Positions 1 to 64,000 of a DNA stretch of 64,000 nt are shown here, in pieces. The position numbers were made by a program, and so were the translations under genes. A model generated the notes under the pieces. The model was not told the origin of the DNA. It saw only the letters and a list, made by a program, of their open reading frames with translations, and did not search any database. The stretch covers positions 1,798,001 through 1,862,000 of the forward strand of contig JABTUK010000001.1 of NCBI GenBank assembly GCA_015075405.1, read 5' to 3'. The DNA is from Anaerolineales bacterium (GTDB lineage Bacteria; Chloroflexota; Anaerolineae; 4572-78; J111). The number at the start of each line of letters is the position of its first letter. Position 1 is the first letter of the stretch.

Positions 1-909
<909 letters not shown>

Positions 910-910
910 T

Positions 911-1090
911 CAATGTCGTTAAGTTAAGCGGCCCTTCGACTTGGCTCAGGACACAGCATCCTGAGTAGGGGAGCGCAGCGACCCGTATCGAAGGGTGCTG
1001 CATCGCCAGGGAATCGTCGCCAACTCGCACCCTTCGATACGCGCTCCACTACGTTCCGCGCTACTCAGGATGCTTAACTTAATGACATTG
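911..1090. mobile_element. 180-bp MITE-like element with 19-bp TIRs and 10-bp target duplication
   Basis: The ends are a 19-bp terminal inverted repeat: CAATGTCGTTAAGTTAAGC at 911-929 and its reverse complement at 1072-1090, with one mismatch. ACTCCTGTCT flanks both sides as an exact 10-bp direct repeat (901-910 and 1091-1100). The interior holds two palindromic modules (CATCCTGAGTAG with CTTCGATACGCGCTCC and their inversions) and no open reading frame. Removing the element and one direct repeat restores a pcaB stop (GAG TAA) followed almost at once by the pobA GTG. The insertion therefore added five codons (SMSLS) to PcaB. A related interior module recurs at 57520-57640. Confidence 0.8.
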
Positions 1091-2441
1091 ACTCCTGTCT
1101 CGCCTGGATTTCTGCTGCCTGCCGCAGCACCCGCTCGATAAAGGCTTGCGCTGAACCCAAATAATTCGCCTCATCTTTGAGGGCCGCCCAATCAAGCGGC
1201 GCAGCCACCTTCTCTCGCACCACATCCACCAGATGGCGATTTTGAGCCAGCGCCTCCTGGACAGCCTCGCCGATGCGTTGTTTCGCTTCGGCCCGGTCCA
1301 TATGCTCGGCCAAGGCGAAATTGAGGGCCTCAGCCAGCATCAAACCGTTGGAGGCGGCCACATTCTGCCGCATGCGGGCTTTGTTGACCACCAGATTTTC
1401 GCTCAAGAAGAGGGCGTGACGCAGGGCAGCGGCGGTCAAAGCGAACATCTGGGGCAAATTCAACCATTCGAGCTGCCAGCCATGCGTGGCCCGTTCGTGC
1501 TCCTGCACCAATGCCTGATGCAGCGAGGCCAACAAGTTGGCATTGGTTCGGGCAGCGGCAATAATCAACTCGCTGATAATCGGATTGCTTTTTTGCGGCA
1601 TGGTGCTCGACCCGCCGCGTGAAAAATCGGCGGACTCGTTCACTTCGCCCACTTCGGTTTGGGCCAGCAAAATAATATCTTGTCCCATCTTGGCCAGGCT
1701 GCCGCTGAGCAGTGACAACCAGCCGGCCAGTTCGGCCAGGGTATCGCGCTGGGTGTGCCAGGGTAATAAGGGCACGGCCAGGCCCAACTCATCCGCCAGA
1801 GCCTGTTCCACCACTGTTCCCTTATCGCCCAGGGAAGCCAGGGTTCCCGCCGCGCCGCCAAACTGAACCACCAGCAGCCGGGGCCTCATCTCGACTAACC
1901 GCTGCCGATGCCGCAGCAAAGGGGCTAACCAGGTAGCCACCTTCAGGCCAAAAGAGATGGGCAAGGCTTGCTGGGCATGGGTACGCCCGGCCATCAGCGT
2001 CTCCTGATGTTGCGCCGCCATTTCGGCCAGATTTTTAATCAAACGCAGCAGCTTAGCCTCGCTGAAGCTCAAGGCCGCTCGGATTTGCAGCACCAGGGCT
2101 GTATCCATAATGTCCTGGGTGGTCGCCCCCCAGTGAACGTAAGACGCGGCTTCTGCCCCCACCTGCGCCCGAAGCTGCCTGACCAGTTCGATGATCGGCA
2201 AACCGGCTTTTTCCACCCCGGTTTGCAGCCGCTCGAAATCCGGCTGAAGCGCCTGTGCGCCCGCCACAATTTGCTGCGCTGCTCCCACCGGAATCACCCC
2301 CAACCGGCCCTGCGCCCTGGCTAAAGCGGCTTCAACTTCCAGCAAGGTGCGGACAAACTGCTCATCGGCAAAGATGGCAGCCATGTCCGGGTCGCTGAAG
2401 AGGGGAGCATAGATTTTGGAGTCGGTTGGTGAAAAGGCCAT
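1074..2441 (-). CDS. pcaB: 3-carboxy-cis,cis-muconate cycloisomerase
   Basis: Converts 3-carboxy-cis,cis-muconate, the product of PcaGH, to 4-carboxymuconolactone. It belongs to the fumarase/argininosuccinate lyase superfamily, shown by the signature GSSTMPQKSNP and the conserved THAQQALP and HWGATTQD segments. I place the start at the ATG at 2441 (MAFSPTDSKIYAPLF), 4 nt after the pcaG stop, giving 455 residues, the usual family length. An in-frame ATG at 2495 would overlap pcaG. No clear Shine-Dalgarno is visible, so translational coupling to pcaG is likely. The last five residues (SMSLS) are encoded by the inserted element at 911-1090. Confidence 0.93.
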   Translation of the reverse strand: MAFSPTDSKIYAPLFSDPDMAAIFADEQFVRTLLEVEAALARAQGRLGVIPVGAAQQIVAGAQALQPDFERLQTGVEKAGLPIIELVRQLRAQVGAEAASYVHWGATTQDIMDTALVLQIRAALSFSEAKLLRLIKNLAEMAAQHQETLMAGRTHAQQALPISFGLKVATWLAPLLRHRQRLVEMRPRLLVVQFGGAAGTLASLGDKGTVVEQALADELGLAVPLLPWHTQRDTLAELAGWLSLLSGSLAKMGQDIILLAQTEVGEVNESADFSRGGSSTMPQKSNPIISELIIAAARTNANLLASLHQALVQEHERATHGWQLEWLNLPQMFALTAAALRHALFLSENLVVNKARMRQNVAASNGLMLAEALNFALAEHMDRAEAKQRIGEAVQEALAQNRHLVDVVREKVAAPLDWAALKDEANYLGSAQAFIERVLRQAAEIQARQESMSLS

Positions 2442-2445
2442 AAAA

Positions 2446-3015
2446 TTATGGATTAAAAAACACCGTCTCACCCTCACCTTGAAGCCGAATATCAAAGCAG
2501 TAGGTGGGCAAATCGTCAGACTCTTTGAGTTGGGCGATCAGGGTTGGTTGCCGTTCCGGGGGGACGCTGTTCAGCACCGGGTCAGTCTGGTTGGCGCTTT
2601 CGTCGGAAAAGTAAAGCCGCGTCACGGCGTGGACCAACATGCCCCGCGCAAAGACTCTGACATTTACATGCGGCGCTTGCTTTTGCGTATCATCCCAGGA
2701 AACCGGGCCGGGTTTGACCGTTTTAAACCAAAAGCGTCCCCCTTGCGCCGTATCAGAGCGACCAAAGCCGCGAAAGAATGGGTCTGCTTTGGCTTGATTA
2801 GGATCGGCGGGATGGTTGAAATAGCCATGCGCGTCGGCTTGCCAGATTTCGAGCATGGCATCGGGCACAGGCTGGCCGTCGCCATCCAGAACCCGCCCTT
2901 CAAGGTAGATGCGCTGGCCGGCAGCGCCCTCGCCGGCCAGCACATTCTCGCCGCCGTGAATGAGCGCATCGTGAAAAAATGGGCCAACCGTCTGACTTGG
3001 ACTTTGTAGAAACAC
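2446..3015 (-). CDS. pcaG: protocatechuate 3,4-dioxygenase, alpha subunit
   Basis: Non-catalytic partner of PcaH in the intradiol ring-cleavage dioxygenase (protocatechuate + O2 to 3-carboxy-cis,cis-muconate). The 189-residue protein starts with the typical SPSQTVGPFFHDAL. It shows the dioxygenase_C fold features LEGRVLDGDGQPVPDAMLEIWQA and APHVNVRVFARGM. As expected for an alpha subunit, the iron ligands of PcaH are not conserved: the HxH of the beta subunit is HVN here. It lies 131 bp downstream of pcaH, with a short-word hairpin spacer between them, and 4 bp upstream of pcaB. Confidence 0.94.
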   Translation of the reverse strand: MFLQSPSQTVGPFFHDALIHGGENVLAGEGAAGQRIYLEGRVLDGDGQPVPDAMLEIWQADAHGYFNHPADPNQAKADPFFRGFGRSDTAQGGRFWFKTVKPGPVSWDDTQKQAPHVNVRVFARGMLVHAVTRLYFSDESANQTDPVLNSVPPERQPTLIAQLKESDDLPTYCFDIRLQGEGETVFFNP

Positions 3016-3034
3016 GATAGGAAGCCTCCTGAGA

Positions 3035-3115
3035 AAATAGTAGGCGGTAGACGGTAGACGGTAGACAGGGAATAATGCGACCCTGCTACCTTGCTACCTT
3101 GCTACCTTTTCATTA
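3035..3115. repeat. short-word spacer palindrome between pcaH and pcaG
   Basis: One arm repeats a GGTAGAC word several times and the other repeats CTACCTTG (about 3042-3110). The two arms are partly complementary. This is one of many spacers in the window built of tandem 7-9 bp words, and no gene is visible in it. Confidence 0.5.
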
Positions 3116-3146
3116 CCGGTGGCGTGCTTTGGCTCATGAACATTCC

Positions 3147-3854
3147 CTATTCAAAAGGCGTCTGGCGGCTGCCGGCCAGCACGATATCGAAGCGATACCC
3201 CAAAGCCCATTCGGGCGTGGTGATGTCGTGAGCATAGCTGGAGATGAGCCGCTGGCGGGCATTTTCATCGGGGATACCGTTGTAAATGGGATCCAGCGCC
3301 AGCAGCGGGTCGCCCGGAAAGTACATCTGCGTGACCAGCCGCGATAGAAAATTGACGCCGAACAAAGAAAAATGAATGTGCGGCGGACGCCAGGCATTCA
3401 GGTGATTTCGCCAGGGGTAGGCGCCCGGTTTGATGGTGGTGAAGCGATATTCGCCGTTTTGGTCGGTCAGCACCCGCCCCGTACCGGTGAAATTGGGATC
3501 GAGCGGGGCGTCGTGCTGGTCGTTTTTGTGAATATAGCGGCCGCACGCATTAGCCTGCCAGACCTCGACGAGCGCGTTGGGAATGGGCCGGCCCGTTTCG
3601 TCGAGCACTCGCCCCACCACAATGATGCGCTCCCCGATGGGCTGACCATTTCTCACCGCATTGCGGGTCAAGTCGTTATCCAACGGCCGGATGTCACCCG
3701 TCCCGTACACCGGCCCGGTCAGTTCGGAGAGGGTCTGGGGCAGGGGAATGAGCGGTTCGTGCGGCGCTCGTTTGACGGTGGAGGCATAGGGTGGATACAG
3801 ATAAGGCGGCTGGATGCTCCAATCGAGCACACCTGGTTGGTTCGGCTCGGTCAT
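3147..3854 (-). CDS. pcaH: protocatechuate 3,4-dioxygenase, beta subunit
   Basis: Catalytic Fe(III) subunit of the intradiol dioxygenase that opens protocatechuate between the two hydroxyls. The 235-residue protein carries the four expected iron ligands: Tyr in CGRYIH, Tyr in KPGAYPW, and the two His of PPHIHFSLFG. The N-terminal extension with QPPYLYPPYASTVKRAP is typical of PcaH. The ATG at 3854 is preceded by a purine-rich AGGAAC stretch. It lies between pcaC and pcaG in the operon, with a palindromic spacer at 3911-3967 upstream. Confidence 0.95.
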   Translation of the reverse strand: MTEPNQPGVLDWSIQPPYLYPPYASTVKRAPHEPLIPLPQTLSELTGPVYGTGDIRPLDNDLTRNAVRNGQPIGERIIVVGRVLDETGRPIPNALVEVWQANACGRYIHKNDQHDAPLDPNFTGTGRVLTDQNGEYRFTTIKPGAYPWRNHLNAWRPPHIHFSLFGVNFLSRLVTQMYFPGDPLLALDPIYNGIPDENARQRLISSYAHDITTPEWALGYRFDIVLAGSRQTPFE

Positions 3855-3910
3855 GGTACTGTTCCTTTCTCTGAATTATTTGGCTCTTTCGGAATTCAGG
3901 GGGGTAGCGG

Positions 3911-3967
3911 TAATGTGATGCGTAATACGTGATACGTGATTAGGATCATCACGTATCACGCATCACG
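3911..3967. repeat. hairpin of tandem GTGATRCGT words
   Basis: The left arm (about 3915-3940) repeats GTGATGCGT/ATACGTGAT words and the right arm (3946-3967) is their inverted counterpart ATCACGTATCACGCATCAC. The same word family builds the spacers at 9527-9586 and 58611-58681. It lies between pcaC and pcaH and could act as a processing or attenuation hairpin in the operon transcript, but nothing proves that. Confidence 0.7.
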
Positions 3968-3997
3968 CCCAAATCCCACGAAATTCTGGAGAACCTA

Positions 3998-4375
3998 TTA
4001 TTTTTCCACTTCGGCATAAACCTTCTTGGCTACGGCAAAGGCCGAGTTGGCGGCCGGGATGCCGGCGTAAACGGCCACTTGCAAAAAAACCTCTTTTAAT
4101 TCTTCGGGGGTGACGCCGGTATTTTGGGTGGCCCGGACGTGCATGGCCAGCTCACTTTCTTTGCCCAGCGCCGCCAGCATAGCCAGGGTTAACAGATGGC
4201 GCGTTTTGCGGTCAAGGGTCGGGCGTGACCAAACCGACCCCCAGGCGGTTTCGGTGATGAAGCGTTGGAAATCGGCATCAAATTCGGTCTGGTTGGCTTC
4301 AGCTTGGTCCACATGCCGGTCGCCCAGCACTTCGCGTCGAATCCGCATCCCTTGTTCAAATTTTGGGTCAGCCAT
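3998..4375 (-). CDS. pcaC: 4-carboxymuconolactone decarboxylase
   Basis: Decarboxylates 4-carboxymuconolactone to 3-oxoadipate enol-lactone. It is a small CMD-family protein of about 125 residues. Visible features are the N-terminal GMRIRREVLGDRHVD, the core ETAWGSVWSRPTLDRKTRHLLTLA and the helix that carries ELAMHVRATQNTGVTPEEL. The ATG at 4375 is chosen over the one at 4381 because GGAG sits 7 nt upstream of it. The gene overlaps the pcaD stop by 8 nt, so the two are very likely translationally coupled. Confidence 0.93.
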   Translation of the reverse strand: MADPKFEQGMRIRREVLGDRHVDQAEANQTEFDADFQRFITETAWGSVWSRPTLDRKTRHLLTLAMLAALGKESELAMHVRATQNTGVTPEELKEVFLQVAVYAGIPAANSAFAVAKKVYAEVEK

Positions 4376-5162
4376 AACCATTCTCCCGCAAAAACCGGCT
4401 GATTTTCTGGGCCATTGTCTCCGGTTGTTCGATACAGGGCAGGTGCGCCGCCTGCTCGATTAGCTCAAAGCGAGCGTCTTTCAAAGTTTCGGCCAGTTCG
4501 CGCCCCAACTGAGGCGGCGTGGCTAAATCTTCTGAGCCGCATAAAACCAGGGTTTTGGCCTTGACCTGCCTGGCCGCTTCCCGCAAATCGGCCTCTCGAA
4601 TGGCGGCGCAGGTAGCCAGATAGCCGGCGACCGGCATACGGCTGAGCAGATTGGCATAGCCTTGATAGTCAGCCGGATGGCGGGCCGAAAAGTCCGGGGT
4701 AAACCAGCGGGCCAGAATCGTGGCCGCCATCCCGTCCAAGCCATTTGTTTGAATGGCCGTGATGCGTTCATGCCAGGATTCGGCGCTGCCAATTTTGGCG
4801 GCAGTATCACACAACACCAGGGCGGTCACTCGCTGCGGGTGGTGAATAGCCTGATGCAGCGCAATCAGCCCGCCGACGGAAATCCCGATCAGGATGGCCT
4901 GTTCAACGCCCAGATAGTCAAGCAAACCGGTCAAATCGGCGGCGTGATCGCCAATCGTATAGGGTCCGGGTGGGCAATCGGATAAGCCGTGACCGCGTTT
5001 GTCGTAACGGATAATGGGCCAATGTTCAGCGAAGTAAGGCATCATTTTGTCCCAAATGCGCTGGTCCGTGCCGAGCGAATTAATGAAAACCAGCGGGATG
5101 CCTGCTATCAACCCTTCCCGGCTGTAGTGTAAAGTGACTTTCCCCACTGTGGCAAATTTCAT
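4368..5162 (-). CDS. pcaD: 3-oxoadipate enol-lactonase
   Basis: Alpha/beta hydrolase of 264 residues that hydrolyses 3-oxoadipate enol-lactone to 3-oxoadipate. The nucleophile elbow is GISVGG (Ser95). The acid is the Asp of LCGSEDLATPP and the base is the His of QAAHLPCIEQP. The oxyanion region is INSLGTDQRIWD. It is the first gene of the minus-strand pca operon. The thiolase and CoA-transferase genes (pcaF, pcaIJ) needed to finish the pathway are not in the window, and no PcaR/PcaQ-type regulator is adjacent. Confidence 0.9.
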   Translation of the reverse strand: MKFATVGKVTLHYSREGLIAGIPLVFINSLGTDQRIWDKMMPYFAEHWPIIRYDKRGHGLSDCPPGPYTIGDHAADLTGLLDYLGVEQAILIGISVGGLIALHQAIHHPQRVTALVLCDTAAKIGSAESWHERITAIQTNGLDGMAATILARWFTPDFSARHPADYQGYANLLSRMPVAGYLATCAAIREADLREAARQVKAKTLVLCGSEDLATPPQLGRELAETLKDARFELIEQAAHLPCIEQPETMAQKISRFLRENGYG

Positions 5163-5511
5163 CGTTGACCTGCTTCTTTATGAGTATTTATTTAACGCTT
5201 AGTAGCGGGTATCCTGCTATTAGAATACACAGGCATCCCGATAATACCACACTTCTCTCATAAAATCCAGGGTTACAGGTAGCAAGGTAGCATGTAGCAG
5301 GCCATAAGTTTGCTACTTTGCTACCTGCTACCTTGATTGTTGGGAAGGAATTTTTCTGGACACTTATAATGAAAACAGCCCCTAACCTTACGGTTAGAGG
5401 CTGTTTGGTCGAAAACCCTCACCCACTTACCCACTCAATATACCATTTAATTTAACTTTTGACATCCCCAAATTTTGGGGGTTTTGGGGGAGGTTGTATA
5501 GATGTCCAGAA
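5163..5511. other. gene-free spacer upstream of pcaD
   Basis: No coding sequence is supported. The part next to pcaD (5163-5270) is AT-richer and should hold the operon promoter, though I cannot pick convincing -35/-10 boxes. At 5270-5335 there is a hairpin of AGGTAGCAAG words. At 5373-5406 there is a strong stem-loop that is listed separately. Confidence 0.4.
5373..5406. terminator. 15-bp stem-loop between the efflux/kinase operon and the pca operon
   Basis: AAACAGCCCCTAACC and GGTTAGAGGCTGTTT pair with one mismatch across a 4-nt TTAC loop. T-rich tracts are modest on either side. It lies between the 3' end of the histidine-kinase operon and the pca promoter region, a sensible place for a terminator. 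The call rests on structure only. Confidence 0.5.
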
Positions 5512-5693
5512 AAAGTAGCAGGGTAGCAGGGTAGCAGGGTAGCAGGGTAGCAGAGTAGCAGGGTAGCAGAGTAGCAGGGTAGCAGAGTAGCAGGGTAGCA
5601 GAGTAGCAGGAAATTACTTGCGACCCTGCGACCTTGCGACCTTGCGACCTTGCTACTTGCGACCCTGCGACCTTGCTACTTTGCTACCTATTC
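5512..5693. repeat. tandem TAGCAGGG/TAGCAGAG array with inverted CTTGCGACC/CTTGCTACC arm
   Basis: About ten tandem copies of an 8-10 bp word (GTAGCAGGGTA, GTAGCAGAGTA) run from 5512 to about 5611. They are followed by an inverted arm of ACCTTGCGACCTTGCGACC and ACCTTGCTACC words. The whole could fold into a long imperfect hairpin at the 3' end of the histidine-kinase gene; its last bases overlap the end of that gene. The units lack unique spacers, so it is not CRISPR. Confidence 0.75.
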
Positions 5694-7415
5694 CAGCGGC
5701 AGACGCAGCCGGAAACACGCGCCGGGTATACGGTCCTCGGCCAGCACCTGGCCGTGATGCCCTTCGGCGATGGCCTTGACGATGGCCAGGCCCAACCCGC
5801 TGCCGGGGTAGGCGGTGGCGTTGCGTCCGCGATAGAAGCGGCTGAACAACTGCGGCCCGTCGCCCGGCGAGACGCCGATGCCGTTATCTTCCACATATAT
5901 CTCGGCCCACCGTCTGTCTGGACCTTCGCCGGGGGTGTTAATCACCTGCAAGCCTAGCCGGATCGCGCCTCCGGCGGGAGTAAATTTAAGGGCATTGTCC
6001 AGCAGGTTGCCGAGCGCCCGGCGCAAGTGCGTTTCATTGCCCTTAACCGCTACAAGCTGCTCCGGTACGACCAGTGAGAAGGCCAGCCCGGACTGGTCGG
6101 CCCGTGAGGCGTACAGTTCGCCGGTTTCCTGGACCAGGGTGTTCAAACTTAGGGGGGCAAAATGAGCCTCGTTAGCTCCGGTTTCCAGCTTGGACAGGTC
6201 CAGCAGGTCGCGGGTTAACCGTTCCAGCCGCTCTACCTGGGTCTGGGCCTGCTGGATGTAAGCATCCCCGCCGTTGACCAGTTCCAGGTTGGTCCGCAGG
6301 GCGGTCAGCGGGGTGTGCAGTTCGTGGGCGGCGTCGGCCACAAAGCGGCGCAGGGTCAGCACCGTTTCTTCCACCTGATCGGCCATTTCGTTAAACGAGC
6401 GGGCCAGCAGCCCCACTTCCGCCGGGGCAGGACGAGCTACCTCGGCCCGAACCGAGAGATTGCCCTGGGCCATGCGCCCGGTCACGTCGGCTAGGGCCAG
6501 CAGCGGCGCGCTGAGGCGGCGGCTAATCAGCCAACCCATCCCGGCGGCCAGGATCACGGCTACTCCTCCGGCGATGGCCCAGCCCCAGGCTACGCTGGTT
6601 AGAATTTCACGGCCATAAGCCGGTCCCTGCGATAGTTCAGCATACCCCAGCAGTTCCCCGGCGGGGCCATAAAAAGGCTGGCTGATGGCTTGATCAGAGC
6701 GGGGACCGGCCAGGGCGATATCCACGGCCGGACTCGCCCCAAAAAGGGGCCGGATGGCCGGGACTACGGAAATGAAGTCGAGCGGCGGAGAGAGTTCGCC
6801 CGGCTCGCCCATTATGGCGAAGACCTCTTGGCCGGGCGCGGTGGTTATCACCTGGGTTCCGGTCACCGGCTGGCTAAATTCCCAATGAAAAATTTTCTCC
6901 TTGTCGTCGCTCCGGGTGATGATCAGGGTGCGGGTCAGGAGCATATCGGCGGGCGAGATCTCAGCATCAGACCGTTGAATGTAGATAAACGAGGCGTAAT
7001 CATCAGCCGGAAGCGGACTCTCTATAGCCGTGGTGAATGGCTTCACCAGCACATTGGCGGGCGCGGCGGCCAGCGCCTTTAGCTTGACTGACAGCGCGGC
7101 GACCTGGGGCTGGGCCAACGGCTCGCCGGAGTCGGCCAGCGGCTGGCCCTGGGCGTCCAATAGGCGGACCCTGGCCTGGGATAAAAATGAAAAGTTTTTG
7201 AGCTGCGCTTGTATCCCGTCGGGTGGCAGGCCGCTTTGGACCATGCGGGCCATTTCCGGGCTGATCTGCTGGGCATTAAGGGTGAGATAATCAAGTTCCT
7301 GCTGAGTGTAAAAACTGCGGAGCGTGGCCAGCAGGACCACCCCCAGCGCCAGCACCGTCAGCAAGGCAATAGCGGCATAACTCAACGGCAACTGCCAGCG
7401 AATAGATTTGAGCAT
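5688..7415 (-). CDS. sensor histidine kinase (HAMP, HisKA, HATPase)
   Basis: Inner-membrane sensor of 575 residues. Transmembrane helix 1 spans about residues 11-32, then an extracytoplasmic sensor region of about 240 residues, helix 2 (about 276-297) and a HAMP linker (298-350). The HisKA domain carries the phospho-acceptor His364 in AAHELHTP. The ATPase domain has the N box LGNLLDNALKF (468-478), DNGIGV (510-515) and GSGLGLAIVK. It follows the HlyD, permease and small membrane-protein genes on the same strand. Its natural partner is the OmpR-type regulator at 11972-12682. The system probably senses a cell-envelope signal and controls the efflux genes, which is an inference from linkage. Confidence 0.9.
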   Translation of the reverse strand: MLKSIRWQLPLSYAAIALLTVLALGVVLLATLRSFYTQQELDYLTLNAQQISPEMARMVQSGLPPDGIQAQLKNFSFLSQARVRLLDAQGQPLADSGEPLAQPQVAALSVKLKALAAAPANVLVKPFTTAIESPLPADDYASFIYIQRSDAEISPADMLLTRTLIITRSDDKEKIFHWEFSQPVTGTQVITTAPGQEVFAIMGEPGELSPPLDFISVVPAIRPLFGASPAVDIALAGPRSDQAISQPFYGPAGELLGYAELSQGPAYGREILTSVAWGWAIAGGVAVILAAGMGWLISRRLSAPLLALADVTGRMAQGNLSVRAEVARPAPAEVGLLARSFNEMADQVEETVLTLRRFVADAAHELHTPLTALRTNLELVNGGDAYIQQAQTQVERLERLTRDLLDLSKLETGANEAHFAPLSLNTLVQETGELYASRADQSGLAFSLVVPEQLVAVKGNETHLRRALGNLLDNALKFTPAGGAIRLGLQVINTPGEGPDRRWAEIYVEDNGIGVSPGDGPQLFSRFYRGRNATAYPGSGLGLAIVKAIAEGHHGQVLAEDRIPGACFRLRLPLE

Positions 7416-7472
7416 AGGATACCTCTCTGTTGTGCTTATTGATAAACTACCTTAACAAGCTGGACTGTCAAA

Positions 7473-7552
7473 TGTGACGTGGTACGTAGTGCGTGGTGCG
7501 TAAAGATAAATATACCACGCACCACGCCCTACGCCCTACGCCCTATACTTCA
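7473..7552. repeat. hairpin of GTGCGTGGT/ACCACGCACC words
   Basis: The left arm GTACGTAGTGCGTGGTGCGT pairs with the right arm ACCACGCACCACGCCCTACG, followed by more CCCTACG words. A related hairpin of the same vocabulary sits one gene away at 8179-8217 (GGCGTGGTGCGTAG / CTACGCACCACGCACC). Confidence 0.6.
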
Positions 7553-8125
7553 GCCCCCTTTCAGCAGCCGGTAGACCAACACCTGGGCCACCACTCGGTC
7601 GCCGCTGCGCGTACCCCAGGCCTGGATTTCGGTGTTTTTAGTATTCTCGCCCAATGCTTCGAGCGAGTCTACCGGCTTAACCACCTGCTGGATCGTTTGC
7701 TTGCCGCCACCGGCCTGGCCAGGTTCAAGAAATCCGGTTTCATCGCGGTAGATGGTGGTCTCACGGGTGACGACCACCTCCAGCACCGGCCCGCTGTAAC
7801 TGCTGCTGCTCTGCCGCTCTCCGGTGGCCTGATCTATCATGACCGACAGCTTGATTTCACCGGTGCCGACAAAGATGCTGTTGTCTTCGCGCCGGACAAA
7901 CAGGCCGTTCACTTCCGGCGGGGTCTGGGGCAGTTCTGGGGCCGGTTGGATGTCAAGGCTAAAAGAGACCGGCCCCGCACCACCCTTCTGGCCGATGACC
8001 ATGACCTCACCTTTGCTGCCCGGTCCTTCCTCCGGCTCATTCATCAGCCGTACTCCCAGATAGACCGCTCCGGCCAGCAATAAAACTGAAACAACGCCGA
8101 CAGTGATTAGAATTAAACGATTCAT
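7550..8125 (-). CDS. membrane-anchored extracytoplasmic protein of unknown function
   Basis: 191 residues with one N-terminal membrane helix (about 4-26) and a soluble beta-rich remainder containing LEVVVTRETTIYRDETG and a C-terminal RVVAQVLVYRLL. The pattern of short beta repeats (a metal- or ligand-exposed domain with GTRSGDRVVAQ) resembles the small DUF5666-like envelope proteins often coded beside MacB-type transporters. I do not recognise it with certainty. It sits between the FtsX-type permease and the histidine kinase on the same strand, which suggests a periplasmic-side accessory of the transporter or a co-sensor of the kinase. Confidence 0.7.
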   Translation of the reverse strand: MNRLILITVGVVSVLLLAGAVYLGVRLMNEPEEGPGSKGEVMVIGQKGGAGPVSFSLDIQPAPELPQTPPEVNGLFVRREDNSIFVGTGEIKLSVMIDQATGERQSSSSYSGPVLEVVVTRETTIYRDETGFLEPGQAGGGKQTIQQVVKPVDSLEALGENTKNTEIQAWGTRSGDRVVAQVLVYRLLKGG

Positions 8126-8178
8126 TTTGTGCCTCTCTTCGATAGGATTTTATTCTATGCAAATCAATATTTTTAATG

Positions 8179-8217
8179 GGCGTGGTGCGTAGTTTGCTAC
8201 GCACCACGCACCACAGT
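8179..8217. repeat. hairpin GGCGTGGTGCGTAG / CTACGCACCACGCACC
   Basis: Near-perfect inverted repeat with a very short TTTG loop, immediately before the stop codon of the permease gene. It shares its word vocabulary with 7473-7552. Confidence 0.65.
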
Positions 8218-9509
8218 TACTCATACCGCAGCGCGTCAATGGGGTTGAGCCGGGCCGCTCGCAGGGCCGGGTAGAGACCAAAAACAATCCCGGTCAGCAG
8301 GGCAACGGCAAAGGCCAGGGGGATGCTGGCCGGGGCCAGCAAAGCGATGCCTTGATTGAGCGCCGCCGCAGCCGGAATAGCCAGGATGCCCACGGCGATG
8401 CCCAGCAGCCCGCCCCCGGCGCTGATCAGCACCGCCTCCAACAAGAATTGGGCCACAATCTCACGCCGCCGCGCCCCCACGGCCCGGCGGATGCCAATCT
8501 CCCTGGTTCGCTCGGTCACACTGACCAGCATCACGTTCATAATGCCAATCCCGCCCACCAGCAGCGACACGGCGGCCATAGCCGCCAGCAGCAGGGCAAA
8601 GGTCTGCGCCGCCTGCTGCTGCGCCCCCAGTACATCGCGGCGGGTGGTCAGCTCAAAGTCATCCGGGTAGTTACCCTCAGCATCTTGTTCGATGGCGTGG
8701 CGCTGGCGCAGATAAGCTTCGACCTGAGCCTTAGCCTCGTCCATGCGGCTCTCGTCGCTGACCCGTGCGGTAATCCGCACCGACGGTTCTTCTTCGTACA
8801 GGTTGCGGATAGCTGTGCTGATGGGCAGGTAAAAAACTTCATTGGGCTTTATTTGCGTGCGCTGGGCCGGGTCAACCGTTTCCAGTTCGGCCAGCACGCC
8901 GATCACCAAACAGCGCTGGCGGTTAACCCAAACCGTCTGATCGAGCGGGTTGTCTCCCTGGAACAAATCCTGGGCCGTATCATGACCTAAAACGCACACG
9001 CTGGCCTCGCTCAATACCTCGGCCGGGGTAAAAAAGCGACCCTGGCCAATGAAAGCCGCAGCCGTCAAAGGTTCGCCTTCCGGCCAATTGACCGGCTGGA
9101 CCTGCTCGCCCGCCGCCAGTGCTTCTAGGGCTTCGGCGGTGGCGCCGGTCAGGCTCACATCGAGAGCCATGCGGCCATAGCGAATCTTAGCCAGCCCGTT
9201 GATCGTCATCTCAATGCGCTTGATCAGTTCTACTGCGCCGGGCAGACGCAGCCCGTCCTCATACGACAGTATCCGGCCCGCCTCGACCCACTCCCCATCT
9301 TCCAATTCCTGTTTGGCGCTGATCTGAATCTGGTCGGAGCCGAGAAAGCGAAAGTTAGCCTCCACCGCCGCCCGCGCCCCATTGCCCAGGGCCAGCATCG
9401 CAATCACCGAAGCCACGCCGATGATAATGCCCAGCGCCGTCAGCGCCGCTCGCAGCTTGTTGCCGGTCAGGCCGTAGAAGGCGGTTAGAATGATGTCTAA
9501 AAATCTCAT
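8217..9509 (-). CDS. MacB/FtsX-family ABC transporter permease
   Basis: 430-residue permease with the MacB layout: a first membrane helix (about 17-40), a long periplasmic MacB_PCD domain (about 45-290) and three C-terminal helices. The conserved FtsX-domain stretch GGIGIMNVMLVSVTERTREI is followed by GIRRAVGARRREI. Such permeases form a homodimer that couples ATP hydrolysis to mechanical work on an extracytoplasmic adaptor. The adaptor gene lies just upstream (9593-11035). No nucleotide-binding subunit gene (LolD/MacB-like ATPase) is present in the operon, and the permease itself has no ATPase domain. Either a remote ATPase is shared or the gene was lost. Confidence 0.9.
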   Translation of the reverse strand: MRFLDIILTAFYGLTGNKLRAALTALGIIIGVASVIAMLALGNGARAAVEANFRFLGSDQIQISAKQELEDGEWVEAGRILSYEDGLRLPGAVELIKRIEMTINGLAKIRYGRMALDVSLTGATAEALEALAAGEQVQPVNWPEGEPLTAAAFIGQGRFFTPAEVLSEASVCVLGHDTAQDLFQGDNPLDQTVWVNRQRCLVIGVLAELETVDPAQRTQIKPNEVFYLPISTAIRNLYEEEPSVRITARVSDESRMDEAKAQVEAYLRQRHAIEQDAEGNYPDDFELTTRRDVLGAQQQAAQTFALLLAAMAAVSLLVGGIGIMNVMLVSVTERTREIGIRRAVGARRREIVAQFLLEAVLISAGGGLLGIAVGILAIPAAAALNQGIALLAPASIPLAFAVALLTGIVFGLYPALRAARLNPIDALRYE

Positions 9510-9526
9510 ACCTGTATTACTCCGGT

Positions 9527-9586
9527 GATGCGTGATACGTGATGCGTGATTTTACCTGCACACATCACGTATCACGCATTACGCCT
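9527..9586. repeat. hairpin of GTGATGCGTGATACGT words
   Basis: GTGATGCGTGATACGTGATG is followed by a short loop and CACATCACGTATCACGCATT. It is the same word family as 3911-3967 and 58611-58681, and here lies between the adaptor and permease genes. Confidence 0.7.
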
Positions 9587-9592
9587 CGCCCC

Positions 9593-11035
9593 TCACTGCC
9601 CTACCACCTGTTCCCCTTCAGCCAGCCCCACCACAATCTCAACATAGACATCGCCGCGCAGGCCAAGCTGGACCTCGCGCCGCTCGATCTGCCCATTGGC
9701 CCACACTTCGACAATAGCCTTGTCAGCGGCGCCGGCCTGGACCAGCGCCCGCGGCAGGCGCAGTACGTCCTGCTTTTCGGCAATGATGATCGAGGCATCG
9801 GCGGTCATGCCGGCCATGAGCTTGTCGGGCAGCTCGTCCAGGGTGATATAGACGGGATAAAGCGGGCGGTCTTCGCCGTCAATACGTTGGGGCACAATCC
9901 GGGCGACTTGCCCATGCACGGCGGCCTCCGGTACGGCGTCAAAGAAAAGTTCAACCTGTTGACCGGTCTGTACCAGCGGCAAATCCTCCTCGATGACCTT
10001 GCTCCAGACCTCGACCGCGTTGGCGGCGGTCATCAGGATTACGCCGGCCCGGTCAATCACCGTTTCGCCCGGCCGGGCCTCAACCTTCAGGACAATGCCG
10101 GCGAACGGCGCAGTCAGGGTGGCCGCTTGCAACGTCTCCTCGGCGGTTTTGACTGCTCGCGTCAGAGCTGGGTCAACGCCTGCTTGCAGCGCCTTTAAAT
10201 TGAGCCGCGCTTTTTCCACCCTGGCCTCCAGGATGACGATCTCCTGCTGGTTGGTCTCCTGCCCGGCTTGGGCCTGGTCATAATCGGCCTGGGCCTGCTG
10301 GACCTTAGCCCTGGCCGCGGCAATGTCGGCGGGGGTGGCCGGCTCAACCGCCAGGTTGTAGCGGGCCAGCTTGGCCTCGTAATCCAGGGTGGCCTCCTGC
10401 AAGCGGGCCGCTTCCGGGCTGGAGCCGACGTCGCCGCGATAGGCAATCTGGTCATAGGCCCACTGGGCCTGCTTGAGCGTCACTTCGGCCTGGCGCAAGT
10501 CGGCGGCGGTAGCGGTCATCTCGTTCTCAGCGGGTCCGGCCAGCAGGTCTTGCAGTTCGGCTTGGGCAGCGGTTAAGGCGGCGGCGGCGGCGGTCAGGTC
10601 AGATACTTTCAATTGCGCCTGGTTAAGTTCGGCTTCGGCAATTTGAACTTCTAATTTGGCTTCGGCCAAGTCGCGCTGATGCTTCCTTTCAGCCTCGGCC
10701 AGTTCGAGCTGGGCCGTTTCCAGTTTTTCTCTCAAGGGCCGTTCATTCAAACGCGCCAGCACTTGCCCGGCTGCGACCCATTCGCCGGGGCGCACGGTGA
10801 TTTCGGCCACCTGGCCGCTGGTCTCGAAGCCGAGCAGCGCTTCCTGGGTATTGACCACCTGCCCCGGTGCGGTCACGGTCTGCTGCACCTCGCCGCGTGT
10901 CACGGCTACAGTGGTGGGGGTCTGGGGCGTCTCACTGGCCGTCGCCTGCCCATTCTGCGTGCCCATATAACCTGCTCCGCCGATAACGGCCAGGGCGAGC
11001 ATAGCGGCGCTCAACCAGATAAACCACTTTTTCAT
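9593..11035 (-). CDS. HlyD/MacA-type membrane-fusion adaptor
   Basis: 480-residue periplasmic adaptor with a signal anchor (about 1-22) and a threonine-rich linker. A biotinyl-lipoyl half-motif follows (GQVVNTQEALLGFETSGQV, then VRPGEWVAAGQVLARL). Next come a long coiled-coil hairpin rich in Ala/Glu/Gln (about 115-300), the second lipoyl half (APFAGIVLKVEARPGETV) and a beta-barrel domain. It probably couples the FtsX-type permease encoded next to it to an efflux or membrane-remodelling task. Its start ATG is preceded by AGGA. It heads the minus-strand operon adaptor-permease-small protein-kinase. Confidence 0.9.
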   Translation of the reverse strand: MKKWFIWLSAAMLALAVIGGAGYMGTQNGQATASETPQTPTTVAVTRGEVQQTVTAPGQVVNTQEALLGFETSGQVAEITVRPGEWVAAGQVLARLNERPLREKLETAQLELAEAERKHQRDLAEAKLEVQIAEAELNQAQLKVSDLTAAAAALTAAQAELQDLLAGPAENEMTATAADLRQAEVTLKQAQWAYDQIAYRGDVGSSPEAARLQEATLDYEAKLARYNLAVEPATPADIAAARAKVQQAQADYDQAQAGQETNQQEIVILEARVEKARLNLKALQAGVDPALTRAVKTAEETLQAATLTAPFAGIVLKVEARPGETVIDRAGVILMTAANAVEVWSKVIEEDLPLVQTGQQVELFFDAVPEAAVHGQVARIVPQRIDGEDRPLYPVYITLDELPDKLMAGMTADASIIIAEKQDVLRLPRALVQAGAADKAIVEVWANGQIERREVQLGLRGDVYVEIVVGLAEGEQVVGQ

Positions 11036-11258
11036 TGACTATCCTGGCAAAAGTGATGGATGATATACGATTTGTTACGCCTCACATATCACAAGCATCA
11101 GTATAATTCGGGGGGATTGCGGCGAGGTTGCGAGGAGATTACAGTTTCTTAATCGCGAGTTTCTAACTTTTGTTGGGTTTTCCAACCTCTTTTTCTATGG
11201 TAAAATCTTGTCAGAAGTCACACACCAATCTGTGGTGAACTACCGATAATAAAAATTC

Positions 11259-11288
11259 TGGGGTCAACAGCTTAAGCTGTTGACCCCA
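11259..11288. promoter_or_regulatory. perfect 30-bp palindrome in the leader of the NTF2-like gene
   Basis: TGGGGTCAACAGCTT followed directly by AAGCTGTTGACCCCA is a perfect 30-bp inverted repeat without a loop. It ends 27 bp before the ATG at 11316. It could be an operator for a dimeric regulator or an mRNA hairpin. Its repeat-like character (GGGGTCAACAGCTTAAGCTGTTGACC is a common style of dispersed palindrome) makes a mobile or REP origin equally possible. Confidence 0.55.
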
Positions 11289-11315
11289 CCAACCTATTAT
11301 CTTAGGAGATCCGTT

Positions 11316-11954
11316 ATGAATAAAACTCTACTCATCATTGCTACAGCCTTGCTGCTGCTCACCCTGACGGGAACGGCTCTGGCCCAGGCGCCGGACCCGC
11401 TGACGGTGATGGAAGCGTATGATCTGGCCCTGGAAGCCAAAGATGTCGAGGGGGCGCTGGCGCTGTTTGCTGATGAGGCAGTGTTGACCACCCGGCAGGG
11501 CCAATTTGTGGGCAAGGACGAAATCCGTGCCTGGCTGGAACGGCTGGTCACGCAAAACGAACGGATCGAAGTCTTTGGCCGCCAGACCACCGGCGACAAA
11601 GTGATATGGCAAAACAAGTTCTTTCGGGCCGATTTGCCCGCTTTAAAGGATGCGCCGCTAGAGGCTAACGCCGAAGCGACCATTGAAGCCGGCAAGATCA
11701 AGACCTTCTCCTCGGTTCTCACCGACGACTCCCAGGCTCGGCTAGACGCGGCCTCCGCCACCCCGGCCGCTGCGTCCCCGGCTGAAGCCACAGCCGCTCC
11801 CGCTCAAGAACCGGCTCCGGCGGCGCAACTGCCGGCCACCGGTGGAACCAGAGCCGATGACTTGTCACGGGCCTACATTCTGGTGCTGCTGGGCTTAGGG
11901 CTGGCCGGCGTGGGGGCAGCTTGGTGGAGGAGATTGGAGATTGGAGATTATTAA
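11316..11954 (+). CDS. exported NTF2-like protein with LPATGG-helix-RR tail
   Basis: 212 residues from the ATG at 11316, which has AGGAGA 7 nt upstream. A signal peptide (MNKTLLIIATALLLLTLTG to about residue 23) leads into a SnoaL/NTF2-like domain (PLTVMEAYDLALEAKDVEGALALFADEAV). An Ala/Pro linker follows, then LPATGG, a hydrophobic helix (ILVLLGLGLAGVGAAWW) and a basic end RR. This is the layout of a sortase sorting signal, or of the LPxTG-like tails seen in some Chloroflexota exported proteins. No sortase gene is in the window. The final residues LEIGDY are encoded by a GGAGATT repeat hairpin. It converges on the response regulator. Confidence 0.75.
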   Translation: MNKTLLIIATALLLLTLTGTALAQAPDPLTVMEAYDLALEAKDVEGALALFADEAVLTTRQGQFVGKDEIRAWLERLVTQNERIEVFGRQTTGDKVIWQNKFFRADLPALKDAPLEANAEATIEAGKIKTFSSVLTDDSQARLDAASATPAAASPAEATAAPAQEPAPAAQLPATGGTRADDLSRAYILVLLGLGLAGVGAAWWRRLEIGDY

Positions 11955-11976
11955 TCTCCAATCTCCAATCTCTATC
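11930..11976. repeat. hairpin of tandem GGAGATT words at a convergent gene end
   Basis: GGAGATTGGAGATTGGAGATT (11932 on) is followed by a 4-nt loop and AATCTCCAATCTCCAATCTC. It encodes the C-terminus of the NTF2-like protein and ends at the stop of the response regulator, so it could also serve as a bidirectional terminator. Confidence 0.75.
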
Positions 11977-12682
11977 CTGACCTCACCAGGCGATAGCCAA
12001 TCCCCGGTACGGTTAAAATAAGCGTCGGCTGGCTGGGGTCGAGTTCAACCTTTTCGCGCAGGCGGCGGACGTGGACATTGACGGTGCGCTCGCTGTCCAA
12101 ATCGGCTTCATAGCCCCAGACGGCTTCGAGGATTTGGCTGCGGCTGAGGGCCTGACCGGGGTGCTGGGCCAAAAAGGCCAGCAGCCGGAACTCGGTTGGG
12201 GTCAGATTGAGGGATTGGTCGCCGCGCAAGGCCTGGCCGCGACTCCAATCAATGACCAGATCGCCTATGTAAAGGGCCTCGGCGTTGGCGGCAGATAACT
12301 CGCCGTAAGCCCGCCGCAGCAGCGCCCGGATGCGCGAGAGCAGTTCGCGCAGGCTGTAGGGTTTGGTCACGTAATCGTCGGCTCCCATTTCCAGCCCTAA
12401 TACTTTATCTAACTCATCCCCTTGCACTGTCAGCATTAGAATCGGCTGGCGCAGCCCCTGCTGGCGCAGTTGGCGGCAGACATCAAAACCGGAGCCGTCG
12501 GGCAGCCGCACGTCAAGGATAATCAGGTGAGGCGCAGTGCTAGGCTGTTTAGCTTGCTCGACCCCTGTCGCGCCGGTATTTTTCCAGACTACACTATAGC
12601 CTTCCCGCTCCAACCCGGCTTGCAGGCTGCGAGCGACGGCGGGGTCGTCTTCGATGAGGAGAATGCGAGTGGATGGGTTCAT
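11972..12682 (-). CDS. OmpR/PhoB-family response regulator
   Basis: 236 residues. The receiver domain (about 5-118) has the acidic pair EDD (11-13), phospho-acceptor Asp57 in LIILDVRLPDG and the conserved Lys in VTKPYSLREL. The winged-helix DNA-binding domain (about 135-232) contains LTPTEFRLLAFLAQHPGQALSR and RTVNVHVRRLREK. It is the likely partner of the histidine kinase at 5688-7415. The adaptor, permease and small-protein genes separate the two on the same strand. It probably regulates that efflux operon and itself. Confidence 0.92.
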   Translation of the reverse strand: MNPSTRILLIEDDPAVARSLQAGLEREGYSVVWKNTGATGVEQAKQPSTAPHLIILDVRLPDGSGFDVCRQLRQQGLRQPILMLTVQGDELDKVLGLEMGADDYVTKPYSLRELLSRIRALLRRAYGELSAANAEALYIGDLVIDWSRGQALRGDQSLNLTPTEFRLLAFLAQHPGQALSRSQILEAVWGYEADLDSERTVNVHVRRLREKVELDPSQPTLILTVPGIGYRLVRSG

Positions 12683-12784
12683 ACCCTCGTATGATAATGG
12701 GAGCGCCTGGGATTGTCAACGTATCGAATAACTTTGACTTTTGCCCTGGTTAGGGTTATGATTTGGTCTTGTTTTATAGAGGTG

Positions 12785-12816
12785 GGGAGACGCCGCCAAA
12801 CGTCTCCCTTTTGTTT
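12785..12816 (+). terminator. rho-independent-type stem-loop in a gene leader
   Basis: GGGAGACG (12785-12792) and CGTCTCCC (12801-12808) pair across CCGCCAAA and are followed by TTTTGTTT. This is a textbook intrinsic terminator on the plus strand, but it lies about 190 bp upstream of the aminotransferase gene and downstream of no plus-strand gene. It may end a short leader RNA or attenuate the glycan operon. Confidence 0.6.
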
Positions 12817-12819
12817 GAA

Positions 12820-12992
12820 GAAAGGAACTGAGGAACTAAGTAATCCTCCAAAATTTACTTCCCGTTTTGAGTTCCTACCAGTTCCCTTAGTTCCCTGGGA
12901 ACTCGTGGGAACTTGGGGGAACTTATTTTTGGACAATCACTAAGGGAACTCATAGGGTTTTAAGTTCTTTCAGTTCCCTCAGTTCCCTGATT
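12820..12992. repeat. array of GGAACT/AGTTCCC words
   Basis: At least ten GGAACT or AGTTCC words in both orientations fill this stretch (GAGTTCCTACCAGTTCCCTT, then CCTGGGAACTCGTGGGAACTT, and so on). The vocabulary recurs at 30385-30445, where even the neighbouring stretch AAAACGGGAAGTAAATT matches in inverted form the AATTTACTTCCCGTTTT here. The two loci therefore share a longer element. Confidence 0.65.
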
Positions 12993-13005
12993 TTTAGGAG
13001 CAGCC

Positions 13006-14115
13006 TTGTCCAATCATCAACCCTTCATCCCTGTGGCCGAACCACTGCTGGGTGATAAAGAACTGGCCTATGTGACCGACTGCGTCAAGAGCGGCTGGGT
13101 CTCGTCGCTGGGCAAATATGTGCGCGATTTTGAGAACCGTTTTGCGGCGTACTGTGACGCGCAGTATGGGGTAGCGGCCTTCAACGGCACGGTGGCCCTG
13201 CATCTGCTGGCGGCCACGCTCAACCTCGGCCCCGGCGACGAAGTGATTATGCCCAGCCTAACCTACGTGGCCACGGCCAATGCTATCCGGTACACCGGGG
13301 CCACCCCCGTTTTTGTGGATTCCGAGCGCGAAACCTGGAATATTGATCCTAATACCGTCGAGGCGGCCATCACCCCCCGCACCAAAGCGATTATGGCCGT
13401 GCATCTGTACGGCCACCCGGCAGATATGGACCCGCTGCGAGCTATTGCCGACCGGCACGGTTTATGGCTGCTGGAAGACGCCGCCGAGGCGCATGGGGCC
13501 AGATACAAGGGCCGGCGGGTCGGCAGCCTGGGCGACGCGGCTATTTTTAGCTTTTACGGCAACAAAATCATCACCACCGGCGAGGGCGGCATCATCGTCA
13601 CCAACAACCAGGCCTGGGCCGAGCGGGCCTTTTTCCTGGAAAACCAGGGCCGCTACCCGGAAAATCCCTACTTTCACCCGGAAGTGGCCTTTAATTACCG
13701 CATGACCAATATCCAGGCGGCCATTGGTCTGGCCCAACTGGAGCGGATCGAGGAACTGCTGGCCATCCGCTGCCATAACGCCGCCCATTACAGCCGCCGC
13801 CTGGCCGAGCTTCCCGGCTTAACCCTGCCGCCGCAGCTCCCCTGGGCCGAGAATGTCTTTTGGATGTATTCGGTGATTGTCGAGGATGGCTTTGGCCTGA
13901 GCCGAGATGAACTGCGCGCCCACCTGCGCGAGCGCGGCATCGAAACCCGCCCCTTCTTTTACCCCGTCCACACCTTACCCATGTACCAAACCGGCCAATC
14001 CCTGCCCATCGCCGAGGAACTCTCTCGCCGCGGCCTCAACCTGCCCTCCGGCGCAACCCTGACGCCGGAACAGGTGGATTATATTTGTGATACTATAACC
14101 AATTTTAGATTTTAG
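13006..14115 (+). CDS. DegT/DnrJ/EryC1/StrS sugar aminotransferase
   Basis: PLP enzyme of 369 residues that transaminates a nucleotide-linked keto sugar, in the class of perosamine and other amino-deoxysugar synthases. The internal aldimine lysine is Lys187 in SFYGNKIITTGEGG. Asp158 in LLEDAAEAHGA contacts the PLP ring, and NGTVALHLLA binds the phosphate. The start is TTG at 13006, with AGGAG 5 nt upstream. It opens a plus-strand operon with a formyltransferase, a GT2 and a membrane glycosyltransferase-like gene. An N-formylated amino sugar for a surface glycan is therefore a reasonable product; the exact sugar cannot be read from sequence. Confidence 0.9.
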   Translation: MSNHQPFIPVAEPLLGDKELAYVTDCVKSGWVSSLGKYVRDFENRFAAYCDAQYGVAAFNGTVALHLLAATLNLGPGDEVIMPSLTYVATANAIRYTGATPVFVDSERETWNIDPNTVEAAITPRTKAIMAVHLYGHPADMDPLRAIADRHGLWLLEDAAEAHGARYKGRRVGSLGDAAIFSFYGNKIITTGEGGIIVTNNQAWAERAFFLENQGRYPENPYFHPEVAFNYRMTNIQAAIGLAQLERIEELLAIRCHNAAHYSRRLAELPGLTLPPQLPWAENVFWMYSVIVEDGFGLSRDELRAHLRERGIETRPFFYPVHTLPMYQTGQSLPIAEELSRRGLNLPSGATLTPEQVDYICDTITNFRF

Positions 14116-14180
14116 ATTTACGATTTACGATTGTTTTAGCGTATCAATCCAAAATCGTAAATCGTAAATCGTAAATCATC
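14106..14180. repeat. hairpin of tandem TTTACGA words
   Basis: TTTAGATTTACGATTTACGA and, after a short spacer, TCGTAAATCGTAAATCGTAAATC form a hairpin from the 3' end of the aminotransferase gene to the ATG of the formyltransferase gene. It also encodes the last two to three aminotransferase residues. The same words recur at 63183-63236. Confidence 0.75.
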
Positions 14181-14990
14181 ATGCGCATTGTCATCCTGAC
14201 CTACGAAAGTTTATTTTCCAATCTCATGACCGAACGGCTGCTCAAGGAGTTTCCAGGGCAGGTGGTCGGCATTGTCCGCTCCGACTGCCTGATTTACGGC
14301 AAGAGCCTGCCGGGCGGTCTGTGGTATTTGCTGCGGCGAAGCGGGCTGCGCTTTGTGGGCCGCAAAGCCTTGGAGTTGTTCCAGAGCCGGGCCACGGCCA
14401 TTGCCTTTCGGTTGCTGGGCCGCACCCCCAAAGTCAACGCGCTGCGCGATATGCGCCGGCTGTACGCCGTGCCGGTCGTCGGCTCACCCGATGTCAACCA
14501 GAAAGAAACCTTTGACCAGATTCAAACCTGGCAGCCCGACCTGGTTATTTCTATTTACCTCAACCAGCTTATCAAGCGCCCGCTGATTGATTTGGCCCCC
14601 TGCGGCGTCATCAATATTCACCCGGCTCTGCTGCCGCGCCATCGCGGCTTGTTTCCCTATTTTTGGGTCATTGCTAATCAGGAAAAAGAGACCGGCGTCA
14701 CCATTCACTGGGTGGACGAAAAGTTCGATACCGGCCAGTTGCTGCTGCAAGAACGGATCGCCGTCACTCCCGCCGACACTATCCTCTCGTTGTCCTACAA
14801 AAGCTCAGTGGTGGGGGCAGAGATGCTGGTCAAAGCCGTTAACCTGATCGCCGCCGGCAACCCGCCCCGCCTGCCCCAGAATAACAGCCAGGCCAGCTAC
14901 CACACCTGGCCCCAACCCGCCGACCAGCGCCGCTTCCGCCAGCAGGGGGGCCGGTACGGCACGATTTTTGAGTTGTGGAAGTATATGTGA
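14181..14990 (+). CDS. formyltransferase-family protein (probable sugar N-formyltransferase)
   Basis: 269 residues with the 10-formyl-tetrahydrofolate-dependent fold of methionyl-tRNA formyltransferase, but shorter and without its C-terminal tRNA-binding domain. The catalytic triad is visible as Asn145 and His147 in INIHPALLPRHRG and Asp183 in EKFDTGQLL. It follows an amino-sugar transaminase gene by 65 bp. The likely role is therefore to formylate the amino group of a nucleotide sugar (as in the WbkC, FdtF and VioF groups) rather than Met-tRNA. It has no Shine-Dalgarno, because the repeat hairpin reaches its ATG. Confidence 0.85.
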   Translation: MRIVILTYESLFSNLMTERLLKEFPGQVVGIVRSDCLIYGKSLPGGLWYLLRRSGLRFVGRKALELFQSRATAIAFRLLGRTPKVNALRDMRRLYAVPVVGSPDVNQKETFDQIQTWQPDLVISIYLNQLIKRPLIDLAPCGVINIHPALLPRHRGLFPYFWVIANQEKETGVTIHWVDEKFDTGQLLLQERIAVTPADTILSLSYKSSVVGAEMLVKAVNLIAAGNPPRLPQNNSQASYHTWPQPADQRRFRQQGGRYGTIFELWKYM

Positions 14991-14993
14991 AGT

Positions 14994-15060
14994 AGGTAGT
15001 AAGTAGTAGGGAGTAGGGACTAAATCCTTACTACTTACTACCTACTACCTACTACCTACC
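14994..15060. repeat. hairpin of tandem AGTAGGT words
   Basis: GTAGGTAGTAAGTAGTAGGGAG and TACTACTTACTACCTACTACC arms fill the whole spacer up to the ATG of the next gene. It is one more spacer with its own word theme. Confidence 0.75.
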
Positions 15061-15061
15061 C

Positions 15062-15778
15062 ATGAAAGCATCCATCATCCTACCCACCTACAAAGAAAAA
15101 GATAACATCATCGAGCTGATCCAGGCCATCTTTGCCGCGCTGGAGTCGTGCGTGCTGGCTTACGAGGTGGTGGTGGTGGACGACAACAGCCCCGATGGCA
15201 CCGCCGAGGCCGTGCGGCAGAACTTCGGCGGGGATGGGCGGGTCAAGCTGTTTGTCCGCACGGGCGAGCGCGGCCTGGCGACGGCCATCCGCTATGGCAT
15301 TGACCACTCCGACGGCGAGATTGTGGTCTCGATGGACACCGACTTCAACCACGACCCCAACATCCTGCCGCAGATGATCCAGTTTTTGGACCACTACGAC
15401 ATCATCATCGGCTCGCGTTTTGTGATGGCCGGCGGGATGGAAGACCGGTTTCGACAATTTTCCAGCCTGGTTTATAATTATGTCATCCGCCTCCTTTTTC
15501 GCACGCCCGTTCACGATAACCTGAGCGGCTTCTTCTCCATTCGCCGCGAAAAGCTGGAGGCGCTGGACCTTGACCAGATTTATTATGGCTATGGCGATTA
15601 TTTTATCCGGCTGTTGATGGTGGCCCACAAGCGTGGCTACCGCATGCTCGAAATCCCGGTTTTTTACCGGCTGCGTTTGCACGGCCACAGCAAAACTCAA
15701 TTTCTGTCCATCTTCACTCAGTACAGCCGGGCGCTGCTGGCCTTGCGCTTAAAATTGTGGACAGGCAGGATGCGATGA
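15062..15778 (+). CDS. GT2-family glycosyltransferase (dolichol-phosphate-mannose-synthase-like)
   Basis: 238-residue GT-A glycosyltransferase resembling polyprenol-phosphate sugar transferases. The N-terminal ILPTYKEKDNI, VVVDDNSPDGT for nucleotide binding and MDTDFNHDP as the DxD metal site are all present. There is no C-terminal membrane domain, so it would act on the cytoplasmic face and load a sugar onto a polyprenyl phosphate. It overlaps the next gene by 4 nt (ATGA), which points to coupled translation with the membrane protein that may use the lipid-linked sugar. Confidence 0.88.
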   Translation: MKASIILPTYKEKDNIIELIQAIFAALESCVLAYEVVVVDDNSPDGTAEAVRQNFGGDGRVKLFVRTGERGLATAIRYGIDHSDGEIVVSMDTDFNHDPNILPQMIQFLDHYDIIIGSRFVMAGGMEDRFRQFSSLVYNYVIRLLFRTPVHDNLSGFFSIRREKLEALDLDQIYYGYGDYFIRLLMVAHKRGYRMLEIPVFYRLRLHGHSKTQFLSIFTQYSRALLALRLKLWTGRMR

Positions 15779-18303
15779 GCCAGGAACAAAATACCCCCTT
15801 TACCCCCGGCAAGGATGAGGATAAAATTCAAGCGGCGCTGTCGGCTTCAGCCCACCCCCCCCATACCCCCCCCTTTAAGGGGGGGGATGAGGGGGGGGTG
15901 GATTTTGACGACTTGCCCGAACCTTTGCCCGAACTGGACGAAGGCCCCCAGCCCGGCCCGGTGGACGACATCCAGGGCGCTTTGATTCAGGCCGCCCAGG
16001 CCGGGGTGCGTACCGAAGTGGACCTGGACGAACTGCCGCCGCCGGGCATGCCCGACCCGCCGCAAAAAGTCATCCACTTCAAACAGCGTGATACTGCCAC
16101 CCGGCCCACGCCCCGCCTCTCCCCCCCGCCCGAACCCCTGCCGCTGACCTACTTCCCCGAACCCGGCCCGGCCCGCCAGAGCGCCGATTTTGGCCTGGCC
16201 CTGGCTCTGTTTGTCGCCTTTCGTTTGCTCAGCCTGTTTTTGCTACGGCCCGGCGGCTACCTGCGCGATTGGTCTGATTTTGATACTTTTTTTGGCATCG
16301 CCAGCTTATCGGATTACGGGCTGTGGCCTTTTCTGGATTTCTGGCTGGAGTGGCCGCCGCTGGTGCCCTGGCTGGCCGCCGGGGCTTACAAATTGTCGCT
16401 GTTTTTGCCGCCCTGGCCCGACGACCCCCGGCTGTGGTTTATCCTGATTTTGGGCACGGTTTTCGTGCTGTTTGAAATCGGCAATTTTTTATTACTCCAC
16501 CGGCTGGCCCGGCGGCTGTTCACCTCCACCGAGGCGGTCAACCGGGTGCTGTGGTTTTACGCCGGGCTGTTTCCGCCGCTGTACGCCATGCTCGGCTTTT
16601 TTGATGGCATCGCCCTCTTTTTTATGTTATTAGCCCTGGAACTGCTGCTGTCCGAGCAGCGTATTTCCTCCGCTATCAGCGTCGGCGTCGGTTTTATGGT
16701 CAAAATCATCCCGGTGTTGATGCTGCCCGTCGCTCTGCGCCGCTTGTGGCATCAATACCGCCAGAACGAGTCCGAAGCGCGGGTGGAACTGGGCCTGTAT
16801 GCCGTTGTCTTTGGCTTGACAGTCGCGGTGCTGCTGGGGCCTTTCCTGTTCGGCGGGCCGCAGTGGGTGCGGGCCTCCGTCCAATCTATGGCCGGGCGCT
16901 CCTCCTGGGAAACTGTCTGGGCGGTGGCCGATGGCTACTACGGCTTCGGCCAGGTGGGCGGCGACCGGCTCAAAACCCTCGACCAGATGGCCGCCGCCGG
17001 CGAGAGTTTTGCCATCCACGACAGCCGCCTGCCCTGGTGGGTCTGGGGAGTGATTACCCTCGGTTTTGCCGGGTTGTATGCTTACCTCTTCACCCGCCCC
17101 GCCGATTACAGCCAGCCGCGCTCGCTGCTGGCCTTCGCCGGGCTGACGGTCGCCATTTTTCTGCTCTATAATAAAGGCTATAGCCCGCAGTTCTTGGTTT
17201 ATTTACTGCCGTTCATCGTCCTGCTTTTCCCCAACAGCCGGGGACTGACCTATGCCCTCATCCTAACCGGCCTCAATATCCTGGAACAGCCGGTCTATTT
17301 TGTGCTGCTGCCCCAGGCAAGCTGGCTGCTGATTTTTATTGTGGTCGCCCGCTTTGCGCTGACCGGCCTGCTGGCGTTGGAGTTTGCCGCCGTTATCTGG
17401 CCGCTGGAAGGGCGCTGGCCCGGCCTGGCTAGAATTCAATCCAAAACGCCTCAATACCTAGGGGGATTGGCCATCCTGGCGTTGGTCATCCTCATCCCAT
17501 TCCTGCTGTGGTCATATCATTCTGACCGGCTGGCCGACAGCCCGCTGGCGACTTTTGTCAATTTTATCCGGGTGCAGACTCGCAATATCGAGAATATCCA
17601 GCCCGGCCCGTCGGGCAAACCGCGCCTGCTGTTGAGCGATCAGGCCACCTACCGCCAGCTTTACCCCTACCTGAGCCGCGACTTTGATTTGCAGTTGACC
17701 GACGGCGCGGCCAAAAAGTATCCGGGTGCGCCGCGAGTGGTGGAGCTGCTGCAAGGGCTGGACACCATCTGGGTGCTGCCGACCGGCCCCCAGGAGCGGG
17801 TGCTGAGCAGCGCTGTCTCCGGGCGCGGCCAGGCTTTGGCGACCTTTGAGTTTGCCGGGCTGGGGACGGCCTCGCTGTACGGCTTCCAGGCCAATATCCC
17901 GCCTTTTATTGCCCCGGCCCGCTTTAGCAGCGGCATCGAACTGCTGACCCACGAGGTAGCCAAAGAGCGCGGCGCAGTAAAGGTGACGCTCTATTGGCGG
18001 GCGCTCAATGCCCAAACCCAGGATTACAAAGTGTTCACCCAACTGCTCGACGCCCAGGGCCAGCTTGTGGCCAGCCACGACAGCGCCCCGGCCAACGATA
18101 CCGACCCCACCAGCGGCTGGCCGGTCAATGCCGTGCGGGCCGACCCCCACCGCATCGAACTGCCGCCCGACCTGCCCCCCGGCGAATATACCCTGATTAC
18201 CGGCCTCTACAACAGCTTTGGCGACCGGCTGCGGGCCATTGCGCCTAACGGCTATACCTTTGCCAACCAGGCTGTGCCGTTGGAGACAGTGCGATTACCG
18301 TGA
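15775..18303 (+). CDS. polytopic membrane protein, probable GT-C-type glycosyltransferase
   Basis: 842 residues from the ATG at 15775 (ATGA overlap with the GT2 stop); a GTG at 15757 is the longer alternative. The first 135 residues are acidic, proline-rich and probably disordered. Then about ten membrane helices span 140-600 with a first-loop RDWSDFDTFFGIASL and WLEWPPLVPWLAAG, like the acidic loop motif of GT-C enzymes. The last 230 residues form an extracytoplasmic domain with beta features (RLLLSDQATYRQLYPYLSR, APARFSSGIELLTHEV). It probably transfers a sugar from the lipid carrier made by the neighbouring GT2. A palindrome at 15852-15903 is translated in its N-terminal region. Confidence 0.8.
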   Translation: MSQEQNTPFTPGKDEDKIQAALSASAHPPHTPPFKGGDEGGVDFDDLPEPLPELDEGPQPGPVDDIQGALIQAAQAGVRTEVDLDELPPPGMPDPPQKVIHFKQRDTATRPTPRLSPPPEPLPLTYFPEPGPARQSADFGLALALFVAFRLLSLFLLRPGGYLRDWSDFDTFFGIASLSDYGLWPFLDFWLEWPPLVPWLAAGAYKLSLFLPPWPDDPRLWFILILGTVFVLFEIGNFLLLHRLARRLFTSTEAVNRVLWFYAGLFPPLYAMLGFFDGIALFFMLLALELLLSEQRISSAISVGVGFMVKIIPVLMLPVALRRLWHQYRQNESEARVELGLYAVVFGLTVAVLLGPFLFGGPQWVRASVQSMAGRSSWETVWAVADGYYGFGQVGGDRLKTLDQMAAAGESFAIHDSRLPWWVWGVITLGFAGLYAYLFTRPADYSQPRSLLAFAGLTVAIFLLYNKGYSPQFLVYLLPFIVLLFPNSRGLTYALILTGLNILEQPVYFVLLPQASWLLIFIVVARFALTGLLALEFAAVIWPLEGRWPGLARIQSKTPQYLGGLAILALVILIPFLLWSYHSDRLADSPLATFVNFIRVQTRNIENIQPGPSGKPRLLLSDQATYRQLYPYLSRDFDLQLTDGAAKKYPGAPRVVELLQGLDTIWVLPTGPQERVLSSAVSGRGQALATFEFAGLGTASLYGFQANIPPFIAPARFSSGIELLTHEVAKERGAVKVTLYWRALNAQTQDYKVFTQLLDAQGQLVASHDSAPANDTDPTSGWPVNAVRADPHRIELPPDLPPGEYTLITGLYNSFGDRLRAIAPNGYTFANQAVPLETVRLP
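15852..15903. repeat. C-run/G-run palindrome inside a coding sequence
   Basis: CCACCCCCCCCATACCCC, CCCCTTTAAGGGGGGGG and ATGAGGGGGGGGTGGA form a perfect-looking hairpin translated as HPPHTPPFKGGDEGGV near the start of the membrane protein. Runs of eight C or G here are sequencing- and slippage-prone, so the reading frame at this spot deserves caution. Confidence 0.65.
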
Positions 18304-18314
18304 TCAATTGGGGT

Positions 18315-18344
18315 TTGACAAAACAAAAAAGAATACTATAGTAT
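18315..18344 (+). promoter_or_regulatory. promoter with 12-bp palindrome over the -10 box, methyltransferase gene
   Basis: TTGACA at 18315-18320 is followed after 16 bp by TATAGT (18337-18342). The perfect palindrome ATACTATAGTAT (18333-18344) covers the -10 box, so a dimeric repressor bound there would block transcription. The 10-mer GAATACTATA at its start recurs at 20428-20437 in the promoter of the C-protein gene. Both facts suggest shared control within the restriction-modification island. Confidence 0.6.
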
Positions 18345-18379
18345 ACAAAAGTTGACTTTGATTGTCTTTGAGAGAGGTT

Positions 18380-19549
18380 ATGACTAAACCAACCGTTATA
18401 GATTTATTTAGCGGCTGCGGCGGCATGTCTTGGGGCTTGCATAAAGCTGGTTTCAATGTAATCGCCGGAATTGATCAATGGGACCGGGCGCTTGATACTT
18501 TTCGACTGAATCACCCAACCGGTTGCGCTATCAAGGCCGATATGTTTAATTTGGATCCACTTTGGGTTATGCAGCAGGTAGGGTTGGAACAAGGCGCTCT
18601 TGATTGCTTGATTGGCGGGCCACCCTGTCAGGGATTTTCAAAGAATGTTCCGGCTGCCTATCGTTTTTTGGCAGATCCACGCAATCAACTATTTCGTGAT
18701 TTTCTTCGTTTTGTGGCAGCTATGGCGCCAAAAGTTGTGGTTATGGAAAATGTAGCGGAAATTTACAATGCCTACCAGGGGACAGTCCGCCAAGAAATTA
18801 TCGAAAGTCTGGAAAAACTTGGATATAAAGTGGAAGTGGCGGTGTTATTTGCGCCGGATTATGGGGTGCCGCAACGCAGAAGGCGCTGCTTTTTCTTTGC
18901 CTCCAGAACCGAGATTCCGCCCACCTTCCCTCCTCCAACTTTTGGGCCAGAAAAAGTATCTACCTTATTTGGGGACATAAAACAGTATCGTTCAGCTTGG
19001 TCAGCAATTTCTGATCTACCTGCTTTAGAAAATGGCGAGGGACATGAACCGATGGAATACGACAAAGAACCTGAGAATGAGTATCAGGCAAAAATGCGCC
19101 AGGACGCAAAGGTTCTGTATGACCATATTACGCGGACGCTGAATGAGAAACAATATACGCGGATTGCCTCTTTAAAGCCCGGAGAGGGGATCAAAGATTT
19201 GCCCGAAGAGATGAAGCCGAAATCGGGTTATAGCGGCGCTTATGGCAGACTTGATTTTGATATGATAGCTCCCACCATTACGCGCTGGGTATTTCATCCC
19301 GGATCGGGTAGATTTTGCCATCCCAGTGAAGTTCGCCTATTAACCATCAGAGAAGCAGCCAGACTCCAGTCATTTTCGGACGATTTTAGATTCACCGGCA
19401 CATACATTGAAAAATCTCATCAGGTGGGAAATGCGGTACCACCCCTAATTATGGAAGGTATGGCGACAAATATCAAAGTTTGCCTTCAAGTTTTGCCAGA
19501 AGCAGCGCGACCATATCGCTTGCTACGAGACGCTCAGGCTCAATACTAA
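18380..19549 (+). CDS. DNA (cytosine-5) methyltransferase of a type II R-M system
   Basis: 389-residue C5 methyltransferase with all main motifs in order: I (DLFSGCGGMSWGL, SAM binding), IV (GGPPCQGFS, catalytic Cys83), VI (VVVMENV), VIII (QRRRRCFFFAS), a target-recognition region (about 240-310) and X (HQVGNAVPP). The ATG at 18380 is preceded by GAGAGG; a TTG at 18362 would add six residues. Its 3' end overlaps the convergent endonuclease gene by 77 bp. Codon use is AT-richer than in the surrounding genes, which fits acquisition by transfer. The target sequence is not predictable by eye. Confidence 0.94.
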   Translation: MTKPTVIDLFSGCGGMSWGLHKAGFNVIAGIDQWDRALDTFRLNHPTGCAIKADMFNLDPLWVMQQVGLEQGALDCLIGGPPCQGFSKNVPAAYRFLADPRNQLFRDFLRFVAAMAPKVVVMENVAEIYNAYQGTVRQEIIESLEKLGYKVEVAVLFAPDYGVPQRRRRCFFFASRTEIPPTFPPPTFGPEKVSTLFGDIKQYRSAWSAISDLPALENGEGHEPMEYDKEPENEYQAKMRQDAKVLYDHITRTLNEKQYTRIASLKPGEGIKDLPEEMKPKSGYSGAYGRLDFDMIAPTITRWVFHPGSGRFCHPSEVRLLTIREAARLQSFSDDFRFTGTYIEKSHQVGNAVPPLIMEGMATNIKVCLQVLPEAARPYRLLRDAQAQY

Positions 19550-20189
19550 ATTCGTAGGCGGTTTCAGGAAAAACAAATCGCTCAAAAAATTGCTTTTGAT
19601 TAGGGTACCAGCGAAAAATAAGCGCATTGTCACTACGCCGTCTTGCTTGCAACCCGGTTTTTGAAATATCTGTCCAATCCCATTTTAACTCTTCATTGTG
19701 ATATTCAATCAGTTTATCTTCAAAATAGACATACTTTTTCCGATCCGGGGATTTTAACAGAATACATACCCGCTTGTCCTCAACCTCCTGAATTTGGGCA
19801 TCTTTGTTGACCTTTTCAACATACCAATGTTTCAAAAGAGCAGCGCCGAGGTCTTCTGTAGGCGAATCAGAAGAAAGGGAGTCAAATCCCAAACGTATCG
19901 CTTTTTTGAAAATATCTGCTCTTTGAATGACAACTTCATGATCGCAGGGAAGGTAAATTGCGCGTTGGACGGCTTTAACCGACCAGCCAATTTTGCGCTC
20001 TTTATCAATCACATCAAAAAGACGCTTACTTCTGATGTTCTTGAGCGGGTCAGTAGTTTCAATGCCTTTGGCGTAAGCAAAAATAGCTTCCCAAATAAAA
20101 TCTTCAACGTCATCAATAAACGGTATAGCAAAAGCGGCTCGAATTCCTTCGGCTAAACGTTTCTTCTCTTCATCATTCAGACTGTACAT
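19473..20189 (-). CDS. putative type II restriction endonuclease
   Basis: 238 residues of a family I do not recognise by name. Its position between a C protein and a cytosine methyltransferase makes it the probable cognate endonuclease. A PD-(D/E)XK-like core may be present in the stretch FDVIDKERKIGWSVKAV (about 59-75), where acidic residues are followed by a GWSVK lysine. The C-terminal half contains ARRRSDNALIFRWYPNQKQFF. The start overlaps the upstream C gene by 17 nt, so it is read from the C-protein promoter. The tail overlaps the methyltransferase gene by 77 bp on the opposite strand. Confidence 0.72.
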   Translation of the reverse strand: MYSLNDEEKKRLAEGIRAAFAIPFIDDVEDFIWEAIFAYAKGIETTDPLKNIRSKRLFDVIDKERKIGWSVKAVQRAIYLPCDHEVVIQRADIFKKAIRLGFDSLSSDSPTEDLGAALLKHWYVEKVNKDAQIQEVEDKRVCILLKSPDRKKYVYFEDKLIEYHNEELKWDWTDISKTGLQARRRSDNALIFRWYPNQKQFFERFVFPETAYEFSIEPERLVASDMVALLLAKLEGKL

Positions 20190-20406
20190 TGCTTTCTTGT
20201 TCCACTAGAGCCATAAGGTCGGTGAGGCTGATTTCAAGGACAATTGAAATTTTATGAAGGGTTTTCAGAGAGGGACTCTTAAGCCCGCGTTCAAGTTGGC
20301 TAACATAAGTGCGATGCAGGTTAGCTTCAAAGCCAAATTCTTCCTGGCTTAACCCTTTTTGAATTCTGAGACGTCTTAGCACAACCGCAAATGCTTTATC
20401 AATCAT
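20173..20406 (-). CDS. R-M controller (C) protein, XRE/HTH_3 family
   Basis: 77 residues from the ATG at 20406 (AGGATA just upstream). A single HTH_3 domain contains LRRLRIQKGLSQEEFGFEAN and the recognition helix LHRTYVSQLERGLKSPSL. Controller proteins bind their own promoter as dimers, activating themselves and the endonuclease with a delay so that methylation comes first. An inverted repeat CAGAC-N4-GTCTG lies 38 bp upstream of its start. The gene reads directly into the endonuclease gene. Confidence 0.9.
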   Translation of the reverse strand: MIDKAFAVVLRRLRIQKGLSQEEFGFEANLHRTYVSQLERGLKSPSLKTLHKISIVLEISLTDLMALVEQESNVQSE

Positions 20407-20427
20407 TATCCTGCAATGTACAATAAT

Positions 20428-20457
20428 GAATACTATAAATCTACAGACTATGGTCTG
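20428..20457 (-). promoter_or_regulatory. C-box-like operator and promoter between C gene and vsr
   Basis: CAGACTATGGTCTG (20444-20457) is an inverted repeat, CAGAC-N4-GTCTG, of the spacing seen in controller-protein operators. On the minus strand a -10-like TATAGT (20432-20437) lies downstream, with no good -35 box; the operator occupies that place, as expected for an activator. The same site is about 12 bp from the vsr start, so it could also affect vsr. Confidence 0.6.
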
Positions 20458-20468
20458 AATCATCTAAT

Positions 20469-21008
20469 ATGGATACAGTTTCTCGCCAAACGCGTTCAGA
20501 GGTAATGGCTTCTGTAAAATCGAAGAGAACTAAATTAGAAGAATTTTTTGCTGAGAAGCTAAAAGAACGAGGCTTAGAAGTTTTTAAGCGGAATGTATCA
20601 GAGTTAGCGGGCAAACCTGATTTTGTTTATGAAGATTCAAAAATTGTTATTTTCGTAGATAGTTGTTTCTGGCATGGATGCAAACAGCATTTGCGAATGC
20701 CTGCTTCGAACCAAGATTATTGGATTGCCAAAATTGCTCGAAACCGCAAAAAAGATCATCAAGTTACGAAGAAACTCAAGGAAGAGGGTTGGTTGGTAAT
20801 AAGGATTTGGGAACACTCTCTGAAAAATTCCCGTGCTTTAAAGTGGTGGTTGACAAGAATCAAGCGGTTAATTGCCCTAAGACAATTGGGCATAACTCTT
20901 TTGTCGAGCCAGGATAGCCAGGTCTTGTTTGGCGGAACAGTAGAAGAATTGGAACAAGACCTGGCTAATGCTCGTCGGGCTAGTGTCGCTCGTGATGCGC
21001 CTTTGTGA
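20469..21008 (+). CDS. vsr: Vsr very-short-patch mismatch endonuclease
   Basis: Nicks 5' of the T in T:G mismatches that arise when 5-methylcytosine deaminates, protecting sites of the neighbouring C5 methyltransferase from mutation. The 179-residue protein has the family motifs RSEVMASVKSKRTKLEE, GKPDFVYEDSKIVIFVDSCFWHGC and GWLVIRIWEHSLK. Asp51 and His69 align with the E. coli catalytic Asp51 and His69. The position of E. coli His64 is Asp64 here, a variation common in Vsr homologues. It is divergent from the C gene and about 40 residues longer than E. coli Vsr at the C-terminus. Confidence 0.92.
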   Translation: MDTVSRQTRSEVMASVKSKRTKLEEFFAEKLKERGLEVFKRNVSELAGKPDFVYEDSKIVIFVDSCFWHGCKQHLRMPASNQDYWIAKIARNRKKDHQVTKKLKEEGWLVIRIWEHSLKNSRALKWWLTRIKRLIALRQLGITLLSSQDSQVLFGGTVEELEQDLANARRASVARDAPL

Positions 21009-21089
21009 CAAGCAGACTATTGATTGTCATAAAAATAGATGTTACAATGCCGATAACTTTATCAGCATTGTAATATCTGGATAATCCCT

Positions 21090-21728
21090 ATGGCATTGGA
21101 ACTCAGCGGCTTCTATTACCCCAACAAAATGGCCCGGCTTTATGTGCTCTCCATCGAGGAGTCCATCGGCTCGGCGGCGATGCAAAAAGTGTACGAGTTG
21201 GCCGGAGTGCCGCCGGAGTTGTATCCGCCGCCCAACAATTTTGCCAAAGCTTTTGACTTTGCCTATTACAGCGGCATCGGCGCAGCTCTGGAAAAGCTGT
21301 ACGGGCTGCGCGGGGAACGGGGGCTGGCCTTGCACGCCGGTCGGGCCTCTTTTGCCGGCGGGCTGGCCGAGTTTGGCGCGGTGATTGGGGTGAGCGAACT
21401 TTCTTTTAAGGCCATTCCGGTCAAAGCCAAATTAAAAATCGGGTTGAAAGCCCTGGCCGAAACCTTCTCCAAATTCAGCGATGTTGTGGCCGATATCTCT
21501 GACGCTGACGAGCACTTCATCTACACCATCCGCCGCTGCCCCGGCTGCTGGGGTCGCAGCAGCAGCCGGCCTATCTGTTTCAACGCCGTCGGCGTGATCG
21601 AAGAAGGGCTGCGCTGGCTGAGTGATGGTAAAAGTTTCGCCGTCGAAGAAGTCAAGTGCCATGCTGCCGGCGACGAGTTTTGTGTCTTTTATATCCGCAA
21701 AGAACCCCTGGAAGAGAGTAAACAGTAA
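21090..21728 (+). CDS. V4R-domain protein
   Basis: 212 residues. The C-terminal part (about 145-205) has the cysteine pattern of the 4-vinyl reductase (V4R) ligand-binding domain: CPGCWGR, PICFNAVGVIEEGLRWL and the ending KCHAAGDEFCVFYI. V4R domains bind small hydrophobic or tetrapyrrole-related ligands and occur in sensors. The N-terminal 120 residues have a pattern similar to heme-NO-binding/V4R dimer modules but show no named domain. It lies 240 bp upstream of a Ser/Thr kinase gene on the same strand. A sensor role for that kinase is possible but unproven. Confidence 0.72.
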   Translation: MALELSGFYYPNKMARLYVLSIEESIGSAAMQKVYELAGVPPELYPPPNNFAKAFDFAYYSGIGAALEKLYGLRGERGLALHAGRASFAGGLAEFGAVIGVSELSFKAIPVKAKLKIGLKALAETFSKFSDVVADISDADEHFIYTIRRCPGCWGRSSSRPICFNAVGVIEEGLRWLSDGKSFAVEEVKCHAAGDEFCVFYIRKEPLEESKQ

Positions 21729-22044
21729 ACAGTAAACAGTAATCAGTAGCCAGTAGTTAGATTGATCACTGGCAACTCCCTCTTGGAGAGCGTCCCGGAT
21801 TTTAGGCGTAGGGGCGAATGACCCTTCGCCTCTACGAGACCTAAAATTTGGGGTAGACCCAAACTTCAAAATACGCTTGACATTCCCCCCAACCCCACTT
21901 ACAATCAAATAACCTCAGTAGATCCAAATTTCTGTAGGACGGCATCCCTATGCCGCCCGCAAAGGCATGGGGATGCCTTTGCTACGGTCAAAAATTGAAT
22001 CTACTGAACCTCAACATTTACCCTACCCGCAGCGGAGGCGTGGT
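21729..22044. repeat. repeat-filled spacer before the Ser/Thr kinase gene
   Basis: Three blocks and no gene. Tandem AACAGTA words (21717-21750) resemble those at 40785-40865. A hairpin spans 21799-21848 (ATTTTAGGCGTAGGGGCGAA with TTCGCCTCTACGAGACCTAAAAT). An element at about 21930-21995, with GTAGGACGGCATCCCTATGC and an inverted GGCATGGGGATGCC arm, is related to the one at 34045-34115. Confidence 0.65.
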
Positions 22045-23763
22045 TTGCTGACTCCCGGTCAAAAGCTGTTCGAGTATGAAATTGTCCGCCTGTTGGGCCG
22101 GGGCGGGTTTGCGGCCGTGTTCGAGGCCCAGGACCGGATGCTGGATCGCCGGGTGGCCATCAAACAACTGCTGCTGGACAAAGCCAGCGATGAAAAGGCA
22201 GTTAAACGCTTTCTCCAGGAAGCGCGGATCGCCGCCGCGCTGGAACACCCCAATGTCGTCTCCATCTATGCTATGCGGGTCGAAGCCAAACTGTTTTACA
22301 TCATTATGGAGTACCTGCCGGGCGGCAGCCTGCGCGATTTGCTCAACCAACAGGGTAAATTGCCGCTTGAGCAGGCGGTTCACCTGGCCATTGGCATTTG
22401 CGAAGGGCTGGCGAAGTTCCACGCCAAAGGGATTGTTCACCGCGATATTAAGGCCGAAAATATTCTGTTGACCGCCGATGGCCGGCCCAAAGTGGCTGAT
22501 TTTGGTATTGCCCACGTGCCCGAAGCGGCCGGCGGGTTGGACCTGACCCAGGTCGGTTTTCAACCCAGTACCCTGCTTTACAGTTCGCCGGAACAGGTGC
22601 GGGGCGAGCCGGTGGATGCCCGCAGCGATGTCTACCAGATTGGCGAACTGCTTTACATGATGCTGGCCGGGCAGCATTATATTGATATTGGGGCGCTTGA
22701 AGCGCAGGCCATTACCGCAGGCGGGACCAATCAATTTCGCTCCCAGGCTAAATTGTATGAGTTGTTAGAGCGGGCTATTTGCGAGGAGATGCCGGCCGGC
22801 CTGGCTCAACTGTGGCGCGAAGTAGGGGCGCTGGCCGAGGTGGTCGAAACGGCTTTGCTCAAAAATAAGGGGGACCGCTTTCAGGATGCCGGTGAATTTG
22901 CCGCCACCCTCAAAACCCTCAGTATTAATACCACCCCCGTCACCGCCGAGGCCGGCGAGTTGGTCATTCAAGACTCGCGGGCTTACAACAAGCGCGGCCT
23001 GGCTTATGTCAGCACGCGCAATTACGAGCAGGCCATTGTGGATTTTAGCCGGGCCATTGAACTCGATACAGAGTACGCCGAAGCTTACAACAACCGCAGC
23101 ACGGCTCATCTGCTGATGGACAATTACGGCCAGGCTGTGGTGGATTGCGCCCGCGCCCTGGAGTTAGCGCCCAACTTTGTGGCGGCTTATGTCAATCGAG
23201 GCATTGCCTACACCGGCCTGCGCGAATACAAACAAGCCCTGGCCGATTACGGCAAAGCCCTGGAACTGTCCCCGCAGAATGTCTACGCCTACTACAACCG
23301 GGGTAATACCTACCTGTGGATGGACAAGTATAAAGAAGCCCTTGCAGATTACAACCAAACGATTGCCCTCAAGCCGGAATTTGTGGCCGCCTACGTTAAT
23401 CGGGGGCTGGTGCAGGGGGAGCTGAAGCAGTATCAGCAAGCGCTGGCCGATTATACTGAGGCAATTGAATTGAACCCCGATTACGTCTACGCCTATTACA
23501 ATCGGGCCAATTTGCACCGGGAACTCAATAACCACCGGCAAGCGATTGCTGACTATAGCAAAGTGGTTGAGCTTAACCCGGAACACCGTTATGTTTATGA
23601 GAATCGGGGGGATATTTATGCCGCTGTCGGCGATGAAGAACGCGCCTCGGAAGATTACACCAAGATTATTGTCCAAACCTCCTCGATCCACCCCAAACGC
23701 CTGAGCGTGGCCCGCAGCATGCTGATGCCGGCAACCCCGCTTGATTTTCTCACGCGAGAGTAA
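22045..23763 (+). CDS. Ser/Thr protein kinase with seven TPR repeats
   Basis: 572 residues from the TTG at 22045, which has GGAGG 6 nt upstream. An ATG at 21967 is also in frame but falls inside a dispersed repeat. The Hanks-type kinase domain has the glycine loop GRGGFAAVF, VAIKQ (Lys40), the HRD loop VHRDIKAENIL, VADFGIAHV and SSPEQVRG. No membrane helix follows. The C-terminal half is seven 34-residue TPRs (AY.NRG....Y..AL.DY..AIEL.P), a scaffold for partner proteins. It is likely cytoplasmic. The preceding V4R gene is its only plausible local partner. Confidence 0.92.
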   Translation: MLTPGQKLFEYEIVRLLGRGGFAAVFEAQDRMLDRRVAIKQLLLDKASDEKAVKRFLQEARIAAALEHPNVVSIYAMRVEAKLFYIIMEYLPGGSLRDLLNQQGKLPLEQAVHLAIGICEGLAKFHAKGIVHRDIKAENILLTADGRPKVADFGIAHVPEAAGGLDLTQVGFQPSTLLYSSPEQVRGEPVDARSDVYQIGELLYMMLAGQHYIDIGALEAQAITAGGTNQFRSQAKLYELLERAICEEMPAGLAQLWREVGALAEVVETALLKNKGDRFQDAGEFAATLKTLSINTTPVTAEAGELVIQDSRAYNKRGLAYVSTRNYEQAIVDFSRAIELDTEYAEAYNNRSTAHLLMDNYGQAVVDCARALELAPNFVAAYVNRGIAYTGLREYKQALADYGKALELSPQNVYAYYNRGNTYLWMDKYKEALADYNQTIALKPEFVAAYVNRGLVQGELKQYQQALADYTEAIELNPDYVYAYYNRANLHRELNNHRQAIADYSKVVELNPEHRYVYENRGDIYAAVGDEERASEDYTKIIVQTSSIHPKRLSVARSMLMPATPLDFLTRE

Positions 23764-23784
23764 ATTTCAAATTAGAGCAATTAC

Positions 23785-24210
23785 TTAACTTGTGGGAGGA
23801 TGCCATCCTACGCTTACCCAAAGTGCCCGCGCTCGTACTACCACGGGATCATTCATGCGCAAAACTGCGATAGTGACGCGCCCAATGGGAGTTTGTTCAA
23901 GAATAAGTGTACCATCATTACTCTAGATAAAATGTTCGGTCCAGAGATGGAGGCGAGGATTAAACAACGGGAATTGTTGTCCTGTTTGCGGGTCTAGCGC
24001 ATCGGTGTGAGCACTTTTATAAGCATTACAACGACGACAAGCTAGACAGAGGTTGTTGATATCTGAAGTGCCGCCGCGTGATTGGGGAACAATATGGTCA
24101 ACTTCTAGGGCATAGCCCGTTAATCGCTCGGAGGTTCGGCAGTATTCACATCGCTGACCGGCACGTTCTTGCACCTGGCGGCGTAAAACGGAATTGACGG
24201 CTAGAGGCAT
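23785..24210 (-). pseudogene. HNH endonuclease gene interrupted by one in-frame amber codon
   Basis: The first 95 codons carry a classic HNH domain: CEYCRTSERLTG, LEVDHIVPQSRGGTSDINNLCLACRRCNAYKS. The frame meets TAG at 23923-23925 after LWTEHF-I. It then continues open for 46 more codons with the expected family tail (SNDGTLILEQTPIGRVTIAV then LRMNDPVVVRARALWV and GWHPP) to a TAA at 23785. Homologues have Trp at the stop position, so a single TGG-to-TAG change explains it. The product is either a truncated protein of 95 residues, which keeps the HNH core, or a readthrough product. Confidence 0.85.
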
Positions 24211-24212
24211 AT

Positions 24213-24632
24213 TTAGTTTGGCTGGTTCAGATCGGGCAATACATGGCCGCGCAAAGATAACAAGGCCAATGCCTGCGCCCGGCGCAAAACAGAATAGTCA
24301 TACTCAGCCAATAACTTCTTCAACTCATCCTGTTCCATGTTGGCCAAAGTCCGAAAGGTTTGCTCTGTAGTTAGTTCCGTTAAACGGGTTTGTTGCTCTG
24401 GGGATAAAGTTGGCTGGGTTGCCAGCCAGAGGGCCTCGTCGCTATACAAGCGCATTGCGGCTAATTCATCAGATAATTCTGTAGGCAGAATTTCGTCTGC
24501 GCTCTCGACTAATAAAGCTGCCTCGGCGCTGGCAATGAGCACATCAGACACAGCCCGATTTGTGCTGGTTGCCACTGATTGTAAGCGCCGGTAAAGCCGT
24601 TCAGGTATAGTTACCGTAACAGTTGTACTCAT
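24213..24632 (-). CDS. small protein coded with HNH endonucleases (unknown function)
   Basis: 139 residues from the ATG at 24632, with AAGGGA 6 nt upstream. The N-terminus TTVTVTIPERLYRRLQSVATSTNRAVSDVL looks like a ribbon-helix-helix-type segment. The rest is helical and acidic with Leu-rich stretches. The stop lies 2 nt before the start of the HNH gene, so the two form an operon, as in many Chloroflexota and cyanobacterial genomes. An antitoxin-like or regulatory role is possible, but I do not recognise the family. Confidence 0.7.
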   Translation of the reverse strand: MSTTVTVTIPERLYRRLQSVATSTNRAVSDVLIASAEAALLVESADEILPTELSDELAAMRLYSDEALWLATQPTLSPEQQTRLTELTTEQTFRTLANMEQDELKKLLAEYDYSVLRRAQALALLSLRGHVLPDLNQPN

Positions 24633-24699
24633 TAGCAATCCCTTTTCTCTATAAACCCGATAGAGTTATTATAGTTGCACTTCTAATCAAGAGCAAGCA

Positions 24700-25710
24700 A
24701 TGAGTTTTTTTAACCGTCTTAGAAATTTGTTTCGCGAGCCACAAGTGGTTGCCTCGCCTTTACCCCCTTTGACTTACCCCTCCCGTGCTTTGACTTATCC
24801 GCCCGACGTTTATACCATCCCCACCCTGGTGATTAGCTACTTTCCGGTCAAACATGGGCGCATTGACCGGGCCATCACCGGCGATGTTGACGCGTCTCTG
24901 GATAGTATCCGCCGCCATACCGAACAGACTACCCGGCGCGTGGTCGAGGCCCTGGAAACGGGCAGTATTTATCACGGCTATAAAGACCCCGCTGCCCAAC
25001 CCGGTTTGCGGTATGAACTGGTCGAAAAGCTGGAGTTTTTGGAACCTCTGCCGACCTATGCCAAACCGGGCCACCACGTTCCGATGACAGATTACAACGC
25101 CATTATGGGCCGGGTTGACCTGCGCCGGTGGGTCGAGGAGCGAGGTATCAAAGAGGTCTGGCTGTGGGGCTACCACGGCGGGGTGATTGATTTGTGGGAG
25201 TCGAATATGGCCGGGCCGTATGGCGACATCAGCAACAGCGACCGCGACCCCCACGATTTGCCGGTGTTCAGCCAGACCTATACCGTATACCACTACAATT
25301 ATGGACGCGGCCCCTCGGAAGCCGTCGAGGATCACATGCATCAAATCGAGGCAGTCTTGCGACAAATAGACCGCCATCTTTTCTGGGATAAATTTGTGGG
25401 CCGGGTGGGCGAGGGGCGCTGCGGCTGGGCGCATTATCCACCCAACGGCGAACGGGATTATGATTGGGCCAATCCCAACTACGTCTGGACAGATATTGAA
25501 GATTGGACGCCGGAAGGAAACGGCCCCAAGCAGCGTCTAAATTGTAATCGCTGGCGAAGTGATAGTTTGACCTGGTTTATTTATTGGATGCAAAATTTGC
25601 CGGGGGCCAACAACGGCCTGACCTATCAGGGCCGCCCGTTGAGTAATTGGTGGACGTTTATCGGCGATTTTGATACAGCAATGAAAAGCGGCTTGAGATT
25701 GGTTCAATAG
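24700..25710 (+). CDS. conserved-looking hypothetical protein, 336 aa
   Basis: No family recognised. The protein has no signal peptide or membrane helix. It has many aromatic and charged motifs that look like a folded enzyme or binding protein: ELVEKLEFLEPLPTY, VWLWGYHGGVIDLWESNM, SNSDRDPHDLPVFSQTY, HYNYGRGPSEAVEDHMHQIE and RCGWAHYPPNGERDYDW. The His/Asp/Glu clusters in the middle could bind a metal. It stands alone, divergent from the HNH pair and followed by a repeat-containing spacer. Confidence 0.7.
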   Translation: MSFFNRLRNLFREPQVVASPLPPLTYPSRALTYPPDVYTIPTLVISYFPVKHGRIDRAITGDVDASLDSIRRHTEQTTRRVVEALETGSIYHGYKDPAAQPGLRYELVEKLEFLEPLPTYAKPGHHVPMTDYNAIMGRVDLRRWVEERGIKEVWLWGYHGGVIDLWESNMAGPYGDISNSDRDPHDLPVFSQTYTVYHYNYGRGPSEAVEDHMHQIEAVLRQIDRHLFWDKFVGRVGEGRCGWAHYPPNGERDYDWANPNYVWTDIEDWTPEGNGPKQRLNCNRWRSDSLTWFIYWMQNLPGANNGLTYQGRPLSNWWTFIGDFDTAMKSGLRLVQ

Positions 25711-25851
25711 GTCAAACTTATTACGACATCTTGAGGACGTGAAGCGGGCACGCCCCCGTGCCGCATCTCGTAACCTCGCTCGCACGTGGGCGTGCTCGCT
25801 CCTCGATTCGCCAGAGTTCAGTTACCGAATTAATTCTGAAGGTTCATAAGT

Positions 25852-28800
25852 TTGACCTACCAGATAGAAGCCAGTATGAAAGACGAAGCCAAAACCAAAG
25901 CGCAACTTCTGGCCGAAGTAGCCGCCTTGCGAGCGCGGGTAGCCGAGTTAGAAGCGGCTGCCGCAGCCGTCCCTAACACCCAGTGGATAAACTCGCTCCA
26001 ACAGAGCGAAGCGCGCTACCGGAGTTTGTTTGAGGAGTCGCCTATTTCGCTGTGGGAGGAAGATTTTTCGGCGGTAAAAGTCTACCTGGATGAATTACGC
26101 AGCCAGGGGATTACCGATTTTGAAGCTTACTTTGAGCACCACCCCGCAGAGGTAGGGCGGTGCGCCAAGATGGTCAAGGTGATAGATGTTAATCAAGCCA
26201 CCCTCAAGTTGTGTGAAGTCTCGGATAAAAAAGAACTGTATGATCTGGGGCAGGTATTTAGCGTCAATGAGTTAAACTTCTTTAAAGCAGAACTCATGGC
26301 AATTGTTAAGGGGGAAGCGCGGTTTAAGGGTGAAAATATCACCAATGTTTTTTTGGCTCCGGTAAAAAAATTTGTCAATCTTAGCTGGTCGGTGGCCCCC
26401 GGTTACGAGGACTCCTATGCCAAAGTTCTTGTTTCAATGGTAGATGTTACCGAACGCAAGCAGGCTGAAGAAGAAAGTCAACGCCGCCTGGCGCAACTGG
26501 AAGCCCTGCGCCAGATTAGCCTGGAGCTGTCTGCCGAACTTGACCTCGATACGCTGCTCAAATCTATTGTTCTGCACGGTATCAGGCTGCTGGAAGGAAC
26601 TACAGGCAGCATTTACCTTTATCGTCCTGAGCTTGATGCTTTAGAGTTAATTCTGGCAGTGGGGGATCCGCTGGCGCCGGTGGGAATAATCTTGCGGCGG
26701 GGCGAAGGCATGGGCGGCAGAATTTTGGAAACCCACGAACCGTTGGTAATAGATAATTATCAAGCCTGGTCAGGAGCAGTGACCTTTTTTAAAAATTATC
26801 CTTTTAACACTGCCATAGCTGTACCTATCCAGTTGGGGCTGGAATTTTTAGGCACGATTAATGTTGCCAACCGACCAGTCCCCTTCTCTACGGCCGATGT
26901 TGAGTTACTGAGCCTCCTTGCTACACAAGCGGCTATTGCTATCCGTAATGCTCGGCTGTTAGACTCTTTGCGACAAAGTGAACAGAGCTATAAAACCCTC
27001 TTTGCCATCGAGCGCCGGCAGGCCCAGGAAATCTATCTGTTAGAGCAGGTGCGGGCCGCTCTGGCCGGCGTGTGGGATATGTCCACCGTTTTGCGCACGG
27101 TGGTCGAAGCGGTGGCCGAAACTTTTGGTTACACCCAGGTGAGCATCTACCTGCTTGAAGGGGAAGTAGCGGTGCTGCAACATCAGGTAGGCTATCATCA
27201 AGTTATCACGCGGATTCCCATAAACCAGGGCGTTTCCGGGCGAGCCGTGCGCTCGGGCCAGCCGCTGCTTATCAAAGATGTCAGAACCGACCCCGATTTT
27301 TTGGGGGCCATCGAAGGACTTGTCTCTGAAATTTGTGTGCCGCTGTTTGACCAGGGGCAGGTGGTGGGCTTTTTTAATATCGAAAGCAGCCAGGGGGTGA
27401 TGCTGGACGAGGCCGACCTGCGGTTGATGGTCGCCTTGAGCGAACAGATCAACCTGGCCATTGGCCGCGCCCGGCTTTACACCGAAGCCAGAGAGAACGC
27501 CGCGCGGTTTCGCCAATTGGCCGAAAATATTCACGATGTTTTCTGGATAACCAACCTTGACGACACTGAAACTATTTATACCAGCCCGGCTTACGAAGCT
27601 TTGTGGGGGCGGCCGCTCCGAGATATTTATGAGCAGCCCAGGTCTTGGCTCGAAGCCGTTCATCCAGAGGATCGAGCCAGAGTCAGCGATGAATTTGAGC
27701 GGCGGGATAGAAGCAAACCCGCGTTCAACGAATACCGGATTATGCGGCCCGATGGCGTGGTGAGTTGGGTGCGGGAGCGCAGTTTTCCTATTTTGAACGA
27801 GGCGGGTGAAGTTTATCGGGTAGCCGGGATTATTGAAGATATTACCCAACGCCGGCAGACCGAGGAGGCGCTGCGCCAGAGTGAGGCCCGTTTTCGTAGT
27901 TTATTTGAAGGTTCGCCTATTCCGCTGTGGGAAGAAGATTTCTCGGCGGTTAAAGCCTATTTGGATCGGTTACGCGCCGGAGGGGTAACGGATTTTGAAG
28001 CCCATTTTGAACAGCATCCTGAGGAGGTATTGTACTGCGCCACCCTGGTCAAGTTTCTTGATGTCAATCAGGCGGGTCTTAAACTTTGCCAGAGCGACAA
28101 TAAAGAGGAACTCTTGGCCCTGGGGCAGAATATTATTCAGGAAGCATCCGAGTCATTTAAGTTAGAACTGCTGGCTATTGCCGCCGGCAAAACAAAACTT
28201 GAAAGTGAGCACCTCACCCAAATCGTTGGGGATAGGGAGATGCATGTGATAGTAACCTGGTCTGTGGTTTCGGGTTATGAGGAAAACTATGCCAGGGTTC
28301 TAATAGCTACGCTTGATATTACCAACCGTAAACGCGCCGAAGAAGCGCTCAAGGAAAGTGAGCGGCGATATCGTGAATTGGCTGAGCAAAACGCCGCGCT
28401 CTATGCCGAAAGCCAGAAACGCCTCATCGAGCAAGCTGCCCTGCTCCGGGCCATCACCGTTATCTCCTCTACTCTGGATTTGCCAACGGTTTTGAAATCT
28501 ATCGCCGAGCAGATGGGCTTGGCCGTAGGCGCCACCAGCGCCTATATTTGTAGCTATGACGCGGAGACAAAAACTAGCCAGGTACTGGCTGAATATCTTA
28601 GCCCGCATGCCTCGGCGGCGGAACGGGTGTCGGACTTAGGTGTGGTTTACCGCCTGCCCGGTGATTTACCCGTTGTTTTTGCCTTTATGCAATCTGATAA
28701 ATCGGCTCAAATTCAGCATGTTGATGATCCGAACATGCCCGAAGCCGAAAAACGTCATCTCCAACAATTTGGGGCATGGACTACATTACTGTTTCGCTTG

Positions 28801-29595
28801 CAGGTTAGTAACCAGTTGCTTGGCTATGCCGCTTTATGGGAAAGCCGGCAACGCCGGGAATTTACGGCTGATGAGATTGCCCTGTGTCAAGGGATTGCCC
28901 AACAGGCGGCGATTGCCATCCAGAATGCGCGCTTGCTGGAGCAGGCCCGCCAGGATGCTGAAACCAAAGCCATTTTGCTCAAAGAAGTTAACCATCGGGT
29001 TAAAAATAATCTGACCAGTATTATTGGTTTGCTTTATGCCGAACGACGCCATAAGGTTAACGCCGAAAGCCAGCCAATCCTGGATGAAATTATCCAGGAT
29101 TTGATCAGTCGCGTGCATGGGTTGTCTACGGTGCATAGTTTACTTTCTGCCAGCGAATGGGCGCCTCTATCGCTGAGTGAACTGGCTCATCAGGTTGTTA
29201 CTTCAACATTGCAAAGTTTAGCCTTAGATAAGCAAGTGGTGGTTGAGGTTTTGCCGGCGCCGGTGCAAGTCACCCCGCAACAGGCCAACAACCTGGCCTT
29301 AATCATTAACGAATTGACGACCAACGCCATGAAGTATGGTTTGACCGATCACCAACCGCTTCGAATCGCAATTAATATTGGCCAGGAAGGCGATCTAATT
29401 CTGTTGGAATTTAGAAACAGTGGACCCGGTTATCCCCAGGAAGTTCTGACTCTGAAACGCCATAATGTGGGGATTTATCTGATGCAAAACCTGGTGCATA
29501 AGGGCTTGAAGGGCCAGCTAAACCTGCGTAATCAGGGGGGAGCCGTAGCTACCATTTGTTTTCCGGTTTCGCCTCCGCTGAAAGGAAAAAGATGA
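25852..29595 (+). CDS. multi-PAS/GAF sensor histidine kinase, HisKA_2/HWE type
   Basis: Cytoplasmic kinase of up to 1247 residues. In order it has a coiled coil (10-45), PAS A (about 50-205), GAF 1 (215-370), GAF 2 (390-540), PAS B with PAC (545-670), PAS C (675-820), GAF 3 (850-1020), a HisKA_2 domain with His1048 in KEVNHRVKNNL, and an ATPase domain (about 1140-1240). PAS A and PAS C are internal duplicates (both SPI.LWEEDFSAVK.YLD.LR). The start may be TTG 25852 or ATG 25876. The stop overlaps the start of a response regulator gene by 4 nt, so the two form one signalling unit. Inputs are not evident. Confidence 0.9.
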   Translation: MTYQIEASMKDEAKTKAQLLAEVAALRARVAELEAAAAAVPNTQWINSLQQSEARYRSLFEESPISLWEEDFSAVKVYLDELRSQGITDFEAYFEHHPAEVGRCAKMVKVIDVNQATLKLCEVSDKKELYDLGQVFSVNELNFFKAELMAIVKGEARFKGENITNVFLAPVKKFVNLSWSVAPGYEDSYAKVLVSMVDVTERKQAEEESQRRLAQLEALRQISLELSAELDLDTLLKSIVLHGIRLLEGTTGSIYLYRPELDALELILAVGDPLAPVGIILRRGEGMGGRILETHEPLVIDNYQAWSGAVTFFKNYPFNTAIAVPIQLGLEFLGTINVANRPVPFSTADVELLSLLATQAAIAIRNARLLDSLRQSEQSYKTLFAIERRQAQEIYLLEQVRAALAGVWDMSTVLRTVVEAVAETFGYTQVSIYLLEGEVAVLQHQVGYHQVITRIPINQGVSGRAVRSGQPLLIKDVRTDPDFLGAIEGLVSEICVPLFDQGQVVGFFNIESSQGVMLDEADLRLMVALSEQINLAIGRARLYTEARENAARFRQLAENIHDVFWITNLDDTETIYTSPAYEALWGRPLRDIYEQPRSWLEAVHPEDRARVSDEFERRDRSKPAFNEYRIMRPDGVVSWVRERSFPILNEAGEVYRVAGIIEDITQRRQTEEALRQSEARFRSLFEGSPIPLWEEDFSAVKAYLDRLRAGGVTDFEAHFEQHPEEVLYCATLVKFLDVNQAGLKLCQSDNKEELLALGQNIIQEASESFKLELLAIAAGKTKLESEHLTQIVGDREMHVIVTWSVVSGYEENYARVLIATLDITNRKRAEEALKESERRYRELAEQNAALYAESQKRLIEQAALLRAITVISSTLDLPTVLKSIAEQMGLAVGATSAYICSYDAETKTSQVLAEYLSPHASAAERVSDLGVVYRLPGDLPVVFAFMQSDKSAQIQHVDDPNMPEAEKRHLQQFGAWTTLLFRLQVSNQLLGYAALWESRQRREFTADEIALCQGIAQQAAIAIQNARLLEQARQDAETKAILLKEVNHRVKNNLTSIIGLLYAERRHKVNAESQPILDEIIQDLISRVHGLSTVHSLLSASEWAPLSLSELAHQVVTSTLQSLALDKQVVVEVLPAPVQVTPQQANNLALIINELTTNAMKYGLTDHQPLRIAINIGQEGDLILLEFRNSGPGYPQEVLTLKRHNVGIYLMQNLVHKGLKGQLNLRNQGGAVATICFPVSPPLKGKR

Positions 29596-30197
29596 ACTCG
29601 ATCAAAAAAACCGGAGTCCTGATTGCCGATGACGATCCCCTGGTTAGTGAAATGATCCGGGGGACCCTGGAAGATTTAGGGTATGGCATTACCGGCGAAG
29701 CGACCAATGGCGGCGAAGCCGTTGAGCTTACCCGGCTCTTGCGGCCCGATATTGTCTTGATGGATATCGAAATGCCAGTGGTCAACGGTATCGAGGCCGC
29801 TCAACAGATTTACCTGACCTGCCCAACGCCCATCGTGATGTTAACGGCCTATGAAAATCCCGCTTTGGTCGAACAGGCCAGCCTGGCCGGAGTTGGGGCC
29901 TATCTCATCAAACCGCCCCGGGCGCGAGAGTTAGAACGGGCGATTACGGTGACAATGGCTCGCTTTAACGATATGATAGCGCTGCGCCGGCTCAATGAAG
30001 AACTTCAAGCGGCGCTGGATAATGTAAAAACCTTGCGTGGCTTGCTGCCCATCTGCGCTTCTTGTAAAAAAATTCGTGACGACGAGGGCTACTGGCAGCA
30101 GGTGGAAGTTTATATCCGTGACCATTCTGAGGCCGATTTCACCCACGGCTTATGCCCTGATTGTTTGTTGAAAATTTATCCAGATTTTTATGAATAG
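29592..30197 (+). CDS. response regulator with C-terminal CxxC...CxxC module
   Basis: 201 residues from the ATG at 29592 (ATGA overlap with the kinase stop). The receiver domain (about 8-125) has the acidic pocket ADDDP, phospho-acceptor Asp in IVLMDIEMPVVNG and the Lys of YLIKPPR. A short helix leads into CASCKKIRDDEGYWQQVEVY and HGLCPDC, a cysteine module found at the C-terminus of many bacterial signalling proteins that probably binds zinc. There is no DNA-binding domain, so the output is likely protein interaction. Confidence 0.88.
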   Translation: MNSIKKTGVLIADDDPLVSEMIRGTLEDLGYGITGEATNGGEAVELTRLLRPDIVLMDIEMPVVNGIEAAQQIYLTCPTPIVMLTAYENPALVEQASLAGVGAYLIKPPRARELERAITVTMARFNDMIALRRLNEELQAALDNVKTLRGLLPICASCKKIRDDEGYWQQVEVYIRDHSEADFTHGLCPDCLLKIYPDFYE

Positions 30198-30485
30198 CGT
30201 CGTCTCCTTGCCCTGAATCCTATTTCTCCCGTTGCAGCGACAACCCCAGCCAGATATACCAGGCCGATCAATTTTTCAAACGAAATCCCTTGTTTTACGC
30301 TTGTCGAAGCCGTCATTGATGACATAGTTTCCTCCCTTCAGGCTGAGTCTAAGGCTAAGGCTAAGCGATTTCCAAAAATAAGTTCCCCCAAGTTCCTACG
30401 AGTTCCCAGGGAACTAAGGGAACTCGTAGGAACTCAAAACGGGAAGTAAATTATAGATGTTTACTTAGCCTTAGCCTTCCTCAAA
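30198..30485. repeat. gene-free spacer with AAGGCTA and GGAACT word blocks
   Basis: GGCTGAGTCTAAGGCTAAGGC (30345 on) and TTAGCCTTAGCC (about 30463-30477) are inverted arms. They enclose an inverted copy of the GGAACT array found at 12820-12992. The AAGGCTA words return at 43607-43650. No gene is supported here. Confidence 0.6.
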
Positions 30486-30911
30486 TTACTGCCCCGGCGC
30501 GGGAATAGCCCCCAATTGCATCATCATGCCAATGTCGTCGTCGTGCCGCCAAAATTCGGCGATTTTGCCATCGGCCATCCGAAAGACCTCGATGCCGTTG
30601 ACGGCAATTTCTCGCCCGGTCGGGGCCAGATGCATGAATTGGCCGGTGTGCTTGGCTGTATGGGTATGCACTACCGAGACTAAATCGCCTTCGGCCAGGA
30701 TGTGATGAACTTTGACCCGGTGGCCGGGAAAGGCCGTGTCGAAGGTTGCCAGCAGTTGCTTGAAGGCATCTACGCCGGTGACAGTCCCCATAAATGGGTC
30801 GTGGGTAACGACATCCGCAGCATAAATCTCGTCAATGATGCTCCGCTTATCCTGGTTGAGCATTTCATCATAGACACGGCGGACAACAGCTTTGTTTTGT
30901 TCAGCAGACAT
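30486..30911 (-). CDS. SnoaL-like ester cyclase-family protein
   Basis: 141 residues from the ATG at 30911 (AAAGGGAG upstream). Single NTF2/SnoaL cone fold: EQNKAVVRRVYDEMLNQ, DPFMGTVTGVDAFKQLLATF, HTHTAKHTGQFMHLAPTGREI and the C-terminal signature MQLGAIPAPGQ. The family includes polyketide aldol cyclases and many small hydrolases/isomerases of unknown substrate. It is the first of at least six paralogues in 30-44 kb that share the same C-terminal LGxIPxPGQ ending. Confidence 0.85.
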   Translation of the reverse strand: MSAEQNKAVVRRVYDEMLNQDKRSIIDEIYAADVVTHDPFMGTVTGVDAFKQLLATFDTAFPGHRVKVHHILAEGDLVSVVHTHTAKHTGQFMHLAPTGREIAVNGIEVFRMADGKIAEFWRHDDDIGMMMQLGAIPAPGQ

Positions 30912-30979
30912 AAAATAACTCCCTTTCATTTTTGATTTTAACGGCTTGGTTTATTTTGCAAAGCAAGCTTTGCGACTCC

Positions 30980-33900
30980 TTAATTAAACTTTAACGGACA
31001 ACAATAATCATCAATCGCCGCCCAGAAAACGGCCAAATCTTCCGGGCGCAGTTCCAAATCCATCTTGTATAGGCCCGGCTGGATGGTGGTCTGGGCTAGT
31101 TTGACCAAGCTTAAGAGCTGCATGGTTACAATTGGGTCAATATATTCGGTTTTGACGCCTTTTTCGTGGCGGGCAAAAAAGTTGACCACCAGGCCATCGG
31201 CCAGCAAGACCACCCGCTTGGCCTGCCCATTGACGGTCAGGTGATAAATTGAGCCGATGTCGGGCCGGATTTCTTTGCGGATACTCACTTTTTGCCGGAT
31301 TTTTTGGGTGATATAATCGGCCACCTGAACCGGCCAGCGGGCCTCCTGTCCGGCGATTAATCCGATTGCTTTGGCCAGGGCAGGTTCAGCTTTGACCCAA
31401 GTTTGCAGGCTCTCCGCCGAAATCGGCCCGGTCAGCAGAGTTTGTAGGGCAGTAAAATCCTCCCCGGCCAGAAAACTGATGTTATCCCGGTAAAAATTGG
31501 CAAACCAACCCAGGCGCGTCTCGGCGGGGATGGCGGCGTCTACCTCAAGCCTGAGCAGCGCGTTCAAAAAGTCAATCGCCTTGCGAAATTCGTAATCCTT
31601 GGACGAGGCGCTGATGAGGGTCAACTCGTCCGTCCGGTTGGATGGATTGGGCCGGGCTAGAAAGTCATCCAGGTTTTTGGCGCTGAAAATGGGGTAGCCG
31701 GTGCTGCCGATAACGGTATCAATGCCGTTGCGGAGGGGCCGCGAGACATTTTTGAAGGTCAGCACGGTGAAAGCCGCCAGCAGCGTCACCGTTTTTTGGG
31801 TGTCCCCTTTTTGCAGCAAGTAGCGCATACCGCCGTCATCGGGCAGGGCTGCTGTCTCGACCTGCCGGTAGCCCGACTCCTGGGTGATGACATGCCACAA
31901 CTCTTGCAGGTCAGCATCCGGCAGGGGATAGCTGCTGGTCACGGCCAGTTCGCTGTAGCCTGACGAGTCGGCCAGGAAACCCTGGATGGCCTGGCCGATA
32001 GCCGGCAGGTTGGGCTGAAAAACCCGCTCGCTGTAGGGTTGGTCCAAAATAACCGGCAGACAGCTTTCGGTTACCTGGTAGCGCGGCAGGCGGCGATACT
32101 TGAGCCGGGTGGCAGCATAAGGCAGCGTCTGGGGGTCAATCTCCAGCGAGAAGGAACGATCCGAAATATCTACGGCAAAAACGTTGGCCGTGCTGTTGTG
32201 CAGGGCGGCCAACTGCTCAACCACGCGGGTGCCGATGGCCCCATTACCGCCAATCACCGCCACCCGGCGGGTCTGAAAGGTGGGCAGTCCCAGCCGCCCA
32301 AAGGAAGTAGCCGAGGCGTGAATGACCGCTTCGCCCACGCCCATGGCCTCAAACACGGCTTTGATGTCGCTGCGGGCGTTGGACAGCACCGGCAAAAGGG
32401 CCTGGCCGTTGTTTTCTTCGATGACCTGCAAATTTTTGCGCTCCCCGGCTACCGTCACCTCGACTACCCCGGCAATCAAACCATCGTCTACGGCAGCTTT
32501 GACCAGCGCATGGCGCGGATGTTGGCTGTTTTTGTAAATCTCGTAGATTTTAGCCACAATGTAGCCGCCGTCTTCATAGATAATCAACTGCTCCCCGCGC
32601 TCGCGGCACTTTTGCAGCGCCCCGGCCAGACGGTATTCGGCCAGGGCTTGCATGGCGGCCAGGTAGTCGCCGCTGATGGCCGGATTGCCATACAGGGCGG
32701 CAATCTCTTTTTCGGTTCGCGTTTCCAAAAACGAGGATTGGCGAAAGTCGAACTGGTAGCGGGTCGGTTGGGTGGGGTGGGTGATGAGCTTGAGCGACAT
32801 GTAGTTGTGGTTGGAGGCGTGGTCGAGCATGGTGATGTAATCCCAGTTGACATCGCCGTAAGGAATGCCGATGAAGGTGTCAATCTGGTAGCCCAAATCC
32901 TGGATGGTGCGCAAGGTGCGGGCGGTTTCGTGGGAGCGATGGTGGATGATGATGACTCGAAATTTGGCGGCATCTGTTTGGCTGCGGGGCAGGGTATCAT
33001 AGATGTACTTTTGCACCGGCATGGCAATGTTGGCAATAATTTGCCCGGCCCGGCTGCGGGTCGAGGCGGCTTCGTCGTCATAAATATACAGAAACAGGGC
33101 GGCGCTGCTGGCGCGGGTTTCGGGGTTGTAGACTGCGCCTTTGATTTGCCATTCCAGGGTGTAGGGGCGGGTGTGGTCGTCAATGGTTTTCCAGACCATG
33201 AGTTTGCCGGAGCGGCGGTCGGTGGCAGGCTGTAATTCATAGCGGCAGCTTCGCTCGGCAATGCGCTCGGAGATTTGGCCGGAGCGGATAATGGAAAAGA
33301 GAGCATTGAAAGCGACCGCGCCCGAAGGCTCGCCGGGGCCAAGCAAACGCTGCATAATGGCCGGTTCGCTGAAAAAGGAGATTTCTATCGTTTCTTTTTC
33401 CGGGAGGTGGGCCAACAAGCAGTTGGGGCCGGAGAGGATAAAATTCTCCGGGCTGCGAATAACCATCAGTTTTTGCAAGGGAATGATGGGGTTACACTCT
33501 TGCGTTTGGGCGGTGAGCTGCTCGACCAGCGCGGTGAGAAAATAGCTGGACAGCATGCTCTCGATGAGGCGGGTATTGCTGCCCCGCAGCTTGTCCGACA
33601 GGTCGCGGGTGATATTGTTCATAATTACCTGGGCTTGCAGGACGTTGTCAAACAGGTGGGGCGGCAGTACCAGCAGCCGGGTGTTGTCTTCAGTGGCGAC
33701 AATAGCGGCTTCGCGCGGCTGCTTATCAATCACCGCCACTTCGCCGAAAGACTCGCCCGGCCCAAAAGTGCGGATAATCCGGGTTTGGGTCGAGCCTTTT
33801 TCAACCGTGCCCAGCTTGGCCGGGTCAACTTGAACGGCCACCTGGCCTGCCAGCACAATGTAGATATCCCGCCCCACGCTGTTCTCGTCAAAAACCATCT

Positions 33901-34009
33901 GCCCTGCCTGGTAGGTAGCGATGGGGTTGGAGACCAACATGGCCTCCAGTTGTTCGCTTGAGAGTCCACACAAAATAGGGGCTTTTTTCAAGATTTCGAT
34001 GTCGAGCAT
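30980..34009 (-). CDS. cNMP-binding domain fused to an S-adenosylhomocysteine-hydrolase-like region
   Basis: 1009 residues. Residues 1-140 form a Crp-type cyclic-nucleotide-binding domain (QMVFDENSVGRDIYIVLAG, GPGESFGEVAVIDKQPREA). Residues 150-360 show no recognised domain. Residues about 350-620 recall the NAD-binding half of AdoHcy hydrolase: YEDGGY (478-483), GVVEVTVAG (514-522), SNARSDIK (543-550) and the Rossmann loop VIGGNGAIGTRVVEQL (585-600). The Asp-Asn pair that follows the lysine in real AdoHcy hydrolases is Glu-Ala here, so hydrolase activity is doubtful. The last 390 residues are unassigned. There is no membrane segment. It is a possible second-messenger-gated dehydrogenase or NAD sensor. 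Confidence 0.72.
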   Translation of the reverse strand: MLDIEILKKAPILCGLSSEQLEAMLVSNPIATYQAGQMVFDENSVGRDIYIVLAGQVAVQVDPAKLGTVEKGSTQTRIIRTFGPGESFGEVAVIDKQPREAAIVATEDNTRLLVLPPHLFDNVLQAQVIMNNITRDLSDKLRGSNTRLIESMLSSYFLTALVEQLTAQTQECNPIIPLQKLMVIRSPENFILSGPNCLLAHLPEKETIEISFFSEPAIMQRLLGPGEPSGAVAFNALFSIIRSGQISERIAERSCRYELQPATDRRSGKLMVWKTIDDHTRPYTLEWQIKGAVYNPETRASSAALFLYIYDDEAASTRSRAGQIIANIAMPVQKYIYDTLPRSQTDAAKFRVIIIHHRSHETARTLRTIQDLGYQIDTFIGIPYGDVNWDYITMLDHASNHNYMSLKLITHPTQPTRYQFDFRQSSFLETRTEKEIAALYGNPAISGDYLAAMQALAEYRLAGALQKCRERGEQLIIYEDGGYIVAKIYEIYKNSQHPRHALVKAAVDDGLIAGVVEVTVAGERKNLQVIEENNGQALLPVLSNARSDIKAVFEAMGVGEAVIHASATSFGRLGLPTFQTRRVAVIGGNGAIGTRVVEQLAALHNSTANVFAVDISDRSFSLEIDPQTLPYAATRLKYRRLPRYQVTESCLPVILDQPYSERVFQPNLPAIGQAIQGFLADSSGYSELAVTSSYPLPDADLQELWHVITQESGYRQVETAALPDDGGMRYLLQKGDTQKTVTLLAAFTVLTFKNVSRPLRNGIDTVIGSTGYPIFSAKNLDDFLARPNPSNRTDELTLISASSKDYEFRKAIDFLNALLRLEVDAAIPAETRLGWFANFYRDNISFLAGEDFTALQTLLTGPISAESLQTWVKAEPALAKAIGLIAGQEARWPVQVADYITQKIRQKVSIRKEIRPDIGSIYHLTVNGQAKRVVLLADGLVVNFFARHEKGVKTEYIDPIVTMQLLSLVKLAQTTIQPGLYKMDLELRPEDLAVFWAAIDDYCCPLKFN

Positions 34010-34230
34010 ACAGCTACACCTCGCTTTTATACTAAGTACACATTAAAATTTCCGTAGGACGGCATCCCTATGCCGTCCGCTGATGCATAGGGATGCGTCA
34101 GCTACGGAATTTTGAAATGCGTTGGGTATAGTTTGGATGGAGGGCTGGAGGATTGGAGGATGGATAAATTTCCAGCCCTCCAATCCTCCACTCTTCCAGG
34201 TTTATGACTGTGGGAGATTATTGAGTCTCA
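34010..34230. repeat. two hairpin elements upstream of the cNMP-domain gene
   Basis: 34045-34115: AAAATTTCCGTAGGACGGC... with the inverted ...CAGCTACGGAATTTT, related to the element at 21930-21995. 34134-34200: GGAGGGCTGGAGGATTGGAGG with CCAGCCCTCCAATCCTCC. No coding sequence is supported. Confidence 0.65.
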
Positions 34231-34608
34231 TTACCCCGTCATTGGCCCATCTACATTAAAAAGCACCGGCCCGCCGCCAAAGCGGACAATCACCAGGGCT
34301 TGTTCACCCTCGGTTGGATTCGATTCGCGGTGGATAGCACCTTTGGGGATATACAGATAATCGCCGGGTTCGGCCAGATAGACATCTTGGCCGCCGGGGC
34401 CACATTCCAGCCGGCAAGCCCCTTTTATGACGTAGGCAATGGTTTCCCACTCTCCGTGATGATGCCAGCCGGAGCGCATGCCCGGTTCGGTTTTGGCAAT
34501 GCCGGCCCACAAATGGTCGGTGTTAATGGCTTCCTCGCGGACCATGCCGGCGGTCTGCGCGGCGGCTAAGGCTCGTTCTGCCTCTCGCACCAGGGTTACG
34601 TTTAACAT
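34231..34608 (-). CDS. cupin_2 domain protein
   Basis: 125-residue single-domain cupin. Motif 1 is GWHHHGEWETIAYVIKG and motif 2 is GDYLYIPKGAIHRE. Together they supply the usual His/Glu metal ligands. The ATG has AAAGGGGG upstream. Such proteins are small dioxygenases, isomerases or ligand-binding proteins. The substrate is unknown. A second cupin gene lies immediately upstream on the same strand. Confidence 0.88.
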   Translation of the reverse strand: MLNVTLVREAERALAAAQTAGMVREEAINTDHLWAGIAKTEPGMRSGWHHHGEWETIAYVIKGACRLECGPGGQDVYLAEPGDYLYIPKGAIHRESNPTEGEQALVIVRFGGGPVLFNVDGPMTG

Positions 34609-34651
34609 GATTAGCCCCCTTTCTGTAGCAAACGGTATTCAATTCAGTTGG

Positions 34652-34704
34652 CATTGGAGTCCAAAGCTTGCTTTGGCTTTTCCAAAGCAAGCTTTGGACT
34701 CCAA
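34652..34704. repeat. inverted repeat GGAGTCCAAAGCTTGCTTTGG
   Basis: GGAGTCCAAAGCTTGCTTTG and CAAAGCAAGCTTTGGACTCC form a hairpin between the two cupin genes. Half-copies occur at 48893-48913 and, in degenerate form, near 30953-30977. Confidence 0.65.
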
Positions 34705-34717
34705 TTTTTTGAAACGC

Positions 34718-35086
34718 TCAAACCTCAAAGAAATCATCCGGCGTCCAGGGTGGGGCGCAAATGACCAGAAATTCCAGGTCTTCGGGCCGGTCGTTGAAAA
34801 CTTGATGCACTTCTCCCGGCAGGATCAGGCAGGATTGCCCCGGCGAAAGCGTAAATTCCTGGCCGTCAATCTGCATCCGGGCCTGGCCTTTGAGAATGTA
34901 GTATGTTTCCTCGAAGACTTTATGGTAATGCCGGGGCGATAACTTGCCTTGCGGCACGACCACGTGGGCCAGACTGTGTTTGGCTGCGCCCCCGGTTTCA
35001 GGCGTGCTGCCGATGAGTTCGTAGATCAATTCGCCCAGGGGGGCCAAAAACGGCTGGTCAATTTCTTCTTTGGTTATCACATGCAT
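34718..35086 (-). CDS. cupin_2 domain protein
   Basis: 122 residues from the ATG at 35086, with AAGGAG 6 nt upstream. The cupin motifs are SPRHYHKVFEETYYILKG and PGQSCLILPGEVHQVFN. The C-terminus (ICAPPWTPDDFFEV) is typical of mannose-6-phosphate-isomerase-like cupins. It shares the strand with the preceding cupin and lipoprotein genes, separated by a hairpin spacer. Confidence 0.88.
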   Translation of the reverse strand: MHVITKEEIDQPFLAPLGELIYELIGSTPETGGAAKHSLAHVVVPQGKLSPRHYHKVFEETYYILKGQARMQIDGQEFTLSPGQSCLILPGEVHQVFNDRPEDLEFLVICAPPWTPDDFFEV

Positions 35087-35135
35087 CGGCGGCTCCTTCG
35101 GTGAGTAAAAAATACGTTCCAATTTTAGATAGCCT

Positions 35136-35558
35136 CTAACTTCTGCCGCCGATGCCGTAGCCCCAATCGCCGCTGTCGCCCGGCTCTGGGCCGGTGAAGG
35201 GGCCGCCGCTCAAACCTTTGCAGTCGCGGATGTCGTTTTCCAGCGAGCCGACGCCAAAGATGCGTTTATCTTCGCCCAGATTAAAGACCAGATTGATCGA
35301 GCGGCCAATCGCCTGCCCGGTGACTTCGATTAAAGCGCCGTCGTTGGCGGTCAATTCCCCGGTCAGGTTGCCGGCGGCGTCTACCTGTAAAGATAAAGGG
35401 CCAACCAGCGACAGGCCGGCGCTCGGCCCTTGATAAATCGTGGCCTCAAAGTCGCCGGTACATTGAATGGTCTCGGCCACCGCCGAGGCTGCGCCGCAGC
35501 CGGTCAATCCCAGGACAAGTATAACCAAGCCGATGCTACCCAATAGAGTTCGTAACAT
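35136..35558 (-). CDS. small lipoprotein of unknown function
   Basis: 140 residues from the ATG at 35558 (AAGGAG 7 nt upstream). Upstream in-frame codons belong to a repeat spacer. The lipobox is LGLTGCG with Cys at about residue 21. The mature part is a beta-rich domain with ECxG-like disulphide candidates (QCTGDFEA, RDCKGLSGG) and a glycine-rich end, GDWGYGIGGRS. It resembles small exported beta-sandwich proteins, but I cannot name a family. Confidence 0.72.
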   Translation of the reverse strand: MLRTLLGSIGLVILVLGLTGCGAASAVAETIQCTGDFEATIYQGPSAGLSLVGPLSLQVDAAGNLTGELTANDGALIEVTGQAIGRSINLVFNLGEDKRIFGVGSLENDIRDCKGLSGGPFTGPEPGDSGDWGYGIGGRS

Positions 35559-35579
35559 GTGTTGACTCCTTTGAAAATA

Positions 35580-35645
35580 GACTGGGGACAGGAGACCGGA
35601 GACCGGAGATAAATGCCAGGTCAGCGGTCCCCGGTCTTCGGTCAT
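35580..35645. repeat. hairpin of GGAGACC words
   Basis: GGGGACAGGAGACCGGAGACCGG and GGTCCCCGGTCTTCGGTC arms lie in the spacer between the lipoprotein and DedA genes. Confidence 0.6.
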
Positions 35646-35736
35646 AATCGGGAAAATTTTCATCGTTGGTGGTGTGCCACAGCTTTGTGGGCGCTCCTTG
35701 AAAAAGATTTGCCCCCATTCTAGCCGCATGTGCTGC

Positions 35737-36480
35737 TCACTTTCCAGCCCAAAAAGTGCTCACTTTTTGCTCATTTTGGCCGGTGTGGGCCAGGGCAGCC
35801 AGGGCCAGGCAGGCCGGGCAGGCGGCTTCGGTCCAGGCGTGCAGCCGGTCCAGGGTTGACTCTTCCGGTTGCTGGCCTGACTTGCGGCGGCGCAAAAACA
35901 GCCAGCCCAGCAGTCCCAGAACGGCCAATCCCACCAGCACCGGCAGCAGCGGCAGATTGATTCCTTCCAGTAGTTCGGTGGCCGAGGGGCCAACCAGGTA
36001 GCCCAGAGCAATGTGCCAGGCATAAAAAATACCGCTGCCGCCCAGCATGGCCGGGGCAAACACGGGATAAGCCAGTCGAGCCAGGCCCGCGGCCGGGGTG
36101 ATGCCGGCCCGCGCGCCCGGAATATTCAAGCCAAAGAAGACAGCCGTCGCGCCGCGACGTTGCAGCAAGGCCATGGCCCGGTCCAACCGTTCACGGGTCA
36201 AGCCGATAAAACGGCCCAGGCGATAAATTACCTCTCGCCCGGCGCTGCGGGCAATCAAAAATTGGATGGAACCACCCACCAGAATGACCCCCAAAATCCC
36301 CAGCGTCAAGGCCAGCAGACCATAATCGCCGGTAGCCGCCTGTACCCCGGCGGTAATCATAATCAAGTCGGACGGGATTGGCACGGGCACGCCGATTTCT
36401 TTAAGCAGCATTATCACCAGGATGGCAAACAGGCCGTAAGTGGCTAAAAAATCGCCAAAAAATGTTGAGACAGATTCCAT
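35737..36480 (-). CDS. DedA/SNARE-associated (VTT) membrane protein
   Basis: 247 residues from the ATG at 36480 (GGAGGA 7 nt upstream). The DedA core has the family features EIGVPVPIPSDLIMITAG and RRGATAVFFGLNIPGARAGITPAAG, with five to six membrane helices. DedA proteins help maintain membrane potential and lipid flipping. The C-terminal 40 residues are unusual: a Cys-containing helix and an end (QKVSTFWAGK) encoded by a 42-bp sequence that also occurs at 43555-43596, so a repeat has supplied the stop region. Confidence 0.88.
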   Translation of the reverse strand: MESVSTFFGDFLATYGLFAILVIMLLKEIGVPVPIPSDLIMITAGVQAATGDYGLLALTLGILGVILVGGSIQFLIARSAGREVIYRLGRFIGLTRERLDRAMALLQRRGATAVFFGLNIPGARAGITPAAGLARLAYPVFAPAMLGGSGIFYAWHIALGYLVGPSATELLEGINLPLLPVLVGLAVLGLLGWLFLRRRKSGQQPEESTLDRLHAWTEAACPACLALAALAHTGQNEQKVSTFWAGK

Positions 36481-36498
36481 AGATTTATCCTCCAAGTG

Positions 36499-37338
36499 TT
36501 AGTCCGGCCATCGGGTTAAAACATGTTCTACTGCGGGATGCACTTCGGTTCGCAAGCGCAACGCCAATTGTTCGTCCGGCAGCTTTTCATTCGACTGAAT
36601 CAGCATTTGCCAGAGGCGTTGCAGCGTTTCCACTCCCCCGGCATCGAAAATGCGCCGGGCCGCCAGGTGAAGTTGGCATAGATACCAGACGAAGTTCGGT
36701 GGTTCCATATCCGCATACAAGCGTTCAAAATCGTCCAGGGTTTTATACGAGAGGTGAGCCACACCTCCGGCCATAATAGTTTTGGGGAAGGTTTCTAGGC
36801 GTGGTAGTTGCTCAGGCTCTTCGATGGCAGCATAGGCGTGCAGGCAAAGCTGGCAGAACAGTTCGACCAGCCAGCGGCGCGGCAAGTTGAAGTCAAAGGT
36901 ACCGGCCGCTTGATCGAGATAGAGATGGCCCATTTCATGCACTGCCAGCAAATTCATGTAGGCGGCCAGGTCAATGGAGCCGTCTGGCTGACCATAAGCC
37001 ACCTGCATCGCTTGAGCCACTGCCGGTGAAAGGTCTGCCAACGGCGGCGTGATCATTGTCCAAAGCTCACTGTTTTGGCCCGCAACGACAAGCGTGCGCT
37101 GATCAATCGTTTGAGGGACGCCGTACATGGGCGAGCCGGTACATTCTTGCCAGTGTTCGGGGGCAAGCACCAGGACACAAATCTCCGCTTCAAACTTAAG
37201 AGTCGGGCTAAGAAATTGGCAGGCTCTCTGGCAGCGGTTGGCAAATTCCCGCGCTCTCTGCTCTGTGTTCGGACTGAAGTAGAGGGTAACGTAAGGCCCT
37301 GGTAACTCAACCAGATTGGGGTACAATTTTGGGGACAT
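36499..37338 (-). CDS. putative zinc metallopeptidase (HExxH)
   Basis: 279 residues, cytoplasmic (no signal peptide). The motif VHEMGHLYLDQ places HExxH at residues 134-138. Glu159 in RWLVELF, 21 residues after the second His, is a fitting third ligand for a gluzincin-type site. The N-terminal part has PYVTLYFSPNTEQRAREFAN. I do not recognise the exact family. GGAGAG precedes its ATG. It follows the DedA gene closely on the same strand (19 bp). Confidence 0.75.
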   Translation of the reverse strand: MSPKLYPNLVELPGPYVTLYFSPNTEQRAREFANRCQRACQFLSPTLKFEAEICVLVLAPEHWQECTGSPMYGVPQTIDQRTLVVAGQNSELWTMITPPLADLSPAVAQAMQVAYGQPDGSIDLAAYMNLLAVHEMGHLYLDQAAGTFDFNLPRRWLVELFCQLCLHAYAAIEEPEQLPRLETFPKTIMAGGVAHLSYKTLDDFERLYADMEPPNFVWYLCQLHLAARRIFDAGGVETLQRLWQMLIQSNEKLPDEQLALRLRTEVHPAVEHVLTRWPD

Positions 37339-37471
37339 GCAAACTCTCCTAAAAATAATCTGCAGATTACACAGATTTCGCAGATAAAGATTAAAAATCT
37401 GTGTGCCTCGCGTTGACGGCCTACATTAGTTAGAAAGTCTCCTCTTTCTGCGCAATTTTTCGTTGATAGCT

Positions 37472-37939
37472 TTAATCTCCAATCTCTAATCTCGTTTCTT
37501 TTTGGAGAATAGCCTCAACCAACGCTTTGAGTTTTTGCAGGGCTTGTTCCGATTGCTGGTGCATCAACTTTTCCAACAGGTCCGGCTCAGCCACACTGGC
37601 GCCGAAATCTTCGGGGTGAAATTCCAGTTCGCGCTTAAATTCGGTGGTCGAGCCGCTGGCTTGAAACGAATAGCTGATTTTGATGCGCCCGCTTTCCATC
37701 AGCAGGACCACCCGCGCCGGGCGAGTGTGCTCCACCACCGTCCAGTTGCCTTCATAGGTCTTTCCCCCGATAACGGCCCGCTCGCGGATTTTGTCGCCCT
37801 GAAGCATAGGCCGCTCGGTTACGCCGCCGACGCCGGTGGTGGCCGGGTGCCACTGCGGCCAAAAGCGGGTGGTCGAGGCCAAATCAAAAACGGCTTCCAG
37901 GGGGCCGTGGATTTGAATGGTGTTGGTGACTTGAGCCAT
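37472..37939 (-). CDS. SRPBCC (START/Bet v1-like) family protein
   Basis: 155 residues from the ATG at 37939 (AGGAAC 6 nt upstream). Helix-grip fold: VTNTIQIHGPLEAVFDLASTTRFWPQWHPATTGV at the N-terminus and the long C-terminal helix EKLMHQQSEQALQKLKALVEA. Members bind hydrophobic ligands (polyketide cyclase_2 group). It is part of the cluster of small ligand-binding or cyclase proteins on this strand. Confidence 0.85.
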   Translation of the reverse strand: MAQVTNTIQIHGPLEAVFDLASTTRFWPQWHPATTGVGGVTERPMLQGDKIRERAVIGGKTYEGNWTVVEHTRPARVVLLMESGRIKISYSFQASGSTTEFKRELEFHPEDFGASVAEPDLLEKLMHQQSEQALQKLKALVEAILQKETRLEIGD

Positions 37940-37960
37940 AGATTTGTTCCTGAAAAGAGG

Positions 37961-38025
37961 CGATGAGGCGTGAGGCGAGGACGCGAGGAGGCGAAAATTC
38001 TCCTCGCGTCCTCGCCTCACTTTTA
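37961..38025. repeat. hairpin of GAGGCGAGGA words
   Basis: GAGGCGTGAGGCGAGGACGCG and CGCGTCCTCGCCTCAC arms. The same word theme forms the in-frame insert in glnE at 56908-56985. The right arm reaches the stop region of the acetyltransferase gene. Confidence 0.75.
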
Positions 38026-38901
38026 TCCATTGCGCCATAAATAGCGGTTGATACGGGTCTCACTGAGGCGAAAGCCGATGCGTTGATAGGCATGAACGCC
38101 CATTTCGGTGGCAAACAGCACGGCGTAGCGATAACCCATATCGCGGGCTTCGAGCAGCGGCTTGAGGGTAATCGCTCCGCCGATACCCTTCCCTCGCGCC
38201 GAGGGTACAGTGGCTACGGCATATACACTGGCCACCCCGCCGCCGTTGAAGAGCATATTGGTGGCAACCGCCTGGCCGTCTAAATAGCCCACATACATCT
38301 GCCAGGGAGTGCGGCCAATCCCCAACTGCCGGGTCGCATCTACCCAGGCCTGACCGGCCCATTCGGGGATTTCGTAACTTTCCACAAAGACGCGTTTGAA
38401 ATCCTCCAACGCGGCTTCAGCTTGCACTGCTTCAATGGTGAAGCCGGGCGGAACCTGCTTGAGAGCAGCCTCGTTCATGTCGCGCAAATCGGCGACCATA
38501 CCCGGCGCGCCCAGGGCGGTTTGTTTGATACCCTTCGCCAGCGCCTCCATCTGTCCTTCCATGGAGAGCAAGCCGCGGGCCATCAGCCGCTCGCCCAAAT
38601 CGTCCGGGGTTGTGCCCGGCCCGGTCCACCAGAACAGAAACGGCGCGTTGCGGTTTTTGAACCAGGCCAGGGTTTCGTCAATGGCCTCATCCGCTTCAGC
38701 GGCAGTCAGACGGGTACGCCAGACTCCTTTGAACATCGGGTTGGTGGGAAAGGCCAGGTGGCGGCTCAACTTGTTACCTTCGTCAATCTCGCTACCGGGC
38801 AAGGTTGCGGCCATAGCCCGGAACAGGTCGAACAGGTTTTCTTCGACGGCTGCGGCCAGTTCGGCCTCAGAGGGATGGGTGAGGATATTTTTGGTTTCCA
38901 T
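38023..38901 (-). CDS. GNAT-family N-acetyltransferase
   Basis: 292 residues. The acetyl-CoA-binding signature VATVPSARGKGIGGAITLKPLLEA (motif A, about 225-248) is clear, followed by GVHAYQRIGFRLSETRINRYLW. The N-terminal half is a second, degenerate GNAT-like region (DEAIDETLAWFKNRNAPFLFWW). The acceptor substrate is unknown. It is in the same strand cluster as the SnoaL-like genes. Confidence 0.9.
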   Translation of the reverse strand: METKNILTHPSEAELAAAVEENLFDLFRAMAATLPGSEIDEGNKLSRHLAFPTNPMFKGVWRTRLTAAEADEAIDETLAWFKNRNAPFLFWWTGPGTTPDDLGERLMARGLLSMEGQMEALAKGIKQTALGAPGMVADLRDMNEAALKQVPPGFTIEAVQAEAALEDFKRVFVESYEIPEWAGQAWVDATRQLGIGRTPWQMYVGYLDGQAVATNMLFNGGGVASVYAVATVPSARGKGIGGAITLKPLLEARDMGYRYAVLFATEMGVHAYQRIGFRLSETRINRYLWRNG

Positions 38902-38940
38902 TTTTTAATCTCCAACTCGGACAGGGCCTCAGTAACCGTA

Positions 38941-39354
38941 TCAGGTGGGGATATCCTCGCCAAAGTTTTCCTCATTGGAAACCCCAACCGAGCCGTGCCA
39001 CTGCACCACTTTCCATTCTCCATCCTCTTGATGGTAGACAATGGTCAAGCGAATAGGAAATTCGCTGCCGTCGGGCATGCGAAGCGCAGCCTGAGTGGCA
39101 GCCCAGCCCACATTGCCCTCCACGTAAGCCTGGGGATTGGCCCCCACGATAGACAACCCCTGCATCGCTTCTGACTGGGCCTTGAAGACGTCGGTAATGG
39201 TCTCATAACCTTCCCACCATTCGCTGGGGTCTGTGCCAATAGCCAGCACCCCCTCTTGCTGGGCAACGCGGCGGGTAAAAAACCCGAGACCCTCACCGGC
39301 AAAGGCTTCCAGGCCGCGCAAGGTGAGTTGTTTCAATTCATCTGATGCTTTCAT
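38941..39354 (-). CDS. SnoaL/NTF2-like domain protein
   Basis: 137 residues, GGAGG before the ATG. NTF2-like fold with DELKQLTLRGLEAFAGEG, TDPSEWWEGYETITDVFKAQ and an end that fits a SnoaL_3-type protein (RLTIVYHQEDGEWKVVQWHGS). It differs from the LGxIPxPGQ group around it and is probably a separate subfamily in the same cluster. Confidence 0.8.
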   Translation of the reverse strand: MKASDELKQLTLRGLEAFAGEGLGFFTRRVAQQEGVLAIGTDPSEWWEGYETITDVFKAQSEAMQGLSIVGANPQAYVEGNVGWAATQAALRMPDGSEFPIRLTIVYHQEDGEWKVVQWHGSVGVSNEENFGEDIPT

Positions 39355-39470
39355 TTTTTAACCTCCAAAGACTAAAGTTTCAACATTTCATAATTTTTGA
39401 TGTTCAAATCTGGTAGTGTTCTCTCGCAGCGGGGCTTGTCCTCGCTGCTCCAATGACCAAATTTGACCTA

Positions 39471-39887
39471 TTACGCCGGGGTTGGGATAGCGCCGATTTG
39501 CTGCATCAGGCCCATGATGTCAAATGCTTCTTGAAATTCTGCGACCTTGCCATCAACGATGCGTAAAATGCCCATCCCTGAAACCGCTATCTGTTTTCCA
39601 GAGGCCGGAACACCCTCGAAGTTGCCGGTGTGGGTTGCCCGCATGGTAAAACAAACTGCTACTTTGTCGCCTTCGGCGATGGTTTCCTCAACGGTTTGCT
39701 CAATGTCGGGGAAGGCGGCCCAGAACATAGCCCCCATTCCTTCGTGTTCGGCGGCGGTGATAGGTGGTCCCCCGTTTAGGCTGAAGGTGTAATTGGGGGC
39801 GGTCAGCGTCGCGGATAGTTTTCCCTTGAGCCGATCTTGTTCCTTATAAAAATTAATAGCGATGGCTTTGTTTGTTTCTGTTGACAT
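39471..39887 (-). CDS. SnoaL-like ester cyclase-family protein
   Basis: 138 residues from the ATG at 39887 (AAAGGAAA upstream). Motifs: ETNKAIAINFYKEQDRLKG, PPITAAEHEGMGAMFWAAFPDIEQTVEETIAEGDKVAVCFTMRATHTGNFEGVPASG with the terminal MQQIGAIPTPA. It is one of the tandem paralogues of this cluster, and the active-site pocket residues His/Asp of the family appear intact. Confidence 0.85.
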   Translation of the reverse strand: MSTETNKAIAINFYKEQDRLKGKLSATLTAPNYTFSLNGGPPITAAEHEGMGAMFWAAFPDIEQTVEETIAEGDKVAVCFTMRATHTGNFEGVPASGKQIAVSGMGILRIVDGKVAEFQEAFDIMGLMQQIGAIPTPA

Positions 39888-39975
39888 AAGTTGTTTCCTT
39901 TCTATTTTTATAGTTCCCGGCCAGCCTGCTCTGACCAAGGGATTAATTTGACTGCTGTAGGTTGGCATAAATAAA

Positions 39976-40182
39976 CTATCCCTGCCCCGGTGCGGGCGCG
40001 ACTCCGAGTTGCTGCATCAAGCCCAGCATGTCCATTTGGACCCAATTTTCCACTGCTTGACCATTTTCGATGCGCCACAGATCGCTGTAGGTAACGCTGA
40101 CCGATTTTCCGGTGGCCGGGATGCCCATGAAATCGCCCTGGTGAGTGCCGCGCCACATACCTCGGGTTGCTACTTTATCCCC
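39976..40182 (-). pseudogene. 5'-truncated SnoaL-like gene (C-terminal half only)
   Basis: About 68 codons remain, starting at GDKVATRGMWRGTHQGDFMG and running through the family end LGVAPAPGQG. The missing N-terminal half of about 70 codons is replaced directly by a palindrome (40193-40226). The closest full-length relative in the window is the gene at 41424-41846, which has GDKVATRITSRGTHQGELMG at the same place. No ribosome binding site precedes the remnant. Confidence 0.8.
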
Positions 40183-40192
40183 TTTTGTATAA

Positions 40193-40226
40193 AGACCCTA
40201 CAGGGTTTTCAAAACCTGTAGGGTCT
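40193..40226. repeat. perfect palindrome AGACCCTACAGG...CCTGTAGGGTCT
   Basis: A 12-bp perfect inverted repeat with a 10-bp loop (GTTTTCAAAA, itself able to extend the pairing) marks the breakpoint of the truncated SnoaL gene and precedes the stop of the DinB gene. Confidence 0.75.
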
Positions 40227-40232
40227 GCTTCA

Positions 40233-40763
40233 CTAAAACGGATATCCTTGCAAGCCTTGCAAGCCTTTCAGGCAGGCAATCTCGCCGGTGTGGGTGTGAA
40301 TATTAAAGACCAGAGTGCTTAAAAACGAACCGACGGTTTGCTGGCCCAGGCCCACCGCCGAGAGATCAAGCGGGCGGTTCAAATCCTCGTCGGAAAGGGA
40401 GGCCAGGTAACTATCGGTGGCTCCGTAAACGGCCTGGGCATAACCTCGCAGCGTGTCTAAGTCAACCCGCACCCGGCTGGCCCACTCATTCCAGGGGGGA
40501 GCTTGGGGCGGCATTTCGCTCAAGCCGATTTTGCCCTCCCAATCCGAAGCCATTAAAGGCGGCGTTCCCTTCAGGAGCATGTTGATCAAGCCATCTTCTG
40601 AGATAACAACATGGGCATAATTGGCCCCCAGAGGCTGGGCTTTGCCCGGCGGCGTCCAGTGAGCGTGCTCGGCGGCGACGCCTTGCACTGTGCCTTCCAA
40701 AAATTGATGCCCCATCTGAAACTGCTGGCGGAGCAACGAAACGGCATTATTTTGTATTGACAT
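40233..40763 (-). CDS. DinB/YfiT-like four-helix metal-binding protein
   Basis: 176 residues, AGGGGGT before the ATG. DinB superfamily: FLEGTVQGVAAEHAHWTPPG, ANYAHVVISEDGLINMLL and the C-terminal HTHTGEIACLKG provide the three-histidine metal site. The family includes thiol-dependent transferases and epoxide- or resistance-type enzymes. It is nested among the SnoaL-like genes on the same strand. Confidence 0.85.
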   Translation of the reverse strand: MSIQNNAVSLLRQQFQMGHQFLEGTVQGVAAEHAHWTPPGKAQPLGANYAHVVISEDGLINMLLKGTPPLMASDWEGKIGLSEMPPQAPPWNEWASRVRVDLDTLRGYAQAVYGATDSYLASLSDEDLNRPLDLSAVGLGQQTVGSFLSTLVFNIHTHTGEIACLKGLQGLQGYPF

Positions 40764-40784
40764 AATAGTACCCCCTAAAAATAG

Positions 40785-40866
40785 CTGATAGTGAACGGTT
40801 ATCAGTCATCAAAAATCAATGGACAGTAAACAGTCTAATTGATTACTGGACACTGTTCACTGATTT
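40785..40866. repeat. hairpin of AGTGAACAGT/ACAGTAAACAGT words
   Basis: GATAGTGAACGGTTATCAGTC and GACAGTAAACAGTC face TTACTGGACACTGTTCACTGAT. The vocabulary is the same as at 21717-21750 and 41390-41410. Confidence 0.6.
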
Positions 40867-40878
40867 CTTTTCATTCGC

Positions 40879-41301
40879 CTACTGCCCCGGCGTAGGGATG
40901 ACACCCAGTTGTTGCAGCATCCCCAGGGCATCCCAGTTTGTTCGCTGTTCGGTCACTTGACCATTGGTGATGGTGAGGATGCTAATGCCGGTCACGGTGG
41001 CCTGCTTGCCGGTGGGGGGCATGCCCATCAAGGGGCCGGTGTTGGTTCCGTGCGCGGTCCAACGCCCAACCACTTTGTCGCCTTCAATCATCAGGTCGTC
41101 AAGCGTCATGCGGATGTCGGGATAGGCGGTACGGTAGGTGGTGATAAGTTGTTTGTAACCTGCCGGGCCGGCCGGCAGGGGCGGCGTGCTGGGGTCATGA
41201 TTGGTAAAGTTGGCCGCCACCAGTTCGTCTGCGGGGGCCAGATTGCCGGTGTTGAAGCTTTCGGCCAGAAAATAATGCGCAATCGTTTTAAGGTCTGTCA
41301 T
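40879..41301 (-). CDS. SnoaL-like ester cyclase-family protein
   Basis: 140 residues, AAGGAG before the ATG. Motifs: DLKTIAHYFLAESFNTGN, ANFTNHDPSTPPLPAGPAGYKQLITTYRTAYPDIRMTLDD, MGMPPTGKQATVTGISI and the end MLQQLGVIPTPGQ. A full-length paralogue with intact pocket residues. Confidence 0.87.
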   Translation of the reverse strand: MTDLKTIAHYFLAESFNTGNLAPADELVAANFTNHDPSTPPLPAGPAGYKQLITTYRTAYPDIRMTLDDLMIEGDKVVGRWTAHGTNTGPLMGMPPTGKQATVTGISILTITNGQVTEQRTNWDALGMLQQLGVIPTPGQ

Positions 41302-41423
41302 TAGATATTTCTCCTTTGATAACTAGATTTAACTTTGAATTGAACGAGTATTTTCCCCTGGAGTGGACTCCTCGTTACGAAACTGTCTTACTGATAAGTG
41401 TTCACTGATTACTTTTCATTCTC

Positions 41424-41846
41424 TTATTGCCCCGGCGCGGGGATAACGCCCAATTGTTGCAGCATGCCCAATTGGTCGAATTCCGCCCATCGTTCCACAA
41501 TTCGGCCACTGGCAATCCGATCAACGACGGTAGCCGTGATGGTGTACCGCTTGCCTGTGGCGGGTATCCCCATCAGCTCACCCTGGTGTGTGCCGCGAGA
41601 CGTAATCCGGGTAGCCACCTTATCGCCATCGGCAATTTGATTTTCAACTGTATCCTGGATATCAGGAAAGGCCGAGCGAAACATAAGCCCCACTTGCCGA
41701 TAGCTTTCCGGGTTTAACGGCCCAGGCATACCGGGGAAATGGGCTACAAACTCCGGGGATAGCAGCTCCCGGCCAATGGTCTCCAGGTCGCCCTGGCTAA
41801 ATAATTCAAAGAATCGGCGGGCAATGGCTTTATTTTGGTCGGACAT
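41424..41846 (-). CDS. SnoaL-like ester cyclase-family protein
   Basis: 140 residues from the ATG at 41846 (GGAGGA upstream). Motifs: SDQNKAIARRFFELFSQGD, FVAHFPGMPGPLNPESYRQVG, GTHQGELMGIPATGKRYTI and MLQQLGVIPAPGQ. It lies 17 bp downstream of the monooxygenase-like gene (41864-42157), so the two are co-transcribed. Confidence 0.87.
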   Translation of the reverse strand: MSDQNKAIARRFFELFSQGDLETIGRELLSPEFVAHFPGMPGPLNPESYRQVGLMFRSAFPDIQDTVENQIADGDKVATRITSRGTHQGELMGIPATGKRYTITATVVDRIASGRIVERWAEFDQLGMLQQLGVIPAPGQ

Positions 41847-41863
41847 AAAATTATCCTCCACCT

Positions 41864-42157
41864 CTAAGATTTGACGCTGACTTCATAGGTTTCACGTGCC
41901 GGCGGCGCGGCAAAGAGGTCTTTGAACTTGCCGACCTGCTCCTGATAGTAGCCGCTCCTCTCGTTGGCATCGGCGTCCGCTTCGCTCTCCCAAAAACCGA
42001 TGGCCAGACCCTTGCCGGTGGCCCGGTCGGTGAGGAGATACATATCCTTAAAGCCTTTTTGGGCCTTGGCCGCCGGAATAACACTCTCCGCAAAAAGCTT
42101 GATAGCGTCATCGAGCCGGTCAAGTTTCATTTGAGTTACAGTTACCCGAGCAAACAT
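41864..42157 (-). CDS. antibiotic biosynthesis monooxygenase (ABM)-like protein
   Basis: 97-residue dimeric alpha-beta barrel: ARVTVTQMKLDRLDDAIKLF, IPAAKAQKGFKDMYLLTDR and AIGFWESEADADANERSG. ABM proteins are cofactor-free oxygenases, heme-degrading enzymes or stress-related dimers. It is co-directional with the SnoaL-like genes on both sides. Confidence 0.85.
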   Translation of the reverse strand: MFARVTVTQMKLDRLDDAIKLFAESVIPAAKAQKGFKDMYLLTDRATGKGLAIGFWESEADADANERSGYYQEQVGKFKDLFAAPPARETYEVSVKS

Positions 42158-42230
42158 AATTTATTTTTCTCCTGTTCTGTCATAAATTGAATAAAAATGG
42201 GGAGGGCGATATTAGTCCTCGCTCCCTGTT

Positions 42231-42521
42231 TTAGCTCTCCAGGTGATAAAATTCGCGCCGCCCCGATTCGACCAGCGGCAGCATACGGTTGAACCACTCG
42301 CCAAATTCAGGCATGCCAAAAATTTGGACCGTCAGTTGCTCCCAGTCGGCCAGGCTCGACACTTCAACTTCGGTTACAACCGTGAAGAAGGGGCCGCTGG
42401 CATCGGTCAGAATCCGATAGGTGCGGTCTTGCCCCAATTTGGGAAAAGTTTCTTTAAGCAACGCGACCAGTTCATTTCCCCGGCCATATTTGGCTTGAAA
42501 TATATCGCGTACAACCAACAT
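42231..42521 (-). CDS. NIPSNAP/ABM-like dimeric barrel protein
   Basis: 96 residues, GGAGG before the ATG. VVRDIFQAKYGRGNELVALLKE, GPFFTVVTEVEVSSLADWEQLT and MPEFGEWFNRMLPLVESGRREFYHLE fit a NIPSNAP-like barrel. The function is unknown, and it lies between two other small genes on the same strand. Confidence 0.8.
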   Translation of the reverse strand: MLVVRDIFQAKYGRGNELVALLKETFPKLGQDRTYRILTDASGPFFTVVTEVEVSSLADWEQLTVQIFGMPEFGEWFNRMLPLVESGRREFYHLES

Positions 42522-42537
42522 GATGAATACCTCCGTG

Positions 42538-42798
42538 CTAACAAAAAATGTTTTGATTATAAATTGCGGAAACCGACCGCAATGGTTCTAAACCAGGGGC
42601 CGCGTTCAGGTATGCCGCCACCACACTGGTTACTGTCGCCTGGGTGAGCAGGCTCAGGGCGTTCTCGCCGGATGAGGTCACCATCAGCACCCGCAGCGGC
42701 GTGCCCTGGTAAATGTGGTTGAGCATGGCCAACTCAGTCTGGTAGTCTTCATTCTGAACGGAGTAAAAGAGGTCGCTTTTGAAAGGAGGATTAACCAT
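42538..42798 (-). pseudogene. N-terminal fragment of a DUF3419/BtaA-like SAM-dependent transferase
   Basis: 86 residues from an ATG with AAGGAGAG upstream: SDLFYSVQNEDYQTELAMLN, then RVLMVTSSGENALSLLTQATV. This matches the beginning of DUF3419 proteins (3-amino-3-carboxypropyl transferase relatives of BtaA), which are normally about 350 residues or more. The SAM-site segment that usually reads DLNPAQ is degenerate (YLNAAPG), and the frame stops shortly after (NQNIFC). The rest of the gene is missing. Confidence 0.7.
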
Positions 42799-42819
42799 CG
42801 CCTCTCTCCTTTGAGGTGT

Positions 42820-42898
42820 AACGTAGTTTGACCTCTTGTGGGCGGGCACAAGGTTTTTCAAATAACGTAGTTTAAGCCCCTTGTGGGCGGGCACAAGG
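42820..42898. repeat. 34/35-bp direct repeat in a gene leader
   Basis: AACGTAGTTTGACCTCTTGT (42820 on) and AACGTAGTTTAAGCCCCTTG (42864 on) each continue into TGTGGGCGGGCACAAGG, with 10 bp between the copies. Each copy contains a small hairpin, CTTGTGgGCGGGCACAAG. The repeat lies just upstream of the truncated DUF3419 gene. Confidence 0.75.
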
Positions 42899-43005
42899 CC
42901 CTATGCTACGGCCTTATTTGAAGTATTGACTTTAACTTCATCCGAGAGCAAGTGCAGCAGCGGAGAGGATGAAAAGATCTGGAGCGCAAAAGCTAAGCTT
43001 TTGTA

Positions 43006-43422
43006 CTATAGTTCCGGCAGCAAGCCGATGGCGCGCAGCGCGCCGGCTAAATCCCAGACGTGCAGGCCGCGGACAATCTGGCAGTTATGGATGGTGAAGA
43101 AGGTCGTCCCGCGAATCTTTATCACCCGGCCGGTTGACGGAATATTTAACAGCTTGCCTTTGTGAGTGCCCTGGCCAATCCAGGCCAGAGCAGCCCGGTT
43201 ATCCTGGACAATCAGCGAGTCCATCGTAATGTGCAGATCCGGGAAGGCTTGCAGGTAAAAACTCATCGTTTGGCGGATATCCTCCCGGCCACGGCGGGGA
43301 GTTGAGTAGGCTACGTCCTCTCCTTCATAATCGGGAGCATAAAAAGCGGCAATCCGGTCGAGGTCGTGGGCGTTCCAGGCGGCGACTAAATCGTTGACCA
43401 GTTGAGTGGTTTGTTCAGACAT
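43006..43422 (-). CDS. SnoaL-like ester cyclase-family protein
   Basis: 138 residues, GGAG before the ATG. Motifs: QTTQLVNDLVAAWNAHDLDRI, RRGREDIRQTMSFYLQAFPDLHITMDSL and GTHKGKLLNIPSTGRVIKI. Its C-terminus (ALRAIGLLPEL) diverges from the LGxIPxPGQ end of the paralogues. It is the first gene downstream of the STAND regulator, separated from it by a terminator. Confidence 0.86.
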   Translation of the reverse strand: MSEQTTQLVNDLVAAWNAHDLDRIAAFYAPDYEGEDVAYSTPRRGREDIRQTMSFYLQAFPDLHITMDSLIVQDNRAALAWIGQGTHKGKLLNIPSTGRVIKIRGTTFFTIHNCQIVRGLHVWDLAGALRAIGLLPEL

Positions 43423-43501
43423 AAGGAAACTCCGGCAATGGGGGTAACGGATGCGGACTTGCTTGTGGTAAGGGAGTTGTTGGCCTACAGCGTTACCAGA
43501 A

Positions 43502-43540
43502 ATAAAAAACTACAATCATCAAAGCTGATAATTGTAGTTT
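43502..43540 (-). terminator. intrinsic terminator of the STAND regulator gene
   Basis: AAACTACAAT...ATTGTAGTTT with inner ATCA/TGAT pairs around AAGC forms a stem of about 14 bp. On the minus strand it is followed by a T-rich run (TTTTTTATT). It separates the regulator gene from the SnoaL-like genes, which must therefore have their own promoter. Confidence 0.7.
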
Positions 43541-43554
43541 ATTGAATCTGGTGT

Positions 43555-43650
43555 TCACTTTCCAGACCAAAAAGTGCTCACTTTTTGCTCATTTTTGTAG
43601 GAAAGGCTAAGGCTAAGATTAACGCTCAGCCTCAGCCTTAGCCTTAGTCT
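43555..43650. repeat. 42-bp dispersed repeat copy and AAGGCTA hairpin
   Basis: 43555-43596 matches 35737-35778 (TCACTTTCCAG, CCAAAAAGTGCTCACTTTTT, GCTCATTTT), differing at about one base. It contains an internal AAAAAGTG/CACTTTTT hairpin. Right after it, 43607-43650 is a hairpin of AAGGCTA words like that at 30345-30477. Confidence 0.75.
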
Positions 43651-43656
43651 ACCTCT

Positions 43657-45786
43657 CTATCCGCCGATTTCTCGCTGCCACAGCATCTGAGTCAGTTGTT
43701 CCATGCCGGTTTTTAAGTGGCGGCGAAAGGTGCTAAAAGGCAAATCTAATAATTCGGCGGCCTGTTCCTGGGTAGGGGCGGGGTGAAAATAGGTGTGGTG
43801 CAGTGCCTGGTAAAATTTTCGCTGGCGGGGGGAGGTTTGCAATTTGTCGGCGGCTTCTTTGACAATGGTTTGCAGGATGGCAATCCGTTTCGCTTCGTCG
43901 GCAGTGGGGCCGGTCTGCTCGGCCACCAGCCGCGACCAGAGGAGGGGATTGTACTTCAAGGTATCGGGCCGGGTTGCCCTGAAATCGCGCAGCAGGTCGC
44001 GCACCGCCGTTTCAAATTCGGGCTGGCTTAGCACCACCAGCGCGGGTTTGGCCGATGGGGGAGATGGAGGCTGGGGGGTGGTGGCAATTTCTCGACCGGC
44101 CAGCAAATCCAGCCAGGCAATGGGCGGCACAGCGCGCCAATCGTGGCCGTATACCCCGTAGCGATGTCCGCCTATTTCAAAATCCGCGTCTGGCAGGCGG
44201 GCCAGGTCAGCATAGGTAAAAACGGGCAGCCAAAAATCAGGGTTGCGGCAGGGCAAAAAGGTATAGGCCAGGCCCGGCGTGGTTAAGTAATGCTGGACCA
44301 TGGCAATAAAAATATGGCTCTGGGCGGTGGAAACTGCCTGGTAATTGTCGCGAGCCAGCCAGAAACGAAACAGGGTGGCGATTTCGCCAGGCCGCAGCGG
44401 GGCGTGGCTTTGCAAATATTGCCAGGCTGCCTGCGCTGCCGGATCGAGATTCAAATCTTCGGCGCTGGCGCGATGCAAGGCCAGCAGCATGAGAAAACCA
44501 ACAGCTTGCTGCTTGACATCACGCAAAACAAGTACGCTTTCTGGCTGGCGCGAGAACCAGTGGGCAGCCAACCGGGCCGACTCTTCGCCTTCGTGCTGCC
44601 GCACCATCTCCAGCAAAATCGGCCAGTCGGGCGGGCGGGCAATATCGCTAAGCAGGCCGACTTCTTCGGACCACTGCGCCTGTAACTGCATAAAAAAAGG
44701 CCGCACCACCGGATTATAGCGATGCAGATAGAGGTATTCCACCAAAATTGCCTGCTGCTCTTGACTGTTGGCCGACTGGAGGCGGGCCGTATAATAGGTG
44801 CGGGCGCGGTGGTGTAGTTCGGCGTACCAGTCGGGATTGCGCCAGCGCACGTCGGCGGCCAGGGTCTCGCGGGCCAAATCATGGGGAAAAAGCCCGGTCG
44901 GGCCAGACTCAATACAGGATAGACTGCGCAGCCATTCAAATAATTCATGAACGTCGGGCATGCCCAACATCGCCGTCAGTAGCGCTTCGGTGGTTAGATG
45001 GACCAGGGCGCAGGCTTCCAGGGCGGCGCGATGAGCCGGGCCAGGCACTTTTTGGACCAACTGCTCCAGCAGCACCTTGATGACATCGGGGGCAACTTCC
45101 GGTTTGAAGATGCGCAGGCTGTCGCCGCGTTGGGCAAAAACGTCGGCTACCAGTGAAAGGGCCAGGGGATGGCCGTACGTAAAATCCAAAATGGCTTGAT
45201 GGTGCCCCGGCGGAATTTCGCGCTTGCTCAGGTAGGCCCGGCTCTCTGCGGGGCTAAAATTACGCAAGGGGATGGTGCGAATGAGGCTTTGCCAGCCGGC
45301 ATCGGCGGCCCAGGCGGATGAGGGCGGGTACTGGCCGGCCATCACCACCAGGACATCCTCTGGCAACTGCGGTAAAAAAACTTCCCGCAACCAGGCATCC
45401 AGCGGGGCCAGTTTTTCGTAAGTATCAATCAGAATAACGTGGCGCTGTGACCAGGCGGCCATGTGTGGCAGGGCTAAGGTGGGGGGAGCGAGGCCCAAAG
45501 CAGTTTGCAGGGCCGTTAAAAATGACTCGGGGGCAGGCTCGATGTTGCGGGCATCGAGATGGATGGCGGGGATGTTTTGCTCGTCGCAAATATAAGCAAA
45601 CTCGCCCATCAGCGAGGTTTTGCCGACGCCGCCGGGACCAAAGATGTAGAGGATGAAGAAAGGCAGTTCAGACGCGGTGAGGGCCGTTTGAAACAAGGCC
45701 CGCTCCACCTCTCGCCCGGCAAACCGGCGATGGCGCGCTAAACTCAGGCGATCTGCCAGTCGTGATGACACGTTCTGTCCCCCCAC
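43657..45786 (-). CDS. STAND-class ATPase with C-terminal sigma-70-region-4-like HTH
   Basis: 709 residues; a GTG at 45771 with GGGGGA 6 nt upstream is an alternative start. The N-terminal NTPase has the P-loop FGPGGVGKTSLMGEF (about 49-63), Walker B-like HVILIDTYEKL and the GHPLALSLVADVF signature of STAND/AP-ATPases. A helical middle follows (about 250-600). The C-terminal helix-turn-helix (AAELLDLPFSTFRRHLKTGMEQL) resembles sigma-70 region 4. Such proteins are ligand-gated transcription regulators. Its place at the head of the SnoaL-rich cluster suggests that it controls those genes, which is an inference. Confidence 0.87.
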   Translation of the reverse strand: MGGQNVSSRLADRLSLARHRRFAGREVERALFQTALTASELPFFILYIFGPGGVGKTSLMGEFAYICDEQNIPAIHLDARNIEPAPESFLTALQTALGLAPPTLALPHMAAWSQRHVILIDTYEKLAPLDAWLREVFLPQLPEDVLVVMAGQYPPSSAWAADAGWQSLIRTIPLRNFSPAESRAYLSKREIPPGHHQAILDFTYGHPLALSLVADVFAQRGDSLRIFKPEVAPDVIKVLLEQLVQKVPGPAHRAALEACALVHLTTEALLTAMLGMPDVHELFEWLRSLSCIESGPTGLFPHDLARETLAADVRWRNPDWYAELHHRARTYYTARLQSANSQEQQAILVEYLYLHRYNPVVRPFFMQLQAQWSEEVGLLSDIARPPDWPILLEMVRQHEGEESARLAAHWFSRQPESVLVLRDVKQQAVGFLMLLALHRASAEDLNLDPAAQAAWQYLQSHAPLRPGEIATLFRFWLARDNYQAVSTAQSHIFIAMVQHYLTTPGLAYTFLPCRNPDFWLPVFTYADLARLPDADFEIGGHRYGVYGHDWRAVPPIAWLDLLAGREIATTPQPPSPPSAKPALVVLSQPEFETAVRDLLRDFRATRPDTLKYNPLLWSRLVAEQTGPTADEAKRIAILQTIVKEAADKLQTSPRQRKFYQALHHTYFHPAPTQEQAAELLDLPFSTFRRHLKTGMEQLTQMLWQREIGG

Positions 45787-45885
45787 TTACCGCCACGGTC
45801 TCAATGTGTCCAGGTAGACTTGATTGGTTGAATTATACTCTATTTAGGGGTGGGTGGCAATAGTTAGAAAGGAGGTGGTTTTAAA

Positions 45886-45950
45886 GAATGGCGAATGGAC
45901 GAATGGCGAATGATAATTCTGATTCGCCATTCGCCCATTCGCAAAAAGGA
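45886..45950. repeat. hairpin of GAATGGC words
   Basis: AATGGCGAATGGACGAATGG and CGCCATTCGCCCATTCGC arms lie between the regulator gene and the EamA transporter gene. Confidence 0.7.
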
Positions 45951-45985
45951 CTGACAATTTTTTGTCGCTGTAAAAGCCTAAGTGC

Positions 45986-46903
45986 CTACGGCCTCACGGC
46001 CACATCGGTGGGGCGCTGCCAACTGACGGCTCTGAAAACGCCGTTGACAATCATGACCCCCAGTAAAATCAAGGCGCAGCCGAGGTAGGCGTTCCAGCTT
46101 AACGTCTCGCCCAGCACCACGACGCCTAAAATCACGCCGAAGACAGGCACAAGATAAGTCACCATCGAGACATAAGTGGCGCTGACGCGTTCTATCAGCA
46201 GGTAGTAAATCACAAAAGCCAGGGCTGTTCCAAAAACCGATAGGGCTATTAGTGAGCCAAGCGCCGCCCACGAGGGCATCGGCAAAGTGAATGGCTGCTC
46301 GACAAGCAAGGACAGGGGCAGCAGAAATAGCGCTGCTAAAAGAAGCTGGGTAGTTGGCCCTACCAACGGCGGCAGTCCACGCACATGGCGGCGGGTATAA
46401 ATGATTGCCACCCCATAACAGACTGAGGCCAGGGTAACAGCCAGCAGACCCCAGGTAGTTGCGCGCACTCCGGCCAATAATGAAGGTCCAATCAAAACCA
46501 ACAGGCCGCCAAAGCCAATCATCGTTCCTACCCCTTTGGTCGGGGTTAAGCGATCATCCGTGGTAAAGAGGTGAGCCAGCACCAGGGTAAACAGAGGGGT
46601 GGTGCCATTGAGAATGGCTGCCAGGCCGCTATCAATGTACTGCTCACCCCAGCCAAACAACACAAAGGGAATCGCATTCTGCACCAGGGCGACGACAGCC
46701 AAATGCCACCAGATGGGGCCAAACGGCAGTAACTTGCGGCCCTGGGCGCGCAAAATCAGGTAAAGAAAAACCCCGGCAATCCCCACTCGCCCCAGCATCA
46801 AGGTTAGCGGCGGAATTTCGGCTACGGCAACTTTGATAAATAAAAATGACGGCCCCCACAGGGCAGCCAGAAATAACAACCATAAAAAGTTTCGTGGTTT
46901 CAC
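45986..46903 (-). CDS. EamA/DMT-family transporter
   Basis: 305-residue inner-membrane protein with about ten helices in two EamA halves (LWLLFLAALWGPSFLFIKVA and the second half from about residue 150). The first-half signature PFVLFGWGEQYIDSGLAAILNGTTPLF is typical of RhaT/YdcZ-type metabolite exporters. The start is GTG at 46903 with AGGAG upstream. The substrate is not predictable. A DinB-like gene lies 4 bp upstream in the same operon. Confidence 0.9.
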   Translation of the reverse strand: MKPRNFLWLLFLAALWGPSFLFIKVAVAEIPPLTLMLGRVGIAGVFLYLILRAQGRKLLPFGPIWWHLAVVALVQNAIPFVLFGWGEQYIDSGLAAILNGTTPLFTLVLAHLFTTDDRLTPTKGVGTMIGFGGLLVLIGPSLLAGVRATTWGLLAVTLASVCYGVAIIYTRRHVRGLPPLVGPTTQLLLAALFLLPLSLLVEQPFTLPMPSWAALGSLIALSVFGTALAFVIYYLLIERVSATYVSMVTYLVPVFGVILGVVVLGETLSWNAYLGCALILLGVMIVNGVFRAVSWQRPTDVAVRP

Positions 46904-46907
46904 AAAA

Positions 46908-47390
46908 TTACTCCTGTTTTAACCAAATCTCGTAGTTAGTTTGCATCTGGGCCAGATGCTCCGGGATGTGCCGCTCGTAGACGTCCAGCCAATCGTCCAT
47001 GGTCATCAGGCCATTTTCGGAATGGTGGACGGTGTTGGCCCAAACGGTCTCCGGCAAGGAGAGAATCAATTGGTAGGTGTTGTGGCGCAACCACTTGAAC
47101 AGCTCCAAAGCATCGGTGGTGCTCTGTTGGTGATAATTCAGCGCGACAGCCCAGCCTTGCTCATCATAACCCAACACGGCCTGGCCGGGTTCGGCGATGA
47201 AGCGGCGGCAGCGAATAAAGCTGTTGGCTTCACTGTCGGCGATGTGGACAATGATTTCGTGGATGGTCCAGAAATGGGGCGCGGGTCTAAAATGCCACAT
47301 CTCCACCGGAAACTGTTTCAATCCCTCGGTGAGTAGCTCATAAGCCCGCCCGTAAGACTCAATCTTTTGCGCTCGCGTTTGGTTGGTCAC
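46908..47390 (-). CDS. DinB-like metal-binding protein
   Basis: 160 residues from the GTG at 47390, which has AAGGGGGA 6 nt upstream. A longer frame would run into a repeat hairpin. DinB_2 features: WHFRPAPHFWTIHEIIVHIADSEANSF, LNYHQQSTTDALELFKWLRH, and DWLDVYERHIPEHLAQM, giving three metal-binding histidines. It is coupled to the transporter gene downstream (4-bp gap). Confidence 0.86.
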   Translation of the reverse strand: MTNQTRAQKIESYGRAYELLTEGLKQFPVEMWHFRPAPHFWTIHEIIVHIADSEANSFIRCRRFIAEPGQAVLGYDEQGWAVALNYHQQSTTDALELFKWLRHNTYQLILSLPETVWANTVHHSENGLMTMDDWLDVYERHIPEHLAQMQTNYEIWLKQE

Positions 47391-47427
47391 AAAAAATCCC
47401 CCTTCAGCAAAAGCTGCCTGATTTCCC

Positions 47428-47462
47428 AACCTCGTTCCCAAACTGAGTTTGGGAACGAGGTT
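47428..47462. repeat. palindrome AACCTCGTTCCCAAACT...AGTTTGGGAACGAGGTT
   Basis: A 17-bp perfect inverted repeat with a 1-bp centre, just downstream of the small DUF2917-like gene. It may act as its terminator, although no T run follows. Confidence 0.7.
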
Positions 47463-47470
47463 GCTATTGT

Positions 47471-47797
47471 TTAGCAAAGGCTGCCTTGTGTTGGCGCTAA
47501 ATTTTTAAGCATGCTCTCCATACCCGGTGAGGCGGAGGCGCTGTCGCCCAGAACTTCCAAAATCAAAGGCGTCTGGCCCAGGGCCGAAACCAGGGCTGAG
47601 CCTTTAGCACCGACCAGCCACAACCGCTGGCCGTTGCCCAAGAAAATATCCTCACCGGCCACCGTTAACCAGGCCAGCCCGGAAACCACCTGAACTGCCC
47701 GGCTGGCTGTCGGCAAGCGAAAGACCTCGTCGTCGTGCAGCATCAGCCGAACAATGACGCCGGCTGGATTAGTCCCGTTTTTTGTTGCCAAGCTCAT
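47471..47797 (-). CDS. DUF2917-like small protein
   Basis: 108 residues from the ATG at 47797 (AAAGGGG upstream). The core VFRLPTASRAVQVVSGLAWLTVAGEDIFLGNGQRLWL matches the DUF2917 pattern, a small cupin-like beta domain with VxSGxAWLT and D..L..G. Its role is unknown. It is co-directional with the ParB-like and AsnC genes upstream. Confidence 0.78.
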   Translation of the reverse strand: MSLATKNGTNPAGVIVRLMLHDDEVFRLPTASRAVQVVSGLAWLTVAGEDIFLGNGQRLWLVGAKGSALVSALGQTPLILEVLGDSASASPGMESMLKNLAPTQGSLC

Positions 47798-47814
47798 CGA
47801 ATCACCCCTTTCGA

Positions 47815-48300
47815 TTAATGCAATTGCTGAGTAAAGGGAACGTCTGCCGGGAAAGGCGCCGGTAAAAGAGTGACACGCGCCTGAATGACAGACCAACCCA
47901 GATGGGCTGCCACCGAAACCCGGTGGTGCCCATTTTGCACAAAGTAAACATCCCCCCATTGATAGACCTCGATGGGCGGGAAGCCAGCCCCGGAGACCGC
48001 CAGGGTATAAATCAAACGCCAGCGTTCTTTGCTGCGTTCATCGCTGACACAGGGGAAAAAACGCTGGGTGTAGTCGCGGTGCCGCCCGGCGCTGCCGACG
48101 ATGTTTTTAAGCGGGACATCCTGCAAGCCCAAATACGTTACCTGTTCCGGTTGAATATTCCGGGCCAGTTCGTCGAGGGGCAATAAATGGGGCCGCCGGC
48201 GCGTAACCAGGCTGAGCATAATCTCCCAGAAACCTTTGCTTCTGGCGCGATTAAACTCGGCTTCACTTTGAATATAGGTGATTGTCCTCAGGTCTATCAT
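47815..48300 (-). CDS. ParB/Srx-like nuclease-fold protein
   Basis: 161 residues from the ATG at 48300, overlapping the 3' end of the AsnC-type gene by 38 nt. It ends with the ParB-like core PPIEVYQWGDVYFVQNGHHRVSVAAHLGWSVIQARV, where NGHHR is the nucleotide-binding box. The N-terminal part (RTITYIQSEAEFNRARSKGFWE) is conserved-looking but unassigned. There is no HTH, so it is not a chromosome-partition ParB. Confidence 0.78.
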   Translation of the reverse strand: MIDLRTITYIQSEAEFNRARSKGFWEIMLSLVTRRRPHLLPLDELARNIQPEQVTYLGLQDVPLKNIVGSAGRHRDYTQRFFPCVSDERSKERWRLIYTLAVSGAGFPPIEVYQWGDVYFVQNGHHRVSVAAHLGWSVIQARVTLLPAPFPADVPFTQQLH

Positions 48301-48766
48301 GGCTACAAGGCACAATGGGTGAACTTTCTTTAAAGGTTGACAGCACAATGCTGGTGACTGAACTGGAAACGGTGGCTTTGGAGCGAATCTTTTCAAGCAA
48401 CCTTTCCAACTCTTTGGGGCTGGCAGTACGAACCTTTAAAATATAACAATCCTCACCCGCCACCCCGTGGCACTCCAGCACATCCGGCTCGGTCCGGCAG
48501 ACCTCCATCACGCTCCGTTTGGTTTCCACATAACCCTCAGGCGTGGCGCCTACCGTCAGCCGGATAAACGCCATAATCGGTTTACCCACCGCCTCAGCAT
48601 TCACCACCGCCACATAGCCTTTGATGACCCCCTTTTTCTCCAGCTTTTTAACCCGCTCGTGGACCGTTGAAACGGTCAGGCCCACTTTTTCGGCCAGGGC
48701 AGCGTTGGAAAGGTGAGCATCTTCCTGAAGAAGCAAGATAATCTGGCGGTCAATATCGTCAATCAT
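48263..48766 (-). CDS. Lrp/AsnC-family transcriptional regulator
   Basis: 167 residues from the ATG at 48766. The N-terminal winged HTH (DDIDRQIILLLQEDAHLSNA, then VGLTVSTVHERVKKLEKKGVIKGY) and the C-terminal RAM/AsnC ligand domain (MEVCRTEPDVLECHGVAGEDCYILKVRT) are complete. Such regulators respond to amino acids and often repress themselves. Several inverted repeats lie upstream (48788-48832), a likely self-operator. Confidence 0.92.
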   Translation of the reverse strand: MIDDIDRQIILLLQEDAHLSNAALAEKVGLTVSTVHERVKKLEKKGVIKGYVAVVNAEAVGKPIMAFIRLTVGATPEGYVETKRSVMEVCRTEPDVLECHGVAGEDCYILKVRTASPKELERLLEKIRSKATVSSSVTSIVLSTFKESSPIVPCSHDRPEDNHLYSK

Positions 48767-48775
48767 TCGGTGCAA

Positions 48776-49057
48776 CCCTTATCTTACCGTAAAATTTACG
48801 TATAATAGTTAATTATACAGGAAATATTACGAGATAAACCGTGTTTTGTCAATAGACCAATCAAGCCAATTTAATCAAGCCAATTACGGAGTCCAAAGCT
48901 TGCTTTGGAAAGACCAAAATCATCATTAGAAACACATCCGATAATAAACCAGACTCGTCTCAAAAACCACCCAATTCTTGCTCTCTTCAGGCGGTTTGAT
49001 GGGCCGGAAAGTCAATTTGCCCATCCTGCCCGAAAATGCTAAAATATCTTTCACCAA
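48776..49057. other. spacer between the AsnC-type gene and tRNA-Gln
   Basis: It holds the AsnC-type promoter at its left end and a half-copy of the GGAGTCCAAAGCTTGCTTTGG repeat (48893-48913). The tRNA promoter region near 49030-49050 has AAAATATCTT. No coding sequence is supported. Confidence 0.5.
48788..48832 (-). promoter_or_regulatory. promoter and operator-like inverted repeats of the AsnC-type gene
   Basis: CGTAAAATTTACG (48788-48800) and GTATAATAGTTAATTATAC (48800-48818) are abutting inverted repeats. A further half-site, CGTAATATTTCC, is read on the minus strand at 48820-48832. On the minus strand TGTATAAT (48813-48820) is a good extended -10 box about 45 bp upstream of the start codon. 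Arrays of AT-rich dyads are typical of Lrp-family autoregulation. Confidence 0.6.
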
Positions 49058-49128
49058 TGGGGAGTCGTCTAATGGTAGGACTGCAGATTCTGGATCTGCC
49101 TGTTGGGGTTCGAATCCCTGCTCCCCAG
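49058..49128 (+). tRNA. tRNA-Gln (anticodon CUG)
   Basis: 71-nt cloverleaf. Acceptor stem TGGGGAG/CTCCCCA, D arm with AATGGTAGGA, anticodon stem GCAGA/TCTGC around loop TTCTGGA (anticodon CTG at 49090-49092), T loop TTCGAAT and discriminator G. The CCA end is not encoded. The U1:A72 weak first pair is a known glutamine identity feature. It stands alone upstream of an exported-protein gene. Confidence 0.95.
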
Positions 49129-49187
49129 TAAAAAAGTTCTGTAGGGCAAGATAGCCTCTTGCCCTACTTTTTTTTAGTAGAACCTAT

Positions 49188-49739
49188 ATGGCCCGGCCGA
49201 CTGCAAAAACCACCTTTTGGTTAATATTTCTTGGCCTGTTGAGTGTAGCCGTGATGGCGGTGATGGGGGTATTGGCTTACCTCTTGCTCAGTCTGCCTGT
49301 TCCAGCGGCAGCCCCCATCACTCCCACCGCCACCCGCCCGGCTCTGAGCTTGCCCACCGCGCCTTTGCCCACGGCGACTCCTGGCCCCCCTCCTGCGGTG
49401 GAGGATGCGGTTTTTACGGCCCAAAAACCAATCAAGGGCCTGGCCGATTGTGACGCTTCCGGTTTCAAAGGGGTGGTGGCGGCCAGCAATGGAGATCGCC
49501 TGGCGGGTCTGCAAATTACGGTGTGGGAAGAAGGCGTGGGTTTGGTAGCCGTAGATACCACCGATGCCGAAGGACGCTACCAGATCGAACTAAAAGATCA
49601 GCCGGCCGAGCGGAAATTCTGGGTTCAAGTTTACCAAAATGATGTGCCGTCATCCGAACCGCTCTCGGTGGAAACTCAGGCCGACTGCCGCCAGGGCTTC
49701 CAGGTTTATCAAATCAATTGGCGGGCGAAGGAAGAGTAG
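49188..49739 (+). CDS. membrane-anchored protein with carboxypeptidase-regulatory-like domain
   Basis: 183 residues. Signal anchor (about 9-38), a Thr/Pro-rich linker (ITPTATRPALSLPTAPLPTA) and a C-terminal beta-sandwich (about 90-180). That domain has GFKGVVAASNGDRLAGLQITVWE and DTTDAEGRYQIEL, the pattern of CarboxypepD_reg/Cna-B domains. Two Cys residues (ADCDASG and ADCRQGF) may form a disulphide. It is probably an exported surface protein of unknown partner. Confidence 0.8.
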   Translation: MARPTAKTTFWLIFLGLLSVAVMAVMGVLAYLLLSLPVPAAAPITPTATRPALSLPTAPLPTATPGPPPAVEDAVFTAQKPIKGLADCDASGFKGVVAASNGDRLAGLQITVWEEGVGLVAVDTTDAEGRYQIELKDQPAERKFWVQVYQNDVPSSEPLSVETQADCRQGFQVYQINWRAKEE

Positions 49740-49806
49740 CAGGTAGCAGAGTAGCAGGGTTGCAAGGGCAGCTTTGCCCTCCTGCTACCTGCTACCCTGT
49801 TACCCT
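49738..49806. repeat. hairpin of GTAGCAGG words
   Basis: GCAGGTAGCAGAGTAGCAGGG, a central AAGGGCAGCTTTGCCCT hairpin and CCTGCTACCTGCTACCCTG. It uses the same word as the array at 5512-5693. Confidence 0.72.
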
Positions 49807-49818
49807 ATAAAGGATTTT

Positions 49819-50826
49819 ATGCAAACTACCATCTACACCAATATGTCCGGCTTTGATCTATTAGCCCAGGAATGGGATGATTTGCTGGCGCGTTCGATTA
49901 ATGCGCCCTTTTTTATGCGCTACATTTACCAGCGAACCTGGTGGCAATACCTGGGCAATGACGATTTGTTGTTGATTGCGATCCGCACCGACGAGGGCCA
50001 CCTGATTGGGCTGGCGCCGCTGTATGGTGGAATTAACGCCGCAGGCCAGCGGCATTTAAGCTTTGTCGGTTGTGTGGATGTGTCTGATTATCTTGATTTA
50101 CTGGTGGACAAGGATTACGTCGAGCCGGTTTACCGGACCCTGCTGGATTGCCTGAGCGACCCGGCGATGGGTTGGGACAAGCTCTACCTGTGCAGCCTGC
50201 CCCATAACTCCATCACCCACACCCTCCTGGCCGAAGCGGTGCGGGCGCGCGGCTGGCAGGCCCAAGTCCGCCAGCAAGATGTCTGCCCGGTGATTACGCT
50301 GCCCGGCGATTGGGAAGCCTATCTGGCCGGCATTGACAAAAAGCAGCGTCACGAGATCCGGCGCAAAATCCGCAAAATTGAAACCGAGGCCGACACCCGC
50401 TGGTACGTGGTTGACTCAACCGAGGGATTAGCGGAAGCAGTAGATGCTTTCATCGAGCTGCATCAAAAATCCACCCGCGATAAAGAGGGCTTTTGGAACG
50501 AGGCCCTGGTTCAATTTTTTAAAGCCCTGGCCGTTGAACTGGCTCAACTCGGCTGGCTGAAACTCTACTTTATCGAAGTCAATGGCGTCAAAGCTGCGGC
50601 GATGCTTGGGTTTGATTACAACAACGAGTTTTTGCTCTACAACTCCGGGTTTGACCCCGAACAGTTTGCTCAGTTCAGCCCCGGCAATGTGCTGACTGCC
50701 TACACCATCCAGGATGCCATCCGCCTGGGCCGCCGCCGCTACGATTTTCTGCGCGGTGACGAAGTTTACAAATTCCGCTTCGGCGCGGTGGCCGAGCCGG
50801 TCTATGATTTGGTCATAACGCGATGA
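49819..50826 (+). CDS. BioF2/CelD-like GNAT acetyltransferase
   Basis: 335 residues from the ATG at 49819 (AAAGGA upstream). Two GNAT halves of the FemAB/BioF2 type: WDDLLARSINAPFFMRYIYQRTWW at the N-terminus, KKQRHEIRRKIRKIETE in the middle (the conserved basic stretch), and LYFIEVNGVKAAAMLGFDYNNEFLLYNSGFDP with the end RRRYDFLRGDEVYKFRFGA. Relatives acylate cell-envelope polysaccharides or lipids. The acceptor here is unknown. Confidence 0.87.
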   Translation: MQTTIYTNMSGFDLLAQEWDDLLARSINAPFFMRYIYQRTWWQYLGNDDLLLIAIRTDEGHLIGLAPLYGGINAAGQRHLSFVGCVDVSDYLDLLVDKDYVEPVYRTLLDCLSDPAMGWDKLYLCSLPHNSITHTLLAEAVRARGWQAQVRQQDVCPVITLPGDWEAYLAGIDKKQRHEIRRKIRKIETEADTRWYVVDSTEGLAEAVDAFIELHQKSTRDKEGFWNEALVQFFKALAVELAQLGWLKLYFIEVNGVKAAAMLGFDYNNEFLLYNSGFDPEQFAQFSPGNVLTAYTIQDAIRLGRRRYDFLRGDEVYKFRFGAVAEPVYDLVITR

Positions 50827-50913
50827 GGAGTTGCTTCATTTGTGGCTTGCCTCATCCCTCCCCTATTTGTTGCGCAGTCGCCGAACTGGTACAATCAACT
50901 CAGAGGTGATGAT

Positions 50914-51144
50914 ATGACGCTGCAAGAGATTATTGCCGATATTCATGCGCTCAATGAGGATTTGGAAGTTTATGAACGCAAGTATGGGGTGCTTTCCGAA
51001 ACTTTTTATGAGTTGTACTTGAGCGGCGAAGAACCTGAAGAGGAGACCTGGGTTCTCGACTGGGCTGATTGGGCCGGGGCCTATAAAATTCTGTTGCGTC
51101 GCCAGGAGCAGAATTTACGGAATGATAGAATAAAAATTCTTTAA
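50914..51144 (+). CDS. small acidic protein, 76 aa, unknown function
   Basis: ATG at 50914 preceded by AGAGGTGAT. The protein is acidic with an aromatic core: TLQEIIADIHALNEDLEVYERKYGVLSETFYELYLSGEEP and WVLDWADWAGAYKILLRR. The layout (a helical N-terminus, then EPEEE and a Trp-rich strand) recalls short antitoxin-like or adaptor proteins, but no toxin gene is adjacent. I do not recognise a family. Confidence 0.6.
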   Translation: MTLQEIIADIHALNEDLEVYERKYGVLSETFYELYLSGEEPEEETWVLDWADWAGAYKILLRRQEQNLRNDRIKIL

Positions 51145-51350
51145 TTCTGCCTATTCTGCTCTAATACTACCTTTGCACTCCTTAAATAGAACGCAGATAA
51201 ACGCCGATAAACTCAGATTTGGGCAGAGAAATTTACAAAAAATCAGCGGAAATCAGTCCAATCTGCGTCATCTGCGTTCAAATTTTGGTCGGTTATGAGA
51301 AGTACAAACATAGTGAAGGGGTTACGGTTGGGCATAAGTTGTTATAAATT
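51145..51350. repeat. spacer with CAGATAAACGCCGATAAACTC-type inverted repeat
   Basis: GAACGCAGATAAACGCCGAT (51190 on) and ATCTGCGTCATCTGCGTTC (about 51261-51281) are inverted arms with AAATCAGCGGAAATCAG words between them. No gene is supported. The promoter of the GT4 gene must lie here, but I see no clear boxes. Confidence 0.5.
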
Positions 51351-52619
51351 ATGATTAATCACCTTGCTATGCTCAGCGTGCATACCTCACCCCTGGCGAC
51401 TCTGGGGGGGAAAGAAACCGGCGGAATGAACGTCTATGTCCGCGATTTGACCCAGGCGTTGAGCCGGCAGGGCGTTGCCGTGGACGTGTACACCCGCTCC
51501 CAGGACCCGGCGATGCCCCGGATTCAACTGCTGGGCGAGCATGGCCGGGTCATTCAGGTCAAAGCGGGACCCGAAGCGCCTTACAACAAAAACCTTATTT
51601 TCAACTACCTGGCCGAGTTTGAGGCCGGGGTTGAGGCCCAGGCCAGGGCCGACAAGATCAACTACGATCTTATCTACGGCCACTATTGGCTCTCCGGCCT
51701 GGCAGCGAACTCACTGCGGCGCGTTTGGCATATACCGATGGTCCAGATGTTCCACACTCTGGCCGAGATGAAAAATCGGGTTGCCCAAACCCCGGCCGAG
51801 CGCGACCCCGACCGGCGGGTTAACTGCGAGGGCGAGATCATGCGCTTTGCCGACCGGCTGATTGCCGCCACCCCCCTGGAAAAAAATCAAATGACCTGGC
51901 TGTACGGGGCTGATCCGGCCAAAATCTCAGTGGCGCCGCCGGGGGTTGACCTGGAGCGGTTTAAACCGCTGGACCCACGCGAGGCCCGCCAGCGCCTGGG
52001 CGTGCCGCCCGAACATCAGATGATCCTGTTTGTGGGCCGCATCCAACCGCTCAAAGGAATTGACACCCTGATCCGCGCCCTGGCCCTGGTCAAAAAACGG
52101 GAGCCGGCGCTGGCCGAAAATATTTGCGTCTCGATCATCGGCGGCGACCCCAACCCTGACTCAGAGCTTGAACTGGCCGAATTTGCCCGGCTGGAAACGC
52201 TGCGGGCAGAGTTGGGCATCGGCGATATGGTGACGTTTCTGGGAGCCAAAGATCAGGACACCCTGGTTTATTATTATGCCGCCGCCGAAATGGTGGTTAT
52301 GCCCTCGCACTACGAGTCTTTTGGCATGGTCGCCCTGGAAGCGATGGCCTGCGGCACACCGGTCATTGCCTCCGATGTCGGCGGCCTATCCTTTAGTATC
52401 GAAGACGGCTACAATGGCTATCGCGTCCCCCACCGGGATCCGCAGGCTATGGCTGAGAAAATTATGCTCCTGCTGAAACATCGCGTGCTGCGCGACCAGC
52501 TTGGCGAGCAAGCGCGGGCTTGGGTGCAACGCTATAGTTGGCCCACTATCGCCGAGGAACTCTTAGAGGTATTTGAAGAGACAGTAGCGGGTTATCACGT
52601 TAAACGTTCTAACGTTTAA
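51351..52619 (+). CDS. GT4-family glycosyltransferase
   Basis: 422-residue GT-B glycosyltransferase. The N-terminal GGKETGGMNVYVRDLTQALSRQG is typical of the sucrose-phosphate-synthase/MshA branch. The C-terminal domain has FVGRIQPLKGIDTLIRALALV and the E-x7-E nucleotide-sugar site SHYESFGMVALEAMACGTPV. It probably transfers glucose or GlcNAc from a nucleotide sugar to a cytoplasmic acceptor. The product cannot be assigned from sequence. Its stop overlaps the convergent URO-D gene by 4 nt. Confidence 0.9.
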   Translation: MINHLAMLSVHTSPLATLGGKETGGMNVYVRDLTQALSRQGVAVDVYTRSQDPAMPRIQLLGEHGRVIQVKAGPEAPYNKNLIFNYLAEFEAGVEAQARADKINYDLIYGHYWLSGLAANSLRRVWHIPMVQMFHTLAEMKNRVAQTPAERDPDRRVNCEGEIMRFADRLIAATPLEKNQMTWLYGADPAKISVAPPGVDLERFKPLDPREARQRLGVPPEHQMILFVGRIQPLKGIDTLIRALALVKKREPALAENICVSIIGGDPNPDSELELAEFARLETLRAELGIGDMVTFLGAKDQDTLVYYYAAAEMVVMPSHYESFGMVALEAMACGTPVIASDVGGLSFSIEDGYNGYRVPHRDPQAMAEKIMLLLKHRVLRDQLGEQARAWVQRYSWPTIAEELLEVFEETVAGYHVKRSNV

Positions 52620-53599
52620 CGCACAGACCGGTCTACCTCGACCAGGGCTTGCAGGTTTTCAGAAGGTGTTTTGGTGGGGATGACACAGGAGGGGGCCAGA
52701 ATCAACCGCTTGCCGCCGGTTTGTTCAATGGCTTCTCTGGCCTGGGCCACAACCTCAGCCGGCCCCCCGTTCTCCAAGTTATTTAAGTCAAGACCGGTGA
52801 ACAAGGTCTTGTTGGTCAAGCTTAAAGCCTCCTCGATGGTGGGGCCGGTTTCGTGGTTGTGCCAACTGACGGCGTGGGCCGGGTATTGGTTGACGGTCGT
52901 AAAGTGGGGATTAGCCCCGTGCAGGTGCAGCACCAGCGGCGCCGGTTGAAACTTGACCCGCTCCAGCGCAATCAAATCATAGCGAATGACAAAGGCTTGG
53001 CACATCTCCTCGGTCAGGATATCGGCGCGGGAAAGTTGGCTGGCAAAAAAGATGCCGTCGGCCCCGGCTTCCAAAACCACATCGGCAAAGCGGGAGGTGG
53101 TTTCGGCAATGGTCGCCAGGCCGATGTGGACATCGGTAGCGTAGTTTTTTAGATGGTCGAGCAGCGTATCGCCGGCCAGCTTGTAGGCAATGGTCAGCGG
53201 GCTGAAAACCGTCATCAAAACCGGCGCATCTTCTTTATCCAGTTGGCTGGTCAGCAGTTTGATGGCTTCCAGGGTGCGGCCATAACTCCCGGCGGTCGAA
53301 CTGAGGGTGGTGAGGTTGCGCCAATCCTCCGGTTTGCGAATCACTGGCTTTTTTAGCGTCGGCGGCTGGTCGTCATCCTTGGATAAAATTACCTGCGCCC
53401 CCCAATCCTCGATGGCATAAAAGCCGCTCGGGGTCAGCTTGATCAAATCAAAATCGTACTTCTTGTAAAAAGCCAGGGTCGCCGAAGCCAGACCGGTGGG
53501 CGTTTGATCCTGCTTGTGAAAGTGCCGCCACAGGCTCAAGGGTACTCGGTCAACTGCTTCACCTTCCAAAGCAGCATAAACTCGCTCGCGTTTGTTCAC
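52616..53599 (-). CDS. uroporphyrinogen decarboxylase (URO-D) family protein
   Basis: 327 residues from a GTG at 53599. Family pattern: NKRERVYAALEGEAVDRVPLSLWRHFH at the N-terminus, VLMTVFSPLTIAYKLAG, GADGIFFASQLSRADILTEE and a C-terminal GGPAEVVAQAREAIEQTGGKRLILAPSCVIPTKTPSENL. It lacks the heme-pathway context and is shorter than HemE. It more likely belongs to the URO-D-like methyltransferase/corrinoid group than to tetrapyrrole synthesis. No corrinoid protein gene is adjacent. Confidence 0.85.
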   Translation of the reverse strand: MNKRERVYAALEGEAVDRVPLSLWRHFHKQDQTPTGLASATLAFYKKYDFDLIKLTPSGFYAIEDWGAQVILSKDDDQPPTLKKPVIRKPEDWRNLTTLSSTAGSYGRTLEAIKLLTSQLDKEDAPVLMTVFSPLTIAYKLAGDTLLDHLKNYATDVHIGLATIAETTSRFADVVLEAGADGIFFASQLSRADILTEEMCQAFVIRYDLIALERVKFQPAPLVLHLHGANPHFTTVNQYPAHAVSWHNHETGPTIEEALSLTNKTLFTGLDLNNLENGGPAEVVAQAREAIEQTGGKRLILAPSCVIPTKTPSENLQALVEVDRSVR

Positions 53600-53680
53600 C
53601 GCTACTTCCTTCTTTGAGTAAAGAATAAAAATGTCCCCAGAAGAGCCTATAATAACATAAAACGGGCAACTCCAAAAAAG

Positions 53681-56600
53681 TTACCCCAATAACCGGGCGC
53701 TGATTTCCTGAACGCAGACCATGTGGCGGGTCAGGTCATCGCGCAGTTGTTCTGTCCGGCGGCCGTAATCCAGGCGGCGGGCCAGAAAAGCAAACTCTTC
53801 GCTGCCGGGGGGCGACACCGTCAAATCTTTGGCGTGACCACGCACCATACGCAGGGCGTTAATCAGGCGGCGCAAAAAGATGTGGGCCTCGCGCAGATGG
53901 TCGTAATCGTCGGGGGGGATAATGCCGGCGTCAGCCAGGGCGCGCATAGCTTCACGGGTGTTGGTGAGCCGCAAACCGGGGTTGGCATGGCCGTGCGTGA
54001 TTTGCAGCCCCTGCACCAGATACTCGACATCCACCAAACCGCCGGGGCTAAATTTGGCATTGACGGTTCCGGCTGTGACCAGATGCCGCACCTGCCGCTC
54101 GCGCATGGCCCGCATCGCCGCCACATCAAAAGGCTGGCCGCTGTAAATCAGCTCATCCCGCAGGCGGATAATCTCCATACCTAAGTCGGCGCTGCCGCCG
54201 ATGGGCCGCAGCTTAACCAACGCCTGCCGCTCGTAGGGCCAGGCATCGCCCTCTGGCCCAAAATAGCGCCGGAAGGCGTCGAGCGATACGGCCATGCTCC
54301 CGGCTTTGCCGTAAGGCCGCAGCCGCAGGTCCAGCTCAAAAACGCCCTCCTGCCTGGCTCGAACGGCCCCACTCACCTCTTGCACCAGCTTATCGTAAAA
54401 CTCGGCGGTGGTCAGGCGGCGCGGGCCGCTGGTCTGGCCGTTGCCGGCGTAGATTAACATCAACTCGATGTCCGAGGCGAAGCCCAGCTCTCGCCCGCCG
54501 GCTTTACCCAGGGCGCAGATACTCAAGGAGGAGGGCTGGCCGTCTTCCCGGCAGGGTACGCCAAATTGGGCGCGCAGTTCGGCTTCGCACAGGCGACAGG
54601 CTGCCTCGACGGTCACTTCGGCCAGGTCGGTCAACTCTTGAGAAAACTGGCCGAATTTGGCAATGTGTCCCTGAATCTGGCGCATGTCAATGCGAAACAT
54701 CTCGCGGTCTTTGAAGGCGTTCAGGGCGGCGCGTTGGGCCTCACCATCTCCGGCGGCTTGCAGGGCCAAATCCAACTCGACCTGTAATTGGTCCCTGGTT
54801 TTGGCGGCGGCCAGCGCGCCGACATCCCGCACCACCGGAAAGAGGTTGGCATGCTGCATGCGTAAAAAGTCGTTCCACAAAAAGTCGCTCACGCCCAGCA
54901 GCCGGGCCAGCGTGTCTAGCACTTCCGGCCGTTCCAGCGAGGCCAGTTCGTCGGGCCAATCGGGCCGCATAAAAAGCTGGCCCAAAAATTCACGAAAATG
55001 GAGCAGGGCCAACTCGGGGCTGGGCGAGCGCGGCAGCAGATGGGTGAAGTGCTTGGTCAAAACGGTCGCCACCCGCAGTTCGTGCTGTTTGGCCGGGGCG
55101 GTAATCTTTTGGCCGTGCGCATCGGCCACGTAGAGGGTATCGCGCACCTGCTGGCCGACGGTTTCAACCGTCATCCGACTGATGTTGATGCCATATAGGG
55201 CCAGGGCGTTGGTTAGCTCGTACAAAAAGCCGATGGTATCCGGCGCGTCAATACGCAGCACGGTGTAATGGCTTGAGCTTTCATTGTCAAACTCGATGTC
55301 AATCGGGTAGAGCGCGTGGGGAGCCGGAACGGTTTCGCGCAGGGCGTCGCCCACCCGCCGGGCCAATTCGCCCTGAGCTTCGCGCTGCGCTCCCCCGGCC
55401 AGGCGGCGGATCAGGCTTTCCAATTCGGCAGTGTAGCTTGACCAGAACTCCGGGGCGGCCACTCGCTCTGCGGCTACGGCATGCACGGTAAATTCGTCTA
55501 CAATTTTTTTGCGATTGTCGGCCCCTTTGGCCGGCTTGATTGAGTAGGACTGCCGCCGTCCTGAGCGCCGTCGGGGCCGGGTCAAGGCCGGGGCCGGGCC
55601 GGTTGGGGGGTCGTAGGTAAAAACGTGCCCTTCCACAATATCAAAGCCGTAGACAAAGAGCAGGCCGCAAATGAGGGAGAGTTCACCCAGGTAATCGTAG
55701 CCGACAATTGTGACCCGCCAGTGCTGGGCGTCGAGCGGAACCGCCTCGACTTTGACCAGGTGTTGGTCATCCAACTGCTCGGTCAGGCGGGTATGGCGTT
55801 GAATGTCCGCATCGGTAAAGGTGGCGGCGTAGGAAGGGTGCATGCGGACCAGGTGCGGGACAACATCGGGTAGGGGAGGGTTGGTCATCGTTGACCTCCT
55901 TTCCTCTTCAAAATGGCGTTGATAAACAGCGCGAATGACGGCGCTGTGCTGCTGGTAACGGGCCGCAAAGTGACTCCCCGCCGCCCGGCCTTGAAAACCC
56001 AGCCGGCGGGCCAAATGACCCAGGGCTTCGTCGTTGGTGGGCAGCAGGTGGGTTTGCTGGTAGTGCATCAGTTGCAGGTGGTGCTCCACCGTGCGCAGGA
56101 AAACATAGCCGTCCACCAGGGCGCGATATTCGTCGCTGGTGAGCAAATGGCGGCCTGCCAGCCGGCTCAGGGCGTCGAGGGTGTTGTGGCTGCGCAGGTG
56201 GGGCTGCTGCTGGCCGTGTTCAAGCTGCAAATATTGGACCACAAATTCGATGTCGCGGATGGACCCCTGGCCCAGTTTGACCTCACCCCACTCCTGGCCG
56301 CGCTGGCGCAGCCGGGCCTCGATACGCTGCTTGAGGGCGTGGACTTCGGCCCGCACGGTTGCGCCGTTGGTTTCAAAAATGAGCGGCTGCGCCCGGCGCA
56401 AAAACTCCTGGCCCAGGAGCCGGTCGCCGGCAATGACCCGCGCCTTGAGCAAGGCTTGTTTCTCCCACAGCCCGGCGTGCCGGGCCAGGTAAGCCAGATA
56501 GCCCTCCACCGACGACACCAGCGAGCCATCCCGTCCCCAGGGCCGCAGCCGCATATCCACCCGGTACAGAAAGCCTTCGCCGGTAACGCGGACCAGAAAA

Positions 56601-57424
56601 TCAATCAGCTTTTGGCCCAGCGTCTGGTGGATGGCGGCGTTTTCGGTAGCCAGAAAGAGCAGGTCAATATCGGAACTGTAGTTGAGTTCCTCGCCCCCCA
56701 ATTTGCCCATGGCAATGACGGTAAAATTTTCAGGAGGCAGATTTAAGGACTCGGCGGCAGTCACCAGGCAAGCCTGAACCAGGCTGTCGGCCAGATAAGA
56801 AAGCTGCCCGGTGACGGTGGGGACATCGCTCAGGCCCAGCAAGTCACTCACGCCAATACGCAGCAGTTCCCGGCGCTGAAATCGCCGCAGCGCATCGAGG
56901 GAGGGAGACGAGGCAGCGGTGAGGCGAGGAGGCGAGGAGAATTCTTCCGCGTCCTCGCCTCCTCGCCTCACCGCCTCATCTAGCACGGCTTGGGCTTCTT
57001 GCAGAAACTGTTCGGCGTTTTTGGGCCGGGCCAGGTGTTTATAATGTTTCAACTGGTCAAAATAGTCGGGGTGGCGCAGTAAAATTTCGGTGAGGAACTG
57101 GCTACCGGCAAAGAGGGTGATTAGAATTTCAAGGGCGCGCGGGTGACGGGCCAGTTGCCGCAGCAAGGCCGGCGGGTTGGGGCTGTGGCGGATAAAACGG
57201 TCAAAATTAATCAGGGCGCGGTCGGGAGCGGCGGCGCTGTCGAGGGTGGTCAACAGGTAGGGTAAAGCAGCCGCAAATTCGGGTTCCTGGGCTAAACGCT
57301 CCAGGGCACGCTGCGCCGCCGGGTTATGCTCAAACTCCGGCGAGGCTAACCATGTGGGCACATCAGGGTGACGCCACTGGCTCAGAAACAGCTCACCTGC
57401 CCGCTTATCTGTCCGTGTGGTCAT
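53681..57424 (-). CDS. glnE: glutamine synthetase adenylyltransferase with inserted ACT domains
   Basis: Bifunctional enzyme that adenylylates and de-adenylylates glutamine synthetase in response to nitrogen status. It has 1247 residues from the ATG at 57424; E. coli GlnE has 946. The N-terminal nucleotidyltransferase (GKLGGEELNYSSDIDLLF) and C-terminal one (GKAGGRELGFASDIELML) are both present. The second has Asp-x-Glu where the family has Asp-x-Asp. Between them, about 300 extra residues include two ACT-like domains (about 570-625 and 732-800, the latter HYTVLRIDAPDTIGFLYELT) like those of GlnD. A repeat hairpin is translated in frame at residues about 163-187 (counted from a TTG 39 nt upstream). 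Confidence 0.9.
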   Translation of the reverse strand: MTTRTDKRAGELFLSQWRHPDVPTWLASPEFEHNPAAQRALERLAQEPEFAAALPYLLTTLDSAAAPDRALINFDRFIRHSPNPPALLRQLARHPRALEILITLFAGSQFLTEILLRHPDYFDQLKHYKHLARPKNAEQFLQEAQAVLDEAVRRGGEDAEEFSSPPRLTAASSPSLDALRRFQRRELLRIGVSDLLGLSDVPTVTGQLSYLADSLVQACLVTAAESLNLPPENFTVIAMGKLGGEELNYSSDIDLLFLATENAAIHQTLGQKLIDFLVRVTGEGFLYRVDMRLRPWGRDGSLVSSVEGYLAYLARHAGLWEKQALLKARVIAGDRLLGQEFLRRAQPLIFETNGATVRAEVHALKQRIEARLRQRGQEWGEVKLGQGSIRDIEFVVQYLQLEHGQQQPHLRSHNTLDALSRLAGRHLLTSDEYRALVDGYVFLRTVEHHLQLMHYQQTHLLPTNDEALGHLARRLGFQGRAAGSHFAARYQQHSAVIRAVYQRHFEEERRSTMTNPPLPDVVPHLVRMHPSYAATFTDADIQRHTRLTEQLDDQHLVKVEAVPLDAQHWRVTIVGYDYLGELSLICGLLFVYGFDIVEGHVFTYDPPTGPAPALTRPRRRSGRRQSYSIKPAKGADNRKKIVDEFTVHAVAAERVAAPEFWSSYTAELESLIRRLAGGAQREAQGELARRVGDALRETVPAPHALYPIDIEFDNESSSHYTVLRIDAPDTIGFLYELTNALALYGINISRMTVETVGQQVRDTLYVADAHGQKITAPAKQHELRVATVLTKHFTHLLPRSPSPELALLHFREFLGQLFMRPDWPDELASLERPEVLDTLARLLGVSDFLWNDFLRMQHANLFPVVRDVGALAAAKTRDQLQVELDLALQAAGDGEAQRAALNAFKDREMFRIDMRQIQGHIAKFGQFSQELTDLAEVTVEAACRLCEAELRAQFGVPCREDGQPSSLSICALGKAGGRELGFASDIELMLIYAGNGQTSGPRRLTTAEFYDKLVQEVSGAVRARQEGVFELDLRLRPYGKAGSMAVSLDAFRRYFGPEGDAWPYERQALVKLRPIGGSADLGMEIIRLRDELIYSGQPFDVAAMRAMRERQVRHLVTAGTVNAKFSPGGLVDVEYLVQGLQITHGHANPGLRLTNTREAMRALADAGIIPPDDYDHLREAHIFLRRLINALRMVRGHAKDLTVSPPGSEEFAFLARRLDYGRRTEQLRDDLTRHMVCVQEISARLLG
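56908..56985. repeat. GAGGCGAGG hairpin inserted in frame in glnE
   Basis: ACGAGGCAGCGGTGAGGCGA and GGAGGCGAGGAG pair with CTCCTCGCCTCACCGCCTCAT around AATTCTTCC. The block is a multiple of three in effect, keeps glnE open and is translated as a polar EAVRRGGEDAEEFSSPPRLT stretch. Its words match the intergenic hairpin at 37961-38025. Confidence 0.8.
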
Positions 57425-57519
57425 GTCGGGGCGTATTATAGCTAAAATGGGGTGGGAGTCCAAGTGGGGGTGGTATTTCGGGTGCGTTCGGATTTGGGGG
57501 TGAGTTTCTCAAAATCGCA

Positions 57520-57640
57520 CCCTTCGATACGCGCTCCACTCCGTTTCGCGCTACTCAGGATGCGATTTTGTCGGGCTATTGGCCTTGATAGCGTCCTGAG
57601 TAGCTCTGAGCAACGCGAAGGGCGTATCGAAGGGCGCGAT
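57520..57640. repeat. REP-like palindromic module related to the 911-1090 element
   Basis: AAATCGCACCCTTCGATACG, CGCTCCACT and GCGCTACTCAGGATGCGATTT form a hairpin. A second, inverted part (GCGTCCTGAGTAG, GGGCGTATCGAAGGGCGCG) follows. The interior words are those of the element between pcaB and pobA, but the 19-bp ends of that element are absent here. Confidence 0.7.
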
Positions 57641-57674
57641 TGCCTCAAAAATTGAACATATTCTGGGTTTCCCG

Positions 57675-58538
57675 TTAATCAGGCGCCAGGTAAAGCAGGG
57701 CGTACATAAGCAGTAAAAGTCCGGCCAGGCCGATGGCTGTGCGCAAATCGGCCCGCCCGCCGATGATGATGATGGTGGCCGGGGCCAGGATAGCCCCGGA
57801 GATGAGGTCCCACTTGATGGGCTGGACCGGGATAAAGTGGTAGGGGTTGCGGGCCAAGATGAAGTGCTCATGCTTGCCATAAATCCGCAGGCTGGTCTGG
57901 CGAGTCTGCTGGCGGAGATACTCGTACAGCTCTCTCAGCTCAACCTGCCCATCGCCGTCGGCGTCGGCAGCGCCGGTTTGCAGCGCCTGGATGAGATGGT
58001 GAGTCAAATCGGTTTCTTGGCCCTCATCCATAGAGTCGTTTCCGGTGACGCTGGTCAACACTACCCGCCCGTAGCCTCTGCCCTTAAATACGGTAGTGGG
58101 GCGCATATCAGCAGCCCACTCAATAGAATTGAGGCGAAGGCAGCCGCCATCGAGCAGGAGCATCTGTCGGCGCGAAAAGCTGCGGTCCATGCAGTCGGTC
58201 AAATAGCCGGCAGAGAGGGCGGTTTCGGCTAAAGTATCCAGGTGAGTATCCACCGTCGCCAGGTGGACCTGTCCGGCTTCATCCACCAGCAAATGGCCCA
58301 CGATGTAAAGCAGCAGTTCGTCGTGGCGGTGCTTGCGCTGAAACAAGCCGGTTACCCGCTGGCGAAGCTCAGCCGTCGGTGAATTGACGGCTAATTCGAC
58401 CTCATCAAAATTGCCAACTATGGGGTCGCGCAGCAGTTCGGCCAGGGCAGCCGCATCGGCGGCCGGCAGCTTGAGTTGGGCCAGTTTTGGCTCAGCGTAG
58501 GTCTGATTATGAATGATGAGCGCAATCCGTTTGGTCAT
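57675..58538 (-). CDS. caspase-like (peptidase C14) protein with EF-hand loop and C-terminal membrane helices
   Basis: 287 residues from the ATG at 58538. The N-terminal RIALIIHNQTYAEPKLAQL, LLRDPIVGNFDEVELAVN and ELLLYIVGHLLVDEAGQVHLAT follow the caspase fold, with His at the expected GH. The Cys region reads LLLDGGCLRL instead of DxCxSG, so the site may be altered. A canonical calcium loop, DADGDGQVELRE (D-x-D-x-D-G, Glu at 12), follows at about residue 195. Two hydrophobic helices close the protein. It is probably a membrane-tethered caspase homologue of unknown activity. Confidence 0.78.
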   Translation of the reverse strand: MTKRIALIIHNQTYAEPKLAQLKLPAADAAALAELLRDPIVGNFDEVELAVNSPTAELRQRVTGLFQRKHRHDELLLYIVGHLLVDEAGQVHLATVDTHLDTLAETALSAGYLTDCMDRSFSRRQMLLLDGGCLRLNSIEWAADMRPTTVFKGRGYGRVVLTSVTGNDSMDEGQETDLTHHLIQALQTGAADADGDGQVELRELYEYLRQQTRQTSLRIYGKHEHFILARNPYHFIPVQPIKWDLISGAILAPATIIIIGGRADLRTAIGLAGLLLLMYALLYLAPD

Positions 58539-58610
58539 GGCAATGCAGGGATTATAGCATGAAGTTAGGCGATTGCCATGAGGACGGAGATTGGAGATTA
58601 GAGATTTGGT

Positions 58611-58681
58611 TGTGATGCGTGAAACGTGATACGTGAGGGTTTTGCCTGGGATCATCACGTATCACGCATCACGTTTCACGA
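58611..58681. repeat. hairpin of GTGATGCGTGAAACGTGATACG words
   Basis: GTGATGCGTGAAACGTGATA and TCACGTATCACGCATCACGT with a further TTTCACG arm lie between the VOC and caspase-like genes. It is the third member of the GTGATRCGT family after 3911-3967 and 9527-9586. Confidence 0.75.
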
Positions 58682-58732
58682 ATTTGATTAACTATTTTAT
58701 TTGAGTTGCCTAATCTTAGAAACGAGAATAGG

Positions 58733-59518
58733 TTAAGCGGGCGGATTGTCCAACTTGATAAAGGAGAAGGCCGCGCCTTGCGGGTCCTGGACGACGGCAA
58801 AACGGCCCATGTCGGGAATGTCGGTGGGAGGTACCAGGATTTTGCCGCCCAACGCCGTAACTTTTTCGGCGGAGGCGTCGCAGTCGGTTACGGTCAGGTA
58901 AACCATCCAGTGAGGCGGGATGTCGCCCCATTCGGCTGTCATCTCGATCATCCCGGCGTTCATATTGTCGCCATTTTTGAAGACGGTGTAGTTTGTTTCC
59001 CCCATCGGCTGAGTTTGAGCCGTCCAACCAAAGAGCTGAGTATAGAATTCGCTGGATTTTTGGGGGTTCCTGGTGGCTAACTCATTCCAGCACAGCGCCC
59101 CCGGCTGGTTGACCAACTGAGCGCCGATATGCCGCTGCGGCTGCCAGGCCGCAACCACCGCCCCGGTGGGGTCTTGCACCACCGTCATCCGGCCTGATTC
59201 TAACACGTCGAGCGGCTCGGCCAGTACTGTGCCGCCGAGCGATTTGGCTTTGCTTGCTATCTCTTCGACGCTGGCGACGGAGACATACGAGTTCCAATGG
59301 GGCGGAATGCCCTGCTCGTCCGCGCCTTGCTGGTACATGCCGGCCACATCTTTACCGTCAATTTGGAACATGGTGTAGGTCATGTCGGGTCCTACGGGCA
59401 TATCCACCGCCTGCCAGCCCAGTAGCTCGCTGTAGAACTTCTTGGCCGCCGCCGCATCGCTGGTACCCAGGTCAATCCAGCAAAATGTGCCGGGGGTATA
59501 AGCCGTCATTTCGGTCAT
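58733..59518 (-). CDS. two-domain VOC (glyoxalase/bleomycin-resistance fold) protein
   Basis: 261 residues from the ATG at 59518 (AGGAGG 6 nt upstream). Two tandem VOC domains: PGTFCWIDLGTSDAAAAKKFYSELLGW (about 6-120) and PGALCWNELATRNPQKSSEFYTQLFGW (about 130-255). This is the layout of the CDF-type hydroxylase/lyase group often annotated as VOC family. The metal-binding residues are partly replaced, so binding rather than catalysis is possible. Confidence 0.87.
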   Translation of the reverse strand: MTEMTAYTPGTFCWIDLGTSDAAAAKKFYSELLGWQAVDMPVGPDMTYTMFQIDGKDVAGMYQQGADEQGIPPHWNSYVSVASVEEIASKAKSLGGTVLAEPLDVLESGRMTVVQDPTGAVVAAWQPQRHIGAQLVNQPGALCWNELATRNPQKSSEFYTQLFGWTAQTQPMGETNYTVFKNGDNMNAGMIEMTAEWGDIPPHWMVYLTVTDCDASAEKVTALGGKILVPPTDIPDMGRFAVVQDPQGAAFSFIKLDNPPA

Positions 59519-60267
59519 GGTAAGCCTCCTATTTAACTGAACAATATGGTTTATTGAGGAAAAATCACTTCTGCCGAGGTTAAAGTTGAGCAGAATAGGG
59601 CAATAATAGAACAAATGTGCTATTTTGTCAAGTTTAACAGCTTCTTTTTTCAACCTGATCTATTACTATTGTCCGAAGGCTTACTGTTTGTACGAGGATC
59701 GAGAACATTCTATGTTGCTCTCTATGAGACAGTGGGCCAGCCTAAAAACGATGCAGAGGTAGGGAAAGCGCAGATTGTTTCATGATAGGCTACCCGTTTT
59801 TGATTTTGGGGGGTTGTTCGAGAGGGGGAGTAGTGGTAAAATTAAACAATACAAACAAAAGACCCCCGGCTGGCAAGGTTCAGGGGTCTTTGTGTATTTG
59901 CTTTGATCATGCGCGAGGCCTGGCCGAGTTGTTTTGTTAGTATCTTACAAGTCAGATTCTTACACAGTGAACAATAAGTTAGACAGGATTCACACGATTA
60001 ACAAGATTTTTAAAATTTAATCCTGTAAATCGTGTTAATCCTGTCTAAAACCTCTTTGGCAATTCCAAGATTTAAATTAACCAAAACGTGTTGCGTCTTG
60101 CGTGTTTTGTCTGCTTTACCTCACGCAAGACGTAACACGCAACACGAATATTGAGTAATTATTTTCTTTGAAATGCCTTTGGTTCTGGCTTGTCCAGGTT
60201 AGGCCCAAGGCAAAAGTTAATTACCGAATGTTCTCAGCCATTAACCCCCTGCGGAGACAACCCCTTC
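59519..60267. other. 749-bp gene-free region upstream of hsdM
   Basis: No coding sequence is supported. It contains a terminator-like stem (59858-59891), an inverted repeat ACAGGATTCACACGATTAAC / GTGTTAATCCTGTC (about 59980-60048) and a hairpin of GTGTTGCGTCTTGCGTGTTT words facing AAGACGTAACACGCAACACG (60083-60147). The hsdM promoter should lie near its right end. Confidence 0.55.
59858..59891 (+). terminator. stem-loop AAAGACCCC/GGGGTCTTT
   Basis: A 9-bp perfect stem with a 16-nt loop, followed by GTGTATTTG. The T tract is short. It may end transcription from either side of the gene-free region. Confidence 0.45.
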
Positions 60268-61821
60268 ATGGCCAACAACAACCATTTCAACTTTGAAAAC
60301 GAACTGTGGCAAACCGCCGTCAGCCTGCGGGGGACGGTGGCCCCGGCGGAGTACAAGAATTACGTGCTGCCGCTGCTGTTTATGCGCTACCTGTCGCTGC
60401 GATACGAGCAGCGCTACACCCAACTAACCATGGAACTGAAGGAGCCGCGCAGCCCGTATTACACCGGCGATGCCGAGATGGATGCGGTCATCTTGAATGA
60501 TCCGGCCGAGTATGCCAGCCAGAATGTCTTTATTGTGCCGGAGGAGGCCAAGTGGAGCTACCTGCGCAGCCAGGCGCGGGCCGACGATATTAAGCTCAAG
60601 CTGGACCAGGCCATGCGCAAACTGGAAGAGAGCCAGCCGAAGCTGAACGGGCTGCTGCCGCCGATTTATGCCCGCAGCAACTTGAGCGTGGACCAGGTGG
60701 CCGGGTTGATCAACCTGTTCTCAAAGGATATGTTCAGCCGGCCCGACGGCTCCGACCTGCTGGGCCGGGCCTATATGTATTTTATTGCTAACTTTGCCAG
60801 CACCGAAGGCAACCGGGGCGGCGAATTTTTCACGCCCCAGGCGATTGTCAAGCTGCTGGTGGCGATGCTGGCCCCCAGCCGGGGGATTGTCTTCGACCCG
60901 GCGGCAGGATCGGGGGGGATGTTTATCCAGGCGGAGGCGTTTACCGACAACCGGCACAGTTTGTCCTTTTACGGCCAGGAAAGTATCGAGACGACCCTGC
61001 GCTTGGGCAAAATGAATCTCATGATGCACGGGCTGGACGGCGACATCAAGCTGGGCAACTCGCTGCTGAACGACCAGTTCCCGGCCCTGCGGGCCAATTA
61101 CATTATCAGCAACCCGCCCTTCAACATGGAGAGCTGGGGCGCGGACAAGCTGGACGACAAGGACGCCCGGCTGAATATTGGCTACCAGAAGGGGCAGGTG
61201 ACGAACGGTAACGCCAACACTATGTGGATGATGCACTACCTCTACCACCTGGCCGATGGCGGCACGGCTGGTTTTGTGATGGCCAACGGCGCTATGACCA
61301 CCAACCAGGGCGCGGAAAAACATACCCGCCGGGCGCTGATTGAGGAAGGGTTTGTGGACTGCATTGCGCAACTGCCGGATAAGCTCTTTCCCAGCACGGG
61401 TATCCCCTGCTGCCTGTGGTTTTTGAGCAAAAACCGGGCCGGGACGCACGGCTACCGGGCGCGGCGGGAGGAGATATTGTTTATGGACGCCCGGCAGATG
61501 GGCGAGATGTTGAACCGGCGGCAGCGCACGCTGACCGATGATGAAATCCAGAAGATGGCCGAAGCATACCAGGCTTACCGGCAGCCGGGCGGGACACTGC
61601 CAAACGAGGCCGGCTTTTGTAAAGTAGCTACTCTGGCCGAGGTGCGGGGACACGATTACAAGTTGACGCCGGGGATTTACGTAGGCACGCAGGCCGACGA
61701 CGACGAGGCCGAGCCGTTTGAGGAGAAGATGCCCCGGCTGACCGAGGAACTGCGGGGATTGTTTGCCCGGTCCGACGAATTGCAGGCAGCCATCCTGGCT
61801 GATTTGGAGGGGTTGGTGTGA
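60268..61821 (+). CDS. hsdM: type I restriction-modification methyltransferase subunit
   Basis: Adenine N6-methyltransferase of the HsdMSR complex, 517 residues from the ATG at 60268 (GGAGA 10 nt upstream); longer in-frame codons begin in repeat DNA. The N-terminal helical HsdM_N domain (NELWQTAVSLRGTVAPAEYKNYVLPLLFMRYLS) is followed by motif I DPAAGSGGMF and motif IV SNPPF, typical of gamma-class N6 methyltransferases. It overlaps hsdS by 4 nt, so M and S are coupled. Confidence 0.95.
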   Translation: MANNNHFNFENELWQTAVSLRGTVAPAEYKNYVLPLLFMRYLSLRYEQRYTQLTMELKEPRSPYYTGDAEMDAVILNDPAEYASQNVFIVPEEAKWSYLRSQARADDIKLKLDQAMRKLEESQPKLNGLLPPIYARSNLSVDQVAGLINLFSKDMFSRPDGSDLLGRAYMYFIANFASTEGNRGGEFFTPQAIVKLLVAMLAPSRGIVFDPAAGSGGMFIQAEAFTDNRHSLSFYGQESIETTLRLGKMNLMMHGLDGDIKLGNSLLNDQFPALRANYIISNPPFNMESWGADKLDDKDARLNIGYQKGQVTNGNANTMWMMHYLYHLADGGTAGFVMANGAMTTNQGAEKHTRRALIEEGFVDCIAQLPDKLFPSTGIPCCLWFLSKNRAGTHGYRARREEILFMDARQMGEMLNRRQRTLTDDEIQKMAEAYQAYRQPGGTLPNEAGFCKVATLAEVRGHDYKLTPGIYVGTQADDDEAEPFEEKMPRLTEELRGLFARSDELQAAILADLEGLV

Positions 61822-63077
61822 GTGGGCGGCAACTACTTTCAACACGAGACTTGATTGCCCAGGGAAAACTAATTATTAACGATGGCTATAGGGCCAAGAA
61901 TATAGAGCTTGGTTCTAATGGCATCCCTTTTATTAGGGTGGGCAACTTGTTAAATGATGGTTTCCAATTTGAAGATGCCGACCGCTTCCCAGTAGAGAAT
62001 TTAAGCAGAGTTGGGATAAAAATTAGTCAACCAGGAGATGTTGTTTTAACAACCAAAGGTACAGTGGGGCGTTTCGCCTTTATACGTGAGGATACTCAAC
62101 GATTTGTTTACTCCCCCCAAATATCTTTCTGGCGTGTAATTGATAAACAGACCCTTGAACCCAGGTTTTTGTATTATTGGATGCAAGGGCGCGAGTTCCA
62201 AATACAATGCAGTCAAGTAAAGGGCCAGACAGATATGGCAGACTATGTCAGTCTGTTAGAACAGCGACAGATGCAAATTACTCTCCCTCCCCTCCCCACC
62301 CAGCGACGCATTGCCGAAATCCTGGGCCGGCTGGACGACAAAATCGAGGTGAACCGGCGGATCAACCGGACGCTGGAGGCAATGGCTCAGGCGTTGTTTC
62401 AACATCATTTTGTGGAGTTTGGGCCATATCAGGCTGAGTTGGTGGAGAGCGAGGCGGGGTTGATTCCGAGGGGGTGGGAGGTGACTCCTCTCGGCGCTCA
62501 TATTAAGGTGGCCAAAGGGCTGAGTTATAAAGGTCAATGGCTGGCTCGTGAGGGTATGCCATTGCACAATTTGAACTCAATTTATGAGGGGGGAGGCTAC
62601 AAGTACGAAGGTATCAAATTCTACGTGGGTGAATATCAGGAAAGACACACGGTTAAACCCGGTGATTTAATAGTCGCCAATACAGAGCAGGGTTTCGATT
62701 ATCTGCTAATTGGGTGTCCCGCCATTGTACCCAAACGATTTGGTGAAATGGGGTTGTTTACCCATCACATCTACAAAGTTGAGCTTTTGCCTGACTCCCC
62801 GCTGACCACTCATTACATGTACTTTTGGGTCAAAAATCCTCAACTTCGTCAAGCGGTGACTGCATTCACGAATGGAACAACGGTCAATATGCTTTCACGC
62901 GATGGATTACAGATTCCTTTAATGGTTATTCCACCTTCAGAAATTGTACAAAGTTTTGATAGAGTTGCGAGCAATGTTACAAGGCAGATAGAACATAACG
63001 AGGATGAAAACCGCAAACTGGCCGAAATCCGCGATTACCTGCTGCCCAGGCTTCTCAGTGGGGAAATTGAGGCCTGA
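61818..63077 (+). CDS. hsdS: type I restriction-modification specificity subunit
   Basis: 419 residues from the GTG at 61818 (GTGA overlap with hsdM). Two target-recognition domains (about 10-150 and 215-370), each read with AT-richer codons, alternate with conserved coiled-coil spacers. The central spacer is QRRIAEILGRLDDKIEVNRRINRTLEAMAQALF and the C-terminal spacer is ENRKLAEIRDYLLPRLLSGE. It determines the DNA half-sites recognised by the complex. A second copy of the C-terminal spacer lies just beyond the stop (63109-63186). Confidence 0.93.
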   Translation: MSGRQLLSTRDLIAQGKLIINDGYRAKNIELGSNGIPFIRVGNLLNDGFQFEDADRFPVENLSRVGIKISQPGDVVLTTKGTVGRFAFIREDTQRFVYSPQISFWRVIDKQTLEPRFLYYWMQGREFQIQCSQVKGQTDMADYVSLLEQRQMQITLPPLPTQRRIAEILGRLDDKIEVNRRINRTLEAMAQALFQHHFVEFGPYQAELVESEAGLIPRGWEVTPLGAHIKVAKGLSYKGQWLAREGMPLHNLNSIYEGGGYKYEGIKFYVGEYQERHTVKPGDLIVANTEQGFDYLLIGCPAIVPKRFGEMGLFTHHIYKVELLPDSPLTTHYMYFWVKNPQLRQAVTAFTNGTTVNMLSRDGLQIPLMVIPPSEIVQSFDRVASNVTRQIEHNEDENRKLAEIRDYLLPRLLSGEIEA

Positions 63078-63108
63078 CAGGTCTTTAAGACCTGTCAGGT
63101 CTGGTCTT
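63078..63108. repeat. palindrome between hsdS and its duplicated tail
   Basis: GACAGGTCTTTAAGACCTGTC (63077-63097) is a near-perfect hairpin followed by CAGGTCTGGTCTTAAAG, a partial second copy. It separates the functional hsdS stop from the duplicated tail. Confidence 0.75.
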
Positions 63109-63186
63109 AAAGAAAACCGCAAACTTGCCGAAATCCGCGATTACCTGCTGCCGAGGCTGCTCAGCGGGCAAGTGGAAGCGTTTTAG
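63109..63186 (+). pseudogene. orphan hsdS 3' end (duplicate C-terminal spacer)
   Basis: Encodes ENRKLAEIRDYLLPRLLSGQVEAF and a stop. It is almost the same as the end of the hsdS above, but silent differences and the end GQVEAF against GEIEA show that it is not a fresh copy. It is best read as the tail of a former hsdS allele whose body was replaced. Confidence 0.8.
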
Positions 63187-63240
63187 ATTTACGATTTACG
63201 ATTTACGATTTCTGATTTACGATTTGCGATTTTAGCTGGG
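63183..63240. repeat. tandem TTTACGA words
   Basis: GATTTACGATTTACGATTTACG and further GATTTACGATTTGCG words in one orientation only, with no inverted arm. The words are the same as in the hairpin at 14106-14180. Confidence 0.65.
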
Positions 63241-63252
63241 GAGTAAGAGGAG

Positions 63253-63330
63253 ATGGGGAAAGAGAAGGTGGTGAAGGCCCACCACTATTTTGTGGATGAA
63301 GCCGGGGATTGCAAAAGGCAAAAAAAATAA
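63253..63330 (+). pseudogene. 5' remnant of a DUF3800 gene
   Basis: A 25-codon frame that reads MGKEKVVKAHHYFVDEAGD, then CKRQKK and a stop. The segment YFVDEAGD is the conserved N-terminal strand of DUF3800 proteins, which have an RNase H-like fold and are normally over 200 residues. Only the start survives, with its purine-rich leader (AAGAGGAG). DUF3800 genes are frequent neighbours of type I and other defence loci, so this looks like a lost accessory gene. Confidence 0.65.
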
Positions 63331-63461
63331 CCCTCACACAGACTAGGTTTGACCGGTCAGGCCGGCCAAACACCCGGCATGGAGCCGACTTTCATCTGCG
63401 GCAGGGCTACTTACCAGTATACCCCAAGTTGAACCGAAAAGCAAGGAGGAATCCGCTGCTT

Positions 63462-64000
63462 ATGTCAATCAACACCGGAACCGAGAGCCAGTTTGAAGAA
63501 ACCACGATTGATCGTCTGAAAGGGTTGGGCTATCGTTACCAGTATGGCGGGGAGGTCGAGCGGCCCAATACCCAAACGGTGGTGCTGGCCGGGCCGCTGC
63601 GGGATTATTTGCAGCGGCGCTACCGCCATCTGCCCGGCCCGGCCATCGAGCAGGCCATCGAGCAGATCAGCCATCCGGCCGGGCTGACCACCGAGCGGCG
63701 CAATATGGCCTTTCAGGAGTTGTGGCGCAGCGGGCTGATCCTCAATTACACCGAAAACGACCAGCCAAAATCGGAGCACCTCTACCTGGCCGATTTTGAA
63801 CGGGCCGAACTGAATGATTTTCTGGTCGTCAACCAGTTGAAAATTCACGGCCGCGGGGGGAATGATCGCATCCCCGATCTGCTCATCTACATCAACGGGC
63901 TGCCCCTGGTCCTGTTTGAACTGAAAAACCCCTGGCATCCCAAGCCCACCATCCTCGAAGCGCACAACCAAATTGGGCATTACGTCAACGACATCGGCCA
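63462..64000 (+). CDS. hsdR: type I restriction enzyme R subunit (partial, N-terminus)
   Basis: The visible 179 codons belong to the nuclease end of HsdR. They contain TESQFEETTIDRLKGLGYRY, the long helical start, and the PD-(D/E)XK core as RIPDLLIYINGLPLVLFELKNP, where Asp, Glu and Lys are the catalytic residues. The ATP-dependent translocase domains lie beyond the window. The ATG at 63462 has GGAGG 12 nt upstream. With hsdM and hsdS it forms a complete type I set on one strand, although the relics between hsdS and hsdR interrupt the operon. Confidence 0.93.
   Translation, partial: MSINTGTESQFEETTIDRLKGLGYRYQYGGEVERPNTQTVVLAGPLRDYLQRRYRHLPGPAIEQAIEQISHPAGLTTERRNMAFQELWRSGLILNYTENDQPKSEHLYLADFERAELNDFLVVNQLKIHGRGGNDRIPDLLIYINGLPLVLFELKNPWHPKPTILEAHNQIGHYVNDIG

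Follow-up and report, generated by a model that had tools for sequence, protein, structure and literature searches.

A cyclic-nucleotide-binding domain joined to a predicted S-adenosylhomocysteine hydrolase fold with an altered but conserved active site

The gene described here encodes a cyclic-nucleotide-binding (CNB) domain, a conserved middle domain and a predicted S-adenosylhomocysteine hydrolase (SAHH) fold, the active site of which is altered yet strictly conserved. The fused protein is likely to be an NAD-dependent enzyme that is switched by cAMP and takes an adenosine-like nucleoside as its substrate, rather than an S-adenosylhomocysteine (SAH) hydrolase; a probability of approximately 0.48 is assigned to this reading together with the domain layout. 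The sequence directly shows the CNB domain with the Glu and Arg of its cassette, the GGNGAIG loop, the invariant Lys, Glu and Ser-Ser-Lys residues, the position of the protein in a separate branch, and the separate encoding of canonical SAHH in the same genome; the fold is predicted.

The gene is a single intact ORF with an ATG start, located on the minus strand of the window (the whole analysed stretch of 64,000 nucleotides), and its limits are exactly those given in Table 1. A Pfam scan of the 1009-residue protein returns the CNB domain, a weak DUF1833 match and nothing else. The homologues (n=68) match mostly over the full length, and the family alignment comprises 82 collected sequences, including fragments, with gapped rows excluded from the count of each column. 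The middle domain finds no PDB match of weight, as the best Z score of 5.2 (MAJIN) falls in the range that the tool gives for unrelated folds. The author of an earlier note knew of no described protein with this architecture, and the literature search, from which subscription journals were mostly absent, likewise found no description of a CNB-SAHH fusion.

Table 1. Positions of the fused gene, its features and the neighbouring cupin gene in the window.
Feature	Residues	Positions	Strand	Basis or remark
Whole gene	1009 aa plus stop	30980..34009	-	ORF; CNB, middle domain and SAHH-like region
CNB domain and long C-terminal helix	1-155	33545..34009	-	Pfam cNMP_binding match
Conserved middle domain	174-315	33065..33490	-	No clear structural match
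SAHH-like fold	316-1009	30983..33064	-	Structure model
HHRSHE	356-361	32927..32944	-	Alignment; His357 at SAHH His55 column, Glu361 at Glu59
EDGGY	479-483	32561..32575	-	Alignment; at SAHH DDGGD motif
GVVEVTVAG	514-522	32444..32470	-	At SAHH GxxEETTTG motif; second Glu lost
Lys550-Ala555 (SNARSDIK 543-550, FEA 553-555)	550-555	32345..32362	-	Lys186 retained; Asp190>Glu554, Asn191>Ala555
GGNGAIG, dinucleotide-binding loop	587-593	32231..32251	-	Family alignment
Asp614, after second strand of dinucleotide loop	614	32168-32170	-	Conserved in 72/78 rows
Probable insertion in NAD part relative to SAHH	~620-760	31730..32152	-	Alignment and predicted secondary structure; borders approximate
SASSKDYEF	800-808	31586..31612	-	Replaces SAHH NxGHFDxEI motif
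Probable insertion, mostly helical	~823-907	31289..31543	-	Alignment and predicted secondary structure; borders approximate
LADGLVVNFF	936-945	31175..31204	-	At SAHH LxEGRLVNL motif
Cupin gene, single-domain, upstream, probable partner		34231..34608	-	Cupin_2, E 7.3e-11

The structure model shows an SAHH fold across residues 316-1006, and the ordered landmarks listed in the earlier note (EDGGY, GVVEVTVAG, SNARSDIK, FEA and GGNGAIG) are all recovered. These landmarks are not due to chance, as indicated by their strict conservation: E479, D480, G481, Y483, E517, T519, K550 and E554 are identical in 76/76 family rows, and G587, N589, G590 and G593 in 78/78. Additionally, H356, H357, R358 and E361 are identical in 73/73 rows, S800, S802, S803, K804, E807 and F808 in 78/78, and N943 in 75/75. 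The SAHH residue numbers used for the His55/Glu59 and Asp190-Asn191 columns are those we take to be standard. The replacement of the DN pair by EA, also claimed earlier, holds for this protein; across the family, Glu554 is invariant, whereas A, S, G or T follows at the second position. The approximately 390 residues that had been left unassigned continue this predicted fold and form its second half, which insertions have enlarged. Taken as a whole, the earlier interpretation is partly supported.

Direct sequence detection of the SAHH relationship is weak, which counts against the preferred enzyme reading. The profile match to nine canonical SAHHs reaches only E 0.0028 (probability 11%), the Pfam families AdoHcyase and AdoHcyase_NAD give no match listed at E 1, and the NCBIfam adenosylhomocysteinase model scores 13.4 bits against a cut-off of 275. 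When the alignment without the CNB part is searched against PDB sequences, none of the nine matches is an SAHH and all have E 0.21 or worse. The homologue P0041 matches TIGR00936 (ahcY) with an E of 3.2e-6, which does not reach the cut-off. The relationship is drawn from the structure model and from short SAHH-like proteins of ~375 residues, which share a profile match with the fused family at E 2.9e-13. In the tree, the fused family and these short proteins split from canonical SAHH with a support of 100, and several of the short members carry the annotation "adenosylhomocysteinase".

Residues were compared between nine canonical SAHHs, taken from 23 loci (L021-L043, some of which repeat one gene) with minus-strand SAHHs excluded, and 25 branch proteins, comprising 13 CNB-family rows and short relatives or others that lack the CNB domain. 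The DN pair is present in 9/9 SAHHs and 0/25 branch proteins. All 25 branch proteins have Glu for Asp190, lack Asn191 and carry S-S-K in place of G-H-F, and all keep Lys186 and His55; the columns of Glu554, Ser803 and Lys804 are of the branch type in 25/25 and 0/9, respectively. The His301 position is occupied by Ser803 of the SxSSK motif, with His in none of the 25 rows. The fused family thus resembles canonical SAHH in predicted fold, motif order and the His55, Glu155, Thr157, Lys186, Asn346 and Asp131 positions, but differs in Asp190>Glu, Asn191>A/S/G/T, Glu156>V/G, His301>Ser and DDG>EDG; moreover, canonical SAHH has neither the CNB and middle domains nor the two large insertions, and the fused protein falls below Pfam detection. 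The short proteins (L044, L045 and homologues) share ExGG, E-V/I-T, Lys...Glu, SxSSK and NF with the fused family, but they lack the CNB domain, the middle domain and the insertions, and have Val for Asp131 in 11/11. By these comparisons, the fused protein is not a canonical SAHH and is a member of a branch apart from it, here called SSK-type. A methyltransferase gene adjoins the short-protein gene in both loci examined.

The main rival to the enzyme reading, which is considered unlikely, is a non-catalytic sensor or scaffold in which the SAHH-like domain would bind NAD(H) and/or a nucleoside and, together with the CNB domain, signal to a partner, by analogy with AHCYL1/IRBIT. Three SAHH catalytic positions are indeed replaced, and the changes at Glu156, Asn191 and His301 weigh against the preferred reading, since the chemistry could be lost altogether. 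AHCYL1 and AHCYL2 also have the SAHH fold, extended by an N-terminal domain; their catalytic residues are substituted, and they do not catalyse SAH hydrolysis but act by protein contacts (PMC12955632); they are animal proteins with an N-terminal part that is not a CNB domain, and the likeness is one of description. However, the replacements in the present family are invariant (76/76 and 78/78) and are common to 12 CNB-less relatives (P0083 and 11 short proteins), a pattern suggesting that the active site has been changed and not lost. A catalytic precedent is AgmF, a nucleoside dehydratase of angustmycin A biosynthesis, which is annotated as SAHH, does not use SAH and performs NAD+-dependent sugar chemistry, with a lysine proposed near the 4'-OH; the residues named in the accessible part of that source are His56, His299, Asp129, Lys185, Asp188 and Ser190, and no CNB domain is reported there (PMC8599513). 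AgmF is likewise likened by description and not by sequence.

A genuine SAH hydrolase activity controlled by a cyclic nucleotide is improbable. The predicted fold and the retained His55, Lys186, Asp131 and Asn346 positions are consistent with such an activity, but the Asp190, Asn191, Glu156 and His301 positions are changed in 13/13 CNB-family rows compared, and a canonical SAHH is encoded separately in 6/6 family-bearing genomes examined.

The N-terminal CNB domain, described in the earlier note as a Crp-type sensor, is confirmed by the Pfam cNMP_binding match (PF00027) at residues 32-126, which has an E of 1.8e-15 and scores 57.1 bits where the cut-off is 27.5. Its phosphate-binding cassette, FGE...PR at bases 33704-33748, includes Glu90 and Arg99, presumably the residues that define CNB phosphate binding, which are conserved in 64/64 and 61/64 rows, and predicted helices at residues 124-154 close this part. 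In the PDB sequence search with the full alignment, all of the 60 matches listed, out of 226, begin at query residues 3-34, that is, in the CNB part; the single match at E 0.001 or better in the viral structure library is a CRP-like protein, and the eight plasmid records each cover 10-15% of the query within the CNB part. No relative of the fused protein is found in the viral contigs searched. The CNB columns are gapped in 18/82 rows, fragments among them, which tells against the preferred reading and, as judged from the alignment, indicates that the sensor is dispensable in some family members.

CNB-gated bacterial enzymes include Bd1971, Pat and PycTIR, of which the Pat acetyltransferase is controlled by cAMP. 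In all three, a CNB-type domain near the N-terminus precedes an enzyme domain, but their output domains are EAL, acetyltransferase and TIR, respectively, and are not SAHH-like. A Pycsar-type anti-phage effector, in which a phage would raise a cyclic nucleotide, the CNB domain would sense it and the C-terminal part would attack NAD or nucleosides, is very improbable. The CNB part (residues 22-150) matches the PADLOC models of PycTIR and related effectors at E 2.4e-9, and PycTIR is described as a CNB protein with another domain that cleaves NAD+ (PMC11224242). However, the match is limited to the CNB part, Pfam detects no TIR domain, and a scan of 20 ORFs located between 20469 and 45786 reveals no cyclase gene, whereas PycC is reported to be linked to PycTIR in genomes (PMC11224242). 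A Crp/Fnr-type transcription regulator, suggested by homologue names such as "CRP-like cAMP-binding protein" and "Crp/Fnr family transcriptional regulator", is scarcely credible, because the Pfam scan at E 1 contains no DNA-binding helix-turn-helix of that type and the structure model gives the C-terminal two thirds an SAHH fold; these names appear to derive from the CNB domain alone.

In the preferred enzyme reading, cAMP or another cyclic nucleotide would bind residues 1-155 and move the long helix at 124-154, and the middle domain would relay this signal to the cleft that separates the NAD half from the substrate half (316-560). NAD in the cleft may transiently oxidise a ribose hydroxyl with the assistance of Lys550 and Glu554, so that the sugar could undergo elimination, dehydration or epimerisation. 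Re-reduction of the keto group would then recycle the NAD. SAHH is a textbook enzyme of the methylation cycle; this branch retains its fold and lysine, whereas the remainder of the active site is altered and strictly conserved in its altered form, and the names "adenosylhomocysteinase" and "CRP-like protein" seem to conceal its chemistry, which, judging from the altered residues, is probably new in the fused enzyme. In the fused form, this chemistry would come under direct second-messenger control in organisms rich in nucleotide cyclases, for which 28 matches are found in the host genome.

Fused proteins of this kind are rare, with 82 sequences collected and only the own genome positive among the 61 genomes of the relatives search; a cupin search at E 1e-20 also returns only the own genome of the 61. 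The SnoaL gene downstream (30486-30929) was rejected as a partner, as the gene downstream of the family copy at locus L009 has no Pfam match and that at L010 encodes a sensor kinase. The small ORFs of these two loci were also rejected as SnoaL relatives, as alignment showed no relation and the L010 ORF, a small neighbour of the fused gene, encodes a cupin. The cupin encoded upstream of the window's fused gene is, from gene order, the probable partner and would act on the same metabolite. This part of the preferred reading is weakened by the Microseira locus, which has no cupin among the three neighbouring ORFs scanned. It is tentatively suggested that an SSK-type SAHH-like enzyme, with a Lys/Glu/Ser-Ser-Lys centre and self-recycled NAD, became fused to a cAMP sensor and may have moved between phyla with the cupin as a two-gene module, in which a second messenger would gate new nucleoside chemistry. 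A cupin gene lies upstream on the same strand in four of the five loci with upstream sequence, two cyanobacterial copies have an adjoining cupin, and the Bryobacterales copy is immediately preceded by a cupin gene with 62% identity to the cupin of the window.

The CNB gene, whose product joins a cyclic-nucleotide-binding (CNB) domain to a middle domain and a predicted fold like that of S-adenosylhomocysteine hydrolase (SAHH), is one intact ORF of 1009 aa, in which the CNB domain (residues 32-126, E = 1.8e-15) is the sole part recognized by Pfam; a DUF1833 match (E = 0.074) lies under its Pfam cut-off. The motifs by which an earlier note had linked this protein to SAHH are all found, in the order it gave. 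Additionally, residues 903-986 match positions 305-384 of 418 in the NCBIfam adenosylhomocysteinase model at a sub-threshold E value of 0.025, a first sign that the SAHH similarity extends past the region marked in that note. None of the sequence matches in Pfam, NCBIfam or the PDB spans the CNB-SAHH architecture, and a literature search turned up no description of such a protein. What is new in the protein is its conserved active-site signature and its fusion to a sensor; the fold is a known one.

A direct comparison of the profile of the CNB family (the window protein and its homologues) with nine canonical SAHHs gives a weak match (E = 0.0028, probability 11%). The gap is bridged by two cyanobacterial proteins (382 and 394 aa, each from a different genome), which match the family profile (E = 1.9e-7 and 7.3e-6) and Pfam AdoHcyase_NAD (E = 2.4e-17 and 2.3e-17). 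The first of these matches solved SAHHs (E = 1.4e-19), scores 103.8 bits against a curated adenosylhomocysteinase cut-off of 275, and has 146 homologues at E 1e-5, several of which are named adenosylhomocysteinase among the 120 listed. When built from 12 sequences without the CNB part, the family profile matches that of 21 short SAHH-like proteins (E = 2.9e-13, probability 98%; ten shuffled controls and one reversed, all 0.078 or worse), and the latter profile matches the nine SAHHs (E = 1.4e-25; reversed control, 0.25). In a tree of 34 sequences and 373 columns (13 CNB-family proteins, 11 short proteins, the intermediate P0083 and nine SAHHs), the SAHHs split from the other 25 with an ultrafast bootstrap of 100, and the re-rooted tree gives 82 for the CNB family and 78 for the short proteins with P0083.

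These 25 branch proteins were aligned with the nine SAHHs to compare the active sites, with residue numbers and roles as in human SAHH; the two groups differ at the positions by which SAHH is defined. The earlier note had read the DN pair as replaced by EA; the Glu at Asp190 is present in 25/25, and Asn191 is more broadly replaced, by A, S, G or T, in 25/25. Glu156 is V, I, G or Q and the first Asp of DDG is Glu in all 25, and N-x-G-H-F becomes S-x-S-S-K in 24, with S-x-A-S-K in one short protein. Lys186, His55, Glu155, Thr157 and Asn346 are unchanged in 34/34, whereas Asp131 is present in the CNB family and P0083 and is Val in 11/11 short proteins. Within the CNB family, SxSSK (78/78), K550 and E554 (both 76/76) are invariant. 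Asp614, directly after strand 2 of the NAD part, is found in 72 of 78 rows, and this residue would fit NAD better than NADP.

The short proteins carry the same altered site, and several of their homologues are named adenosylhomocysteinase despite the replaced catalytic residues, probably a wrong name for them. A methyltransferase gene adjoins the short gene in both loci listed in the table. P0083 (595 aa, metagenome) is intermediate, with an SSK-type SAHH-like region containing EDGGY that follows a different, unassigned N-terminal stretch of about 210 residues.

In the sensor cassette, Glu90 (64/64 rows) and Arg99 (61/64) are the residues with which domains of the CRP and PKA types bind ribose and phosphate. 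The other 18 of the 82 rows have no residue there; some are fragments, and some start after the CNB part, such as Okeania P0042 (873 aa). Class III cyclase domains occur in 6/6 family-bearing genomes versus 5/14 control genomes, with 28 matches in the host. A separate SAHH gene above the Pfam cut-off is present in the host and in five other genomes with a family member (6/6, counting Symploca, whose member is a fragment), which indicates that the CNB protein is an addition and not the housekeeping enzyme.

The best-supported reading is that of a cyclic-nucleotide-gated, NAD-dependent nucleoside enzyme, in which a bound cyclic nucleotide would gate the predicted enzyme part, and a nucleoside other than SAH would be oxidized and then re-reduced in the manner of SAHH. 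AgmF is a model for this chemistry: annotated as a SAH hydrolase, it does not use SAH, and it dehydrates a nucleoside by means of NAD+ that stays tightly bound and is self-recycled (PMC8599513). For the proposed switch the model is Bd1971, an enzyme held active by its cAMP-occupied sensor (PMC6717892). The main rival is a non-catalytic protein resembling AHCYL1/IRBIT (PMC12955632). The cross-phylum conservation of the new active-site residues does not look like decay, and it is no proof of catalysis. A Pycsar-type effector is unlikely, as the PADLOC match is limited to the CNB part and no cyclase is present among the 20 neighbouring ORFs scanned (compare PycTIR, PMC11224242).

With residues 160-1009 as the query, 68 homologues (38-93% identity, mostly full-length) were obtained from the 7995 candidates scored, those with most words in common; a profile search added 13, mainly partial, so that the counted set with the window protein is 82. 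Those with a named source come from cyanobacteria (Okeania, Moorena, Microseira, Aerosakkonema, Scytonema, Richelia and, as a fragment, Symploca), one Chloroflexi MAG, and MAGs of Planctomycetes and of Bryobacteraceae/Bryobacterales. In the databases they are called "hypothetical protein", "CRP-like cAMP-binding protein" or "Crp/Fnr family transcriptional regulator". The distribution is patchy. Counting the centre genome each time, in sets that overlap, a member is found in 1/61 relatives and 1/400 genomes of a phylum sample (the host in both), 1/386 of Microseira's phylum and 1/10 of its family (Microseira), and 1/299 of the class of the Bryobacterales genome (that genome); two more genomes of Microseira's phylum have the shorter bridging proteins. 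P0081 (480 aa) and P0072 (532 aa) carry the CNB and SAHH-like parts separately, and the gene may be split in their genome (longest contig for both, 9492 bases).

Upstream sequence is present in five loci, the window and L010 to L013 (L009 begins within the gene), and a same-strand cupin gene lies there in all but L011. The cupins of the cyanobacterial loci (Cupin_5) differ in Pfam family from those of the window and L010 (Cupin_2), so a protein type recurs and not one gene. In L010 the two genes are arranged like a coupled pair: the final 8 bases of the cupin gene overlap the CNB gene at its presumed start (ATGACTAG). At E 1e-20 the window cupin, like the CNB gene, is confined to the host among the 61 genomes, which suggests that the two were acquired together. 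The inverted repeats around the window cupin gene resemble small elements of a mobile or terminator type; one of them is a perfect palindrome of 24 bases whose loop has 5 bases. In Microseira (L011), the directly upstream ORF and one downstream ORF have no Pfam match, and a further downstream ORF encodes an EF-hand protein. The Richelia copy (L012) is flanked on both sides by cyclodipeptide-synthase-like genes, which score 17.6 and 26.6 bits, both under the Pfam cut-off of 27.

Features of the window and of the loci carrying related genes
Locus	Feature	Position	Strand	Description
Window	Sensor kinase	25852-30197	+	GAF/PAS, 1247 aa, HWE/HisKA_2-type region; response-regulator gene overlaps
Window	CNB gene	30980-34009	-	
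Window	Inverted repeats	34062-34096, 34138-34198, 34653-34705		
Window	Cupin gene	34231-34608	-	Cupin_2; 221 bases from CNB gene, inverted repeats between
Window	Small same-strand genes	34231-41301	-	Cupin, SnoaL, SnoaL_3, polyketide-cyclase-like domains, DinB-type protein
L010 (Bryobacterales)	Cupin gene	Upstream	Same	Cupin_2; 62% identity to window cupin
L011 (Microseira)	Downstream ORF	13296-13940		
L012 (Richelia)	Cupin gene	Upstream	Same	Cupin_5; IS200/IS605-type transposase genes intervene
L012 (Richelia)	Cyclodipeptide-synthase-like genes	6082-6993, 13273-14115	-	
L013 (Symploca)	Cupin gene	Immediately upstream of fragment	Same	Cupin_5 (DUF985)
L044	Short SAHH-like gene	1054-2202	-	~375-390 aa; SxSSK, Lys...Glu
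L045	Short SAHH-like gene	1048-2232	-	~375-390 aa; SxSSK, Lys...Glu
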